Positions 1-53,342 of a DNA stretch of 53,342 nt are shown piece after piece. Numbering within the stretch: the stretch's first letter is position 1; the number at the start of each line of letters is the position of its first letter. The position numbers were made by a program, and so were the translations under genes. Origin of the DNA: Flavobacteriaceae bacterium (lineage in GTDB: Bacteria > Bacteroidota > Bacteroidia > Flavobacteriales > Flavobacteriaceae); NCBI GenBank assembly GCA_027081505.1, contig JALWKK010000054.1, forward strand, positions 1 through 53,342, read 5' to 3'. Below the pieces are notes generated by a model. It searched no databases. It had not been told where the DNA came from and saw only the letters and a program-made list of their open reading frames with translations.

Positions 1-371
1 ATTATAATGCGGTTTCCATTTATATAAATAATGATTGGAATATTTCTAATACTTGGTCTGTAAATGTTTCGGCATATTATGCTTCACCACGAATTTACGG
101 CTATCTTGAAGTCGCGGATTATTTTAGTTCAAATCTAATGATACAAAAAGCATTTTTAGATGAAAAATTAAAAATAAGAATTTATGTAGATGATATGTTC
201 AATACCGTTAGAGATAAAAACAGAGGGCTATACAATGCTTTCACCTTTAATTTTTACCAAAAAAGAAACACTCGGTCCTTTCTTTTATATGCTCTTTTTA
301 CAATTGACACAAATGATAAAGTTAGAAAGAGAAAAAGTAAAACATCTAATAATGTCAAGAATAGATTGTAG
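1..371 (+). CDS. Outer-membrane beta-barrel protein, C-terminal fragment
   Basis: This is the 3' end of a gene that begins left of the window; the open frame runs from base 3 to the stop at 369-371. The frame reads SVNVSAYYASPRIYGYLEV, then a segment ending KAFLDEKLKIRIYVDDMFNT, then RSFLLYALF. Alternating aromatic/polar strands, a 'FLD.KL.i...D.FNT' motif and a final R..LL strand are what I know from the C-terminus of the TonB-receptor-like outer membrane beta-barrel family of Bacteroidota (OMP_b-brl_3 type). The tail after the last strand is unusually basic (KVRKRKSK...) instead of ending at the usual aromatic residue. The substrate cannot be inferred from the fragment. Confidence 0.6.
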   Translation, partial: YNAVSIYINNDWNISNTWSVNVSAYYASPRIYGYLEVADYFSSNLMIQKAFLDEKLKIRIYVDDMFNTVRDKNRGLYNAFTFNFYQKRNTRSFLLYALFTIDTNDKVRKRKSKTSNNVKNRL

Positions 372-499
372 GTTAATATCTTAACATTAGCCGTAAGTTC
401 AATTAGTAAATGAATTATTTTGGTATCTTTACTGCTCAAAATTTAATGTTTAACGCAAGACTTTTTTCTGTCGAAGAAGAGAGCAATATTTATAAAAAT

Positions 500-1696
500 A
501 TGGGCTGTACAACTTGTACGAAAACTTCAAACGGAACACCAAAAGGATGTGAAAATAACGGAACCTGTGGTGCAGACGGTTGTAATAAATTAACGGTATT
601 TGATTGGCTTTCAGATATATCTCTTCCCGATTCGGCTACTCCGTTTAATGTGGTTGAGGTTCGTTATAAAAACGGAAGAAAACAATTTTATAGAAATTCC
701 GATAATCTTTCATTATACATGGGAGATGTTGTTGCCACCCAAGCAATGTCGGGTCATGACATTGGTATAGTAACACTTACCGGAGAGTTGGTTAAGGTGC
801 AACTAAAAAAGAAAAAAATTACAACGCCAATTGAAGAATTACCAAAAATCTACCGAAAAGCCACACAAAAAGATATTGATGTATGGCAAAAAGTGCGTAA
901 TAAAGAACCCGAAGTACAAAAACAATCTCGTGAAATTGCCATGCGACTGGGGTTAAAAATGAAGATTTCGGATGTCGAATATCAGGGCGATGGCTCTAAA
1001 GTAACTTTTTATTATACCGCCGAAGAACGGGTTGATTTTAGACAACTCATTAAAGACTTAGCTCGCGCATTTGGTACCCGTATCGAAATGAAACAAGTCG
1101 GGTTTCGGCAAGAAGCAGCCAGATTGGGCGGAATTGGCTCTTGCGGAAGAGAACTCTGTTGTTCTACCTGGCTAACCGATTTTAGATCGGTAAACACATC
1201 TGCAGCCAGATACCAACAATTGGCACTAAACCCTCAAAAACTAGCCGGACAATGCGGTAAGTTAAAATGTTGCCTTAATTATGAACTCGATACCTATCTT
1301 GAAGCATTAGAAATTTTCCCAAAAACCGATAAAAAACTTCAAACTCAAAAAGGCACTGCCGTTTGCCAAAAAATAGATATTTTTAAAGGCTATATGTGGT
1401 ATGCTTATCTCGATGATTTGGCAAACTGGCATAAAATACCGGTAGAAAAGGTAAATGACATAATTGAACTAAATAATAAAGGAAACAAACCCGCAAGCAT
1501 TGAAGAATATGTAGCAGTTGAAGAAATATCAAAGGATGCTATTTTTAGTAATGTAGTTGGTCAAGACAGCTTAACTCGTTTTGACAAACCAAAAAAGAAA
1601 AGAAGAACCAACCGAAAACAAAACAATCGAAAACCAAAAAACAACCGGCGAAACCGAAACCAAAACCGAAATCAAAACAATAAAAAGAATGCGTAA
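500..1696 (+). CDS. PSP1-domain protein, RicT/YaaT-like
   Basis: The protein has a Cys-rich N-terminus (MGCTTCTKTSNGTPKGC) followed by a PSP1-type core with the signature GIGSCGRELCCSTW near residue 211 and a second Cys pair GQCGKLKCC. In Firmicutes the homologue RicT (YaaT) works with RicA/RicF in an Fe-S-containing complex that affects RNA processing; the role in Bacteroidota is not established. I start at the ATG at 500 because MGCT(S/T)C is the conserved beginning in relatives and because a promoter-like TATCTTTA lies inside the longer reading frame (ATG at 410). The last 40 or so residues are a low-complexity K/R/N/Q tail that could bind RNA. The stop overlaps the start of gldH by 8 bp, so the two are cotranscribed. 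Confidence 0.85.
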   Translation: MGCTTCTKTSNGTPKGCENNGTCGADGCNKLTVFDWLSDISLPDSATPFNVVEVRYKNGRKQFYRNSDNLSLYMGDVVATQAMSGHDIGIVTLTGELVKVQLKKKKITTPIEELPKIYRKATQKDIDVWQKVRNKEPEVQKQSREIAMRLGLKMKISDVEYQGDGSKVTFYYTAEERVDFRQLIKDLARAFGTRIEMKQVGFRQEAARLGGIGSCGRELCCSTWLTDFRSVNTSAARYQQLALNPQKLAGQCGKLKCCLNYELDTYLEALEIFPKTDKKLQTQKGTAVCQKIDIFKGYMWYAYLDDLANWHKIPVEKVNDIIELNNKGNKPASIEEYVAVEEISKDAIFSNVVGQDSLTRFDKPKKKRRTNRKQNNRKPKNNRRNRNQNRNQNNKKNA

Positions 1697-2171
1697 TTTT
1701 TTTATACTTTTATTTTTTGGAATTTTGATTTATAGCTGTCAATCTAATGTAATTTTAAGTGAAACAAAAACACTTAAAAACGGTTGGACAAAAAACAATC
1801 CGATTGAATTTACTTTTACGCAACCCGATTCGTTACAAACATATCAAATTTATTTGCTTATTAAAAACACCAATGCCTATAAATACAACAATCTTTTTTT
1901 AATAGTTTCTATGGAGTTTCCTCACGGCAAAACAATTACCGATACGTTAGAATATCGTATGGCAAATCCGGACGGCACTTGGTTGGGGACCGGACTGGGA
2001 GACGCAAAAGAAAATAAATTATGGTATAAAGAAAACGTAAGGTTTCCCGAAAAAGGAAATTATAAACTCATCATTCAACAAGCAGTACGCAATAATGGCG
2101 AAGTAGACGGCGTTACAAATCTTGAAGGAATTATAGATGTAGGATATAGTATCGAAAAATCAAATCAGTAA
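1689..2171 (+). CDS. gldH: Gliding motility lipoprotein GldH
   Basis: 160-residue lipoprotein with a short hydrophobic signal and a lipobox ending at Cys17 (LIYSCQSN). The body has the GldH pattern: an N-terminal beta strand region ('NGWTKNNPIEFTF'), a 'YQIYLLIKNTNAYKYNNLF' segment, 'GTWLGTGLGDAKENKLWYKENVRF' and 'GNYKLIIQQAVR'. GldH is an inner-membrane/periplasmic lipoprotein needed for gliding and type IX secretion in flavobacteria. The ATG at 1689 overlaps the last codons of the PSP1 gene. A longer frame upstream merely reads through the low-complexity tail of that gene. PBP1A follows 23 bp downstream. The order PSP1-gldH-PBP1A is typical for the family. Confidence 0.92.
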   Translation: MRNFFILLFFGILIYSCQSNVILSETKTLKNGWTKNNPIEFTFTQPDSLQTYQIYLLIKNTNAYKYNNLFLIVSMEFPHGKTITDTLEYRMANPDGTWLGTGLGDAKENKLWYKENVRFPEKGNYKLIIQQAVRNNGEVDGVTNLEGIIDVGYSIEKSNQ

Positions 2172-2194
2172 AATTATGTGTAAAACCACATTAA

Positions 2195-4504
2195 ATGGCA
2201 AAACGACAAACCTCAAAACGAAAACAACAAGACCCCAATAAAAAATACCGAAAACTTTTTTGGAAGATTTTTATCGGCGGAATATTGGCTGTTTCCCTCA
2301 TGTTTTTATTGGCTTCTTGGGGTGTTTTTGGAAGCCTTCCCGACGAAACCAGCCTCGAAAATCCCGAGAAAAACCTTGCTACCGAAATCATTTCAACAGA
2401 CGGGAAAGTCTTAGGTAAATTTTATAAAGAAAATCGAACAGCCGTGCAATATGAAGAACTACCAAAACACCTTGTAGATGCGCTTATTGCAACCGAAGAC
2501 ATACGATTTTTTAACCACTCGGGGATAGATGCAAAAGGAACTTTAAGAGCGTTTGCCTTTTTAGGCTCACGAGGAGGGGCCAGTACCATTACACAACAAT
2601 TAGCAAAATTGTTTTTTACCGATAGAGTATCTAAAAGTAAATTTGAGAGAGCTTTTCAGAAAATTAAAGAATGGATTATTGCCACAAGATTAGAAAGACG
2701 CTACACCAAAGAAGAAATCATAACCATGTACTTTAACGAATACGATTTTGTAAACGAAGCCATTGGCATCGAATCTGCTGCGCACATCTATTTTAATAAA
2801 GCTCCCAAAGACCTCGACCTTCAAGAATCGGCTATTTTGGTGGGAATGTTTAAAAATGCCTCACTATATAATCCAAAAAAAAATCCTGTCGGAGTAAAAA
2901 ACCGAAGAAACGTCGTAATAGGACAAATGGAAAAATACGGCTACATTACCGAAGCCCAAAAAGATTCGCTACAAGCACTTCCGTTAAAAATCAATTTTAC
3001 ACCGCAAGGTCACGACGAAGGAATTGCCACCTATTTTAGAGAATACATCCGATATTTTATGCACGATTGGATCAAAAAAAACCCGAAAACAGACGGAAGC
3101 AGTTATAATATTTACAGCGACGGTTTAAAAATTTACACCACCATCGATTCTCGAATGCAACGTTATGCAGAAAGCGCAGTTGACCAACATATGCGCAATC
3201 TTCAAAAAGAATTTGACCTTCAAAATAAAAAGAACAAGACAGCTCCTTTTAGACACGTTACTAAAGAAGAAATTGATAAAATTATTAATTCTGCTATGCG
3301 TCGAAGTGACCGGTGGCGAATTATGAAAAATCAAGGAAAAAGCGATGAAGAAATCATAAAAAGCTTCGATGTTAAAAAACCAATGACTATTTTTTCTTGG
3401 TCTGGAAATATAGATACCACAATGACCCCCAGAGATTCAATTCGTTATTACAAGCGGTTTTTACAATCTTCATTAATGTCTATGACTCCTCAAACCGGTG
3501 AGGTTAAGGCATGGGTAGGAGGAATTAACTATAAGTTTTTTAAATACGATATGGTTAAAAAAGGAAAACGTCAAGTAGGTTCAACCTTTAAGCCTTTTGT
3601 GTATGCCACGGCAATAGACCAAATGCATATGTCTCCTTGCGATACACTACCCAATACCCAATATACCATAGAAGCAGGTAAATACGGCTTATTAAAACCT
3701 TGGACACCAAAAAATGCCGGAGGAAACTATGGAGGAATGCTTACTTTAAAAGAAGCCCTGGCAAACTCAGTTAATACTATTACGGCAAGGTTAATAGATA
3801 GAGTAGGACCCGGACCGGTAATCGAATTGGTTAAAAAAATGGGAATAGACACTAAAGATATTCCTCCCGCACCTTCAATAGCACTGGGCACTCCGGATAT
3901 TTCGCTCTATGAATTAGTCGGAGCATACAGTACTTTTGCCAATCAAGGTGTGCATATTAACCCGATTTTGGTAACTCAAATCGAAGACAAAAATGGTACC
4001 GTACTGTATCAAAATGTCCCTAAAACTAAAGATGTAATTAGTAAAGAAGTAGCTTATGTAACCTTAAGCCTTATGGAAGGCGTAACGCAATCCGGTTCGG
4101 GAAGCAGGTTACGACATACTTGGCGTAAAGATAAAGTTTATAAAAGCGTAGTAACCGGTTATCCGTACGGATTTAAAAACCCCATTGCCGGAAAAACCGG
4201 TACAACCCAAAACCAAAGCGACGGCTGGTTTATAGGGATGGTACCCAATCTGGTTACCGGAGTTTGGGTAGGAGGAGAAGACCGGTCTGTACATTTTGGA
4301 AGCACCGCCTACGGACAAGGTGCTACTATGGCTTTACCCATCTGGGCATTATATATGAAAAAATGTTATGCAGATAAAACGATAAATGTATCGGACGGAA
4401 ACTTTAAAAAACCCGGAAAACTTACCATAGAAACCGATTGCTCAAAATGGAAAGAAGATAACAACGAAGATTTTGAAGATGAAGATTTTGATGAATTTGA
4501 ATAA
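2195..4504 (+). CDS. mrcA: Penicillin-binding protein 1A (bifunctional)
   Basis: Class A PBP of 769 residues that polymerises and crosslinks peptidoglycan at the outer face of the inner membrane. A basic cytoplasmic tail is followed by one membrane helix (about residues 25-45). The GT51 glycosyltransferase domain shows [12 protein letters not shown] (catalytic Glu) and [15 protein letters not shown]. The transpeptidase domain shows all three active-site boxes: STFK with Ser463, SVN with Ser525, and KTGT with Lys667. The C-terminus is a strongly acidic tail ([16 protein letters not shown]). It lies 23 bp after gldH and 14 bp before the CoA-transferase genes on the same strand, so it is probably part of one long transcript. 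Confidence 0.95.
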
Positions 4505-4518
4505 AAAACATACCAATT

Positions 4519-5217
4519 ATGATAAACAAAACAGTTACCAATGTGGAAGAAGCTTGTAAAGGCGTACAAAACGGGATGACATTAATGCTTGGAGGATTCG
4601 GATTGTGCGGGATACCCGAAAACATCATTGCACAACTCGTAAAACTGAATGTAAAAAACCTAACCTGTATCTCAAATAATGCCGGCGTAGATGATTTTGG
4701 ATTGGGACTATTGCTTCAGAAAAAACAAATAAAAAAAATGATATCGTCTTATGTAGGTGAAAATGCCGAATTTGAACGACAAATGCTCAGTGGCGAATTG
4801 GAAGTAGAACTAATACCGCAAGGAACACTGGCAGCCAGATGCCAAGCCGCCCAAAACGGAATACCCGCATTTTACACGCCCGCCGGATACGGTACCGAAG
4901 TAGCAGAAGGAAAAGAAACACGCGAATTTAACGGAAAAATGCATCTGCTGGAACACGCCTTTAAGGCAGATTTTGCCTTTGTAAAAGCTTGGAAAGGAGA
5001 TACTGCCGGAAATCTAATTTTTAAAGGAACAGCTCGTAATTTTAACCCCAATATGTGCGGTGCGGCAAAAATAACCGTTGCCGAAGTTGAAGAACTGGTT
5101 CCTGCCGGAGAACTAGACCCTAACCAAATACATATTCCGGGCATATTCGTACAACGTATATTTCAAGGAAAAACCTACGAAAAACGAATTGAACAACGTA
5201 CAGTAAGAGATTGTTAA
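4519..5217 (+). CDS. scoA: 3-oxoacid CoA-transferase subunit A
   Basis: 232 residues of the family I CoA-transferase alpha subunit. The glycine-rich motif [14 protein letters not shown] near residue 23 matches the CoA-binding 'GGFG.cGiPe' motif. The protein would form a heterotetramer with subunit B encoded 15 bp downstream and move CoA from succinyl-CoA to acetoacetate or a related 3-oxoacid. Length is normal for the separate-subunit form. It follows the PBP1A gene closely. Exact substrate cannot be read from sequence; succinyl-CoA:3-ketoacid is the common annotation. Confidence 0.93.
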
Positions 5218-5232
5218 ACCAAAACAAATACC

Positions 5233-5889
5233 ATGGCTTTAGATAAAACAGGAATCGCAAAACGCATTGCAAAGGAAGTAAAAAACGGCTATTATGTAAA
5301 CCTAGGGATAGGAATTCCTACCTTAGTTGCTAATTTTGTCCGTAACGATATAGAAGTAGAGTTTCAAAGCGAAAACGGAATTCTGGGAATGGGACCCTTT
5401 CCTTGTCGAGGTACGGAAGATCCAGATTTAATAAATGCCGGAAAGCAAACGATTACCGCATTGCCCGGAGCTTCTTTTTTTGATTCGGCGATGAGTTTTT
5501 CTATGATTCGCGGACAACACGTAGATTTAACTATTCTTGGCGCTATGGAAGTTTCACAAAACGGAGACATTGCCAACTGGAAGATACCGGGGAAAATGGT
5601 TAAAGGAATGGGTGGTGCAATGGATCTCGTTGCCTCGGCAGATAACATAATTGTAGCCATGATGCACACCAATAGAGCCGGAAAATCAAAATTACTTAAA
5701 GAATGTTCACTACCGCTTACCGGCGTAAATTGTGTAAAAAAAATAGTAACCAATCTTGCCGTTTTAGAAATAAAAAACAATTCGTTTCATTTGTTGGAAC
5801 GAGCTCCGGGGGTTAGTGTTCAAGAAATAAAAGAAGCGACTGAAGGAACTCTGGTTGTTTCGGGCGATATTCCGGAAATGACTTTCTAA
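5233..5889 (+). CDS. scoB: 3-oxoacid CoA-transferase subunit B
   Basis: 218-residue beta subunit. It carries the catalytic glutamate in the motif SENGILGMGP (Glu47), which forms the CoA thioester intermediate in family I CoA-transferases, and the LGIGIPTLVAN motif before it. Partner of the upstream A subunit, with a 15-bp gap and the same strand. The transcript is closed by the symmetrical terminator at 6181-6217. Confidence 0.93.
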   Translation: MALDKTGIAKRIAKEVKNGYYVNLGIGIPTLVANFVRNDIEVEFQSENGILGMGPFPCRGTEDPDLINAGKQTITALPGASFFDSAMSFSMIRGQHVDLTILGAMEVSQNGDIANWKIPGKMVKGMGGAMDLVASADNIIVAMMHTNRAGKSKLLKECSLPLTGVNCVKKIVTNLAVLEIKNNSFHLLERAPGVSVQEIKEATEGTLVVSGDIPEMTF

Positions 5890-6036
5890 CACCCTTTCTT
5901 TGTAGGAAAAATCAAACACAAAAACGGTTATTTGTTAAAATTTTGTGTATTTCGTCGAAAAAATACGCATTTAGTCGTCATTTTTTATAAAAATTTCACA
6001 TCTTAGCACTCCCAAATTTGAAATAGTAACCTACTT

Positions 6037-6126
6037 ATGAAACGTATTTTTTTATCGGTAAAGACAAGTTTTGAATTTTTAAAAAACATGCTTTACATTG
6101 CTAAAAAAGTATTTTTGTTAATGTAA
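6037..6126 (+). CDS. Possible 29-residue basic/hydrophobic peptide
   Basis: In the otherwise empty 324-bp gap between scoB and the ABC gene there is one short open frame, MKRIFLSVKTSFEFLKN followed by MLYIAKKVFLLM. It is basic and amphipathic. I do not recognise it, and a frame this short is expected by chance in AT-rich DNA. The rest of the gap (5890-6036) shows nothing except AT-rich runs. Confidence 0.15.
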   Translation: MKRIFLSVKTSFEFLKNMLYIAKKVFLLM

Positions 6127-6180
6127 TTTCTTTCTAGAAATTAGTTATTTCCCCGAATCTGTCTAATCAGATAAAGGTTA

Positions 6181-6217
6181 AACCCGTTCTTTGTGAGGTT
6201 AGAACGGGTTTTTTTAC
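6181..6217. terminator. Bidirectional intrinsic terminator
   Basis: Perfect 10-bp inverted repeat AACCCGTTCT / AGAACGGGTT around a 10-base loop, with Ts after it on the plus strand and As before it (Us on the minus transcript). It sits between the converging scoB and ABC-transporter genes and actually touches the stop codon of the latter, so it can end both transcripts. Confidence 0.9.
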
Positions 6218-7905
6218 TCAATCCCTTTCGGTATGGCATCAATTAACTTTTTGGTATATTCTTTTACCGGATGTGCATAAATCTCATCGGCATCGCCCAG
6301 TTCTTCAATTTTACCGGTATTCATTACCAATAATTGGTCTGCCATAAATTTTACAACTGCCAAATCGTGCGAAATAAAGATGTAGGTAAACCCAAATTCT
6401 TCTTTTAGTTCATTTAGTAAATTTAGCACCTGTGCTTGTACCGAGATGTCTAAAGCAGACACACTCTCGTCACAGATAATTAATTTAGGCTCTAATGCAA
6501 TGGTTCGGGCAATCCCTACTCGTTGTCGTTGTCCACCCGACAGTTCATGCGGATAACGATAGTAATAAGAAGGGTCTAATCCTACTTTTTCCAATAGTTG
6601 TTCTACTTTTTTCTTCCGGTCTTTATTGTTTTTCCCTATACCATGTACAGTCATAGGTTCGGCTATGACTTCGCCAATTATTATTCGAGGATTTAAAGAA
6701 GCATACGGATCTTGAAAAATAAGCTGAACATCTTTCCGCAGGATTCGCATTTCTCTCGGAGTAAGTCGGGTAAGTTCTTTTCCTCTGTATTTTATGCTTC
6801 CACTTGTGGCTTTTTCCAATTGTAAGATGGTTTTTCCTAAGGTAGATTTTCCGCACCCCGATTCGCCAACCAAACCAAGAGTTTCGCCCTCGTACACATT
6901 AAAACTTACTTGATTAACCGCAGTAAGACGTTTGTTTTTTCCAAAAAACCCAACTTTGGTAATATATTCTTTGGTAAGGTTGGTAACTTCAAGTAAAGGA
7001 GCTTTTGTATATAATATTTTATGCTTTGCAGCGCGTTGTTGTGGCGAAATTTCTACTGGGTTAAAACTTTTATCTGAAATAGATATAATGGTTGGTAACT
7101 TTTTTAAACGAATGCCCAACTTGGGTCGAGAAGCCAATAAGGCTTTTGTGTACGATTTTTTAGGGTTTTTAAAAATAGAAGAAACACTACCTTGTTCTAC
7201 TTTTTCTCCTTGATATAGCACCATTACTTCGTCTGCAATTTCGCTTACTAAAGCCAAATCGTGAGAGATAAACAACATACTCATTTGTGTTTCTTGCTGC
7301 AATTCTTTTAATAACTGAAGAATTTCTTTCTGTACCGTAACATCTAATGCCGTAGTGGGTTCGTCGGCGATAAGTAATTTGGGTTTACAAGCAATTGCCA
7401 TCGCAATCATGACCCGTTGCATTTGCCCGCCGCTAATTTGATGTGGATAACTGTTGTAAATGGTTTCAGATCGAGGTAGTTTTACTTTTTCAAATAATTG
7501 TAGAGCTTCCTTTTTTGCTTGAGCACCCGAATAGTTTAAATGTAGCTTCATTATCTCGGATACTTGTTTTCCGCATTTCATAGACGGATTTAATGCACTC
7601 ATCGGTTCTTGAAAAATCATGGCAATTTTATTGCCCCTGTATTTTCTGAAAGAGGTTTCGTCAAGATGTAATAAATTTGTTTCTTCAAAAAGTATTTCGC
7701 CGCTAATTTGCGTCTTTTTCTTTGGTAACAATCCCATTATTGCTAACGATGTAACCGATTTACCCGAACCCGACTCACCTACAATCCCCAAAATTTTATT
7801 TTTCGCTAACGAAAAAGAAACGGGATGTATTACTTCCTTAAAGTTTTTTTTAGAACCAAAAGAAATTGAAAGATTCTTAACCGAAAGTAAAGGCACCTGA
7901 CTCAT
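6214..7905 (-). CDS. Fused peptide/nickel-type ABC transporter ATPase
   Basis: 563 residues containing two complete nucleotide-binding domains of the DppD/DppF (OppD/OppF) class in one chain. NBD1: Walker A GESGSGKS (residues 43-50), signature ISGGQMQR (about 157), Walker B LLIADEPTTALD. NBD2: Walker A GESGCGKST (about 344-355), signature LSGGQRQR (about 454), Walker B LIICDESVSALD. A C-terminal oligopeptide-type extension follows each ('MVLYQGEKVEQGSV...'). It would energise import of peptides or a similar solute. No permease or binding protein is next to it in the window, so it must work with components encoded elsewhere. Confidence 0.93.
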   Translation of the reverse strand: MSQVPLLSVKNLSISFGSKKNFKEVIHPVSFSLAKNKILGIVGESGSGKSVTSLAIMGLLPKKKTQISGEILFEETNLLHLDETSFRKYRGNKIAMIFQEPMSALNPSMKCGKQVSEIMKLHLNYSGAQAKKEALQLFEKVKLPRSETIYNSYPHQISGGQMQRVMIAMAIACKPKLLIADEPTTALDVTVQKEILQLLKELQQETQMSMLFISHDLALVSEIADEVMVLYQGEKVEQGSVSSIFKNPKKSYTKALLASRPKLGIRLKKLPTIISISDKSFNPVEISPQQRAAKHKILYTKAPLLEVTNLTKEYITKVGFFGKNKRLTAVNQVSFNVYEGETLGLVGESGCGKSTLGKTILQLEKATSGSIKYRGKELTRLTPREMRILRKDVQLIFQDPYASLNPRIIIGEVIAEPMTVHGIGKNNKDRKKKVEQLLEKVGLDPSYYYRYPHELSGGQRQRVGIARTIALEPKLIICDESVSALDISVQAQVLNLLNELKEEFGFTYIFISHDLAVVKFMADQLLVMNTGKIEELGDADEIYAHPVKEYTKKLIDAIPKGIE

Positions 7906-7959
7906 TGTTCAAAAATACAAGATTTCTTACTATCTTTCGGCATTAAAATTCTTTTTAAA

Positions 7960-9108
7960 ATGAAAAAAACTATTTTCCTAATCATTTTTAGCATCGTTCA
8001 TTTATTGGCTTCGGCACAAACTATTTATGAAGAATTTCCTTCTTCCAAATTGAACGAAACCCGAAGATTAAAAATACAATTACCGCGTAATTATGAAGAA
8101 AACACAGATAAAGTATATCCTATTATTTTAGTATTGGATGCCGATTATCTTTTTGAACCCGTTGCCGGTAATGTAGATTACTTTAGCTATTGGGAAGATA
8201 TGCCCGAAAGTATCGTGGTTGGAATTATGCAAGGAGACGGTCGTTACAACGATTGCTCTTATGACGATGTTAATTTTCTGCCCGAAGAGAAAGGAGCCGA
8301 TTTTTTTGAATTTATAGGGTTAGAACTCATACCGTATATCGATAACAAATACCGAACGGCAAAATTCATTATAGGCGTAGGTCATGATTTTACCGCCAAT
8401 TTTATAAATTACTATTTGTTTAAAGACCCGCCGCTTTTTAACGGATTTATTAACCTAAGTCCCGATTTAGCTCCGCTGATGGAAAGCAGACTGCCCGAAC
8501 GAATACCTCAAATACAATCACAACTATTTTATTACCTTGCCACCGGAACCGACGATATTAAAGGCTTGCGTGAAAGTGTAGAGGCACTTAATCAATCTTT
8601 GCAACCTTTAAAGAGTAAAACCTTTAATTATTATTATGATAATTTTGAGGGTGCAACACATTATTCGTTGGTAGCTCGCGGAATACCCACTGCTCTTGAA
8701 AAAATATTTGCCGTTTACAGACCCATAAGCAAAAAAGAGTTTAAAGATGTAATTATGAAGTTAGATACACCCATTCATTTATATCTTCAAGAAAAATACC
8801 AAACCATAAAAGATTTGTTTGGTTTAAGCAATCCTATTAGAGAAAACGATTTTATTGCCACTTGTACCGCTGCCGAAAAGAAAAAACAATGGGAATCGCT
8901 TCGCGAAATTGCTACACTTGCAAAAAAACAATATCCCGACACGGTTTTGGGCGATTACTATTTGGCGCGTTATTATGAAGAAACCGGACAACCAAAAAAA
9001 GCTATGCGAACCTATCAAGCCGCTTACGATAAAGAAGAAGTAGATTTTATAACTACCGATTTAATGCTCGATAAAGCCGATAAAATTAAGGATGATTTCG
9101 GGTATTAA
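7960..9108 (+). CDS. Secreted esterase-fold protein, nucleophile Ser absent
   Basis: 382 residues with a cleavable signal peptide (cleavage likely after LLASAQ). The core looks like the putative esterase (esterase D/Fes, PF00756) alpha/beta-hydrolase: 'KVYPIILVLDADYLF', 'ESIVVGIMQGDGRYNDC', 'GLELIPYIDNKYRT'. At the nucleophile elbow, where active members have GxSxGG, it reads GVGHDFTANF, with Asp143 in the serine position, so a classic esterase mechanism is not expected. The last 100 residues are helical, with one TPR-like repeat (GDYYLARYYEETGQPKKAMRTY). It stands alone between the divergent ABC gene and radA. It may be a binding protein rather than an enzyme. Confidence 0.75.
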   Translation: MKKTIFLIIFSIVHLLASAQTIYEEFPSSKLNETRRLKIQLPRNYEENTDKVYPIILVLDADYLFEPVAGNVDYFSYWEDMPESIVVGIMQGDGRYNDCSYDDVNFLPEEKGADFFEFIGLELIPYIDNKYRTAKFIIGVGHDFTANFINYYLFKDPPLFNGFINLSPDLAPLMESRLPERIPQIQSQLFYYLATGTDDIKGLRESVEALNQSLQPLKSKTFNYYYDNFEGATHYSLVARGIPTALEKIFAVYRPISKKEFKDVIMKLDTPIHLYLQEKYQTIKDLFGLSNPIRENDFIATCTAAEKKKQWESLREIATLAKKQYPDTVLGDYYLARYYEETGQPKKAMRTYQAAYDKEEVDFITTDLMLDKADKIKDDFGY

Positions 9109-9149
9109 AATATAAGTGGATAAATTAATTTTCAATTAAAAAACATACG

Positions 9150-10511
9150 TTGGCAAAAGTAAAAACCACCTTTTTCTGTCAGAACTGCGGCGCACAATTT
9201 GCCAAATGGCAAGGGCAGTGTACTTCGTGTAAACAATGGAACACCATTGTGGAAGAAGTGGTGCAAAAAACCGAAAAAAAGGCGTGGAAACCCAACGAGC
9301 CTTCTTTTTTAAAAATAGCAAAACCACAGCGAATTCAAGATATTTCAAGCGTATCGGAAGCTCGATTAAATACACAAAACAACGAACTAAATCGTGTTCT
9401 GGGTGGCGGTTTGGTTCCCGGATCTGTTACTTTGTTGGGTGGCGAACCCGGTATCGGGAAAAGTACCTTAATGCTTCAAATTGCGTTACAACTTCCGTAT
9501 AAAACCCTGTATGTTTCGGGAGAAGAAAGCGCACAACAAATTAAAATGCGAGCCGAGCGTATTGCTCCTCATTCAGAAAATTGTCTGGTTTTAACCGAAA
9601 CAAAAACCCAAAATATTTTTAAAACCATTATAGAACTGCAACCCGATATTGTGGTTATTGATTCTATTCAAACCCTGCATACCGATTTTATTGAGAGCAG
9701 TCCGGGAAGTATTTCACAAATACGCGAAACTACTTCCGAGTTAATAAAATTTGCCAAAGACACCAATACACCGGTTATTCTTATCGGGCATATTACCAAA
9801 GACGGAAACATTGCAGGGCCAAAGATTTTAGAACACATGGTTGATACCGTTTTGCAATTTGAAGGCGATAGAAATCATGTATATCGCATTCTTCGCGCAC
9901 AAAAAAACCGGTTTGGATCTACTCATGAAATAGGTATTTACGAAATGTTAAGCAACGGACTCAGAGAGGTGAACAATCCCAGCGAAATCCTTATTTCAAA
10001 AAACCAAGACGACCTTAGCGGTACAGCCATTGCTGCAACCTTAGAAGGAATGCGTCCTTTGATGATCGAAATACAAGCTCTGGTAAGCTCTGCCGTTTAC
10101 GGAACACCCCAACGAAGCGCAACCGGATTTAACAGCAAAAGACTCAATATGCTCTTAGCGGTACTGGAAAAACGAGCCGGATTTAAACTGGGAGCAAAAG
10201 ATGTTTTTTTAAACGTTACCGGAGGAATAACCGTAGATGACCCGGCAATAGATTTGGCGGTTGTTGCTGCCGTTCTCTCATCGAATGTAGATGTTGCCAT
10301 TACCAAATCGATGTGTTTTGCCGCCGAAGTTGGATTGGCGGGCGAAGTACGTCCCGTTACCCGAATAGACCAACGCATTACCGAAGCCGAAAAGCTGGGC
10401 TATAACACCGTTATTATTTCTAAATATTGCAAATTAACCCATAGAAAGCACAACATTCAAATTATAAAAGTTGCCAAAGTACACGATGTGGTAATGCATT
10501 TGTTTGGATAG
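9150..10511 (+). CDS. radA: DNA repair protein RadA
   Basis: 453 residues with the normal RadA/Sms layout. The N-terminal C4 zinc finger is CQNC...CTSC, followed by a RecA-like ATPase with Walker A GEPGIGKST, the RadA-specific KNRFG motif (AQKNRFGSTHEIGIYEM), and a C-terminal Lon-protease-like domain (GGITVDDPAIDLAVVAAVLSS). RadA processes recombination intermediates (branch migration). Translation starts at TTG (9150): MAKVKTTFFCQNC is the conserved N-terminus, and no ATG lies before the zinc finger. Confidence 0.95.
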   Translation: MAKVKTTFFCQNCGAQFAKWQGQCTSCKQWNTIVEEVVQKTEKKAWKPNEPSFLKIAKPQRIQDISSVSEARLNTQNNELNRVLGGGLVPGSVTLLGGEPGIGKSTLMLQIALQLPYKTLYVSGEESAQQIKMRAERIAPHSENCLVLTETKTQNIFKTIIELQPDIVVIDSIQTLHTDFIESSPGSISQIRETTSELIKFAKDTNTPVILIGHITKDGNIAGPKILEHMVDTVLQFEGDRNHVYRILRAQKNRFGSTHEIGIYEMLSNGLREVNNPSEILISKNQDDLSGTAIAATLEGMRPLMIEIQALVSSAVYGTPQRSATGFNSKRLNMLLAVLEKRAGFKLGAKDVFLNVTGGITVDDPAIDLAVVAAVLSSNVDVAITKSMCFAAEVGLAGEVRPVTRIDQRITEAEKLGYNTVIISKYCKLTHRKHNIQIIKVAKVHDVVMHLFG

Positions 10512-10609
10512 GCGGGATAGGTGATTTAGAAAAAAACAAGATTGTCGGTATGAGAAAAATTGCCAAAAACAAACTTCAAGTATCACATAGTAAAAGACTT
10601 ATACCTATT

Positions 10610-10648
10610 CTAAATTATAAAATAGCCCAAAATTATTTTATAATTTAG
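10610..10648. repeat. Perfect 15-bp-stem hairpin attached to repeat R1
   Basis: CTAAATTATAAAATA (10610-10624) and its exact reverse complement (10634-10648) enclose a 9-base loop. It lies in the 303-bp radA/DUF3078 gap and directly adjoins the dispersed repeat R1. It lacks a T-run, so it is not a standard terminator. In repeat copy R2 the same place holds only a short 5-bp palindrome, after which both copies continue with GAATAGGTA. Confidence 0.7.
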
Positions 10649-10723
10649 AGTGGTTAATGCCGTTACAGAATGAAGATAGTTCAATGAAAGAACTTGAAAT
10701 TGAATTATATTGAATTCGTATTC
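10648..10723 (-). repeat. Dispersed 76-bp repeat, copy R1
   Basis: The reverse complement of this stretch matches 27738-27813 at 69 of 76 positions by my alignment, with no gaps. A third, partial copy is at 50900-50930. It fills most of the gap between radA and the DUF3078 gene. There is no open frame in it, and I do not recognise it as a known element. Confidence 0.85.
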
Positions 10724-10748
10724 TGTATTACTCCTGAAAGTGCCTATC

Positions 10749-10783
10749 AAAAAATAAGGTTTAGACTTTAAAATGCCTAAACC
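10749..10783 (-). terminator. Terminator of the DUF3078 gene
   Basis: Read on the minus strand: GGTTTAG, a 12-base loop, CTAAACC, then TTATTTTTT. It lies just beyond the stop of the minus-strand DUF3078 gene. Confidence 0.6.
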
Positions 10784-10814
10784 CTACTATTTAATAAGTA
10801 AAAGTTTTTTATAT

Positions 10815-11666
10815 TTACAACCCAACCGTTACGCCTACACCAAATACTTGACGGGTTTGAAAACCTCTAAAGGCATTATCGTCATAAATGGTTTGGAACG
10901 ATAAATTAGCCGAAAGGTATTTATTAACTTTCATAACCAAATTCATGGTATAATCCATATCTACATTTTGAGGGTCTTCAAGGTAGTTAGAGTACAGGTT
11001 TAAAATGTTTTCCATAGTAACATTTGACATTAAGTTAACTTTATAATAAGCACCTAACGCAGCACCAAACTCAAAACGTGAGGTTTTTCCTTGCTCTACA
11101 CCAAAAGATTCTCCAAACTCGGTAAAGTGATCGTGTACAACGATTAATCTTGCAGTTGCAGGAGCTATGTTAATTTTAAAGTCATCGCTCTTTTTCCACA
11201 GCATACCGGGACCTGTTTGAATAAATGCAGGAGAGAAAAAGTGAGTGATTTCAATAGTAGCATTATCGGGGGCATATCCTACGTCCATTTGAGTTCTAAA
11301 GTTAAAAAACCAAGAGTAATACCAATATCCTTTAGCTTTTTTACCCAATAAAGAGTTAAACTCTAATCGGTCGTCGGTTTTTTGTTGTTCTTGTCCTTTG
11401 ATTTTAGAGATACCGTAAGCGGCAATAATCTTGTTATCCCAAGTAAGATCTCCTTTTTTATAATTAAAATCATAATTTACTCCCACTGTTCCCGAAACGT
11501 TATTTACGCCACCGGCAGTCCAATTGGAAAAAGCCGATTGATTTAACAAAAGCGAAATGTTTCCGCCACGTGTCCATCCGTCTTTTACTTCTTCTTTTTT
11601 GTCGTCTTGTGCATAACCGGTAAAACTTAGTAAAGCGACGATTGCTATTAGTGCTATTTTTTTCAT
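10815..11666 (-). CDS. DUF3078 outer-membrane protein
   Basis: 283 residues with a signal peptide (cleavage after LLSFTGYAQ). The body is a series of amphipathic beta strands with the DUF3078 hallmarks: 'GWTRGGNISLLLNQSAFSNW', 'GGVNNVSGT', 'DDRLEFNSLLGKKA' and a final aromatic strand 'RQVFGVGVTVGL'. A 12-14 strand barrel in the outer membrane is likely; function is unknown in the family. It has its own promoter (11691-11719) and terminator, so it is a single-gene unit just downstream of the suf operon. Confidence 0.85.
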   Translation of the reverse strand: MKKIALIAIVALLSFTGYAQDDKKEEVKDGWTRGGNISLLLNQSAFSNWTAGGVNNVSGTVGVNYDFNYKKGDLTWDNKIIAAYGISKIKGQEQQKTDDRLEFNSLLGKKAKGYWYYSWFFNFRTQMDVGYAPDNATIEITHFFSPAFIQTGPGMLWKKSDDFKINIAPATARLIVVHDHFTEFGESFGVEQGKTSRFEFGAALGAYYKVNLMSNVTMENILNLYSNYLEDPQNVDMDYTMNLVMKVNKYLSANLSFQTIYDDNAFRGFQTRQVFGVGVTVGL

Positions 11667-11690
11667 TGTAAGTTGTTTTTAAAATTTTTG

Positions 11691-11719
11691 CAAAGGTATA
11701 AAAAATGAATAAATCGCAA
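11691..11719 (-). promoter_or_regulatory. Promoter of the DUF3078 gene
   Basis: On the minus strand a -33 TTG is followed by 18 bases and a perfect -7 box TACCTTTG, the Bacteroidota sigma-ABfr consensus. It lies 24 bp upstream of the start codon. Confidence 0.7.
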
Positions 11720-11776
11720 CAACTCACTTGTTTTAGAAAATATTTTTAGATAAAATTTAATGTTTTTACGATAAAA

Positions 11777-12283
11777 CTACTTATTTTTTAGCAAAGGTAC
11801 GGTTGAACAGGCTTCGCCGTATAATAAACTTTTAACAACAGGTAGTAGTTTTTGTATAAGAAGTGTGTATGCGTTTTCGGGAATTTTTAAACTCGAACAT
11901 CCCTTTATAATAACCGGTTTGTCTTTAAATTTTTCAATGTCAAAATTTTGAATACTATCTGAAAAAACAAGTGTTTCCAGTAACTCTAAACTTCCTACGA
12001 CTGTTTTTACGGCATATTTTGAAGCATAAGAAGTAACTAATAGATATGCCCAAGCCGGTAAAATGGCATCTGTAGAACAATATAGAGCCAAATAAACACC
12101 TTGATATTGATGCCAATTATGGTTTTTTACAAAACCTCTAAACTCTTTTTCTTTTAAAATTACGCCTTCATGTAACCAAGGCGAAATATCTAATAGTTCT
12201 CGCTCTCCCGGAGGGTATAAATCCTCCAAGTCTAAGGTTACCAATTTACTGGCAGCTACTCTATTTTTAATTTCTTCGGGCAT
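11777..12283 (-). CDS. DUF2480 family protein
   Basis: 168 residues starting MPEEIKNRVAASKLVTLDLEDLYPPGER, the recognisable DUF2480 beginning. 'LLDISPWLHEGVILKEKEFR' and 'WHQYQGVYLALYCSTDAILP' follow. It is last in the suf operon. Its ATG shares one base with the stop of sufT (TAATG), indicating translational coupling; a longer frame starting inside sufT lacks the conserved N-terminus. The family has no known function, but this steady position behind suf genes suggests a role in Fe-S assembly or in using it. Conserved Cys residues ('ALYCST', 'KGCSSL', 'GEACST') would fit that. Confidence 0.88.
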   Translation of the reverse strand: MPEEIKNRVAASKLVTLDLEDLYPPGERELLDISPWLHEGVILKEKEFRGFVKNHNWHQYQGVYLALYCSTDAILPAWAYLLVTSYASKYAVKTVVGSLELLETLVFSDSIQNFDIEKFKDKPVIIKGCSSLKIPENAYTLLIQKLLPVVKSLLYGEACSTVPLLKNK

Positions 12284-12609
12284 TATAACATACCTAATTC
12301 GAGTTTGGCTTCTTCGCTCATTAAGTCTTGCGACCAAGGTGGGTCGAAGGTAATTTCGACCTCGGCATCTTTTACCATATCAATTGATTTTACCTTGTCT
12401 TCTACTTCTTGTGGTAAACTTTCGGCTACCGGACAATTTGGGGTGGTAAGTGTCATGAGTATTTTTACTTCGTAATCTTCGTTTACAAATACATCGTAAA
12501 TAAGCCCCAATTCATAAATATCGACCGGAATTTCGGGATCGTAAATAGTTTTTATAACTCGAACAATTTTTTCGCCCAGTTCTTGGGTGTTAATTTTTGC
12601 TTCGCTCAT
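12283..12609 (-). CDS. sufT: SufT-type Fe-S assembly protein (DUF59/MIP18)
   Basis: 108 residues of the MIP18/DUF59 family. The motif 'VIKTIYDPEIPVDIYELGLIYDV' and the Cys-containing 'MTLTTPNCPVAESLP' are diagnostic, and the C-terminus 'ITFDPPWSQDLMSEEAKLELG' is typical. SufT helps mature Fe-S proteins downstream of the SufBCD scaffold. It lies 12 bp after sufE and overlaps the DUF2480 start by one base. Confidence 0.93.
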   Translation of the reverse strand: MSEAKINTQELGEKIVRVIKTIYDPEIPVDIYELGLIYDVFVNEDYEVKILMTLTTPNCPVAESLPQEVEDKVKSIDMVKDAEVEITFDPPWSQDLMSEEAKLELGML

Positions 12610-12621
12610 ACCTGAAAAGTA

Positions 12622-13044
12622 TTAATTTTTTGATTTAAACGCCAGTGCGTACAATTTAATTTGTTTAATCATCGAGGCCAATCCGTTGGCACGTGTAGGA
12701 GAAAGATGCTCTTTTAACCCTATTTTATCTATAAAATCGGTATCGGCTTCTAAAATTGCCTGTGGTGTTTGGTTTGAAAAAACACGTAGCAAAATAGCAA
12801 TAATTCCTTTTGTAATAATGGCATCACTATCTGCGGTGTAAACTACTTTTTTGTCTTTATATTCGGCATCTAACCACACTTTGCTTTGGCAACCTTTGAT
12901 GAGTCTGTCGTCTGTTTTTTTTGCTTGTTCGATTTGCGGAAGCGATTTCCCTAAATCGATCATATATTCGTACTTCTGCATCCAGTCGTCAAACATCAAA
13001 AACTCATCGATAATTTCTTCTTGTATTTCTTTAATTTTTGTCAT
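12622..13044 (-). CDS. sufE: Cysteine desulfuration protein SufE
   Basis: 140 residues with the SufE active-site cysteine in LIKGCQSKVW (Cys52). SufE takes persulfide sulfur from SufS and passes it to SufB. Other family features are 'YEYMIDLGKSLPQIEQ' and 'KIGLKEHLSPTRANGLASMI'. It lies 2 bp after the META lipoprotein gene and belongs to the same transcript as sufS. Confidence 0.95.
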   Translation of the reverse strand: MTKIKEIQEEIIDEFLMFDDWMQKYEYMIDLGKSLPQIEQAKKTDDRLIKGCQSKVWLDAEYKDKKVVYTADSDAIITKGIIAILLRVFSNQTPQAILEADTDFIDKIGLKEHLSPTRANGLASMIKQIKLYALAFKSKN

Positions 13045-13046
13045 TA

Positions 13047-13466
13047 TTATTGTTCTTTTTTTGCGTGAAGCACTGCGATACCTTCAGTATTATATAATGT
13101 AAGAACGTTATTTTTAATATCAAATTTTTGAGTTTCGGACAAGGCTTTAAAAAAAGCTTTTTCGGTTACCATAACGGGTTCGTCACAATAGATTTCGGTT
13201 TTTCGAAACATTCCAAATTGTATGTTATTGCTTTCTGAAACAGAATAATCTCCGCCGTAACTATTACAAGCCGCGTTTCCCGAAACTTTTTTGGTTTTAA
13301 AGTCAAAATGTAGAGTAGGTTGTTTTTCCGTAATAGCTTTTTGGTACAGATTAAAAACTACAAAATTTCCCGAAAATGTAAAAGATGCATTCATAGGAAC
13401 TACTTTTTGAGTTGGATTGCATGATACGACAAACCACATAATAATATTAAAAAATAACAGCTTCAT
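13047..13466 (-). CDS. META-domain lipoprotein (HslJ-like)
   Basis: 139 residues with a lipobox near Cys16 (FVVSCNPT) and a single META domain: 'GNAACNSYGGDYSVSESNNIQFG' followed by 'KTEIYCDEP' and 'EKAFFKALSETQKFDIKNN'. META/HslJ proteins are envelope proteins linked to stress or heat-shock phenotypes; there is no enzymatic role to assign. It sits inside the suf operon between sufS (10 bp away) and sufE (2 bp away), so it must be cotranscribed. This is an odd partner for cytosolic Fe-S assembly. Confidence 0.85.
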   Translation of the reverse strand: MKLLFFNIIMWFVVSCNPTQKVVPMNASFTFSGNFVVFNLYQKAITEKQPTLHFDFKTKKVSGNAACNSYGGDYSVSESNNIQFGMFRKTEIYCDEPVMVTEKAFFKALSETQKFDIKNNVLTLYNTEGIAVLHAKKEQ

Positions 13467-13476
13467 GGTTTCTATT

Positions 13477-14694
13477 TTAACTTAGCATTGTCTTGGCTTT
13501 TTTTACAGCTTTAATAAACGCATCTACTTCTTCAACAGTATTGTAAAAAGCAAATGAAGCACGAACGGTACCCGGAATATTGTAATAATCCATAATGGGT
13601 TGTGTACAATGGTGTCCGGTTCGTACGGCTACTCCTAATTTATCAATGATAGTGCCAACGTCAAACGGATGAATATTTTTTAAATTAAACGACAAAACAG
13701 CCGATTTTCTTTTGGCAGTGCCGTATAGTTGAATCTCTTCGATTTGTGATAACTGTTCTGTGGCATAGGCAAGCAATTTATTTTCGTGTTGGTAAATAGT
13801 TTCAATTCCTATTTCGTTTAAAAAATCGATTGCAGTTGCAAAGGCTATTCCTCCGGCAATGTTGGGTGTTCCGGCTTCAAATTTATGAGGTAGGTCGGCA
13901 TATGTGGTTTTGGTAAATGTTACTTCTTTTATCATTTCGCCTCCTCCTTGGTAGGGAGGGAGCTTGTTTAACCATTTTTCTTTTCCGTAGAGCATTCCTA
14001 CTCCTGTGGGACCGCACATTTTGTGTGCCGAAGTGGTATAAAAATCGACATCCAATTTTTGTAAATCTGGCTTTAGGTGCATTCCGGCTTGCGCTCCGTC
14101 CAGCAGAACGGCAGCTCCTACTTGATGCGCTTTATGTATTATTTCTTCAACGGGATTAATGGTTCCTAAGGTGTTGGAAATATGCGAAATAGCAACCAGT
14201 TTGGTTTTTTTTGAAAGAAGTTGGTTGTACGATTCTAAAATCAACTCTCCGCTTTTGGAAATTGGAATTACTTTTAAAACCGATCCGGTTCGTTCACAAA
14301 GCAGTTGCCAAGGCACGATGTTGGAGTGATGTTCCATTTGAGAAATAATAATTTCATCTCCTTTTTCTAAAAGTGAGGTAAAGCTACTTGCCACCAAGTT
14401 GATACTTTCCGTAGTTCCGGAAGTAAAAATCACTTCGTGGGAGTGTTTTATTGTATAATGTTTTTGAAGCGTTTTTCTAGCCTCTTCATAAAGATTTGTT
14501 GCTTCTTGTGAAAGGGTATGAACCCCTCTGTGTATGTTTGCATTATACTTGTAATAAAAATTTTCTAGGGTTTCTACCACAACTTTTGGTTTTTGTGAAG
14601 TGGCGGCATTATCGAAATACACCAAGGGATACCCGCTTATATTTTGATCGAGTATGGGAAATTGTTTCCGTATTTTTTGAACATCCAAATTCAT
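13477..14694 (-). CDS. sufS: Cysteine desulfurase SufS
   Basis: 405-residue group II (SufS/CsdA) cysteine desulfurase, PLP enzyme. The PLP lysine is Lys225 in TTSAHKMCGPTG. The persulfide cysteine is Cys363 in RTGHHCTQPIM, within the short group II loop. It releases sulfur from cysteine and hands it to SufE, which is encoded two genes downstream. It starts 3 bp after the sufD stop. Confidence 0.96.
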   Translation of the reverse strand: MNLDVQKIRKQFPILDQNISGYPLVYFDNAATSQKPKVVVETLENFYYKYNANIHRGVHTLSQEATNLYEEARKTLQKHYTIKHSHEVIFTSGTTESINLVASSFTSLLEKGDEIIISQMEHHSNIVPWQLLCERTGSVLKVIPISKSGELILESYNQLLSKKTKLVAISHISNTLGTINPVEEIIHKAHQVGAAVLLDGAQAGMHLKPDLQKLDVDFYTTSAHKMCGPTGVGMLYGKEKWLNKLPPYQGGGEMIKEVTFTKTTYADLPHKFEAGTPNIAGGIAFATAIDFLNEIGIETIYQHENKLLAYATEQLSQIEEIQLYGTAKRKSAVLSFNLKNIHPFDVGTIIDKLGVAVRTGHHCTQPIMDYYNIPGTVRASFAFYNTVEEVDAFIKAVKKAKTMLS

Positions 14695-14697
14695 CGG

Positions 14698-16011
14698 TTA
14701 TACGTTAAAACCAATATTAACGCCTATTTTATTTGCTAACAGTTTGTTAATTCTTCGTTTTAATTCGGGTATTTTTACACTTTCCAGTACGGTATTGGCA
14801 AAGGCATACATAAGCAATGCTTGTGCTTCTTTTTTTGCAATTCCGCGTGAGCGTAAATAAAATAATGCGTCTTGATCAAATTGTCCAATGGTGCAACCGT
14901 GTGAACATTTTACGTCATCGGCAAAAATTTCGAGTTGGGGTTTTGCATTTATGGTTGCTTTGTCGTTTATAAGGATGTTATCATTTTGTTGGTAGGCGTT
15001 AATTTTTTGAGCTTGCTTTTCTACAAAAACCTTACCGTTAAAAACACCGGTTGATGCACCACCATACAATCCTTTATAATCTTGGTGGCTCTCGCAATAA
15101 GGAGCTTGATGTTTAACCAAAGTATGATGATCTACGTGTTGTTTGTTATTTAATATTGAAATACCTTTAAGAGTAGATTCGCAATGGTTACCCGTTTGGT
15201 AAAAATGAAGGTTGTTGCGGGTTAATTTTCCTCCCAAGGAAAAGGTGTGTACGGCACAATTACTTTCGGTGTCTTGATTAATAAATGTACTGTCAAGCAA
15301 GGAAGCATTGGGTTTGTCGTTTTGTACTTTGTAATAATCGACAAAAGCTCTTTTTTCGGCAAAAATTTCGGTTACCGAATTGGTAAAAACAGGATTTTCG
15401 GTTAGACTTTGGTGGCGTTCGATAATTTGTACGTGTGCATTTTCTCCTACAATAATTAGGTTACGAGGTTGCATCATAAGAGCCGACTCGTTTCCGGTAG
15501 CAAAATTAATGATTTCTATAGGCTTTTCTACTTCTTTATTTTTTGGAATATAAATGTAGGCTCCTTCTTTTGCAAAGGCAGTGTTAAGTGATGTGATGCT
15601 GTCTTTTTGTGCAATTTTATCGAAATAAGCTTCTATTACGGCACTGTATTTGGGTTTTGATAATGCTGCCGAAAGCAAGCAAATATCCATGTTATCGTGA
15701 GTGGTTTCGGAAAGGAACGAGCTGTAAATCCCGTCTACAAAAACAATTTTATAGGTGTCGATGTCGTGTATAAAAAACTTCCTTACGTCTTTTAGCTCAA
15801 CATTGTGTTCTTTGGTAGGGAAAATGCTGTAATCGTATTTTATAACCGAATTTAAAGAAGTGTATTTCCAAGCTTCTTCTTTTTTGGTCGGAAATCCTTT
15901 TTCTTCAAAGCGTTTCATTGCCTTGCTTTGTATTTTGTGAATGGGCGAATTGCCTTCGAGGTTATTCTCAAAAGCAAAAAATGCCGATACTAATTTATCT
16001 TTTAAACTCAT
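14698..16011 (-). CDS. sufD: Fe-S scaffold subunit SufD
   Basis: 437 residues with the SufB/SufD beta-helix core. The C-terminal motif 'VKCSHGCTIGQFDQDALFYLRSRGI' is the family signature. It forms the SufBC2D scaffold with SufB and SufC. In flavobacteria sufD normally follows sufC closely; here the two are 472 bp apart because a four-helix-bundle element lies between them (16018-16480). Confidence 0.95.
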   Translation of the reverse strand: MSLKDKLVSAFFAFENNLEGNSPIHKIQSKAMKRFEEKGFPTKKEEAWKYTSLNSVIKYDYSIFPTKEHNVELKDVRKFFIHDIDTYKIVFVDGIYSSFLSETTHDNMDICLLSAALSKPKYSAVIEAYFDKIAQKDSITSLNTAFAKEGAYIYIPKNKEVEKPIEIINFATGNESALMMQPRNLIIVGENAHVQIIERHQSLTENPVFTNSVTEIFAEKRAFVDYYKVQNDKPNASLLDSTFINQDTESNCAVHTFSLGGKLTRNNLHFYQTGNHCESTLKGISILNNKQHVDHHTLVKHQAPYCESHQDYKGLYGGASTGVFNGKVFVEKQAQKINAYQQNDNILINDKATINAKPQLEIFADDVKCSHGCTIGQFDQDALFYLRSRGIAKKEAQALLMYAFANTVLESVKIPELKRRINKLLANKIGVNIGFNV

Positions 16012-16017
16012 TTTTTT

Positions 16018-16480
16018 GTTTCTGGTTTTTTGTTTCTGGTTATTTAAATTTAGTTCCCTTATATTCTTTTTTATTTAAATAGCCAATAAAACTAGCAATC
16101 CTTTTATTAAGTGCTTTATAACTTTTTACTAGAAGTAGTAGTTTCTCTTCAGAGATATATCCAGAATCAAAAACTCTATAAAGTTGTGATCTGGTTTCTC
16201 CTGCAGAACCTTTCGCTATTGATAGAAATTGTCTAAATTCTATATTTCCGTCTCTATTAAAACCTTCAGCAATATTATCCATTACCGATCCTGATGAACC
16301 TTTGATTTGTTCTTTTAATTTAAAATCATTTTTTAACTCAGTTGTTTTAACTAGTTCAATTATTTCTTTTGAAAGCTTTCTGGCTTCTTTCCAAATCTCT
16401 AAATCCTCAAATTCTCTAATAGTAGCCATCTTTTTATTTTATTGTTTCTACTAAAACTATAAACCAGAAACCAGAAACCA
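16018..16480. mobile_element. Putative IVS-like four-helix-bundle element with inverted ends
   Basis: The segment between sufD and sufC holds one four-helix-bundle gene bracketed by inverted copies of a short unit. At 16018-16027 and 16032-16041 the sequence is GTTTCTGGTT twice; at 16462-16480 it is AACCAGAAACCAGAAACCA, the reverse complement pattern twice. The second left copy overlaps the gene's stop codon and the right copies end 3 bp before sufC's stop codon, so nothing else is in the segment. Related S23 genes are known in intervening sequences of 23S rRNA that also have inverted ends. That this one is mobile is inference. Confidence 0.5.
16040..16429 (-). CDS. Four-helix-bundle (S23/IVS-type) protein
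   Basis: 129 residues beginning MATIREFEDLEIWKEARKLS and containing the S23/TIGR02436 signature 'GSSGSVMDNIAEGFNRDGN' plus 'FLSIAKGSAGETRSQLYR'. Homologues fold as a four-helix bundle that assembles into pentamers. They occur in 23S rRNA intervening sequences and, as Avd, in diversity-generating retroelements; I see no reverse transcriptase here. It reads in the same direction as suf, and its frame is intact. Surrounding inverted repeats suggest it arrived as a unit. Confidence 0.9.
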   Translation of the reverse strand: MATIREFEDLEIWKEARKLSKEIIELVKTTELKNDFKLKEQIKGSSGSVMDNIAEGFNRDGNIEFRQFLSIAKGSAGETRSQLYRVFDSGYISEEKLLLLVKSYKALNKRIASFIGYLNKKEYKGTKFK

Positions 16481-16482
16481 TT

Positions 16483-17232
16483 CTAAACTAACTCCTCCTT
16501 AATCCAATCATATCCTTTTTCTTCAAGTTCGTGAGAAAGTTCTTTTCCGCCGGATTTTACAATTTTTCCGTCGATAAGTACATGCACAAAATCGGGTACT
16601 ATATAGTCTAACAACCGTTGGTAATGTGTAATTACCAGCACGGCATTTTCTTTATTTTTAAGTTTGTTTACTCCGTTTGCAACAATTTTTAGCGCATCGA
16701 TATCCAATCCCGAATCGGTTTCGTCTAAGATTGCCAGTTTGGGTTGTAGCATTGCCATCTGAAAAATTTCATTTCGTTTTTTTTCGCCTCCAGAAAATCC
16801 TTCGTTTAACGAACGCGATAAAAATTTACGATCTATCTCGAGTAAATCTGCTTTTTCTTTAATTAATTTCAGCATTTCCGAAGCCGGCATAGGCTCTTCT
16901 CCTTTTGCTTTTCGAGTTTCGTTGATTGCGGTTTTTATAAAATTAGTTACGCTAACTCCCGGAATTTCTACCGGATATTGAAACGATAGAAAAATGCCTT
17001 TATGCGCTCGTTCTTCGGGTTTCAAATCATTTATGTTTTTGTTTTCAAAAAGCACTTGTCCTTTGGTAATTTGATAAGTGTCTTTTCCGGCTATTATAGA
17101 TGATAACGTACTTTTGCCCGACCCGTTAGGTCCCATTATAGCATGGACTTCGCCGGAATTAACAGTAAGGTTAATTCCTTTTAAAATTTCTTTATCTTGA
17201 ACACTCGCGTGTAAATTATTAATCTGTAACAT
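16483..17232 (-). CDS. sufC: Fe-S assembly ATPase SufC
   Basis: 249-residue ABC-type ATPase of the SufBC2D complex. Walker A is GPNGSGKST (residues 34-42), the signature is FSGGEKKRNEI and Walker B is 'PKLAILDETDSGLDIDAL', the SufC-specific sequence. It drives conformational change of SufB/SufD during cluster assembly. It lies 5 bp after the lipoprotein gene and is separated from sufD by the four-helix-bundle element. Confidence 0.96.
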   Translation of the reverse strand: MLQINNLHASVQDKEILKGINLTVNSGEVHAIMGPNGSGKSTLSSIIAGKDTYQITKGQVLFENKNINDLKPEERAHKGIFLSFQYPVEIPGVSVTNFIKTAINETRKAKGEEPMPASEMLKLIKEKADLLEIDRKFLSRSLNEGFSGGEKKRNEIFQMAMLQPKLAILDETDSGLDIDALKIVANGVNKLKNKENAVLVITHYQRLLDYIVPDFVHVLIDGKIVKSGGKELSHELEEKGYDWIKEELV

Positions 17233-17237
17233 ATGTG

Positions 17238-17642
17238 TTATTTTTTGCTTTCTACTTTAATATCCGGCGATGAAGGTTTGTTGCCAACTAAAATGATTTC
17301 GGTAATGGTTAATCGTTCGTCCCAACCTTCTTCTCCGGGCTTCTTTTTGTTTAAGATTCCTTTTACTACAACCGGAACCATATCTAGCGAATCTTTTTTT
17401 ATGGTAGAAACTCGTTTAGCCAAATCGGCTTCTTTTTCGTTTAAAACCACGCCGTAAATAAACTTGTTTCCGTATAGAACAGAACCGTCTTTTAAATGAA
17501 TAAACTCGCCTCGATAGGTTTTTGTGTTGGTTACAATGGGATTGTTTTGTTCTTTAACTACCGTTTTGTTTTCTTTTTTTGTATTGTCTTTGCAGGCAAC
17601 TGTTGCTAGTAGTACAAAAATTAAAAAAGTTGTTTTTTTCAT
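17238..17642 (-). CDS. Hypothetical lipoprotein in suf operon
   Basis: 134 residues with a lipoprotein signal (MKKTTFLIFVLLATVACKDN, lipobox Cys17). A charged linker of K/E/N follows, then a small domain with 'YRGEFIHLKDGSVLYGNKFIYGVVLN' and 'MVPVVVKGILNKKKPGEEGWDERLTITEI'. The domain reads like a small OB-type or NlpE-like beta barrel, but I do not recognise the family. It is sandwiched between sufB (23 bp) and sufC (5 bp) on the same transcript. Confidence 0.75.
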   Translation of the reverse strand: MKKTTFLIFVLLATVACKDNTKKENKTVVKEQNNPIVTNTKTYRGEFIHLKDGSVLYGNKFIYGVVLNEKEADLAKRVSTIKKDSLDMVPVVVKGILNKKKPGEEGWDERLTITEIILVGNKPSSPDIKVESKK

Positions 17643-17665
17643 TTTAAAATGTATTTATCAGTTCA

Positions 17666-19114
17666 TTATCCAACGGATCCTTCCAGACTTATTTCCAGTA
17701 ATTTTTGGGCTTCTACGGCAAACTCCATAGGGAGTTTATTAAGCACTTCTTTACTAAATCCGTTTACAATAAGTGCAATGGCTTTTTCGGTATCGATGCC
17801 GCGTTGGTTGCAATAAAAAATTTGGTCTTCACCTATTTTGCTGGTTGTTGCCTCATGTTCGATTTGGGCGGTTTTGTTTTTTGCTTCGATGTACGGGAAG
17901 GTGTGTGCACCACAGTTATTTCCCATTAACAAAGAATCGCATTGCGAGAAATTTCTGGCGTTTTCGGCACGAGAGCTAATATGTACCAATCCGCGATAAC
18001 TGTTTTGTGATTTTCCGGCGGAAATTCCTTTAGAAATAATAGTGCTTTTTGTGTTTTTTCCAAGATGAATCATTTTGGTTCCCGTGTCTGCTTGTTGATA
18101 ATTATTTGTTACGGCAATAGAGTAAAATTCGCCAACGGAATTATCGCCTTTTAAAATGCAACTTGGGTATTTCCAAGTAACGGCACTTCCGGTTTCTACT
18201 TGTGTCCAAGATATTTTTGAATTTTTATGGCAGATTCCTCTTTTGGTAACAAAATTATATACACCGCCTTTTCCTTCTTTGTTTCCGGGATACCAGTTTT
18301 GTACAGTGGAATATTTAATTTCGGCTCCATCAAGCGCAATAAGTTCTACTACGGCAGCGTGAAGTTGGTTTTCGTCCCGCGAAGGTGCTGTGCATCCTTC
18401 CAGATAACTCACATAACTGTCTTCATCGGCAATGACCAGCGTGCGTTCAAACTGTCCGGTACCTGCTTGATTGATTCTAAAATAAGTTGAAAGCTCCATC
18501 GGGCAACGCACTCCTTTTGGGATGTAACAAAAGGAACCGTCGCTAAAAACGGCACTGTTTAAAGCTGCATAAAAATTATCTTGTCGGGGAACTACGGTTC
18601 CCAAATATTTTTTTACAAGATCCGGATATTCTCGAATGGCTTCGGAAATAGAGCAGAAAATAATTCCTTTTTCTGCCAAAGTTTTCTTAAAAGTAGTTGC
18701 TACCGAAACCGAATCCATAACAATGTCTACAGCAACACCGGCAAGTTTTTTTTGTTCGTCGATAGAAATCCCCAACCTTTTAAATGTATCCAACAACTCA
18801 GGATCTACTTCGTCGAGACTATTGTATTTTGGTTTTTTTGAAGGTGCCGAATAGTAGGATATTTTTTGAAAATCGGGTTTTTCGTAATTTACATTTGCCC
18901 AATCGGGTTCTTGCATTTGTCTCCAATATTTAAATGCCTCTAATCGCCACCGGGTCATCCATTCGGGCTCTTCTTTCTTTTTGGAAATAGCGCGTATAAT
19001 ATCTTCATTTAATCCAACAGGAAAGGTGTCGGATTCTATATCTGTATAAAAACCGTATTCGTATTCCTTGTTTTCAAGGTCTTTTTTTAAATCGTCTTCG
19101 GTAAATTTGCTCAT
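17666..19114 (-). CDS. sufB: Fe-S scaffold protein SufB
   Basis: 482 residues with the full SufB sequence pattern: N-terminal '[16 protein letters not shown]', the middle '[20 protein letters not shown]' and '[27 protein letters not shown]', and the C-terminal '[22 protein letters not shown]', which is the SufB/SufD interface and cluster ligand region. It is the main scaffold for building Fe-S clusters. The gene follows sufA by 19 bp. Confidence 0.97.
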
Positions 19115-19133
19115 TTGTTATTACGTAATTCAA

Positions 19134-19463
19134 TTATAACGAAAAACTTTCTCCGCATCCACAGGTTCGATTAGCGTTGGGATTGTTAAAAATAAATCCT
19201 TTTCCGTTTAGACCACCACTAAAATCAAGTGTGGTGCCTATTAAGTACAGATAACTTTTTTTGTCGACAACTATCCTTACCGGAGCGTCTTCAAAAAGTT
19301 TGTCTTCGTCTTTTTTGTCTTTATCAAAATCCAATTCATACGAAAGACCCGAACACCCACCACTTTTTACACCCACTCTTACAAAGTGTTTGTTTACATC
19401 GTAACCGCTTTCAGACATAAGCTGTGCTATTTTGTTTTTAGCTATATCACTTACTTGTATCAT
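19134..19463 (-). CDS. sufA: A-type Fe-S carrier SufA/IscA
   Basis: 109 residues with the three conserved cysteines of A-type carriers: Cys37 in KSGGCSGLSYEL and Cys101/Cys103 in RTCGCGESF. It transports Fe-S clusters to target proteins. It is the first gene of the suf operon; the promoter is at 19493-19522. Confidence 0.95.
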   Translation of the reverse strand: MIQVSDIAKNKIAQLMSESGYDVNKHFVRVGVKSGGCSGLSYELDFDKDKKDEDKLFEDAPVRIVVDKKSYLYLIGTTLDFSGGLNGKGFIFNNPNANRTCGCGESFSL

Positions 19464-19492
19464 TGTTAATTAGATTTGTTCTAAATAGAAGG

Positions 19493-19522
19493 CAAATATA
19501 CATTATTTAAAGCATTTTTCAA
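19493..19522 (-). promoter_or_regulatory. Promoter of the suf operon
   Basis: On the minus strand TTG, 19 bases, then a perfect TATATTTG box, 29 bp before the sufA ATG. I see no IscR-like or Fur-like palindrome beside it. Confidence 0.75.
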
Positions 19523-19635
19523 TGATTTTAAATTTTTTTGTAAGTATAAAAAGACGGTTTTTACCTATGACAAAACGTTAAAATTTTCGGACTTACTTTT
19601 CTAATGTTTATTTTCACGGTTAAATTTCGTTAAAA

Positions 19636-22401
19636 ATGAAAAAAAATCTTTTTTACTATCTGTTATTCTTTACTTCTTTTTTGTTTTCACAAAATGTGAG
19701 TTCTTTAGTGAAAAACCTTCCGGTAAAAAGTATAGGTCCTTCTATAATGAGTGGTCGTGTTACGGCATTAGCTGTTAATTCTAAAAACCCTAGCGAATTT
19801 TATGTTGGCTACGCTAGTGGTGGCGTGTGGCATACCACAAATAACGGAACTTCATTTACACCAATTTTAGATACGAGTCCGACACAAAATGTAGGAAGCC
19901 TTGCTGTAGATTGGAAAAATAATATTATTTGGGTAGGAACAGGAGAGGTAAATTCTTCTCGATCTTCTTATTCGGGGATAGGAATTTTAAAATCTTCCGA
20001 TAACGGAAAAACATGGGAAAATGTGGGCTTAACAGATTCGCATCATATTAGCAAAATACTCATTAATCCTGAAAATGCTAACGAAATTATAGTAGGTGTG
20101 TTAGGTCATTTGTATTCTGGTAATGACCAAAGAGGTGTTTTTAAGACAACAGACGGAGGAAAAACTTGGAAAAAGACATTGTTTGTTAACAATCATACGG
20201 GTGTTGTGGATGTTTCGGTTAATCCTAGAAATTTTAACGAGCTCTACGCTTCAACTTGGGATAGAGAGCGAAAAGCTTGGAATTTTAAAGGGAATGGAGC
20301 AGGAAGCGGCATTTATAAAAGCACAGACGGAGGAGATGCTTGGACACTTGTTTCAACTCAAAAAAGTGGATTCCCAACCGGCGAAGGTGTAGGAAGAATA
20401 GGACTGGCAGTGTTTGATGCTAATACGGTATATGCCATTGTGGACAACCAAAACCGAAGAGCCAAAATAAAGGATGAATTAGCTAAAAAAGGGTTGACAA
20501 AAGAAGATTTTAAAACTATGTCGAAAGCTTCTTTTTTAGGAATGGAAGACGCAAAAATTAATGCTTTTTTAAAAAGTAACAATTTCCCCGAAAAATATTC
20601 GGCTAAAGTGTTAAAAAAACGAATAAAAAACAATGAAATTAAGCCCTTAGATTTAGCAATTTATCTGGAAGATGCAAACACACTGCTTTTTGACACTCCG
20701 GTTATAGGAGCGCAGGTTTATAAAAGTAATGATGGCGGAAAAACCTGGAAAAAAACGCACAAGGGATTTTTGGAAGATTTATATTACTCATACGGATATT
20801 ACTTCGGAAGAATACATGTGTCACCACAAGACGTTAATCGTATTTATATTTACGGTGTGCCCATTCTTAGTTCTAAAGACGGTGGAAAAACATTTGCTTC
20901 CATTAATGGAGATAACGTTCATGCCGACCACCATGATTTGTGGATAAATCCCTTTAACCCTAACCACTTAATTAACGGCAATGACGGTGGAGTAAACATA
21001 AGCTATGATGATGGAAAACATTGGATAAAATGCAATACACCTTCGGTTGGGCAGTTTTACAGTGTGAATATAGATTTTGAAAAGCCCTATAACGTTTATG
21101 GAGGATTACAGGATAACGGTGTGTGGACAGGCTCACATACCAATGAAGAAAATGTTGTTTGGCACCAAACCGGAGACTATCCTTTTGATATGATTATGGG
21201 AGGCGACGGAATGCAAGTACAAATAGATTCTCGTAACAGCGATATTGTTTATACCGGTTATCAGTTTGGAAATTATTTTAGGTTAAACCGAAAAACCAAA
21301 GAGCAAACCTATATTCAGCCCAAACATAAGCTGGGAGAAAAACCATATCGATTTAATTGGCAAACCCCTATTTTGTTAAGTCCTCACAATCAAGATATTT
21401 TGTATTTGGGCGGGAATAAATTAATGCGAAGTATGAATCAAGGAAATGATTGGGAAGCCATTTCGCCCGATTTAACAAAAGGAGGTAAAAAAGGAAATGT
21501 GCCTTATGGTACCTTGACTACCATTAGCGAATCACCATTTCAATTCGGGTTGCTCTACACCGGAAGCGATGACGGACTGGTGTATGTTTCTAAAGATGCA
21601 GGAAACAGCTGGACAAGTATTTCCGAAGACTTTCCAAAAGATTTATGGGTTAGCAGGGTTATTGCTTCACAATACAAAAAAGAAAGAGTTTATGTAGCGT
21701 TAAACGGTTATCGCCGGGACGATTTCACACCTTATGTTTATGTAAGTGACGATTACGGAAAAACTTGGAAAAGTATAAAAAGTAATTTGCCGGCAGGTGC
21801 GGTAAATGTGATAAAAGAAGACCCGAAAAACGAAAATTTATTATACATTGGAACCGATAACGGAGCCTATATTTCATTTAATAACGGGCATAATTGGCAA
21901 CGAATAGAAAAAGATTTTCCTGCTGTTGCGGTACACGATTTGGTTATTCATCCCGTAGAAAACGATTTGGTCTTAGGAACCCATGGCAGAAGCCTGTATG
22001 TGGCAGATATTTCCCTGCTTCAAAAAATTACAGACCTAAACCAAACGTATATTTCAGATATAAAACCCGTTCGGTTTTCACCTCGTTGGGGAAGTAAACG
22101 CAGTGCTTGGGGTACCCTATTTGAACCAAAAGTATCTATCCAATATTTTTCACCAGTAGCAGAAAAGTCTTCCATACAAATTACAACCAAAAACGGATCT
22201 GTTTTACAATCGTTTGATGTACAAACCGAAATTGGAATAAATACATTTATCTATGATTTAAGTATTACCGTGAAGGGTAAAAAGATATTAGAAAAAGAAG
22301 GAATAAAGGTAAAGAAAGCAAATAACGGAACTTATTATTTACCGAAAGGAGAATATGTTATAGAGTTAAATTCGGTGAAGTGTAGTTTTAAGATAGAATA
22401 A
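19636..22401 (+). CDS. Secreted BNR/sortilin-type beta-propeller protein
   Basis: 921 residues with a signal peptide (cleavage near LLFFTSFLFSQ). Asp-box/BNR repeats of the form S.DGGKTW recur along the chain: SSDNGKTWENV, KTTDGGKTWKK, KSTDGGDAW, KSNDGGKTWKK, SSKDGGKTF, SYDDGKHW, SKDAGNSW, SDDYGKTWKS. This is the VPS10/sortilin-type or glycosidase-like propeller common in flavobacterial secreted proteins annotated as 'glycosyl hydrolase'. 'YGGLQDNGVWTGSH' and 'DGGVNISYDDG' are typical of that group. The last 100 residues form a separate small beta domain. No catalytic residues can be assigned, and there is no T9SS C-terminal sorting domain that I recognise. Confidence 0.85.
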   Translation: MKKNLFYYLLFFTSFLFSQNVSSLVKNLPVKSIGPSIMSGRVTALAVNSKNPSEFYVGYASGGVWHTTNNGTSFTPILDTSPTQNVGSLAVDWKNNIIWVGTGEVNSSRSSYSGIGILKSSDNGKTWENVGLTDSHHISKILINPENANEIIVGVLGHLYSGNDQRGVFKTTDGGKTWKKTLFVNNHTGVVDVSVNPRNFNELYASTWDRERKAWNFKGNGAGSGIYKSTDGGDAWTLVSTQKSGFPTGEGVGRIGLAVFDANTVYAIVDNQNRRAKIKDELAKKGLTKEDFKTMSKASFLGMEDAKINAFLKSNNFPEKYSAKVLKKRIKNNEIKPLDLAIYLEDANTLLFDTPVIGAQVYKSNDGGKTWKKTHKGFLEDLYYSYGYYFGRIHVSPQDVNRIYIYGVPILSSKDGGKTFASINGDNVHADHHDLWINPFNPNHLINGNDGGVNISYDDGKHWIKCNTPSVGQFYSVNIDFEKPYNVYGGLQDNGVWTGSHTNEENVVWHQTGDYPFDMIMGGDGMQVQIDSRNSDIVYTGYQFGNYFRLNRKTKEQTYIQPKHKLGEKPYRFNWQTPILLSPHNQDILYLGGNKLMRSMNQGNDWEAISPDLTKGGKKGNVPYGTLTTISESPFQFGLLYTGSDDGLVYVSKDAGNSWTSISEDFPKDLWVSRVIASQYKKERVYVALNGYRRDDFTPYVYVSDDYGKTWKSIKSNLPAGAVNVIKEDPKNENLLYIGTDNGAYISFNNGHNWQRIEKDFPAVAVHDLVIHPVENDLVLGTHGRSLYVADISLLQKITDLNQTYISDIKPVRFSPRWGSKRSAWGTLFEPKVSIQYFSPVAEKSSIQITTKNGSVLQSFDVQTEIGINTFIYDLSITVKGKKILEKEGIKVKKANNGTYYLPKGEYVIELNSVKCSFKIE

Positions 22402-22447
22402 TCTTTTTTTATAACAATTCTAAATATTATTAAAACAAGTAAATTGT

Positions 22448-22478
22448 TTGGCTGAGATAACAAGGTGTTGTAATTTTG
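22448..22478 (+). promoter_or_regulatory. Promoter of the sdh operon
   Basis: TTG (22448-22450), 20 bases, then TAATTTTG (22471-22478), fitting the TTG/TAnnTTTG consensus, 28 bp before sdhC. Confidence 0.7.
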
Positions 22479-22506
22479 TCCAACTCAAAAATGTAAATTT
22501 TACACA

Positions 22507-23163
22507 ATGGGAATATTATCCTCATCGATTGCCCGGAAAGTAGCCATGGCACTTTCGGCTTTATTTTTAATTTTCTTCTTATTAATTCATGTATCGGTAA
22601 ATTTAGTATCTGTCTTTAGTGAAGATGCTTTTAATACCGCTTCTCATTTTATGGGAACCAATCCGGTAATTCAATTTGCTATGCAACCTGTTTTACTATT
22701 CGGTGTAGTATTTCATTTTGTCTTAGGGTTTGTTTTAGAAATAAAAAACCGGAAAGCACGTGTTGTAAAATACGTTAAAAACAACGGAGCGGCTAATTCT
22801 ACTTGGATGAGCCGGAATATGATATTTAGTGGATTGGTAATTTTAGCTTTTATAGTTTTACATTTTATAGATTTTTGGTTCCCCGAAATAAATCATAAAT
22901 ACATCGAGGTTTTACCCGAAGACCCATCTAGGTATTATGGAGAATTGGTTCATAAATTTGAAAATCCTATTCGAGTTGGAGCTTATGTAGTTGCTTTCAT
23001 TTTTCTGGCACTACACTTGTTACACGGTTTTCAATCGGCTTTTCAATCTATGGGTTGTAACAATAAATACACAAAATGTGTAAAAAGTTTCGGAAAATTA
23101 TATGCCTTATTAATACCGGCGTTATTTATTTTTATTGCACTTTTTCACTATTTCTCACATTAA
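22507..23163 (+). CDS. sdhC: Succinate dehydrogenase cytochrome b subunit
   Basis: 218 residues with five hydrophobic helices and histidines at their ends (LFLIFFLLIHVSVNLV, VLLFGVVFHFVLGFVLEI, VLHFIDFWFP, LHLLHGFQSAFQSMG, IFIALFHYFSH). This is the B-type (two-haem, menaquinone-reactive) SQR/QFR membrane anchor of Bacteroidota. It anchors SdhA and SdhB and binds the quinone. sdhA follows 12 bp downstream. Confidence 0.93.
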   Translation: MGILSSSIARKVAMALSALFLIFFLLIHVSVNLVSVFSEDAFNTASHFMGTNPVIQFAMQPVLLFGVVFHFVLGFVLEIKNRKARVVKYVKNNGAANSTWMSRNMIFSGLVILAFIVLHFIDFWFPEINHKYIEVLPEDPSRYYGELVHKFENPIRVGAYVVAFIFLALHLLHGFQSAFQSMGCNNKYTKCVKSFGKLYALLIPALFIFIALFHYFSH

Positions 23164-23175
23164 AATAATACATCT

Positions 23176-25191
23176 ATGTCTGTATTAAACTCAAAAGTAC
23201 CCGAAGGTCCTATTAAAGATAAATGGACTAACTACAAAAATAAAGTAAACCTTGTTAATCCTGCAAACAAGCGCAACATAGATATTATTGTTATAGGCAC
23301 CGGCTTAGCCGGCGGGTCTGCTGCTGCTACCCTTGCCGAGCAAGGTTATAACGTAAAAGCTTTTTGTTACCAAGATTCGCCTCGTAGAGCGCACTCAATC
23401 GCCGCTCAAGGAGGAATAAACGCATCAAAAAATTATCAAGGAGACGGCGATTCCGATTACCGCCTTTTTTACGACACCGTAAAAGGAGGCGATTACCGTT
23501 CGCGCGAAGCAAACGTTTATCGATTGGCAGAAGTTTCCGGCAATATAATCGATCAATGCGTATCACAAGGAGTTCCTTTTGCACGTGATTACGGAGGAAA
23601 ATTAGACAATCGCTCGTTTGGAGGCGTACTGGTTTCTCGTACATTTTACGCGAAAGGACAAACAGGGCAACAACTTTTACTAGGTGCCTACAGCGCTATG
23701 AATAGACAAATTGCTCGCGGAAAAATACAAATGTATAACCGCCATGAGATGCTTGATGTAGTGGTTATTGATGGAAAAGCAAGAGGAATTATTGCCAGAA
23801 ATTTAATAACCGGAGAAATAGAGCGACATAGCGCACACGCAGTAGTAATTGCCTCTGGTGGCTACGGAAACGTATATTACCTTTCTACTAACGCAATGGG
23901 TTCTAATGCCACTGCAGCTTGGAAAGCCCATAAGAGAGGAGCTTTTTTTGCCAATCCGTGTTTTACCCAGATACACCCAACCTGTATTCCGCGTTCGGGA
24001 GATTACCAATCTAAACTAACCCTAATGTCCGAATCATTGCGAAACGACGGGCGTATATGGGTTCCTAAAAAATTAGAAGACGCTAAAGCACTTCAACAAG
24101 GAAAATTAAAACCTACTCAAATACCGGAAGAAGACAGAGATTATTATCTGGAAAGAAGATATCCGGCTTTTGGAAACTTAGTGCCTCGTGATGTAGCATC
24201 CAGAGCGGCTAAAGAACGTTGCGATGCCGGTTATGGAGTAAATGCAACCGGTGAAGCTGTGTATCTCGATTTTGCTTCGGCAATTGAAAGATACGGAAAA
24301 GAACAGGCAAACATTCACGGAATTGATAATCCTACAAAAGAAAAAATCACCGAATTGGGCGAAAAAGTCATCGAAGAAAAGTACGGAAACTTATTTCAGA
24401 TGTACGAAAAAATCGTAGACGAAAATCCGTATAAAACGCCTATGATGATTTACCCTGCCACGCATTATACTATGGGCGGTTTGTGGGTAGATTATAACTT
24501 GATGACTACCGTACCCGGGTTGTACTGTATCGGAGAGGCTAACTTTAGTGACCACGGAGCTAATAGACTTGGTGCCTCGGCGTTAATGCAAGGATTGGCA
24601 GACGGTTATTTTGTGCTGCCAAATACCATTGGCGATTACCTGTCTAATGAAATTCGAACCGGAAAAATCCCAACTGATACACCTGAATTTGATGCAGTAG
24701 AAAAAGATGTAAAAGAGCGAATAAACTTCTTTATAAATAACAATGGAACCAAATCTGTAGATTATTTCCATAAAAAATTGGGCAAAGTAATGTGGGATAA
24801 AGTAGGTATGTCTAGAAACGAAAAAGGACTTACCGAAGCAATGGAAGAAATAAAAGCCATTAGGGAAGAGTTTTGGAAAGATGTAAAAGTAACAGGAGCG
24901 GAAAACGAATTAAATCCCGAACTTGAAAAAGCAGGAAGGGTTGCCGATTTCTTAGAACTGGGGGAACTTTTTGCAAAAGATGCGCTTGATAGAAATGAAT
25001 CTTGCGGAGGACATTACAGAGAAGAAAGCGTGGTAAAAGAAGGCGAACAAAAAGGAGAAGCACTTAGAGATGATAAAAACTATGCATACGTTGCCGCTTG
25101 GGAATATACCGGAAACCCCAGAGAAGCTAAGTTACACAAAGAACCTTTAAAATTTGAGTTTATTGAGTTGAAACAGAGGAGTTATAAATAA
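23176..25191 (+). CDS. sdhA: Succinate dehydrogenase flavoprotein subunit
   Basis: 671 residues. The Rossmann motif is [15 protein letters not shown], the covalent-FAD histidine is in the motif [17 protein letters not shown], and the substrate region is '[12 protein letters not shown]'. It oxidises succinate (or reduces fumarate) on the cytoplasmic side. Length fits the long B-type subunit. Normally sdhB follows directly; here 1.7 kb with two foreign-looking genes lies between. Confidence 0.96.
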
Positions 25192-25235
25192 CTGTCGGTT
25201 TAAAAAGTTATATTTGTAAGCTGCTTAATAGCATT

Positions 25236-26459
25236 ATGAAAGAAAAATTAATCATAAAAAACTTTGGTCCAATTAAGGATGTTGATTTAGACTTGGGAAA
25301 AATTACCGTATTTATAGGCAAACAAGCTACCGGTAAAAGTACAGTGGCTAAGGTTTTAAGTATTTGCAGATATTTTTCTTATATCGTCGATGATTCAGAA
25401 ATAATTACCGATTACTCTAGCAAATTTTCTAATACTGCTTTATCAGATTGGGACTTAATGGGATTTGAAAGAGAAGACAGTTATATAAAATATACCAACT
25501 CTGATTATGAGGTTGAAATAAAAAATCATAAAAATTTTGATTATGATTATTCAAATCCAAATGAAGAACCTATAAAAATTCCTGTACCATCACTTTTTAA
25601 ACCCACTTTGACTCCAATTTCAGATAAGTTTAAAAAATTGTTTAAGGATTATCAAGAACTAAAACCTAAACGAAAAATGAATTTTGGAATACAAGAAGAT
25701 TGGAATATTCCGCATTCTTTTTTAACAACAGATGTTAAAAATGTTATGAATAATCCCTTCTTTTTTCCGACAGAAAGAGGATTACAATCTATTTTTTCTC
25801 TAGGAAAATCTTCTATTCAAAACTTATCAGATTCACTATTTAATCAATTTGCTTTATTGGATAAGATTTATAAAAATTTCACAAAAGAAACTACTATCGA
25901 ACCTCTTGAAATTAAGTATAAAAGTATAAATAGTATTCCATATTTTAAAGGAGAAAAAGATAGTGAATATTATAAACTATCTCAAGGCGCAAGTGGCTAT
26001 CAATCAACCGTTCCAATTGTTTTAGCTGTAAAACATTATAATGAAATTGAAAACCGAAAACGAACCTTTATAGTAGAAGAACCGGAACAAAATTTATTTC
26101 CAAAAGCACAAAAAAAGCTCGTGGAGTTTATGGCGGAGTCTGTTAATAAATTTAATAACCAGTTTATTCTGCCAACACATAGTCCTTATATTTTAACAAC
26201 CTTGAGCAATTTGATTTACGCTCATAAAATAGGCACCATTGAAAATGGAAAATATGAGAAAGAAACCTGTAAAATTTTACCAAAAAAATATTGGATTGAT
26301 GTAAATAATATTTCAGTTTATTTTTTTAATGAAGGGAAAGCTAAGCCTTTGATAAACACGGAAGATTGTATTATTGATTTAGATGATTTAGACAATGTTT
26401 CAGAAATTATTAATACTGAATTTGATGCGTTATTAAATTTAGAAGTTCAAAATGATTGA
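25236..26459 (+). CDS. AAA/ABC-type ATPase of an inserted two-gene module
   Basis: 407-residue ATPase of the OLD/SMC-like (AAA_15/AAA_21) class. The N-terminus 'LIIKNFGPIKDVDLDLGKIT' leads to Walker A GKQATGKST (residues 28-36). The C-terminal half has a signature-like LSQGASGYQS, Walker B FIVEEPEQNLFP and the switch histidine THSPYILTTL. The middle part is variable. There is no TOPRIM domain of the OLD kind. It is preceded by a TATATTTG box at 25209-25216 (no clear -33). It overlaps the next gene by 8 bp and separates sdhA from sdhB; the DNA looks more AT-rich than sdh. Such ATPases usually pair with a nuclease effector in defence modules, so that role is likely but unproven. Confidence 0.8.
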   Translation: MKEKLIIKNFGPIKDVDLDLGKITVFIGKQATGKSTVAKVLSICRYFSYIVDDSEIITDYSSKFSNTALSDWDLMGFEREDSYIKYTNSDYEVEIKNHKNFDYDYSNPNEEPIKIPVPSLFKPTLTPISDKFKKLFKDYQELKPKRKMNFGIQEDWNIPHSFLTTDVKNVMNNPFFFPTERGLQSIFSLGKSSIQNLSDSLFNQFALLDKIYKNFTKETTIEPLEIKYKSINSIPYFKGEKDSEYYKLSQGASGYQSTVPIVLAVKHYNEIENRKRTFIVEEPEQNLFPKAQKKLVEFMAESVNKFNNQFILPTHSPYILTTLSNLIYAHKIGTIENGKYEKETCKILPKKYWIDVNNISVYFFNEGKAKPLINTEDCIIDLDDLDNVSEIINTEFDALLNLEVQND

Positions 26460-26886
26460 GGAAAGATTAAATCAATGTGAAGAGTCAAAACAAGATTCAG
26501 TAATTTTATTAAAGGAGAAAAAGAGTGTTTATAGATTAATTAATTCAAATAATGATAGAATTTCAATATATGAGATAGATGGTTGTGTTTATGATGCCGG
26601 TTCTAGAGAAACAAGGTGTGATTATTTGTTAAACACCGGCGATAAATTATTCTTTATTGAATTAAAAGGAATTAATGTAAGAAAAGGATTAAACCAAATA
26701 CTTACATCAATAAGAAAGTTAAAACAATATTTTAATTACGACTCAATAAACGCACGAATAGTCACAACAAGAGGTCAAAAACCTAAAAGGTTAAACACTT
26801 TTAAAGAATATAGAGATTTAGTTAAATTAATAGGTACAAGAGGGGTTGTTTTAAAAAACTCACCTTTTGAAGAAAAAATAAATTAA
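26452..26886 (+). CDS. Small PD-(D/E)XK nuclease-like protein
   Basis: 144 residues of no family I can name. The centre reads [19 protein letters not shown], i.e. Asp57, Glu70 and Lys72 in the D-x(n)-ExK spacing of PD-(D/E)XK nucleases, with the expected hydrophobic strand before ELK. A helix with '[16 protein letters not shown]' and the strand 'NARIVTTRG' follow, as in that fold. The start overlaps the ATPase stop by 8 bp, so the pair is translationally coupled and probably acts together. sdhB begins 8 bp downstream, so this module is cotranscribed with an essential respiratory operon. Inactive members of the fold exist, so nuclease activity is inference. Confidence 0.7.
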
Positions 26887-26894
26887 AGATTATT

Positions 26895-27641
26895 ATGAAT
26901 CTTACACTAAAAATTTGGCGCCAAAAAAGTCCCGAAGATAAAGGGAAAATGGTAGCGTATAAGGTTACTGATATTTCTGAGCATATGTCTTTTTTAGAAA
27001 TGTTAGATGTATTAAACGAACAATTGGTAGAAGCCAGCGAAGACCCCATTGCCTTTGACCACGATTGTAGAGAAGGCATTTGCGGAATGTGTTCGCTGTA
27101 TATTAACGGTGAAGCACACGGTCCCGATCGTGGAATTACCACTTGCCAGTTACATATGCGTATGTTTAACGACGGAGACACAATTTATATTGAGCCTTGG
27201 AGGGCAAAAGCATTTCCCGTGATTAAAGATTTAATTGTTGACAGAACCTCTTTAGACCGTATTCAACAAGCAGGAGGGTTTATAAGCGTTAATACCTCGG
27301 GAAATACACAGGATGCAAATGCAATTCCCATTTCAAAACACGCAGCAGACGAAGCGATGGATGCAGCTACTTGTATAGGTTGCGGTGCATGTGTAGCAAC
27401 ATGTAAAAACTCATCGGCAATGCTGTTTGTAGGGGCAAAAATTTCGCAATATGCATTATTGCCTCAAGGTCAAATTGAAGCTACCGACAGGGTGTTAAAT
27501 ATGGTACGCCAAATGGACTTGGAAGGTTTTGGAAATTGTACAAACACCGGAGCTTGTGAAATAGAATGCCCTAAAGGAATTTCTCTGGTAAATATAGCCA
27601 GAATGAATAGAGAATTTTTAAAAGCTAGTTTGAAAGGATAA
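26895..27641 (+). CDS. sdhB: Succinate dehydrogenase iron-sulfur subunit
   Basis: 248 residues with the [2Fe-2S] motif CREGICGMC, the [4Fe-4S]/[3Fe-4S] motifs [11 protein letters not shown] and the final [15 protein letters not shown]. It carries electrons from SdhA to SdhC. B-type cysteine spacing agrees with the anchor. It is separated from sdhA by the ATPase-nuclease pair but still on the same strand, with an intrinsic terminator 35 bp downstream. Confidence 0.96.
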
Positions 27642-27675
27642 TAATTCCGACCAGTTATTTTTAATATTTATTAAA

Positions 27676-27708
27676 GGCTGTTTTAGTTACTAAAACGGTC
27701 TTTTTTTT
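27676..27708 (+). terminator. Terminator of the sdh operon
   Basis: 11-bp stem GGCTGTTTTAG / CTAAAACGGTC (two G-U pairs) with a 3-base loop followed by eight Ts. Confidence 0.85.
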
Positions 27709-27737
27709 ATCTTGCTTAAAAAAATGAACTTTATACT

Positions 27738-27813
27738 GAATACGAATTCAATATAGTTCAATTTCAAGATATCTCATTAAACTATTTTCATTCTGTAACG
27801 GCATTAACCATTC
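27738..27813 (+). repeat. Dispersed 76-bp repeat, copy R2
   Basis: Matches the reverse complement of 10648-10723 at 69 of 76 positions without gaps. It ends a few bases before the aminotransferase remnant, whose start codon is missing, so the repeat appears to lie on what was the 5' end of that gene. Confidence 0.85.
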
Positions 27814-27828
27814 TATTAAGAATAGGTA

Positions 27829-28144
27829 ATTATATCTAAACTCCCAACCATTACTACATCCATTTTTTTCATAATGAGCAAAATAGCAAAAGAACATAAT
27901 GCGATAAATCTTTCGCAAGGTTTTCCGGATTTTAATAGTGATGAGGCTTTAATTAATCTGGTTTCCGAAGCAATGAAAAACGGATACAATCGGTACGCTC
28001 CTGTGCAAGGCGACATAGAACTTAGAAACGTTATTGCAACAAAACTAAAATCCCTATACGGAAAAGAGTATTGTCCAAACACAGAAGTAACTGTTACTGC
28101 CGGAGCAACACAAGCCATTTTTACAGCTATGGCGACACTTATAA
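27829..28144 (+). pseudogene. Aminotransferase remnant, broken at both ends
   Basis: Reading from 27829 gives IISKLPTITTSIFFIMSKIA, then AINLSQGFPDFNSDEALI, YNRYAPVQGDIELR and EVTVTAGATQAIFTAMATLI. This is the N-terminal quarter of a class I/II PLP aminotransferase of the methionine/kynurenine aminotransferase type. The expected ATG in front of 'SKLP' is absent and the in-frame codons upstream run into a stop at 27823. At the 3' end the IS982 element starts after ATLI, and the sequence beyond the element does not continue the gene. About 290 C-terminal residues, including the PLP lysine, are missing. A frame starting at the internal ATG (27874) would not make an enzyme. Confidence 0.85.
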
Positions 28145-29173
28145 ACTTCAGTTCGGTCTAAGGATTTAATAAAAAAGTGCTAATTGAGTTGATTTTTCAG
28201 TTTCAAACTTGATACTTGGCTTCTTTTCTTGGAAAGAATATGCGATAAGGCCGGCAATAAGATTTGTAATAAAATTGCCAAAGCTTCTGTGCCTTGAATG
28301 TTCAATTTGCGCTATATTTTTCAACTGATCATTAATGGTTTCAATCACTGCTCTTTTTCTTAGCATAATCTTATCTTTCATAGTCATTAATGAGTTTTTC
28401 ATATTGTTCTTCATTCCTGTTACTAAATGCAAACCTTGTTCAAATAATAATGTTGTCAATTCTTTAGAGATATACCCCTTATCACCATAAAGTTTTCCAA
28501 ATAATTTCTTTAAAAAATGGTCTGTTTTTAAAGGTGTTCTATCATCTGTATTGGCTGTAGTAATCATAAAATCAAGTATTTCACCTTTTTCGTTAACAAT
28601 TATATGTAGCTTAAACCCATAGAACCAGCCCATTGTAGATTTCCCCGTTTTAGCGATTCCTTTAAACACTTTATTGTTATGTATTCTCTTGTTTTTGCAT
28701 ACTCGTATTGGTGTAGAATCAACAAAGGAAATACCTGTTACTTCTCCTAACCTGGCTGTTTTTAAAAAGATTGTAAGAGCAAGTAAGTTTGATTGCATCA
28801 ACTCAACAAATCTATTGTAGGAGACAGTGTCCGGGAATTCTTTTTTTAAGTGTTTTTGAACATAAAAAAGATAAAAGTGCTTAAAGGTTCTCATCCCACT
28901 TAAATGGAACAAAACGGTAATAGTAAGAATCTCACCTTTTGACATTCTAAATTTTCTCTTTCGAGTCTTTTTTCCGGTTGAAATAAGGCTTTTTTCAAGT
29001 GATTGCTCAAAAACTTGTGTAAAATCATCAATAGTACAAAAAATTTCAGTAATTTTATCTTTAGAAATCATAGCGGAATTATTAGTTAAATATTTGATAT
29101 TCAATACTTAAATATACTAATCTTTCCGCTTTTATGCAAATAAATATTTCGTTTTCTTACGTCGAACTGAGGT
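28145..29173 (-). mobile_element. IS982-family insertion sequence
   Basis: About 1.03 kb. The ends are imperfect inverted repeats: ACTTCAGTTCGGTCTAAGGA at 28145 and, reversed, ACCTCAGTTCGACGTAAGAA ending at 29173 (15 of 20 match). TATAA occurs immediately outside both ends (28140-28144 and 29174-29178), a plausible 5-bp target duplication. The single transposase gene is intact. Confidence 0.85.
28166..29071 (-). CDS. IS982-family transposase
   Basis: About 301 residues starting MISKDKITEIFCTIDDFTQV. A TTG 11 codons upstream (29104) is an alternative start. The DDE-type core has 'RKFRMSKGEILTITVLFHLS', 'GISFVDSTPIRVCKN' (first Asp), 'KLYGDKGYIS' (second Asp) and 'KRAVIETINDQLKNIAQIEHSRHRS' (Glu), the IS982 family pattern. 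It catalyses movement of the surrounding element. No frameshift or stop is visible, so it may be active. Confidence 0.92.
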   Translation of the reverse strand: MISKDKITEIFCTIDDFTQVFEQSLEKSLISTGKKTRKRKFRMSKGEILTITVLFHLSGMRTFKHFYLFYVQKHLKKEFPDTVSYNRFVELMQSNLLALTIFLKTARLGEVTGISFVDSTPIRVCKNKRIHNNKVFKGIAKTGKSTMGWFYGFKLHIIVNEKGEILDFMITTANTDDRTPLKTDHFLKKLFGKLYGDKGYISKELTTLLFEQGLHLVTGMKNNMKNSLMTMKDKIMLRKRAVIETINDQLKNIAQIEHSRHRSFGNFITNLIAGLIAYSFQEKKPSIKFETEKSTQLALFY

Positions 29174-29202
29174 TATAAGATAATACAGAAACTGCAATAT
29201 AC

Positions 29203-29239
29203 AAAAAAACCCTTATTCTGTTTTTTGAATAAAGGGTTT
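29203..29239 (-). terminator. Terminator of rplU-rpmA
   Basis: On the minus strand AAACCCTTTATTC, 8-base loop, GAATAAGGGTTT (one bulged base), then a run of seven Ts, 23 bp after the rpmA stop. Confidence 0.85.
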
Positions 29240-29261
29240 GCCAATTCGATTAATCTTAGTT

Positions 29262-29522
29262 TTATGCCTCAAAAGGGACAATAGAAACATAAGATTTGTT
29301 GTTTTTCTTTTTGGTAAATTTTACAGTTCCATCAACTTTGGCGTGTAATGTGTGGTCTTTACCAGCGTATACATTTTCACCGGGATGGTGTTTGGTACCG
29401 CGTTGTCTTACAATGATATTTCCGGCAATAGCGGTTTGTCCTCCAAAAATCTTTACACCTAAGCGTTTCGATTCGGACTCTCTACCGTTTTTAGAACTAC
29501 CAACTCCTTTTTTATGAGCCAT
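29262..29522 (-). CDS. rpmA: 50S ribosomal protein L27
   Basis: 86 residues beginning [20 protein letters not shown], the classic L27 N-terminus that reaches the peptidyl-transferase centre. There is no cleavable N-terminal extension of the Firmicutes kind. '[18 protein letters not shown]' and '[12 protein letters not shown]' follow. It lies 39 bp after rplU. Confidence 0.97.
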
Positions 29523-29561
29523 CTTTATACGATTTTATTCGGTTATACTTAAGAGGTTTTT

Positions 29562-30236
29562 TTACTTCCCTCCGTCTAATTTATCTTGTAATTGTTTTAA
29601 CTCGTCCCACTTTCCGGCAGCGGCAAGCGCGGCTTGCTGCGGCCAAGTTCCGGGTTCTAAATGAGCCAAACGTGAACTAGCGGCGGTTAAAATTTCTTTA
29701 ATTTTTGCAGGATCTGCTTTGGCAACTTTCGCAAAGGTATCTAACCCGGCGTTTGTCATTGCTTCGGCAGCTTTAGGACCCACTCCTTCGATTTTTTTCA
29801 AATCATCTGCTTTTGTTTTTGAAGTTGCTTCTTTTTTAGAAACTTCTTTCTTTGCAACTTCCTTTTTAACAATCACTTTTTTGGTTTCGGTTTTAGCAGC
29901 CTCTTTTTTTGCAGGTTTTGCTCCGGAAGCTACAATACTTTCAATTACAATCTCAGTTAAATTTTGTCTGTGACCTTTTTTTACTCTGTATCCTTTTCTT
30001 CTTTTTTTCTTGAATACAATAACCTTATCACCTTTAAGGTGTTTTAAGACTTTAGCTCCTACTTGAGCTCCGTCTATAGCCGGGGCGCCAACAGTTACTT
30101 TGTTATCATCACCAATAAGAAGTACATTGTCAAAAGACACTTTTTTTCCTTCTTCTACGGCAAGACGATGCACAAAGACTTTTTGATCTTTTACAACTTT
30201 AAATTGCTGCCCTGCTATCTCTACAATTGCGTACAT
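29562..30236 (-). CDS. rplU: 50S ribosomal protein L21 with HhH-type extension
   Basis: Residues 1-103 are a standard L21 (MYAIVEIAGQQFKVVKDQKV ... KKRRKGYRVKKGHRQNLT). After a Lys/Ala/Glu-rich linker (KKEVAKKEVSKKE) comes an extra domain of about 75 residues with 'ADDLKKIEGVGPKAAEAMTNAGLDTFAKVAKADPAKIKEIL', a helix-hairpin-helix fold as in predicted 5'-3' exonuclease-like domains. Total length is 224 residues against about 103 for ordinary L21. The extension is a known variation in Flavobacteriia; its role is unknown. It heads the rplU-rpmA operon. Confidence 0.95.
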   Translation of the reverse strand: MYAIVEIAGQQFKVVKDQKVFVHRLAVEEGKKVSFDNVLLIGDDNKVTVGAPAIDGAQVGAKVLKHLKGDKVIVFKKKRRKGYRVKKGHRQNLTEIVIESIVASGAKPAKKEAAKTETKKVIVKKEVAKKEVSKKEATSKTKADDLKKIEGVGPKAAEAMTNAGLDTFAKVAKADPAKIKEILTAASSRLAHLEPGTWPQQAALAAAGKWDELKQLQDKLDGGK

Positions 30237-30306
30237 AGCGTTAGGTTTTATTAATTATTAATTTTTAAATCCTTTTAACAAGTTTCTTTGCTTAAAAAAA
30301 GGGGTG

Positions 30307-30336
30307 CAAATATAGTTTTTATTACCGAATTAACAA
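30307..30336 (-). promoter_or_regulatory. Promoter of rplU-rpmA
   Basis: Minus strand: TTG, 19 bases, TATATTTG, about 70 bp before the rplU start, leaving room for a leader. I do not see an obvious L21 operator structure. Confidence 0.75.
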
Positions 30337-30483
30337 ACGGTTTTTTTAAAAGATTTAGGAGTTGAATTGTATCGTCCGAAACTAATCTCTTATAGATTAG
30401 GTGTATTCCGCCAAAAGGCGTTACCTTTGTATCTGTGTTTTTGTGCATACATCAAAAATAGATGAAAATTATTTTTCAACAAC

Positions 30484-31578
30484 TTAGTGTGAGTTATTAA
30501 AAATTCTTTGTGAATTTAAGGTTCTACAAAATATTTGACCCGAACTGTGATCTTGTTTTGCTCCGGTAACACTTGACAAACAATTGATTTCATTCCGAAG
30601 TTTTAACACTCCCAATAATGCAAATATCAAGGCTTCTTTATATTCAATTAGTATCGTATCCGGCACATATAATTTGCTAATAGTTTGTTGTTTAATTTCT
30701 TCCAACAAAAAAATATTGTACGTTCCTCCACCACTAACCAAAACTTTCGACGGAAACTCAAAAACCGAGGCTATCTGTGTAGCAATATGATAGGTCATCG
30801 TGCTTATCTTGTCTTTAATCGAGCAATCGGAAGCATTTAATAACGGAAAAACTTCTTTTTTTACCCATTCCAATCCTAAGGACTTGGGAGGTTTTTCAAA
30901 ATAATAACTTATTTGATTAAGCTGAGATAACAGTGCTTTATTCACCGTTCCGCTTCGAGCTATTTCTCCTTTATCATCATACCGAAGTCCAGTTTTTTCG
31001 CATAAATAATTCAACACAATGTTTGCCGGACAAACATCAAAAGCAATTCTTTTTCCCAGCTTTTCGAAAGAAACATTCGCAAATCCTCCCAGATTCAAAC
31101 AATAATCATATTCACTAAAAAGTAATTTGTCGCCAATCGGTACTAACGGAGCACCTTGACCGCCAAATTGAACATCTTGCACCCTAAAATCGCATACTAC
31201 CGTTTGGTTTATTGAAGAAGCTAAGACCGGTAAATTTCCTATTTGCAAGGTTATTCCTCTTTCAGGTTGATGAAAAATGGTATGTCCGTGACTACAAACC
31301 ACATCTAAATTTTTGATAGAATACTTTTTAATAAACTGAAGAATAACACCGGAAAGATAATGAGTGTAATCTTTATCTAACTGTGTTATTTCTTTTTCCG
31401 AAAGCGAAATAGCTTCGCTTAACCTTTTTTTCCAAAAAGAAGAGTACTCAAAGGTTTCAGCCTCAAGTAAGGAATATTGCCATTCCCCGTTTGTTACTCT
31501 AAAAGTTACTTCGGCTATATCAATTCCGTCCAGCGAAGTACCTGACATAACACCCAGAACATGATAATATTCTTTCAA
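30484..31578 (-). CDS. anmK: Anhydro-N-acetylmuramic acid kinase
   Basis: 364 residues of the AnmK family. The N-terminal phosphate loop is GVMSGTSLDGIDIAEV. 'CSHGHTIFHQP' and 'VCDFRVQDVQFGGQGAPLVPI' form the sugar-binding region, and 'LVSGGGTYNIFLLEEI' the ATP-binding region. It phosphorylates 1,6-anhydro-MurNAc released during cell wall recycling. The C-terminal end is somewhat extended (to SSGQIFCRTLNSQRIFNN). Confidence 0.95.
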   Translation of the reverse strand: MKEYYHVLGVMSGTSLDGIDIAEVTFRVTNGEWQYSLLEAETFEYSSFWKKRLSEAISLSEKEITQLDKDYTHYLSGVILQFIKKYSIKNLDVVCSHGHTIFHQPERGITLQIGNLPVLASSINQTVVCDFRVQDVQFGGQGAPLVPIGDKLLFSEYDYCLNLGGFANVSFEKLGKRIAFDVCPANIVLNYLCEKTGLRYDDKGEIARSGTVNKALLSQLNQISYYFEKPPKSLGLEWVKKEVFPLLNASDCSIKDKISTMTYHIATQIASVFEFPSKVLVSGGGTYNIFLLEEIKQQTISKLYVPDTILIEYKEALIFALLGVLKLRNEINCLSSVTGAKQDHSSGQIFCRTLNSQRIFNNSH

Positions 31579-31611
31579 ATTTATATTTTTTAAAATGCTA
31601 AATTACATATT

Positions 31612-31641
31612 TTGGTATTTAAAAGCTAATCAATACCTTTG
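31612..31641 (+). promoter_or_regulatory. Promoter of the acyl-CoA dehydrogenase gene
   Basis: TTG (31612-31614), 19 bases, TACCTTTG (31634-31641), 40 bp before the start codon. Confidence 0.7.
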
Positions 31642-31681
31642 TGTCTCTTAAATTTGTTACAACCTGTAAATAACTTTTTCA

Positions 31682-32824
31682 ATGGATTTTAGCCTTACCG
31701 AAGAACATCTTATGATACGTGATGCGGCACGTGATTTTGCAAAAAACGAATTGCTTCCCGGAGTAATTGAACGCGATACCAAACAAGAATTTCCGGCTCA
31801 ACAAATTAAAATGATGGGCGAATTAGGATTTCTGGGAATGATGGTTGACCCTAAATATGGCGGAGGTGGAATGGATACCTTATCGTATGCCATTGCTATG
31901 GAAGAAATTTCAAAAATAGATGCTTCTGCAAGCGTAGTGATGTCTGTTAACAATTCGTTAGTTTGCTTCGGATTAGAAAAATACGGCACCGAAGAACAAA
32001 AACAAAAATACCTAACCAAATTAGCAACAGGCGGAAAATTAGGTGCTTTTTGCTTGAGCGAACCTGAAGCCGGAAGCGATGCTACTTCGCAAAAAACCAC
32101 AGCAATTGATAAAGGAGACCATTACCTCTTAAATGGAACCAAAAACTGGATTACCAATGGCGGAAATGCCGATTATTATTTGGTAATTGCCCAAACTCAT
32201 AAAGAAAAAGGGCATCGTGGAATTAACGCATTAATTGTTGAAAAAGGATGGGAAGGTTTTGAAATTGGACCCAAAGAAGATAAACTGGGAATACGGGGAA
32301 GCGATACACACTCACTTATTTTTAACGATGTAAAAGTGCCTAAAGAAAACCGAATTGGCGAAGATGGTTTTGGTTTTAAATTTGCGATGAAAACCCTTTC
32401 GGGAGGGAGAATAGGTATTGCCTCACAAGCATTGGGTATTGCTGCCGGAGCATACGACTTAGCACGTGAATATTCTAAAGTACGCAAAGCCTTCGGAACC
32501 GAAATTTGCAATCACCAAGCCATTGCATTCAAACTTGCCGATATGCATACAAATATAGAAGCTGCCAGACATTTGGTTTACAAAGCAGCCTGGGATAAAG
32601 ATCAAGGAAACAACTACGATATGAGTAGTGCGATAGCAAAACTCTTCGCCTCACAAGTAGCAATGGATGTTACTGTTGATGCCGTACAAATACACGGAGG
32701 TAACGGCTATGTAAAAGAATATCACGTTGAACGACTGATGCGGGATGCTAAAATCACCCAAATTTACGAAGGCACCAGCGAAATTCAAAAAATAGTTATC
32801 TCAAGAGCATTGCTAAGAGATTAG
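31682..32824 (+). CDS. Short-chain acyl-CoA dehydrogenase
   Basis: 380-residue FAD enzyme. It carries the two acyl-CoA dehydrogenase signatures, 'GAFCLSEPEAGSDATS' and 'VDAVQIHGGNGYVKEYHVERLMRDAKI', and the catalytic Glu in IYEGTSEIQ (Glu367), the location used by short-chain/butyryl-CoA dehydrogenases. It introduces the trans-2 double bond in beta-oxidation or branched-chain amino acid breakdown. It is alone on its transcript; the sulfur operon starts after it with its own control region. Confidence 0.94.
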   Translation: MDFSLTEEHLMIRDAARDFAKNELLPGVIERDTKQEFPAQQIKMMGELGFLGMMVDPKYGGGGMDTLSYAIAMEEISKIDASASVVMSVNNSLVCFGLEKYGTEEQKQKYLTKLATGGKLGAFCLSEPEAGSDATSQKTTAIDKGDHYLLNGTKNWITNGGNADYYLVIAQTHKEKGHRGINALIVEKGWEGFEIGPKEDKLGIRGSDTHSLIFNDVKVPKENRIGEDGFGFKFAMKTLSGGRIGIASQALGIAAGAYDLAREYSKVRKAFGTEICNHQAIAFKLADMHTNIEAARHLVYKAAWDKDQGNNYDMSSAIAKLFASQVAMDVTVDAVQIHGGNGYVKEYHVERLMRDAKITQIYEGTSEIQKIVISRALLRD

Positions 32825-32862
32825 ATATTGCTATTGTCTAAACTTTTAATCAAATTATGAGT

Positions 32863-32909
32863 TATGTAACTTTTGTTACTATGTAACTCATGTTACATAA
32901 TTATATTTA
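32863..32909 (+). promoter_or_regulatory. Double Crp/Fnr-type operator and -7 box, unit A
   Basis: Two GTAAC-N4-GTTAC palindromes lie 17 bp apart. The first is at 32866-32879 (centre 32872.5). The second, at 32883-32896, has perfect 8-bp arms TATGTAAC/GTTACATA. A -7-like TATATTTA starts at 32902, 29.5 bp from the centre of the first site. The downstream genes are the YeeE pair and the molybdoenzyme. A second possible box, TATATTG at 32923, would fit the second palindrome less well (33.5 bp). Confidence 0.7.
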
Positions 32910-32966
32910 GCCCCGCTTTTTGTATATTGCAATAGGCAAGTATCACTAATCAATAAATTAACAACT

Positions 32967-33524
32967 GTGGAATTTTTTTTACAACCCTATCCTTGGTATG
33001 TAGCAGGACCACTCATAGCCTTGGTTACATTTTTTCTTTTCTATTTTGGAAAAAGACTTGGTATATCGTCTAATTTAGAAACATTTTGTGCCATAGGTGG
33101 CGCAGGTAAGCTAGTAGATTTTTTTAATTTTGACTGGAAAAAAAATTCTTGGAACTTACTATTTCTCTTAGGCACTATTATCGGAGGATTTATTACCTAC
33201 CAATACCTCACTCCTTCAGACACGGTAGAAATATCTCAAAAAACAGTACAAGACTTAACCGCTCTGGGTTTTAAAAATCCGGGAAAAAGCTATTTACCCA
33301 ATGAGATTTTTAGCGTAGAAACAATGCTCTCTGTAAAAGGATTTTTAATCCTTCTAATAGCCGGTATATTTATAGGCTTTGGCTCTCGCTATGCCGGAGG
33401 ATGCACCTCGGGGCATGCTATTGTAGGGCTTAGTAATTTAGAACTACCCTCTCTAATCTCTGTCATAGGATTTTTTATTGGCGGTCTTATTATGACGTGG
33501 CTCATCTTACCATTAATCTTTTAA
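32967..33524 (+). CDS. YeeE/YedE (TsuA-like) transporter, first half
   Basis: 185 residues with about five hydrophobic helices and the family motif GGCTSGHAIVGLSNL (conserved Cys in a membrane hairpin). YeeE/YedE (DUF395) proteins import thiosulfate; in E. coli TsuA one chain carries both halves, here they are two genes. Translation starts at GTG (32967); MEFFLQPYPWYVAGP is a sensible N-terminus and no ATG is nearby. The second half follows 8 bp downstream. Confidence 0.88.
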   Translation: MEFFLQPYPWYVAGPLIALVTFFLFYFGKRLGISSNLETFCAIGGAGKLVDFFNFDWKKNSWNLLFLLGTIIGGFITYQYLTPSDTVEISQKTVQDLTALGFKNPGKSYLPNEIFSVETMLSVKGFLILLIAGIFIGFGSRYAGGCTSGHAIVGLSNLELPSLISVIGFFIGGLIMTWLILPLIF

Positions 33525-33532
33525 CTTCTATT

Positions 33533-33946
33533 ATGAAAAACATAAAATTTTTAATTCTCGGTATTATCTTCGGAATTATTCTAAGTAAAGCAGAAGTTAT
33601 TTCTTGGTATCGTATTTACGAAATGTTTAAATTTCAATCTTTTCATATGTATGGTATCATTGGTTCGGCAGTAGTTGTAGGAATGATTATCTTTACTTTT
33701 TTTAGAAACGGAAAAATAAAAAACTTTCAAGGCGAAAAAATAATAGTAGCTCCAAAAAAGAAAGGATTTTATAGAAATATGCTTGGAGGAATTATCTTCG
33801 GGTTTGGTTGGGCATTGGCAGGTGCTTGCCCCGGACCTATGTTTATTCTTATAGGTAGAGGTGTTCTAACTATAGTTGTTGTTATTGTCGGAAGCATTTT
33901 AGGTGCATTTTTATACCATGCCTTTAAAAATAAATTACCACACTAA
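33533..33946 (+). CDS. YeeE/YedE (TsuA-like) transporter, second half
   Basis: 137 residues, four hydrophobic helices, with the second family motif GWALAGACPGPMFILIG containing the conserved Cys. It begins MKNIKFLILGIIFGII; a longer frame starts inside the previous gene and is not needed. Together with the preceding protein it would form a thiosulfate (sulfane sulfur) importer. This is the usual two-gene arrangement beside rhodanese/MBL genes in Bacteroidota. Confidence 0.87.
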   Translation: MKNIKFLILGIIFGIILSKAEVISWYRIYEMFKFQSFHMYGIIGSAVVVGMIIFTFFRNGKIKNFQGEKIIVAPKKKGFYRNMLGGIIFGFGWALAGACPGPMFILIGRGVLTIVVVIVGSILGAFLYHAFKNKLPH

Positions 33947-33962
33947 AAAATAAAATAAACAA

Positions 33963-35579
33963 ATGAGATACGGTTTTATTATTGATAATCGAAAATGTAT
34001 AGGGTGTCACGCTTGTACAACCGCTTGTAAATCGGAACACGATGTGCCTGTTGGGGTAAACAGAACCTATGTAAAGCAGGTTGAAAAAGGAGAATTCCCC
34101 AATACCCGAAGAATCTTTTCGGTAATGCGTTGTAACCATTGTACAGATGCTCCTTGTGTTACCATCTGTCCTGTTGAAGCTTTATATACTCGCGAAGATG
34201 GTATTGTAGATTTTGACAACAACCGTTGTATTGGCTGTAAATCGTGTATGCAAGCTTGTCCTTATGATGCTCTTTACATAGACCCGGACAACCATACCGC
34301 AGCAAAATGCAACTATTGTGCACACCGTATCGATGTTGGTAGAGAACCCGCTTGTGTAACAGTTTGCCCGGAACATGCCATTATTGCAGGTGATATGGAA
34401 AACCCAACGACCGAAATCTCTCAACTTCTTGCAAGACAGCAAGTAAAAGTTAGAAAACCCGAAAAAGGAACCAACCCCAACCTCTTCTATATCGATGGAG
34501 ACGAAGCATCTTTAAACCCCGAAGCAACCGATAAGTCCGGATCTTGGTTATGGAACTCTCAATCTCGAGGTGTTGGACACTACGCCAAAGCTGCCGAAAA
34601 AATGCTTCACACCAATGACGATATCGATTTGTTACAAATGACTATTGATAACGAATTACAAGCCGCTTACCAAAAAAAGGAAACCGAAAACCCAAATTAT
34701 ATCGACGTTTTAACCGGAAAAGCCAGAAGAGTTTACGATACGCCGGATAAAGGCATACTTTGGGGATGGGAAGTTTCAGCCTATGTAATGACCAAAGCCA
34801 TTGCAGCAGGAGCTTTTTTAATTCCGTTTATTGCTACGATTTTAGGTTACGAAATTTCAGACACCACCAAACTTTGGTCAGCAGGAATTTCATTAACATT
34901 CCTTGCATTAACCGGGTTGTTTCTAATAATGGATTTAGATAGACCGGATAGATTTCTCAATGTATTACTTCGCCCACAATGGAATTCGTGGTTAGTAAAA
35001 GGTGGATACACCATCACTATTTTCGGTCTTTTAGTAACCGTTTGGGGAGCTATGACTTATTTTGAAATACAAACAGGCGAAACCATTTTACTTTGGGCAA
35101 CTGCTTTCTTTGCTGTGATGCTTGCCATTTACACCGCATTTTTATTCGCACAAGCAAAAGGGCGTGATTTTTGGCAAAGTCCATCTTTAGCATTACATAT
35201 GCTAGTACATAGTGTCATGGCAGGAGCCGCTATTTTTGCTTTGGTATTACTCGTTGCAGGAAACGAAAATTGGATGTCAATATTAGCCACCGTTTTAATT
35301 ATTGCATTATCGGTAAATTTATTTACTATGATTACCGAATTAACAATGACACATCCAAGCACCGCTGCCGAAACGGTTGTAAAAATGATAACCAAAGGAA
35401 GATATAAAAACCTATTTTGGATAGGAACTGTTTTAATAGGTAATATCATTCCGCTATCACTATTGGTTTTTATGCCAAGTGCAACCATCTTAACCATTGC
35501 AGCTATTTTAGTATTGATAGGAATCTATGCCACCGAAAAAATTTGGGTAGAAGCGCCTCAAAGAATACCGATAGCGTAA
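33963..35579 (+). CDS. Fused 4Fe-4S/NrfD subunit (SoeB-SoeC-like)
   Basis: 538 residues joining two normally separate subunits. Residues 1-180 are a ferredoxin-type electron-transfer subunit with four Cys clusters: CIGCHACTTAC (Cys12-22), CNHCTDAPCVTICP, CIGCKSCMQAC and CNYCAHRIDVG...CVTVCP. After a linker, about residue 265 to the end is an eight-helix NrfD/PsrC-type membrane protein that reacts with quinone. The partner catalytic subunit is encoded after the four-helix remnant. In the proposed complex it passes electrons from sulfite to menaquinone. Confidence 0.9.
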   Translation: MRYGFIIDNRKCIGCHACTTACKSEHDVPVGVNRTYVKQVEKGEFPNTRRIFSVMRCNHCTDAPCVTICPVEALYTREDGIVDFDNNRCIGCKSCMQACPYDALYIDPDNHTAAKCNYCAHRIDVGREPACVTVCPEHAIIAGDMENPTTEISQLLARQQVKVRKPEKGTNPNLFYIDGDEASLNPEATDKSGSWLWNSQSRGVGHYAKAAEKMLHTNDDIDLLQMTIDNELQAAYQKKETENPNYIDVLTGKARRVYDTPDKGILWGWEVSAYVMTKAIAAGAFLIPFIATILGYEISDTTKLWSAGISLTFLALTGLFLIMDLDRPDRFLNVLLRPQWNSWLVKGGYTITIFGLLVTVWGAMTYFEIQTGETILLWATAFFAVMLAIYTAFLFAQAKGRDFWQSPSLALHMLVHSVMAGAAIFALVLLVAGNENWMSILATVLIIALSVNLFTMITELTMTHPSTAAETVVKMITKGRYKNLFWIGTVLIGNIIPLSLLVFMPSATILTIAAILVLIGIYATEKIWVEAPQRIPIA

Positions 35580-35593
35580 GAATGATGAATTCT

Positions 35594-36103
35594 GATTTTG
35601 GATATATGATTAGAATTCATTTTTAAAAATATAACAGTTGCTATAATGAAATACGAATTACAAAAACGAACAAAAAAGTTTGCTATAGATGCAATTAATA
35701 TTACTAAACAAACTGTTACCAAATAAATCCATCGGATGGACATTGACAAATCAAATAATACGTTCTGCAACTTCAGTTGGCGCAAATTATAGAGCCGTAT
35801 GTAGAGCAAAAAGTGATAAAGATTTTATTTCTAAAATGGAAACAGTAATTGAAAAAGCAGATGAAACACTTTTTTAGTTAGAAATAATAGAAGAATTAAA
35901 TGTAATAAAAAACGAAACTGAAATTACTCGATTATTAAAAGAAGCAGATGAATTAGTCGCAATTTTTGTAAGTTCAGTTAAAACAGTAAAAAACAGATTA
36001 AATAAGAATAAATAAGATTTCGGAAAATGAGAACAAACATAAATGGTAGAGCAATCATAAATCCAGAATCATAAATCCAAAATCATAAATCCAAAATCAA
36101 AAA
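35594..36103. mobile_element. Second four-helix-bundle element with inverted ends
   Basis: At the left, GATTTTGGATATATGATT (35594-35611) lies within an ATGAATTCT/AGAATTCAT hairpin. At the right, from 36053, three tandem 14-bp units AATCATAAATCCA(G/A) plus a partial unit run to the next start codon. The left copy is the reverse complement of the right unit junction AATCATAAATCCAAAATC with one mismatch. Between them is only a decayed four-helix-bundle gene. Layout is the same as at 16018-16480, with a different repeat sequence. Mobility is inference. Confidence 0.5.
35646..36015 (+). pseudogene. Decayed four-helix-bundle (S23/IVS-type) gene
   Basis: The first frame gives MKYELQKRTKKFAIDAINIT, then a frameshift near 35705 is required to continue with 'LLPNKSIGWTLTNQIIRSATSVGANYRA'. 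This is followed by 'ISKMETVIEKADETLF', a TAG at 35875-35877 and 'LEIIEELNVIKNETEITRLL' to a stop at 36015. The sequence SATSVGANYRA and 'ADETLFWLE' are family hallmarks; the TAG stands where relatives have the Trp codon TGG. Thus one frameshift and one nonsense mutation have inactivated it. It lies inside the molybdoenzyme operon, in the operon's direction. Confidence 0.85.
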
Positions 36104-38995
36104 ATGGGATATAAAAAACCGTCTTTTATCGAAAGTATTGCAGAAAAAACAGGAATTATACCAAATCTGCATAAAGAAAAATACCAAGAGTTTGACAAAG
36201 ATATGCGTCACTTTACCGATGAAGAAGTGGCACAGATGTATGAAAATTTCCCGCCTCCCGAAAAATGGGATAACTGGGTAGAATACAACCCGAAAGTATG
36301 GCCCAAAAAAGAAAAAGTAGAGTACCAAATAGTTCCTACTACCTGTTTTAATTGCGAAAGCGCTTGCGGACTTACCGCATTCATTAACAAGAAAACACAA
36401 AGAGTAGTAAAATTTGAAGGAAATCCCTATCACCCTGGAAGTCGTGGTAGAAATTGCGCCAAAGGACCAGCCACCATCAACCAAATTACCGACCCGGATA
36501 GAATCCTGTATCCGCTTAAGCGAAAAGGAAAAAGAGGTGATGGCGAATGGGAACGTATTACTTGGGACGAAGCACTGGACACCATTGCAGCTCGAATTAG
36601 AAAAGCCATAAAAGAAGACCGACATAACGAAATTGCCTACCACGTAGGACGCCCGGGACATGAAAAATTTATGAACTGGATTCTTCAAGGTTGGGGAATC
36701 GATGGACACAACTCTCATACTAACATCTGCTCTTCGGGAGCACGATTCGGTTACAATATTTGGTACGGTTATGACCGCCCGTCGCCAGACCACGCCAACG
36801 CAAAATTTATTCTTTTAGTTTCAGCTCACTTAGAATCGGGACATTATTTCAATCCTCACGCACAACGTATTATTGAAGGAAAAATGAAAGGAGCTAAATT
36901 GGCCACAATGGATCCTCGCCTTTCTAATACCGCCTCAATGAGTGACTATTGGTTACCCACTTATCCCGGAACCGAAGCAGCAGTTCTTCTAGCAATGGCT
37001 TTGATTATTTTAAAAGAAGGATTGTATAACCGAGATTATCTTGAAAATTGGACCAATTGGAAAGAATACCTCAAAGCAAGACACAGCGATAAAGAAGTTA
37101 CCTTTGAAAACTACATCGCTGCAATGATTGAGGAATACAAAGAATTTACACCTGAATATGCCGAAAAAGAATCGGGCGTAAAAGCCGAAACCATTGTAGA
37201 AATTGCAAGACAAATAGGCGAAGCAGGCGAACGTTTTGCATCGCATAATTGGCGTGCTGCAGGAGCTTCAAATCTCGGAGGCTGGGCAGTAGCCAGATGC
37301 TTACACTTTTTAACCGTGTTGGTAGGAGCAGTAGGAGCAAAAGGAGGAACTTCACCTAACTCATGGAATAAATTTAGCCCTACACAACCCAACCCGCCAA
37401 AACCTCAAAAAAAATGGAACGAACTCCATTTTCCAAAAGAATATCCATTAGCATTTTTTGAAATGAGTCAACTATTACCTCATTTCTTAAAAGAAGGAAG
37501 AGGAAAAATGGATGTCTATTTCTCAAGAGTTTTTAATCCGGTTTGGACCTATCCCGACGGATTTACTTGGATGGAAATGTTTCAAGACGAATCTAAATTT
37601 GGCTTACACGCCGCCTTGACACCAACCTGGAACGAAACAGCATTTTATGCCGATTTTGTGCTGCCAATGGGATTGGCTTCCGAACGACATGACATAAACA
37701 GTTATGCCACACACGGAGGTACGTGGGTAGCCTTTAGACAACCCGTTTTACGGGAAGCCGCTCGAAGAAACGGAAATCCCGTAGAATATACTTACCAAGC
37801 CAACCCGGGAGAAGTTTGGGAAGAAGATGAATTTTGGATCGAACTTTCGTGGCGAATAGACCCCGACGGAAGTATGGGTATCCGTAAACATTTTGAATCG
37901 CCATATCGTCCCGGACAAAAAATTACCATAGACGAATACTACCAATATATTTTTGAACGCGTACCCGGTTTGCCCGAAGCTGCAAAAAAAGAAGGAATTA
38001 CCGAACTTCAATACATGCAGAAATACGGTTGTTTTGAAATTGAAAAAGGCGAATCGTACAAGAAAAATGAAACCCCTTTAACCAAAGAACAATTAGAAGG
38101 AAGCACCATTGACCCAGAAACCGAAGTTATATATAAAAACGATAAAGCCATAGGTGTAATGGTTAATGGTAAAGCAGTAGTTGGTTTCCCAACACCATCT
38201 AGAAAAAACGAATTCTATTCGCAAACAATGGTAGATTGGAACTGGCCAGAATATGCCACCCCAAAATACATTAAAAGCCATATTCATTTAGATAACTTAG
38301 ACAAATCCAAAGGCGAATACGTTTTAGTACCGACATTTAGGTTGCCAACCTTGATTCATTCCCGTTCAGGAAACGCCAAATGGCTGGTTGAAATCTCAAA
38401 TAGAAACCCTATCTGGATGCACCCGGACGATGCTGCAAAATGGGGTTTTAAAACAGGCGATTTAGTAAAAATTAATACCGATATCGGCTATTTTATAGAT
38501 AAAGTTTGGGTAACGCAAGGAATGAAACCCGGAGTGGTAGCTTGTTCGCACCATATAGGAAGATGGCGAAGACCACAAGACAAAATTGGTAACCGTTGGG
38601 CAACCAATACCGTAAATATTGAAACAGACGGAAAAGGCGGTTGGAAAATGAATACCATTTCAGGAATAAAACCTTTTGAATCTGACGATAAAGACTCAAA
38701 ACGAATATTCTGGAAAGACGGTGGCGTACACCAAAACATTACCCACGCCGTACATCCCGACCCTATTAGTGGAATGCACTGTTGGCACCAACGAGTACGA
38801 ATTGAAAAACCCAAAGAAGGAGAAAAATACGGAGATATCTTTGTAGATACCAATAAGTCGCATGAAGTCTATAAAGAATGGCTTGCAATGACACGTCCTG
38901 CACCTGGTCCCGATGGGTTAAGAAGACCCCTTTGGTTTAAACGTGCATTTAAACCCGATGAATCTACCTACTACATTGATAAAAATAAAGAATAG
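36104..38995 (+). CDS. Molybdopterin oxidoreductase, SoeA-like
   Basis: 963 residues of the DMSO-reductase family. The N-terminal [4Fe-4S] site is C81-x2-C84-x3-C88 with C118 in GRNCAKGP. Molybdopterin-guanine-dinucleotide motifs include 'ICSSGARFGYNIW' and 'GAVGAKGGTSPNSW', and the C-terminal domain has 'WMHPDDAAKWGFKTGDLVKINT'. There is no twin-arginine signal, so the enzyme stays in the cytoplasm, as for sulfite dehydrogenase SoeA and unlike periplasmic PsrA/PhsA. With the fused SoeBC-like protein it would oxidise sulfite to sulfate. Polysulfide or thiosulfate reduction is the alternative. Confidence 0.88.
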   Translation: MGYKKPSFIESIAEKTGIIPNLHKEKYQEFDKDMRHFTDEEVAQMYENFPPPEKWDNWVEYNPKVWPKKEKVEYQIVPTTCFNCESACGLTAFINKKTQRVVKFEGNPYHPGSRGRNCAKGPATINQITDPDRILYPLKRKGKRGDGEWERITWDEALDTIAARIRKAIKEDRHNEIAYHVGRPGHEKFMNWILQGWGIDGHNSHTNICSSGARFGYNIWYGYDRPSPDHANAKFILLVSAHLESGHYFNPHAQRIIEGKMKGAKLATMDPRLSNTASMSDYWLPTYPGTEAAVLLAMALIILKEGLYNRDYLENWTNWKEYLKARHSDKEVTFENYIAAMIEEYKEFTPEYAEKESGVKAETIVEIARQIGEAGERFASHNWRAAGASNLGGWAVARCLHFLTVLVGAVGAKGGTSPNSWNKFSPTQPNPPKPQKKWNELHFPKEYPLAFFEMSQLLPHFLKEGRGKMDVYFSRVFNPVWTYPDGFTWMEMFQDESKFGLHAALTPTWNETAFYADFVLPMGLASERHDINSYATHGGTWVAFRQPVLREAARRNGNPVEYTYQANPGEVWEEDEFWIELSWRIDPDGSMGIRKHFESPYRPGQKITIDEYYQYIFERVPGLPEAAKKEGITELQYMQKYGCFEIEKGESYKKNETPLTKEQLEGSTIDPETEVIYKNDKAIGVMVNGKAVVGFPTPSRKNEFYSQTMVDWNWPEYATPKYIKSHIHLDNLDKSKGEYVLVPTFRLPTLIHSRSGNAKWLVEISNRNPIWMHPDDAAKWGFKTGDLVKINTDIGYFIDKVWVTQGMKPGVVACSHHIGRWRRPQDKIGNRWATNTVNIETDGKGGWKMNTISGIKPFESDDKDSKRIFWKDGGVHQNITHAVHPDPISGMHCWHQRVRIEKPKEGEKYGDIFVDTNKSHEVYKEWLAMTRPAPGPDGLRRPLWFKRAFKPDESTYYIDKNKE

Positions 38996-39005
38996 GCAAC
39001 TTTAT

Positions 39006-39041
39006 AAACCTACTAGGTTTTCAAAACCTAGTAGGTTTTTT
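39006..39041 (+). terminator. Terminator after the SoeA-like gene
   Basis: 15-bp arms AAACCTACTAGGTTT and AAACCTAGTAGGTTT with a 3-base loop, followed by Ts. It ends transcript A before the first SulP gene. Confidence 0.85.
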
Positions 39042-39101
39042 AACATTCATACCAAAAAGTCTTTAAAGACCAGTAAGAAACATAAAAAATTAATTGTATA
39101 A

Positions 39102-40817
39102 ATGTTACATAAAATATTCCCATTCCTCACTTGGTTGCCTCTAGCAAAACAATACTGGAAAAACGACTTAATTGCCGGAATAACCGGTACTATTATCGTA
39201 ATTCCTCAAGCTGTTGCTTTTGCTATGATTGCAGGGATGCCCCCTATTTATGGTTTTTATACAGCGATGCTTACACCTGTTATAGCTGCAATCTTCGGTT
39301 CTTCCTATCACTTGGTTTCCGGTCCTACAACCACTAGCTCTATTGTCTTATATGCTATCATTAGCAAGTTTGTAACTCCAAGTTCAGATATAGAAGCCTT
39401 TGTTTCGCTTGCCATTTTACTTTCATTTATGGCAGGAGTTATTAAACTTTTTATGGGAGTTGTAAAAATGGGAAAACTGGTAAACTTTGTTTCTAATTCT
39501 GTGATTATTGGTTTTTCGGCAGGTGCCGGAATTTTAATTGCTTTTAAACAATTAAAACATATTTTTGGAATTAAAGTTCCGCAAGGTTCTTCTTTTTATA
39601 AAATTATTGAATACATCATTCAACATATTCAAGAAACTAACTGGTATGCCTTTGCTGTTGCAATATCAACCCTTTTAATTGCACTACTGATAAGAAAAAT
39701 TAAAAAAATATCGAAATTATATATGTTAATAGCAATGATACTGGGTAGTTTAATTGCTATTTGGTTTGGTGGCACGAATCATGGTATTGAAACGGTGGGT
39801 AAAATTTCTTCAAATTTACCTCCGTTTAACCCGCCCGATTTCAGTTGGCAAAACATGAAAATGTTATCAAACGGTGCATTTATCCTAGCTATTTTGGGAT
39901 TGGTAGAAGCAGTGGCGATATCACGTTCAATTGCACTTAACACGCATCAAAAACTAAATACCAACCAAGAATTTGTATCTCAAGGAATATCTAATGTTGT
40001 TTCAAGTTTTTTCTCGTGCTATACAAGTTCTGCTTCCTTTACAAGATCGAGCATTAATTACCAAGCCGGCGCAAAAACACCAATGTCGGCTATAATTTCG
40101 GCATTAGGACTTATGTTGGTAGTATTATTATTTGCCGATTATGCTTCCTTTTTACCAAAACCCGCTATGGGAGGCATTATTTTATTGGTAGGATATAATT
40201 TAATAGATTTTAAACACATTAAAACCATTTTTAAAGCAAGTAAAAGAGAGGTTATTGTTTTTGCCGTAACACTTATAGGCACCTTGTTTTTAGAACTGGA
40301 AGAAGCGTTAGTTGCCGGTATTTTTATGGCGTTATTTTTCTATTTGGAAAAAACATCCAAACCTAATATTGCTGTTCTGGGTATAAATAAAGAAAGAAGA
40401 TTAATTAATGTTGTTCGAGATAGAGAAGCCAAATCGTGTTCGCAACTAAAAATAATAAGAATTGATGGCTCAATTTATTTCGGGGCGATTGAAACCATTT
40501 CTAATTTCTTTATTAAACTATATGAAGAAAATGAAGTGAAAACCCTACTAATCATTGCAAGCGGAATTAACTTTATAGATTTAGCAGGAGCCGAGTGGTT
40601 AACCAGTGAAGTAACGAAATGGCGTGAACGGGGCGGCGATGTGTACTTTGTCGGAATGAAAAAAGTAAGTCAAGAGGTTTTAAGTAAAGGTGAGTTTTTA
40701 GATAAAATAGGAGAAAATCATTTTTTTACAGATAAAAAAACCGCCATTAAAACCATACATAGCAAATTTAAAGATCCTTGTAAAACACCCGTATTTAAAG
40801 AGTGTATTAAGGCTTAG
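39102..40817 (+). CDS. SulP-family anion transporter 1
   Basis: 571 residues. 'DLIAGITGTIIVIPQAVAFAMIAGMPPIYGFYTAMLTP' is the SulP N-terminal signature, 'LVSGPTTTSSIVLYAI' the second. About 12 membrane segments are followed by a STAS domain from about residue 440 ('LKIIRIDGSIYFGAIETISN', 'LLIIASGINFIDLAGAEWL'). It likely carries sulfate or a related oxyanion, in keeping with sulfate as end product of this gene cluster; bicarbonate is possible. No Crp/Fnr-type palindrome precedes it. Its stop codon is covered by operator B of the next SulP gene. Confidence 0.9.
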   Translation: MLHKIFPFLTWLPLAKQYWKNDLIAGITGTIIVIPQAVAFAMIAGMPPIYGFYTAMLTPVIAAIFGSSYHLVSGPTTTSSIVLYAIISKFVTPSSDIEAFVSLAILLSFMAGVIKLFMGVVKMGKLVNFVSNSVIIGFSAGAGILIAFKQLKHIFGIKVPQGSSFYKIIEYIIQHIQETNWYAFAVAISTLLIALLIRKIKKISKLYMLIAMILGSLIAIWFGGTNHGIETVGKISSNLPPFNPPDFSWQNMKMLSNGAFILAILGLVEAVAISRSIALNTHQKLNTNQEFVSQGISNVVSSFFSCYTSSASFTRSSINYQAGAKTPMSAIISALGLMLVVLLFADYASFLPKPAMGGIILLVGYNLIDFKHIKTIFKASKREVIVFAVTLIGTLFLELEEALVAGIFMALFFYLEKTSKPNIAVLGINKERRLINVVRDREAKSCSQLKIIRIDGSIYFGAIETISNFFIKLYEENEVKTLLIIASGINFIDLAGAEWLTSEVTKWRERGGDVYFVGMKKVSQEVLSKGEFLDKIGENHFFTDKKTAIKTIHSKFKDPCKTPVFKECIKA

Positions 40818-40861
40818 TAACTAAAGTTACTAACCGATAGTAAAAATTGACGCTATCTTTG
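40814..40861 (+). promoter_or_regulatory. Crp/Fnr-type operator and -7 box, unit B
   Basis: TTAGTAAC-TAAA-GTTACTAA (40814-40833), perfect 8-bp arms, centre 40823.5. It overlaps the stop of SulP1. A perfect -7 box TATCTTTG starts at 40854, 30.5 bp from the centre, and no -33 TTG is present. This puts the site near -41.5, a class II activator position. Confidence 0.75.
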
Positions 40862-40885
40862 CACTACTTTAACAAATAGCCTTAT

Positions 40886-42619
40886 ATGAATATAAAGCAA
40901 TTTTTTCCGATTGTAGATTGGCTGCCTAACTATAAAAAAAAATGGCTTAAAGGCGATTTAAATGCCGGATTAACCGTTGGTATAATGCTCATCCCACAGG
41001 GCATTGCCTACGCTATGATTGCCGGACTACCTCCAATCTACGGTTTATATACCGCTATGATTCCGCCATTGGTTTATGCTGTTTTCGGAACCTCAAGACA
41101 ATTGGCAGTAGGACCTGTTGCAATGGACTCCTTAATTGTAGCAACAGGAGTGGCAACACTCGCAGACATTGGTACTGAAAACTTTGTTGAATTTGCTATT
41201 CTATTAGCAACTATGATGGGTATTTTGCAAATACTTTTTGGTGTATTGCGACTGGGATTTTTGGTTAATTTTTTATCAAAACCGGTTATAAGCGGGTTTA
41301 CATCTGCTGCTTCCTTAATCATCGGACTTAACCAATTAAAACATTTATTAGGAATTAACATAGAAAGAAACAACAAAATACAAAATTTGGTGATCGAAGC
41401 TGTTTCACATCTTAATGAAATAAACTGGATAACCACCACTATAGGAATAGGTTCTATTATTACCATTGTATTGCTAAAAAGATATTATAAAAAAATCCCC
41501 ACAGCTTTGGTTGTAGTAATTCTGGGAATTGTAGCAGTAAAATTATTTAATCTGGAACAATACGGCGTTAAAATTGTGGGAGAAATCCCCAAGGGATTAC
41601 CTGAGTTTAGAATGCCGGTTTTTGATAAAGAAGTAATGATAAAACTATTTCCTGTTTCATTAACACTTTCATTTATTGCTTTTCTTGAAGCCATTTCGGT
41701 TGCAAAAGCAATTGAAGTAAAACACAACAATTACAAAGTAATACCCAATCAAGAATTAATAGCCTTGGGTATGAGCAATTTTATAGGTTCTTTTTTTCAA
41801 ACCTATCCCGGAACAGGTGGCTTTTCAAGAACAGCAGTAAGCGATCAAGAAGGAGCAAACACACCATTGTTTGGTGTAATCTCTTCTATTATTTTAGGTC
41901 TTACACTCATGTTTTTAACTCCTTTATTCTATTATTTACCCAAAGCTGTTTTAGCTGCAATAATTATGGTGGCTGTATTTGGTTTATTAGATTTTAGAGT
42001 ACCAAAACAATTGCTTAAATACTCAAAAAGAGACTTAATAATACTAAACAGCACTCTTATTATTACCGCAACCATAGGAATTAAAGAAGGAATTATTACA
42101 GGTGTTATTCTATCATTAGGAATGTTAATTTATAAAACCACAAAGCCTCACGTTGCCATTCTTGGACAAGTGCCGGGAACGCATTTTTACCGAAACCGAA
42201 AACGTTTTAAAAATGTAGTAATAGAAGAAGATATTTTAATCGTACGATTTGATGCCCAACTTCATTTTGCAAACACCACTTATTTTAAAGATAAATTGCA
42301 AGAATTTGCCGAATATAAAGGAAACAAGCTCAAATTATTAATCATTGACGGCGAAAGTTTAAACAATTTAGACAGTAGTGCAGTTTACGCATTAGATGAA
42401 ATAATAAATTATTTTAATAACAAAAACGTTGATATTGTATTTACCGGTTTAAAAGGACCGGTGAGAGATACGCTTAAAAAATCCGGTCTTATTTATAAAA
42501 TTGGAGACGACAATTGCTTTATGAGTATTCAAGAAGCAGTAGATTGTTATAAGAATAACTGTATGAATAGACCAAATAAAATGAAATTTAAAGAGTATAT
42601 AAAACAGGTAAACGATTAG
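40886..42619 (+). CDS. SulP-family anion transporter 2
   Basis: 577 residues, paralogue of the preceding gene. The SulP motifs are 'DLNAGLTVGIMLIPQGIAYAMIAGLPPIYGLYTAM' and 'LAVGPVAMDSLIVATGVA'. A 12-segment membrane part and a C-terminal STAS domain ('ILIVRFDAQLHFANTTYFKD', 'LLIIDGESLNNLDSSAVYAL') follow. The two SulP proteins differ enough to have different substrates or directions. This copy has its own Crp/Fnr-type promoter. Confidence 0.9.
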   Translation: MNIKQFFPIVDWLPNYKKKWLKGDLNAGLTVGIMLIPQGIAYAMIAGLPPIYGLYTAMIPPLVYAVFGTSRQLAVGPVAMDSLIVATGVATLADIGTENFVEFAILLATMMGILQILFGVLRLGFLVNFLSKPVISGFTSAASLIIGLNQLKHLLGINIERNNKIQNLVIEAVSHLNEINWITTTIGIGSIITIVLLKRYYKKIPTALVVVILGIVAVKLFNLEQYGVKIVGEIPKGLPEFRMPVFDKEVMIKLFPVSLTLSFIAFLEAISVAKAIEVKHNNYKVIPNQELIALGMSNFIGSFFQTYPGTGGFSRTAVSDQEGANTPLFGVISSIILGLTLMFLTPLFYYLPKAVLAAIIMVAVFGLLDFRVPKQLLKYSKRDLIILNSTLIITATIGIKEGIITGVILSLGMLIYKTTKPHVAILGQVPGTHFYRNRKRFKNVVIEEDILIVRFDAQLHFANTTYFKDKLQEFAEYKGNKLKLLIIDGESLNNLDSSAVYALDEIINYFNNKNVDIVFTGLKGPVRDTLKKSGLIYKIGDDNCFMSIQEAVDCYKNNCMNRPNKMKFKEYIKQVND

Positions 42620-42662
42620 TAACAAATGTTACAAACTAATAGTAAAGGCTTTTATATATTTG
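42619..42662 (+). promoter_or_regulatory. Crp/Fnr-type operator and -7 box, unit C
   Basis: GTAAC-AAAT-GTTAC at 42619-42632, centre 42625.5, touching the stop codon of SulP2. A perfect TATATTTG starts at 42655, 29.5 bp from the centre. Confidence 0.72.
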
Positions 42663-42703
42663 GTTTTCAAAATTTTAAAAAATAACATTAAAATTATAAC
42701 ATT

Positions 42704-44128
42704 ATGAAAATTGAACAACTATTTACAGGATGCTTAGCAGAAATGGCTTATTACATTGAATCAAACGGAGAAGCCGCAATCGTAGATCCATTACGCGAAA
42801 CAGACCCTTATTTAAAAATGGCTGAAGCCGACGGTGCGAAGATAAAATACATCTTCTTAACTCATTTCCACGCCGATTTTGTTTCAGGACAAGTAGATTT
42901 GGCTAAAAAAACAGGAGCCAAAATTGTTTTTGGACCCAATGCTTCAGCCGAATATGATATTTATGTAGGAAAAGATAATGAAGAATTTCCGTTAGGAAAC
43001 ATTAAAATCAAACTGCTTCACACTCCCGGACACACTATGGAGTCCTCTTCCTATTTAATTTATGACGAAGAAGGAAATACCCCGTATGTACTTACCGGAG
43101 ATGCTTTATTTATTGGTGATGTAGGTCGTCCCGATCTAGCCGTAAAATCAGATTTAACACAAGCCGATTTAGCGGGTCATCTATATGATTCGTTACGAAA
43201 CAAAATCATGACTTTACCCGATGATATCATCATATATCCTAACCACGGTGCAGGTTCTGCCTGTGGAAAAAATATGAGTAGCGAAACATTTGACACATTA
43301 GGAAATCAAAAGAAAACCAACTATGCATTGCGTGCAGATATGACTAAAGAGGAATTTATTAAAGAAGTAACCGAAGGATTAAAAACACCACCCCAATATT
43401 TTCCGTTTAATGCAAAACTCAATAAGACCGGAACAGAAAAAACCTATGAAGAAATCGTTAAAACAGGAACTACACCCATTGATGCCGCTACTTTTAAAGA
43501 TTTAAGCGAACAAAAAGACATTATGGTTATAGATACACGATCTAAAGAATCCTATACCAAAACAGGAACTATTCCCGGTGCTTGGTGGATTGGTTTAGAC
43601 GGCAATTTTGCTCCTTGGGTTGGGGCTCTTATTGTAGATGTAACCCAAAAAGTAATTTTTATTGTTGACGACGAAGCAAAAGCCCATGAAGCGGTTACCC
43701 GTTTCTCGCGTATCGGTTTTGATAATACCTTAGGATACCTTGCCGGTGGAGGGGTTGCAGATTGGATAACAAATGGTTTTCCTTTAGATAAAATCGGCTC
43801 TATATCTGCAGCAGGGTTTGAAAAGAAATTTAATGCAGGTGAAGTAGAAGAAGTCTTGGACGTAAGAAAAGAATCTGAATACCTGTCACAACATATTAAA
43901 GGAATTAAAAATTTTCCGTTAGATTTTATAAAACAAAACTTTGCGGAGATTAATCCTAATAAAGAATATTATTTACATTGTGCAAGCGGGTATCGTTCTT
44001 TAATTGCCGCTTCTATTTTTAAAGCCAACGGTGTAGAAAAAGTGATTGATATTAGAGGCGGATTTAACGATTTGATCGAAACCGATTTACCCAAAACAGA
44101 TTACGTTTGCCCTACAACCTTGTTGTAA
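42704..44128 (+). CDS. CstB-like persulfide dioxygenase/rhodanese fusion 1
   Basis: 474 residues in three domains. Residues 1-245 are a metallo-beta-lactamase fold with THFHADFVSG, the second metal His in HTPGHTMES and the Asp in LTGDALFIGDVGRPDL, as in ETHE1-type persulfide dioxygenases. The Phe after HADx replaces the second-metal His, as in mononuclear Fe enzymes. Residues 270-365 are a rhodanese fold without the active Cys. Residues 375-474 are a rhodanese with Cys426 in YYLHCASGYRS. This is the layout of S. aureus CstB, which oxidises low-molecular-weight persulfide to sulfite and thiosulfate. It is a single-gene unit with its own operator and terminator. Confidence 0.9.
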   Translation: MKIEQLFTGCLAEMAYYIESNGEAAIVDPLRETDPYLKMAEADGAKIKYIFLTHFHADFVSGQVDLAKKTGAKIVFGPNASAEYDIYVGKDNEEFPLGNIKIKLLHTPGHTMESSSYLIYDEEGNTPYVLTGDALFIGDVGRPDLAVKSDLTQADLAGHLYDSLRNKIMTLPDDIIIYPNHGAGSACGKNMSSETFDTLGNQKKTNYALRADMTKEEFIKEVTEGLKTPPQYFPFNAKLNKTGTEKTYEEIVKTGTTPIDAATFKDLSEQKDIMVIDTRSKESYTKTGTIPGAWWIGLDGNFAPWVGALIVDVTQKVIFIVDDEAKAHEAVTRFSRIGFDNTLGYLAGGGVADWITNGFPLDKIGSISAAGFEKKFNAGEVEEVLDVRKESEYLSQHIKGIKNFPLDFIKQNFAEINPNKEYYLHCASGYRSLIAASIFKANGVEKVIDIRGGFNDLIETDLPKTDYVCPTTLL

Positions 44129-44151
44129 AATAAAACCGATTATAATAACTT

Positions 44152-44182
44152 AAAAAAAACGGGAAAACATCCCGTTTTTTTT
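44152..44182 (+). terminator. Terminator after CstB-like gene 1
   Basis: AAAAAAAACGGGA, 5-base loop, TCCCGTTTTTTTT. Confidence 0.9.
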
Positions 44183-44192
44183 GTAACCTACT

Positions 44193-44236
44193 GTAACTAT
44201 TGTTACTGTAAAATGTTGCCAATCACAATACATTTG
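44193..44236 (+). promoter_or_regulatory. Crp/Fnr-type operator and -7 box, unit D
   Basis: GTAAC-TATT-GTTAC at 44193-44206, centre 44199.5. A perfect TACATTTG starts at 44229, 29.5 bp from the centre. It drives the second CstB-like gene and the genes behind it. Confidence 0.75.
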
Positions 44237-44256
44237 CAGAGAATTTAATTTAAGCT

Positions 44257-45669
44257 ATGAAAGTAGAACAAATATATACCGGTTGTTTAGCGCACGCTGC
44301 TTATTATATTGAAAGTAACGGAGTAGCTGCTGTTGTAGATCCGCTTCGAGAAGTGCAACCTTATATTAATCGTGCAAAATTGGATGACGCAAAAATTAAA
44401 TATATTTTTGAAACACACTTTCATGCAGATTTTGTAAGCGGACATTTAGACCTTCAGAAAAAAACAGGAGCAACTATTGTTTATGGACCAACTGCAAAAC
44501 CCGGCTACGATGCTTATATTGCAAAAGACGACGAAATTTTTGAAGTGGGAGATTATAAAATTAAAGTAATACACACACCGGGACACACTATGGAAAGTAC
44601 TACCTACTTACTCATAGATGAAAATGATAAAGAACATGGTATTATAACAGGCGACACATTATTTATTGGCGATGTAGGACGACCCGATCTAGCGCAAAAA
44701 GTAGTAAAAGATTTAACCCAAGAAAAATTGGCAGGATACTTATACGACTCACTTCGCAATAAAATAATGCCACTCAGTGACGATTTAATTATATATCCTA
44801 ATCATGGAGCGGGTTCTGCCTGTGGAAAAAACATGAGTAGCGAAACTACCGATACTTTAGGACATCAAAAACAAGTAAATTATGCCCTAAATAAAGATTT
44901 ATCTAAAGAAGATTTTATTGAAGCTTTACTGGATGGACTTAAAGAACCACCCGGATATTTCCCGTCTAATGTAATGATGAATATAAATGGGTATCAAAGC
45001 TATGACGATGTAATTAAAAAAGGAAACACCGGTTTGTCCCCGGATGAATTTGAAGCTGTTGCAAACAAAACCGGAGCTGTTGTTCTAGATGTTAGACACC
45101 AACGCGATTACGCAAAAGGACATATTCCTCGTTCTATATTTATAGGATTAGATGGAGATTTCGCACCTTGGGTTGGTGCTCTTATTATAGATGTAAAACA
45201 ACCTATTCTGCTAATTGCCCCGGACGGAAGAATAGACGAGGCAATAACAAGATTATCCAGAGTAGGTTTTGATAATATAAAAGGATATTTAACCGGTGGT
45301 TTTGAAGCTTGGAAAAACGCTTCAAAAGAGTATGATAAAGTAACAGCAATTTATGCTATGGATTTTAAAAATATAATCGAAAAAGAAAACCCTGTAATTT
45401 ACGATGTAAGAAAAGAATCTGAATATAATACAGAACACGTACTCAATGCAAACCACTTGTGCCTAAGCACCTTGTCAAATCACATTGAAGATTTTCCCGG
45501 AGATAAAATCTTTTACTTACACTGTGCAGGAGGATACCGCTCAATGATAGCAGGATCGATTTTAAAAAGCAGAGGAATACATAACTTTATTGACGTAGAT
45601 GGTGGTTTTGAATCTATAAAAGAGGTAGGAATACCCGTAACAGAGTATGTTTGCCCATCAACACTATAA
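44257..45669 (+). CDS. CstB-like persulfide dioxygenase/rhodanese fusion 2
   Basis: 470 residues, same three-domain layout as the previous paralogue. The MBL metal motifs are THFHADFVSG, HTPGHTMES and ITGDTLFIGDVGRPDL. A middle rhodanese fold lacks Cys, and the C-terminal rhodanese has Cys423 in YLHCAGGYRS. N-termini of the two paralogues are nearly superimposable (KVEQIYTGCLAHAAYYIESN here, KIEQLFTGCLAEMAYYIESN there), indicating an old local duplication. It heads an operon with two small rhodaneses, an HMA protein, a haem lipoprotein, thioredoxin and a methyltransferase. Confidence 0.9.
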   Translation: MKVEQIYTGCLAHAAYYIESNGVAAVVDPLREVQPYINRAKLDDAKIKYIFETHFHADFVSGHLDLQKKTGATIVYGPTAKPGYDAYIAKDDEIFEVGDYKIKVIHTPGHTMESTTYLLIDENDKEHGIITGDTLFIGDVGRPDLAQKVVKDLTQEKLAGYLYDSLRNKIMPLSDDLIIYPNHGAGSACGKNMSSETTDTLGHQKQVNYALNKDLSKEDFIEALLDGLKEPPGYFPSNVMMNINGYQSYDDVIKKGNTGLSPDEFEAVANKTGAVVLDVRHQRDYAKGHIPRSIFIGLDGDFAPWVGALIIDVKQPILLIAPDGRIDEAITRLSRVGFDNIKGYLTGGFEAWKNASKEYDKVTAIYAMDFKNIIEKENPVIYDVRKESEYNTEHVLNANHLCLSTLSNHIEDFPGDKIFYLHCAGGYRSMIAGSILKSRGIHNFIDVDGGFESIKEVGIPVTEYVCPSTL

Positions 45670-45680
45670 AAAATATTAAA

Positions 45681-46019
45681 ATGAAAAATATAACAAACGA
45701 CGAATGGAGAAATTTGCTTGCAAACGACGAAAATGCCATAGTGATGGATGTTCGAACTCCAATGGAATGGGAAGAAGGAGTAATCAACACTAACGCCTTG
45801 TTAATAAACTTATTAGACACCCCTTCTTTCTTGAAAAAAGCACAAGAATTAGACAAAAACAAAAATTATTATGTCTATTGTCGAAGCGGAAGCCGAAGCG
45901 CACAAGCGTGCTACCTAATGGAAAGTTATGGAATTAAAACAACTTATAACTTGATGTATGGAATTATGGGCTGGGACGGAAAAGTTGTATTACCCCAAAA
46001 AGAAAAAGAAAAATTATAG
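45681..46019 (+). CDS. Single-domain rhodanese 1
   Basis: 112 residues with the rhodanese motifs VMDVRTPMEW and the active loop YCRSGSRS (Cys67). It moves sulfane sulfur between small thiols or proteins. It starts 11 bp after the CstB-like gene; a longer frame beginning inside that gene is not needed. The 4-residue loop after Cys (RSGSR) fits a sulfur-transferase rather than a Cdc25-type phosphatase. No signal peptide, so cytoplasmic. Confidence 0.9.
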   Translation: MKNITNDEWRNLLANDENAIVMDVRTPMEWEEGVINTNALLINLLDTPSFLKKAQELDKNKNYYVYCRSGSRSAQACYLMESYGIKTTYNLMYGIMGWDGKVVLPQKEKEKL

Positions 46020-46043
46020 AAACGTTTTATTGGTTGGTTAGTT

Positions 46044-46086
46044 AAGGAAGTGGTTTGTAGTTTATTACAGCTGCTTCCTTTCTTTT
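46044..46086 (+). terminator. Possible attenuating terminator
   Basis: AAGGAAG ... CTTCCTT with a long inner loop, then TCTTTT, in the 100-bp gap between the two small rhodanese genes. It may partly end the transcript. Confidence 0.4.
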
Positions 46087-46119
46087 AAAACATATCGTAA
46101 CAACAAAACAAAAAATATT

Positions 46120-46464
46120 ATGTCATTAATAAACTCATTATTTGGAATATTTACTCCTCAACCCAAAACGATAAAACGTATAGATGCCACATCGTTTAAG
46201 GAAAGCATACGCGGCAAAAAAGTACAACTCATAGATGTAAGAACACCTATGGAGTTTCAATCCGGGCATATAAAAAAGGCTAAAAACATTGATTACTATA
46301 ACAAAAGTAAATTTTATTCAGAAATTGAAAAATTGAATAAAGACAGCCCTGTTTATCTTTACTGCCGATCTGGAGTAAGAAGTTACAATGCAGCAAAAAA
46401 ACTCGATAAATTAGGATTTACAGAAATTTATGACCTAAAAGGTGGATTTTTAAGTTGGAAATAA
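46120..46464 (+). CDS. Single-domain rhodanese 2
   Basis: 114 residues. After about 20 N-terminal residues the rhodanese fold starts with 'LIDVRTPMEFQSGHI'; the active loop is YLYCRSGVRS (Cys82) and the end is 'LKGGFLSWK'. It resembles the GlpE/PspE-type single-domain sulfurtransferases. It is the second small rhodanese of this operon. Confidence 0.9.
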   Translation: MSLINSLFGIFTPQPKTIKRIDATSFKESIRGKKVQLIDVRTPMEFQSGHIKKAKNIDYYNKSKFYSEIEKLNKDSPVYLYCRSGVRSYNAAKKLDKLGFTEIYDLKGGFLSWK

Positions 46465-46487
46465 TAACTTTACATAAAAACATTTCT

Positions 46488-46757
46488 ATGAAAACAACTA
46501 TTACCATTCAAAATCTAAAATGTGGCGGATGTGCGCATACCATCACTACAAAATTAAATCTACTTACCGGAATAGATAATGTTTCGGTTGATGTAGAAAC
46601 AAGTACTGTATCTTTTGGTTACGCATCAGACAACGATTACAAAGAAGCCGTTAAAAAACTCGCTTCATTAGGCTACCCTAAAGAAGGATACAACAATAAT
46701 GTAATTGCAAAAGCCAAATCGTTTGTAAGCTGTGCTTCAGGAAAAATGAATAATTAA
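46488..46757 (+). CDS. HMA-domain (CopZ-like) metal-binding protein
   Basis: 89 residues with an HMA fold: beta strand, then KCGGCAHTI (Cys12, Cys15), and 'DVETSTVSFGYAS'. It would bind a soft metal such as Cu(I). The C-terminus has an extra Cys (FVSCASGK). I start at the second ATG (46488), which gives the normal MKTTITIQNLKC beginning, 23 bp after the rhodanese stop; a longer frame overlaps the previous gene. Metal transport is not otherwise represented here, so it may instead buffer copper against sulfane sulfur. Confidence 0.85.
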   Translation: MKTTITIQNLKCGGCAHTITTKLNLLTGIDNVSVDVETSTVSFGYASDNDYKEAVKKLASLGYPKEGYNNNVIAKAKSFVSCASGKMNN

Positions 46758-46770
46758 CACGATATAAAAA

Positions 46771-47376
46771 ATGAAAAAAATTTGGCTGTTTATTTTTATC
46801 GGATTGTTGTTTAGTTGTAAAAACGAAACTTCTAATAAAAAATCAGTTACTCCAAAAGAAACTGATGCATCTTCTGTTAAACAAAAACAAAAAGACTATA
46901 ATAAAATAGGCTTAGAGATTGCTTTTGGCACAAAAAAACAACTGGGAAAAAACCTCATAAGTCAACTTAATAAAAAAGGTACTCTTGATGCGCTATCTTT
47001 TTGTAACGTTAAAGCCATCCCGCTTACAGATAGCATGCAAACCGTTTATCAAGCAAAGATCAAACGCGTATCAGACAAAAACCGAAATCCAAACAACAAA
47101 GCAAACGATAATGAAATAACATATATAAACCAATTTAAAGAAGTAGTTAAAAAAGGTGAGAAACCTCAACCTATTATTAAAAGAACCCAAGACAGTGTTT
47201 ATTTTTATTACCCAATTATTACCAACGGAATGTGTTTGCAATGTCACGGAAAACCAAACAAAAACATAAAACCCGAAACCTTAAAACTCCTCCATAATCT
47301 CTATCCTAACGATAAAGCAACGGGATATGATGAAAATCAAGTACGAGGAATATGGAGTATTCAAATAAAAAAATAA
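46771..47376 (+). CDS. DUF3365 haem-binding lipoprotein
   Basis: 201 residues with a lipoprotein signal (FIGLLFSCKNE). The DUF3365 (Tll0287-like) domain is marked by 'SFCNVKAIPLTDSM', 'IKRVSDKNRNPNNKAN' and a c-type haem site CLQCH (Cys155, Cys158, His159). It would be exported and carry one covalently bound haem, so it could act as redox sensor or electron carrier in the envelope. Partners are unknown. Confidence 0.85.
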   Translation: MKKIWLFIFIGLLFSCKNETSNKKSVTPKETDASSVKQKQKDYNKIGLEIAFGTKKQLGKNLISQLNKKGTLDALSFCNVKAIPLTDSMQTVYQAKIKRVSDKNRNPNNKANDNEITYINQFKEVVKKGEKPQPIIKRTQDSVYFYYPIITNGMCLQCHGKPNKNIKPETLKLLHNLYPNDKATGYDENQVRGIWSIQIKK

Positions 47377-47383
47377 TATAATT

Positions 47384-47680
47384 ATGAGTCGTTTTTCAGA
47401 AATTATTAAAAGTAATAAACCCGTGTTAATTGATTTTTACGCAGACTGGTGTGGTCCCTGTAAAATGATGGCTCCCATTTTAAAACAAGTAAAAGACACC
47501 TTAGGAGATAGGGTAAAAATATTAAAAATTGATGTAGATAAAAATCAGCGACTTGCTGCTGCACAAAATGTACGAGGAGTCCCTACATTGGTTTTGTTTA
47601 AAAACGGAAGACAACTTTGGCGACAATCTGGCGTAGTACAAGCACAAGACATTATTTCTATTATTAACCAACATTTATAA
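47384..47680 (+). CDS. Thioredoxin
   Basis: 98 residues, cytoplasmic, active site WCGPCKM (Cys23, Cys26) and the cis-Pro loop GVPTLVLF. It probably reduces the rhodanese and CstB-like persulfides in this operon. It overlaps the next start by one base (TAATG). Confidence 0.94.
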   Translation: MSRFSEIIKSNKPVLIDFYADWCGPCKMMAPILKQVKDTLGDRVKILKIDVDKNQRLAAAQNVRGVPTLVLFKNGRQLWRQSGVVQAQDIISIINQHL

Positions 47681-48261
47681 TGCTACTAAGCAAAGATTAT
47701 TGGGATAGCAAGTACAAAAACCAAAACACAGGCTGGGATATTGGGTATGTATCTACTCCTTTAAAAGAGTATTTTAACCAATTAACAAATAAAAATCTGA
47801 AAATTTTAATTCCCGGAGCCGGTAATTCCTATGAAGCCGAATACCTACATAGCCTTGGATTTAAGAACGTTTTTATTCTTGATTTTTCTAAAACGGCGTT
47901 GAGCAATTTTTTAACTCGTGTTCCTTCTTTTCCGAAAAACCACACCATTTTAGAAAATTTTTTTGACTTTAAAGGCTCTTTTGATTTAATTATAGAACAA
48001 ACTTTTTTCTGTGCCTTAGACCCTAAACTAAGACCAAAATATGCCAAAAAAATGCACCAACTACTCGTTGATAAAGGAAAATTAGCGGGCTTACTGTTTT
48101 GTGTTGAATTAAATAAAGACAAACCTCCCTTTGGCGGAAGTAAAGAGGAATACATCCCCTATTTTGAACCCTACTTTCACATAAAAAAAATGGAGCCCGC
48201 TTATAATTCGATACCGCCTAGAAAAGATTCGGAATTATTTATTACTTTGGTAAAAAAATAA
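47680..48261 (+). CDS. TPMT-type SAM-dependent methyltransferase
   Basis: 193 residues of the thiopurine S-methyltransferase family. 'YWDSKYKNQNTGWDIGYVS' is the N-terminal motif, 'LIPGAGNSYEAEYLHSLGF' the SAM-binding motif, and 'IIEQTFFCALDPKLR' motif III. Relatives methylate thiols, selenols or tellurium compounds, so a role in detoxifying sulfide or thiols would fit this sulfur operon (inference). It is coupled to the thioredoxin gene. Confidence 0.88.
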   Translation: MLLSKDYWDSKYKNQNTGWDIGYVSTPLKEYFNQLTNKNLKILIPGAGNSYEAEYLHSLGFKNVFILDFSKTALSNFLTRVPSFPKNHTILENFFDFKGSFDLIIEQTFFCALDPKLRPKYAKKMHQLLVDKGKLAGLLFCVELNKDKPPFGGSKEEYIPYFEPYFHIKKMEPAYNSIPPRKDSELFITLVKK

Positions 48262-48268
48262 ACCCGAA

Positions 48269-48580
48269 ATGATTTCCGAAGCGCTAGAAACTTATTTCCC
48301 TTTTCCGGTTAAAAATCACGAGCTAAAATCTGAATTGGAAACTATCTGTACCGTTCATAATTTTAAAGCCGGTACGGTAATTCTAAAACAGGGCGGGTAT
48401 ATTAAAGTGATACCGCATATGGTTTCGGGTTTGGCAAAGGTTTTTAAACAGGAAGAAGAAAAATGGCAACGAAGTGTTGCTCTATTATATTAAACACGAG
48501 TAAACCTGTGTAATATCTATGATGACCCTGCTTAGAAATGAAGCCGGTAAAATTAAAACAAGGAATAATTGAACTATTAT
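48269..48580 (+). pseudogene. Crp/Fnr-family regulator remnant
   Basis: The first frame gives MISEALETYFPFPVKN, 'HNFKAGTVILKQGGYIKVIP' and 'GLAKVFKQEEE', the start of a Crp/Fnr cyclic-nucleotide-binding-type sensor domain. It stops at 48493, but the family sequence goes on in another frame (EVLLYYIKHE), is cut again by a TAA, and continues TCVISMMTLLRNEAGKIK before ending. The rest of the sensor domain, the dimer helix and the DNA-binding helix-turn-helix are missing. So there is a frameshift, a nonsense mutation and a 3' truncation. It is at the end of operon D, 7 bp after the methyltransferase. Confidence 0.88.
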
Positions 48581-48587
48581 AAAAAAT

Positions 48588-49280
48588 ATGAATAAAAAAA
48601 TTTGTATAACAGGTGCCAGTAAAGGTATAGGTCTAGCCGAAGCTAACTTATTTGCCCCAACAAACGAGCTTTTTTTACACGCTACTTCATTAAATTCATT
48701 TAAAAACAAATCGTATCCTCATGCGCATTATTTTGGCTATGATTTCACACAATTGGAGAACATTGATGCTTTTGTAACAGACATTCAACAAAAAACAAAC
48801 AGCCTGGATGTTTTAGTTAACAATGCCGGACTTATGTTTATTGAAAAATTTGCAGATTTTCCCGATAAAGATTTGCATACTCTCATCACATTAAACTTGC
48901 ATGCACAACTTTTGGTTACCAAAAAATTAATTCCGTTGTTGTTAAAAAGCAAAGACCCACAGATAATTTTTATGTCGTCTATGTCTGCCAAAAACCGAAT
49001 TGTAGGCGAAAGCGTATATGCCGCCGTAAAGGCGGGAATTATGCAATTTGCCCACGTTTTACGAAACGAATTAGCCGGAAAAATTCGTGTATCTACCATT
49101 CATTCTTGGGGCGTAAATACTTGGAATGACACAGAAAACGCTGCCATTTTAAAACCGGAAGATATTGCTGAAACACTGGACTTTATCATCTCAAGAAAAC
49201 GCCCAATGTTAGTTGAATCTATCGAACTGGGACATGAAAACCATTGGAACGGAGCAATCGCTCCTTGGTCACCGAAGTAA
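48588..49280 (+). CDS. SDR-family oxidoreductase
   Basis: 230 residues of the classical short-chain dehydrogenase family. The cofactor motif is TGASKGIG (residues 8-15), followed by NNAG and the catalytic pair YAAVK, with the serine in MSSMSA. Substrate unknown; many such enzymes are NADP-dependent. It starts just after the regulator remnant and may be read from operon D. It converges on the sterol-desaturase-type gene with a 7-bp gap and no visible terminator. Confidence 0.9.
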   Translation: MNKKICITGASKGIGLAEANLFAPTNELFLHATSLNSFKNKSYPHAHYFGYDFTQLENIDAFVTDIQQKTNSLDVLVNNAGLMFIEKFADFPDKDLHTLITLNLHAQLLVTKKLIPLLLKSKDPQIIFMSSMSAKNRIVGESVYAAVKAGIMQFAHVLRNELAGKIRVSTIHSWGVNTWNDTENAAILKPEDIAETLDFIISRKRPMLVESIELGHENHWNGAIAPWSPK

Positions 49281-49287
49281 TTACTTT

Positions 49288-50157
49288 TTACTTCCCAAAC
49301 CCATAAAACAATTGTCCAAAAAATGTTCTCGGAAAAGTATCTTCACCCGGAAAGCCCAGCTCAATAGTACCACTATCCTCAGGCACATAATCGGTTTTAA
49401 AAATATAATCCCAAATACTGAGACTTATCCCAAAGTTAATACCGTAGTTTCTGCCTTCGGGAAGTACTTTTGCATGATGATACAAATGCATCACGGGGTT
49501 GTTAAAAATATATTTTAAGGGTCCCCAAGTAATTTTAATGTTACTATGATTCAAATGCCCAATAGCAATGGCGATAAAATGCACGATGTAGGCTTGTTCG
49601 GGTTCAAAACCACCCAATATCATCACGCCAAATGTTTTTAAGGGTTTATACAAGATGTTTTCCATCCAGTGATACCGTAAATGTGCTGCAAAACCCATTT
49701 CTTTTACACTGTGGTGTACCTTATGAAAACGCCATAAAAACTCATAACGATGCAATAATACGTGAGTAAACCATTGCACAAAATCAATGATGATAAAAAA
49801 GATAATCAATTGTGACCAAGTAGGAAATGAAGAAATATCGATAAGAGCAAAGCTTTTTTGAGTAATCCCGAATTCAGCAAACAGAATTCCTAATACGTTA
49901 TAAAAACCACTTATGAAAATAGCGAAAATGAAAAAATTAAAAAACATGTAAAAGGCATCTAACCAAAAATCTTTTCTGAAAATAGATTGGTTTTTACGCC
50001 ACGGAAAAGCAATTTCCAAAAGCCAAACCACTAAAGAAATAGCAATTAATCCCCAAAAATAATTGGTGTACCAAGGTACTTTAAAAAGTATAGAGTCTAT
50101 AGTCCACTCCAAGGTGGAGGTAAATCCTTCAATAAAAGCATTAAGATATTTTTCCAT
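49288..50157 (-). CDS. Sterol desaturase/fatty-acid hydroxylase-type membrane protein
   Basis: 289 residues with four or five membrane helices and the di-iron histidine motifs of the family: HVLLH (HxxxH), HKVHH (HxxHH), and HLYHH near the C-terminus. Such enzymes use O2 to hydroxylate or desaturate lipids. The substrate in Bacteroidota is unknown. Confidence 0.9.
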   Translation of the reverse strand: MEKYLNAFIEGFTSTLEWTIDSILFKVPWYTNYFWGLIAISLVVWLLEIAFPWRKNQSIFRKDFWLDAFYMFFNFFIFAIFISGFYNVLGILFAEFGITQKSFALIDISSFPTWSQLIIFFIIIDFVQWFTHVLLHRYEFLWRFHKVHHSVKEMGFAAHLRYHWMENILYKPLKTFGVMILGGFEPEQAYIVHFIAIAIGHLNHSNIKITWGPLKYIFNNPVMHLYHHAKVLPEGRNYGINFGISLSIWDYIFKTDYVPEDSGTIELGFPGEDTFPRTFFGQLFYGFGK

Positions 50158-50163
50158 AAAGAG

Positions 50164-50478
50164 TTATTTTACAAAAACTGAGGTTATCATACTTCTTGTA
50201 TTATTTACATTGGTAGTTTTAATAGGTTCTTACAAAGTTAAATGATATTTATTAATTATCCTATTAAGTACTTCTTTGTTTAATAAAAACCGTTCTGTCC
50301 CATCGGGAAGAAGGTATCTTCCGTTGGAGAGTAAAAGCATTTTTCTTTTAAAACTAAATTTGAAGCCACTCTAATAAAAAGTATTCCGTTGGGTTTTAGT
50401 AACCTGAAAGTTTTTACCCTTTCCACAACCGGCATCCATTATTTTTTGGTTGCTCGAAAACCTGTTTTTTAGGGTTTG
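50164..50478 (-). pseudogene. Decayed SAM-dependent methyltransferase
   Basis: Read on the minus strand: LKNRFSSNQKIMDAGCGKGK (SAM motif I) from 50472, then a jump (a large internal part is lost) to LLKPNGILFIRVAS, a frameshift to GRYLLPDGTERFLLNKEVLN and 'IINKYHLTL', a stop (TAA), and 'EPIKTTNVNNTRSMITSVF' to a final stop at 50164. These pieces follow each other in the order of a class I methyltransferase seen beside such genes in flavobacteria. At least one deletion, one frameshift and one nonsense change are needed. Confidence 0.75.
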
Positions 50479-50899
50479 TTACTTAACCCGTATTATTTAT
50501 ATAAAAACGAAGTGAATTATATAAAACTGCTATGAAAAAAGAGGGGAATGCGCAAAACCTCCCGATTATTTTCTGGATAAAAATGCCCAAATTTGGGTGT
50601 TTTCAAAATGCACAAATTTGTTGGCAGTACTTAGTCATTTAAAAATTCCGTGAATTTTTCGGGTTAACCATAAATCCTTTTAATCTACAAATTAGACAAG
50701 TTTTCACGTATAGCTAAAAAACCACCAAAAACTTCCATAAAATAAAGCTCTTGTTTTCGTTGCTTTATCAACACAACTGTCCTTATCCACTTTAATAAAG
50801 GCTATTGTGGGGGAGCCGGATGTCCAATAAGACGATGGATTAAGTGAAATTGGCAAGGTTTATTAAGGCTGTTTTACTCGTTGCAAAATGAATAATATC
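50479..50899. other. Gene-free stretch with several hairpins
   Basis: No supported gene on either strand. It has a TTTATATAA/TTATATAAA inverted repeat near 50498-50528, CCCAAATTTGGG near 50585, AAAAATTC/GAATTTTT near 50641 and a short GC-rich patch (GGGGGAGCCGG near 50811) unlike its surroundings. I cannot name a function. Confidence 0.5.
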
Positions 50900-50930
50900 G
50901 AATACAAATTCAATATAGTTCAATTTCAAG
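50900..50930 (+). repeat. Dispersed repeat, partial copy R3
   Basis: 31 bp equal to the first 31 bp of copy R2 (27738-27768) with one mismatch. The similarity stops at 50930. A short further match TTTATTAA(A)GGCTGTTTTA lies upstream of both R2 and R3. Confidence 0.7.
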
Positions 50931-50986
50931 TTAGTTTATATTTTTCTTCAATTGGTTTAAAAAAGATAAAACAAGAGCCATATTGT

Positions 50987-52414
50987 TTATACTTGACTCA
51001 CTCGCAAGGTGTTGACCATCCCTTTTTTTACAATAGGCATAGCGGCTAGATTTATTAAAAAATCACCTTGTGTTACAAATCCTTTTTCTAAAGCCGTTTG
51101 GTTTACATCTTCAACGGTTTCGTCGGTACTAACAAAGCGGTCGTAATAAAAAGCTTTTACACCCCAAAGTAAATTTAATCTTGATAAGATACGGCGGTTA
51201 GATGTAAACACCAAAATATGTGCCGTAGGGCGCCAAGCCGAAATTTGAAAAGCCGTATAACCGCTATTGGTCAAGGTGCATATAGCTTTAGCTTCTATTT
51301 CGTTAGCCATATGTGCCGCGTGGTAGCAAATAGATTTGGTTATGTATCGGTTGGTACGTACGTGTGGCGGATCTTGAGGTACGTTTATTATCGGAGAGTC
51401 TTCTACAGTTTTTAAAATAGTAGCCATAGTTTTAACGACCTCAACCGGATAGTTTCCCACAGATGTTTCGCCAGATAGCATTACGGCATCGGCTCCGTCC
51501 ATTACCGAGTTTGCTACATCGTTTACCTCGGCGCGAGTGGGCGATAAAGAGTGAATCATTGTTTCCATCATCTGGGTAGCAATAATAGCCGGAATACGCG
51601 CTTTTTTTGCGGTTAATACCAATTGTTTTTGAATAAGCGGAACTTCTTCGGCAGGCACTTCTACTCCTAAATCGCCACGAGCCACCATAATACCGTCACA
51701 GTATCCCACGATTTTGTCGATATTCTTAACCGCTTCGGGTTTTTCGATTTTGGCAATAATGGGAATTTTATACTCGCTATGCGCTTCAATTAAGGCTTGA
51801 AGCTCTTTTAAATCGTCTGCATCTCGTACAAACGATAATGCCAGCCAATCAACTTCTTGTTCAATGGCAAAAACAGCATCTTCTTTGTCTTTTTGTGTAA
51901 GGGCAGGTAACGAAATTTTAGTGTTGGGTAAATTAACACCTTTTTTTGAACTAAATATACCGCCTTGAATAACTTTAGTACTAACTTTATTTTGGTTATT
52001 GGTTTTTAAAACTTCAAAAATTAACTTTCCGTCATCTACTAAAATACGCTCACCGGGATTAACGTCTTTTGGAAATAAGTCGTAATTCATGTATGCCTTT
52101 TTGGCATTTCCAACAAAAGGTTCACCGGTATAAAAAGTAACTTTGTCACCGGCTTTAACGGTTGTGTTTTGTTGCATTTCTCCAACTCGTAGTTTGGGAC
52201 CTTGTAAATCGGCTAGAATGGCAGTGTTTGTGCCTAAGCTTACTCCTATTTTACGTATGGTTTGTATGTTTTGCTTTACAATATCGTAATTGGCGTGCGA
52301 AAAATTTATTCTAAAAACATCGACACCAGCAACAATCATTTTTTTTATGATTTCGTCGGAGGAACAAGCAGGTCCCAGTGTTGCTATTATTTTGGTTTTT
52401 TTTTGGTTTGGCAT
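50987..52414 (-). CDS. pyk: Pyruvate kinase
   Basis: 475 residues. N-terminal 'TKIIATLGPACSS', phosphoenolpyruvate/Mg site 'IIAKIEKPEAVKNID' and 'MVARGDLGVEVPAEEVP', and 'MDGADAVMLSGETSVGNYPV' are the conserved blocks. It converts PEP and ADP to pyruvate and ATP. Its ATG overlaps the last base of the upstream gene's stop. There is no clear terminator at its end. Confidence 0.97.
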   Translation of the reverse strand: MPNQKKTKIIATLGPACSSDEIIKKMIVAGVDVFRINFSHANYDIVKQNIQTIRKIGVSLGTNTAILADLQGPKLRVGEMQQNTTVKAGDKVTFYTGEPFVGNAKKAYMNYDLFPKDVNPGERILVDDGKLIFEVLKTNNQNKVSTKVIQGGIFSSKKGVNLPNTKISLPALTQKDKEDAVFAIEQEVDWLALSFVRDADDLKELQALIEAHSEYKIPIIAKIEKPEAVKNIDKIVGYCDGIMVARGDLGVEVPAEEVPLIQKQLVLTAKKARIPAIIATQMMETMIHSLSPTRAEVNDVANSVMDGADAVMLSGETSVGNYPVEVVKTMATILKTVEDSPIINVPQDPPHVRTNRYITKSICYHAAHMANEIEAKAICTLTNSGYTAFQISAWRPTAHILVFTSNRRILSRLNLLWGVKAFYYDRFVSTDETVEDVNQTALEKGFVTQGDFLINLAAMPIVKKGMVNTLRVSQV

Positions 52415-52902
52415 TACAATTCAAAAAGGGTTTTAAAGGTTTTGATTTTTGTATTTTCAACCCAATAAACCGATTGTATTTGCTTAATTTGTTTAATTTT
52501 ATTTTGCAAATTTGTTTTTTCTTTCTCTGAAAGTACATTATTTATTTTCAGAAAAAAATCGACTTGTTTGAGTTGCGGTACTACATAATGAACTTGATTT
52601 TGTAAAGGTACGTTATTTTGAAATAATCCGGCATTTGTAGTGGTTGTTTTTACAAAAGAGGTGGTTTTGTTGGAAACCAAACAATAGATTTGGTGGGTTA
52701 AAAAATGAGTGTATTTAAATAAAGGAAAGCCTTTTTTTAAAACATTACCGGGTTTAAAATCTTCTTTCTCTCGTTTTAATTTTGTTTGTAAAGTTTTGTT
52801 AAGCAAAAAAGCCAATTTATAGGGTTCTAAAGTACTGTGAATGGCAAATAGTGCGAAGTTTTTATGTACATCTTCTTCAATGTCTAATTTGTAAACTGTC
52901 AT
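52414..52902 (-). CDS. IPExxxVDY-type family protein
   Basis: 162 residues. Gene position directly upstream of pyk on the same strand, length, and sequence order ('FALFAIHSTLEPYKLAFLLN', 'KYTHFLTHQIYCLVSNK', then a motif near residue 108 and a helical C-terminus) match the flavobacterial IPExxxVDY family. The name-giving motif reads VPQLKQVDF here, so the Pro, Val and Asp survive but the Glu and Tyr do not. Function is unknown. The ribonuclease III gene that usually precedes it would lie outside the window or beyond the repeat array. Confidence 0.75.
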   Translation of the reverse strand: MTVYKLDIEEDVHKNFALFAIHSTLEPYKLAFLLNKTLQTKLKREKEDFKPGNVLKKGFPLFKYTHFLTHQIYCLVSNKTTSFVKTTTTNAGLFQNNVPLQNQVHYVVPQLKQVDFFLKINNVLSEKEKTNLQNKIKQIKQIQSVYWVENTKIKTFKTLFEL

Positions 52903-52990
52903 TTTATTTAGTTGATAAAAATAGTTTGCAACAAATTTACAAAAGAAGAACTTTTAAGAAAGCAGAAACAGGGTGTTTGTTTTTTTTAAC

Positions 52991-53342
52991 CTGTCCGGGC
53001 ATACATTCAGATATGTACGGGTTAAAACTCAATAGCCTGCCCGAACATACCTTCAGATCCGGGCGGGCTAAACCTAACAGCCTGCCCGAACATACCTTTA
53101 GGTATGGGCGGGTGAAATTCGGAGGTGGGTTGAAAAACTCAATAGCTTGCCCGAACATACCTTTAGGTATGGGCGGGCTAAACCTAACAGCTTGTCCGAA
53201 CATACCTTCAGATACGGGCGGGCTAAACCTAACAGCTTGCCCGAACATACCTTTAGGTATGGGCGGGTGAAATTCGGAGATGGGTTGAAAAACTCAATAG
53301 CCTGCCCGAACATACCTTCAGATACGGGCGGGCTAAACCTAA
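52991..53342. repeat. Hairpin repeat array, 45- and 65-bp periods
   Basis: Seven units, each with GCCCGAACATACCTT and a complementary half (AGGTATGGGC or GATACGGGCGGGC), so each can form a hairpin. The GAACATAC cores start at 52997 (degenerate), 53043, 53088, 53153, 53198, 53243 and 53308. Spacings are 46, 45, 65, 45, 45 and 65 bp. The long spacing carries the extra segment GAAATTCGGAGGTGGGTTG. The array runs to the right window edge. Open frames through it on both strands arise because the unit has no stops and are not genes. Confidence 0.9.

Follow-up and report, generated by a model that had tools for sequence, protein, structure and literature searches.

The window, by which we mean the whole 53,342-nt stretch of DNA that was analysed, carries the palindrome GTAAC-N4-GTTAC (GTAACNNNNGTTAC) in five perfect copies, starting at 32866, 32883, 40817, 42619 and 44193. 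They cover the promoters of four targets (A to D), all transcribed from the forward strand. The operators, the -7 boxes as read from the sequence, and the genes behind them are as follows.

32866..32879, no strand, operator A1, GTAAC-TTTT-GTTAC, centre 29.5 bp before box A, predicted position -41.5
32883..32896, no strand, operator A2, GTAAC-TCAT-GTTAC, in tandem, centre 17 bp downstream of A1, predicted position -24.5
32902..32909, + strand, -7 box of promoter A, TATATTTA, differs from TAnnTTTG by one base, a variant common to eight congeners
32967..38995, + strand, target operon A, four genes
32967-33524, + strand, YeeE-type half
33497-33946, + strand, DUF6691/YeeE half
33963-35579, + strand, FeS-NrfD fusion (SoeBC-like)
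36104-38995, + strand, molybdopterin enzyme (SoeA-like)
40817..40830, no strand, operator B, GTAAC-TAAA-GTTAC, centre 30.5 bp before box B
40854..40861, + strand, -7 box of promoter B, TATCTTTG
40886..42619, + strand, target B, SulP family permease with STAS domain
42619..42632, no strand, operator C, GTAAC-AAAT-GTTAC, centre 29.5 bp before box C
42655..42662, + strand, -7 box of promoter C, TATATTTG
42704..44128, + strand, target C, CstB-like protein (metallo-beta-lactamase fold plus rhodanese)
44193..44206, no strand, operator D, GTAAC-TATT-GTTAC, centre 29.5 bp before box D
44229..44236, + strand, -7 box of promoter D, TACATTTG
44257..48261, + strand, target D with downstream genes
44257-45669, + strand, CstB-like protein of target D
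45651-46019 and 46120-46464, + strand, rhodaneses
46771-47376, + strand, Tll0287-like protein
47384-47680, + strand, thioredoxin
47680-48261, + strand, TPMT

The initial annotation had placed this palindrome upstream of four sulfur-gene promoters. All four sites were indeed perfect, but the tandem copy A2 at promoter A had been overlooked. One-mismatch copies of GTAACNNNNGTTAC were not detected by a pattern scan of the 53,342-nt window. Shuffled windows, scored with up to one mismatch, contained 1.45 copies on average, and five or more were reached in 1 of 100 shuffles. Re-measurement of the distances from the palindrome centres to the box starts gave the values reported before (29.5, 30.5, 29.5 and 29.5 bp), and the described lack of a TTG at -33 was seen again at promoters B, C and D, with a CTG ending at -33 in the case of D. 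The spacing between A1 and TATATTTA was kept in eight of the nine congener genomes for which the YeeE promoter was in hand; it was absent in G007, where no palindrome was found within 125 bp before YeeE. For promoter B, a near-identical counterpart with a gap of 23 was present in congeners G005 and G003. Among the congeners, A2 ranges from intact through a single-base change to decayed. As it overlaps the core promoter, it is perhaps a feedback or blocking site. TATATTGC near 32924, which fits the SM5 promoter variant as given in the accessible text of PMC9723704, was set aside as the box of promoter A, because it is TATATTTA, 22 bp from the first palindrome, that is conserved in the congeners. 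The Soe assignment in operon A was taken over from the initial annotation and is not proven, so that the products are named SoeBC-like and SoeA-like only. Judged by gene spacing, the genes of target D (44257..48261) probably form one transcript.

In the genome that harbors the window (2.12 Mb, 78.8% complete), the perfect palindrome occurred nine times and a reversed control pattern three times. Five of the nine copies lie inside the window (binomial p ~1e-6). Of the four outside, three repeat the geometry exactly and precede a DUF983-crp operon, cydA and a DUF2202 gene. When the full genome was scanned for palindromes followed by a correctly spaced box, a check suggested by the initial annotation, six places with gap 22 or 23 were returned versus none for the control; the probability of a perfect box at exactly gap 22 in at least 5 of the 18 palindrome orientations is about 3e-12. 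One-mismatch palindromes were uninformative without the box requirement (109 versus 94 in the control). One-mismatch operators were found before a TolC gene and at the nos gene cluster, and a further one-mismatch place (C72:23410) had no gene close behind it.

The spacing was then surveyed over 31 possible palindrome-box gaps in 97 further genomes of the class. As many as 67 of 102 pairs had gap 22 and six had gap 23, whereas the remaining 29 were spread over 21 gaps with at most four at any one. The reversed control yielded about 45 pairs in the same genomes over all 31 gaps, i.e. about 1.5 per gap (summed from the table), and reversed patterns with the box spacing were seen in 0 of 99 genomes. 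Genomes outside the class contained 22 pairs with no gap peak. In 80 named loci, selected by the peptide patterns SRVV[VI]SRLLK and CAMT[LIF][STA]CC, 100 pairs had gap 22, two had gap 23, and every other gap was represented at most twice. Among 410 palindrome orientations lacking a perfect box, a one-mismatch box was present at gap 22 in 98, versus 1-11 at each of 14 neighbouring gaps. A chance origin was ruled out by the reversed-pattern controls together with this spacing spectrum. TAnnTTTG occupies -12 to -5 according to the accessible part of the F. psychrophilum start-site map (PMC9723704). With the box at these positions the operator centre is predicted to be at -41.5, at a fixed distance from the core promoter, and transcription in the window would be expected to start near 32914, 40866, 42667 and 44241, each 12 bp past the start of its box. 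The class II position proposed at the outset is thus supported by both the gap-22 peak and the published box position.

At 89 sites in 40 genomes of relatives, the first downstream gene encoded CstB or rhodanese proteins (23), TolC (13), DUF983 (11), SulP (8), TauE (8), SQR-like proteins (3) and others (19), and four sites had no callable gene. The families represented are few and for the most part related to sulfur, and 3 of the 89 sites were flagged as overlapping an ORF. In the class genomes, classification of the gap-22/23 places by first gene gave 27 rows, 25 of them distinct (returned loci plus two G361 regions), with two rows flagged for ORF overlap. Equally spaced hits inside genes or before unrelated genes, which had been named as evidence against the proposal, therefore did not refute it. 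The comparative data support the proposal of one sulfur regulon under a defined operator; its scope extends beyond the sulfur promoters first described to the crp operon, cydA, the DUF2202 gene, TolC (with one mismatch) and other genomes. For the TolC-RND, DUF2202 and fatty-acid-hydroxylase targets, a connection with sulfur metabolism is not apparent.

Two Crp/Fnr proteins were found in the genome, and the best candidate for the regulator is the one encoded behind one of these sites, in the operator-carrying DUF983-crp operon (G000:C85:26.8-27.9 kb, outside the window). In this genome, crp is unlinked to the sulfur cluster. The idea that the genome's Crp/Fnr proteins bind the palindrome was thereby narrowed to one of the two. 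The candidate matched PF00027 and PF13545 above the cut-off (cNMP-binding fold, Crp-type HTH), which places it in the Crp/Fnr family. Its recognition helix, SRVV(I/V)SR, is conserved, and its cysteines C77, C83 and C84 align where CRP binds cAMP. Because the named loci had been selected on helix and cysteine peptides, conservation was counted on 75 closer relatives (own protein included), the best-scoring loci of whole-protein searches. All three cysteines were present in 70 of them, 62 of which hold exactly three cysteines, and five lacked the full triad; the place of CRP E181 was occupied by Val in 72 and by Glu in three. In a wider set of 139 proteins, which includes the named loci, 124 combined the triad with Val and 11 had Glu, nine of the latter lacking both later cysteines. 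An FNR-type N-terminal cysteine cluster was not found in the candidate, which has no cysteine before residue 77. The second Crp/Fnr protein resembles FNR, carries cysteines near its N terminus and differs in its helix, and was set aside for that reason; its gene adjoins a copper ATPase and an oxidase-like gene (recognised by eye).

Operator and candidate regulator co-occur. Where a Crp match reached at least 200 bits, 39 of 54 genomes had perfect sites, versus 1 of 45 genomes lacking such a match; for the genus alone the figures were 13 of 13 and 0 of 6. G003 was counted as Crp-positive on the strength of 22 identical residues where a contig ends. A second sampling, of 80 among the 97 class genomes, gave 26 of 29 versus 8 of 51; all these tests ignore shared ancestry. 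In two of the eight site-bearing genomes without Crp the sites precede hcp or DUF2492. These apart, six class genomes as well as G028 have a site without a 200-bit Crp (G373 reaches 192 bits). A perfect site was absent from 15 of the 54 genomes with a strong Crp match; among 14 crp regions examined in these, six had palindromes with one or two mismatches at gap 22 beside crp and eight had none. In G072 a perfect site precedes YeeE although the closest Crp has SREVISR. The site lies within 300 bp behind crp in 60 of the 80 named loci, and the order DUF983-crp-[site]-YeeE-DUF6691-SoeBC-SoeA is contiguous in four congener loci. The target repertoire repeats in named marine genera such as Maribacter, Zobellia, Aquimarina and Olleya.

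The best explanation, to which we assign a probability of roughly 0.85, is that one Crp/Fnr-type class II activator controls a sulfur regulon via GTAAC-N4-GTTAC. A dimer of the protein from the DUF983-crp operon would bind the palindrome and, once active, contact RNA polymerase from -41.5. The target promoters appear to have a good -7 box (TAnnTTTG, -12 to -5) and no full -33 element, so that this contact would recruit polymerase. The dimer would switch on a regulon for handling sulfide, persulfide, thiosulfate and sulfite, putatively comprising YeeE-DUF6691-SoeBC-SoeA-like proteins, SulP, CstB-like persulfide dioxygenases with rhodaneses, TauE and SQR-like proteins, as well as cytochrome bd, the TolC-RND pump and crp itself. 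The position of the three cysteines at the cAMP place of CRP suggests sulfane-sulfur sensing: modification of C77, C83 and C84 by sulfane sulfur or another thiol-reactive signal may turn the protein on.

Of the alternatives, a redox or low-oxygen response has the highest probability, though it is less likely than not. The same Crp would then sense redox state, low oxygen or another ligand, for instance by means of a disulfide or metal centre, and the sulfur genes would follow as sulfide and hypoxia coincide. Thiol and Fe-S switches are known among Crp/Fnr relatives, cydA is a target and a one-mismatch site occurs at the nos gene cluster; however, the targets are mostly persulfide and sulfite enzymes and transporters, and the genome possesses a separate FNR-like protein. 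It is unlikely that the site blocks polymerase until sulfide arrives, even though most known persulfide sensors are repressors and A2 at -24.5 would be suited to blocking. One exact spacing across the class is expected for polymerase contact rather than blocking, and the promoters lack a full -33 element. An ancestral promoter copied along with duplicated genes might be considered, as two window sites precede related CstB-like genes, but the targets belong to unrelated gene families and the sequence that separates palindrome and box is different at each of them. This origin, like the chance origin refuted by the counts above, has a negligible probability.

The palindrome word itself is not new, since it has been published as the HcpR2 motif: the window operators match the consensus GTAACnnnnGTTAC upstream of hcp, including in Bacteroides (Rodionov 2005, PMC1274295, as far as accessible). 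The operator recognized initially is therefore real and defined, but its palindrome had already been described for HcpR2. The sulfur regulon, its regulator and its architecture appear to be new. Titles and abstract openings of the open-licence literature revealed no Crp-type sulfur regulator or motif in Bacteroidota, and searches for terms within PMC8510549, PMC12531629 and PMC12937710 returned nothing on the operator or the clade. HcpR2 targets hcp, whereas sulfur genes are the targets here, and HcpR2 has Pro at the place of CRP E181 where the candidate has Val. Operator and gap-22 box precede hcp in G331, a distant Bacteroidota genome, and a DUF2492 gene in G323, neither of which has a match to the sulfur Crp; the word alone thus does not prove a sulfur regulon, and in genomes of family f25 the operator probably belongs to HcpR. 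Given the identical consensus, a heme- and NO-sensing HcpR might also control the genes studied here in nitrosative stress. Cytochrome bd would be compatible with NO tolerance, and HcpR of B. thetaiotaomicron binds heme according to the accessible text of PMC13370916. This reading is nevertheless very improbable, and HcpR was rejected as the regulator in our genome. The 78.8% complete genome gave no Prismane-family (hcp) match. None of the 85 callable first genes behind the relatives' 89 sites fell into a cluster read as hcp, and 97 of 102 first genes in the named loci matched other families. No HcpR-labelled chain was among the 60 PDB matches listed for the Crp profile, in which unlabelled Crp/Fnr chains appeared at E >0.01, and the helix SRVV(I/V)SR is unlike that of the Pro-type HcpR2 in the accessible part of PMC1274295.

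The candidate activator was also compared with other systems. It is not a CRP in the strict sense: the cAMP-contact residues known from CRP were not found, the cassette aligned to the FFGEL region of Vfr reads TCA-MTL, the E181 place holds Val, and the score was 58.4 bits against an NCBIfam CRP cut-off of 266. Cyanobacterial NtcA, a class II activator at -41.5 with a GTA-N8-TAC core that the window operator fits, is among its nearest solved relatives. NtcA regulates nitrogen metabolism by 2-oxoglutarate and, to our knowledge, has no cysteine triad, in contrast to the candidate. The best PDB match among those listed was the Crp/Fnr protein 3dv8 (E 3e-21 with the profile), in which two of the three cysteines align. 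CstR, BigR, SqrR and FisR likewise are described as persulfide sensors that control sulfide and persulfide detoxification genes, but they belong to other families (CsoR, ArsR and sigma-54 activators). Crp of Acinetobacter baumannii has a conserved cysteine opposite the ligand pocket and is highly persulfidated under sulfide; it is, however, close to E. coli Crp and Vfr (PMC7315123, accessible part).

A palindrome at an exact promoter distance before many sulfur genes of marine Bacteroidota, usually accompanied by a Crp-like regulator, points to a sulfur-response regulon. We consider the odds about even that this is a Bacteroidota class II activator of the Crp/Fnr family whose cAMP pocket has turned into a three-cysteine persulfide sensor, an activating counterpart of CstR, BigR and SqrR that shares its operator word with HcpR2, exerts dual-operator feedback at the soe promoter and includes TolC-RND and cytochrome bd in its regulon. 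If the sensor reading is true, it would account for the induction of sulfide and thiosulfate handling in these organisms and would bring a further protein family into bacterial persulfide sensing. We know of few mapped activator-operator systems in Bacteroidota. In the present one, operator and spacing rule are exact, the candidate protein is named, the target list repeats and three residues lend themselves to mutation, and with at least 575 encoded relatives in the scan, the spacing rule is usable for annotating many genomes.

A pattern scan of the window returned five perfect copies of the palindrome GTAAC-N4-GTTAC and no copy with one mismatch:

32866 and 32883, tandem pair of palindromes upstream of the YeeE/Soe-like operon (promoter A)
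40817, palindrome upstream of the second SulP gene (promoter B)
42619 and 44193, palindromes each upstream of one CstB-like gene (promoters C and D)

The initial annotation had placed four of these palindromes, all but the one at 32883, at a fixed distance from TAnnTTTG-type -7 boxes in four sulfur-gene promoters. Palindromes, boxes, and distances were borne out by reading the sequence, and Pfam and NCBIfam concurred in outline with the gene assignments, yielding split YeeE/DUF6691, an FeS-NrfD fusion, a molybdopterin enzyme, SulP-STAS, metallo-beta-lactamase plus rhodanese, rhodaneses, a Tll0287-like protein, thioredoxin, and TPMT. Of the two SulP genes, the first (39102-40817) lacked an operator, with only a terminator-like hairpin upstream. 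The finding is real, is stronger than a reader of the sequence alone could know, and spans a whole family; operator and regulon are near certain.

The own genome (2.12 Mb, 78.8% complete) contained nine perfect palindromes as compared with three for the reversed control. Four lay outside the window. One was located within a gene, which we take to be GldM-like; in each of the other three, a TAnnTTTG box started exactly 29.5 bp from the palindrome center (gap 22):

Upstream of DUF983-crp, box TACCTTTG
Upstream of cydA, box TAATTTTG
Upstream of a DUF2202 gene, box TAAATTTG

The composite of palindrome and box occurred at six places in this genome versus none in the control, and at 17 versus three when up to two mismatches were allowed at the fixed gap. 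Five places carried one mismatch: promoter A, a TolC gene, an OsmC gene, a gap in the nos cluster, and one without a nearby downstream gene. The nos site (L262, G000:C69:4410) lies with correct spacing between a nosZ-like gene and nosL of the nitrous-oxide reductase gene cluster. A DUF2202 gene lay under the operator in two congeners (L009:1572-2198 and L110), and in the own genome a gene that looked TetR-like by eye follows it.

Among 99 genomes, the own included, the composite was present in 40 (89 places), and its reversed control in none. A scan of 395 genomes of the phylum allowed all 31 palindrome-box gaps from 7 to 37. The 97 genomes of the class, the own excluded, gave 102 pairs, 67 at gap 22 and six at gap 23, whereas the reversed control in the same genomes gave ~45 pairs summed over the 31 gaps. 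The binomial probability of so many pairs (67 of 102) falling at a single one of the 31 gaps was ~1e-73, a value that ignores shared ancestry. Outside the class, 22 pairs formed no peak (one at gap 22, three at gap 23). With every palindrome entered in both directions, 173 orientations (146 loci) had a perfect box at gap 22, and 98 of a further 410 had a one-mismatch box there, as opposed to 1-11 at each of 14 other tested gaps. In the Flavobacterium psychrophilum start-site map (PMC9723704), the box occupies -12 to -5. A center 29.5 bp upstream would thus put the operator at -41.5, the class II position, and the regulator very likely acts by activation. Site B, with 30.5 bp, is predicted at -42.5, and its gap of 23 was retained in two congeners. 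The site profile showed T at -49 (77%), T at -34 (62%), G at -33 (58%), and A-rich sequence from +1; partial -33 elements are thus common. The distance from box to start codon was mostly 14-30 bp.

At the 89 sites, where first genes were named by Pfam-type matches for some clusters and by eye for others, they were CstB-like/rhodanese (23), TolC (13), DUF983 (11), SulP (8), TauE (8), and SQR-like (3); cytochrome/Tll0287-type, thioredoxin-like, HMA, DsrE-like, DUF2202, fatty-acid hydroxylase, and CydA (two each); and YeeE, Crp, multicopper-oxidase-like, cyclase-like, and unknown (one each). Four sites, two of them at contig ends, had no callable first gene. The 102 sites in 80 named loci preceded TauE (38), CstB (28), DUF983 (13), rhodanese (4), cytochrome/Tll0287-type (4), SulP (4), TolC (3), Crp (2), and fatty-acid hydroxylase (1), with five unassigned. 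A sample chosen without reference to crp (phylum-scan loci and two stretches of genome G361; 27 rows, 25 distinct places) gave CstB (6), TolC (4), TauE (3), and DUF3365, HMA, SulP, and SQR (one each). Eight were unmatched, five of which received Pfam names: hcp (Prismane), DUF2492, TauE, redoxin, and YgaP-like membrane protein. The recurrent TolC gene was also seen behind the one-mismatch site in the own genome (L265, G000:C72:36688), and in L251:6701-12613 membrane-fusion and RND pump genes come after it.

The own genome yielded only two proteins with a cNMP-binding domain. One has N-terminal cysteines (CESC), the helix TATESCIR, and, by eye, genes for a copper ATPase and an oxidase-like protein as neighbors, and thus looks like FNR. 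The other, here called sulfur Crp, is encoded downstream of DUF983 on contig C85 under one of the operators. We consider it the candidate regulator of the operator-bearing genes with a probability of about 0.9. A perfect composite site was present in 39 of 54 genomes with a sulfur-Crp match of at least 200 bits and in one of 45 without; within the genus the figures were 13 of 13 and none of six, and another set, comprising 80 of the 97 class genomes, gave 26 of 29 and eight of 51. Fifteen genomes had sulfur Crp and no perfect site. Inspection of the crp region in 14 of them revealed gap-22 sites with one or two palindrome mismatches beside crp in six (L273, L274, L275, L277, L278, and L286); the remaining eight regions had none. 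These mismatched sites have a right half of GTCAC, ATTAC, or ATCAC or an altered left half, and yet the helix is still SRVV(I/V)SR. Allowing no more than one mismatch in the box, 77 of the 80 named loci showed a site within sequence reaching up to 6 kb on each side; one lay at most 300 bp behind crp in 60 and at most 700 bp before it in 25. The order DUF983-crp-[site]-YeeE-DUF6691-SoeBC-SoeA in L176, L177, L179, and L186 ties the regulator to promoter A's own operon.

The palindrome is identical to the HcpR2 consensus of Rodionov (2005; PMC1274295). In L147 (genome G331, another family) hcp is preceded by this operator at the same gap, as is a DUF2492 gene in L148 (genome G323); neither genome has a sulfur-Crp match. 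These sites apparently belong to an HcpR2 regulon; one operator geometry would thus seem to serve two regulators within the phylum. No hcp match was found in the own genome at its 78.8% completeness. The solved structures nearest to sulfur Crp were 3dv8, then NtcA, CRP, and Vfr, and none of the papers listed by our literature searches described a sulfur regulator of the Crp type in Bacteroidota.

The recognition helix of sulfur Crp reads SRVV(I/V)SR; the position equivalent to E181 of CRP is V in 72 of 75 close relatives from whole-protein searches. Cys77, Cys83, and Cys84 were all present in 70 of the 75, 62 of which had exactly three cysteines, and alignment to Vfr placed the triad within the cyclic-nucleotide cassette. 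On the basis of this conservation and placement, we propose that the triad might sense sulfane sulfur through its thiols, an idea whose chances we judge evenly balanced. PMC7315123 offers a precedent in a highly persulfidated Crp-like protein. A paralogous Crp with the helix SREVISR and one of the three cysteines occurs in sulfur clusters L109, L107, L113, L123, and L112 and in L178, L197, and L214.

At promoter A, TATATTTA stood at gap 22 after the first palindrome in eight of the nine congener genomes with the YeeE promoter available; in the ninth, G007, no palindrome was present within 125 bp upstream of YeeE. The second palindrome (32883-32896), centered 17 bp downstream of the first, was perfect in the own genome, L052, and L216 (another genus), one base off in L056, L058, L053, and L054, and decayed in L055, L057, and L059. 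Because it would overlap the core promoter, it may have a feedback or blocking function.
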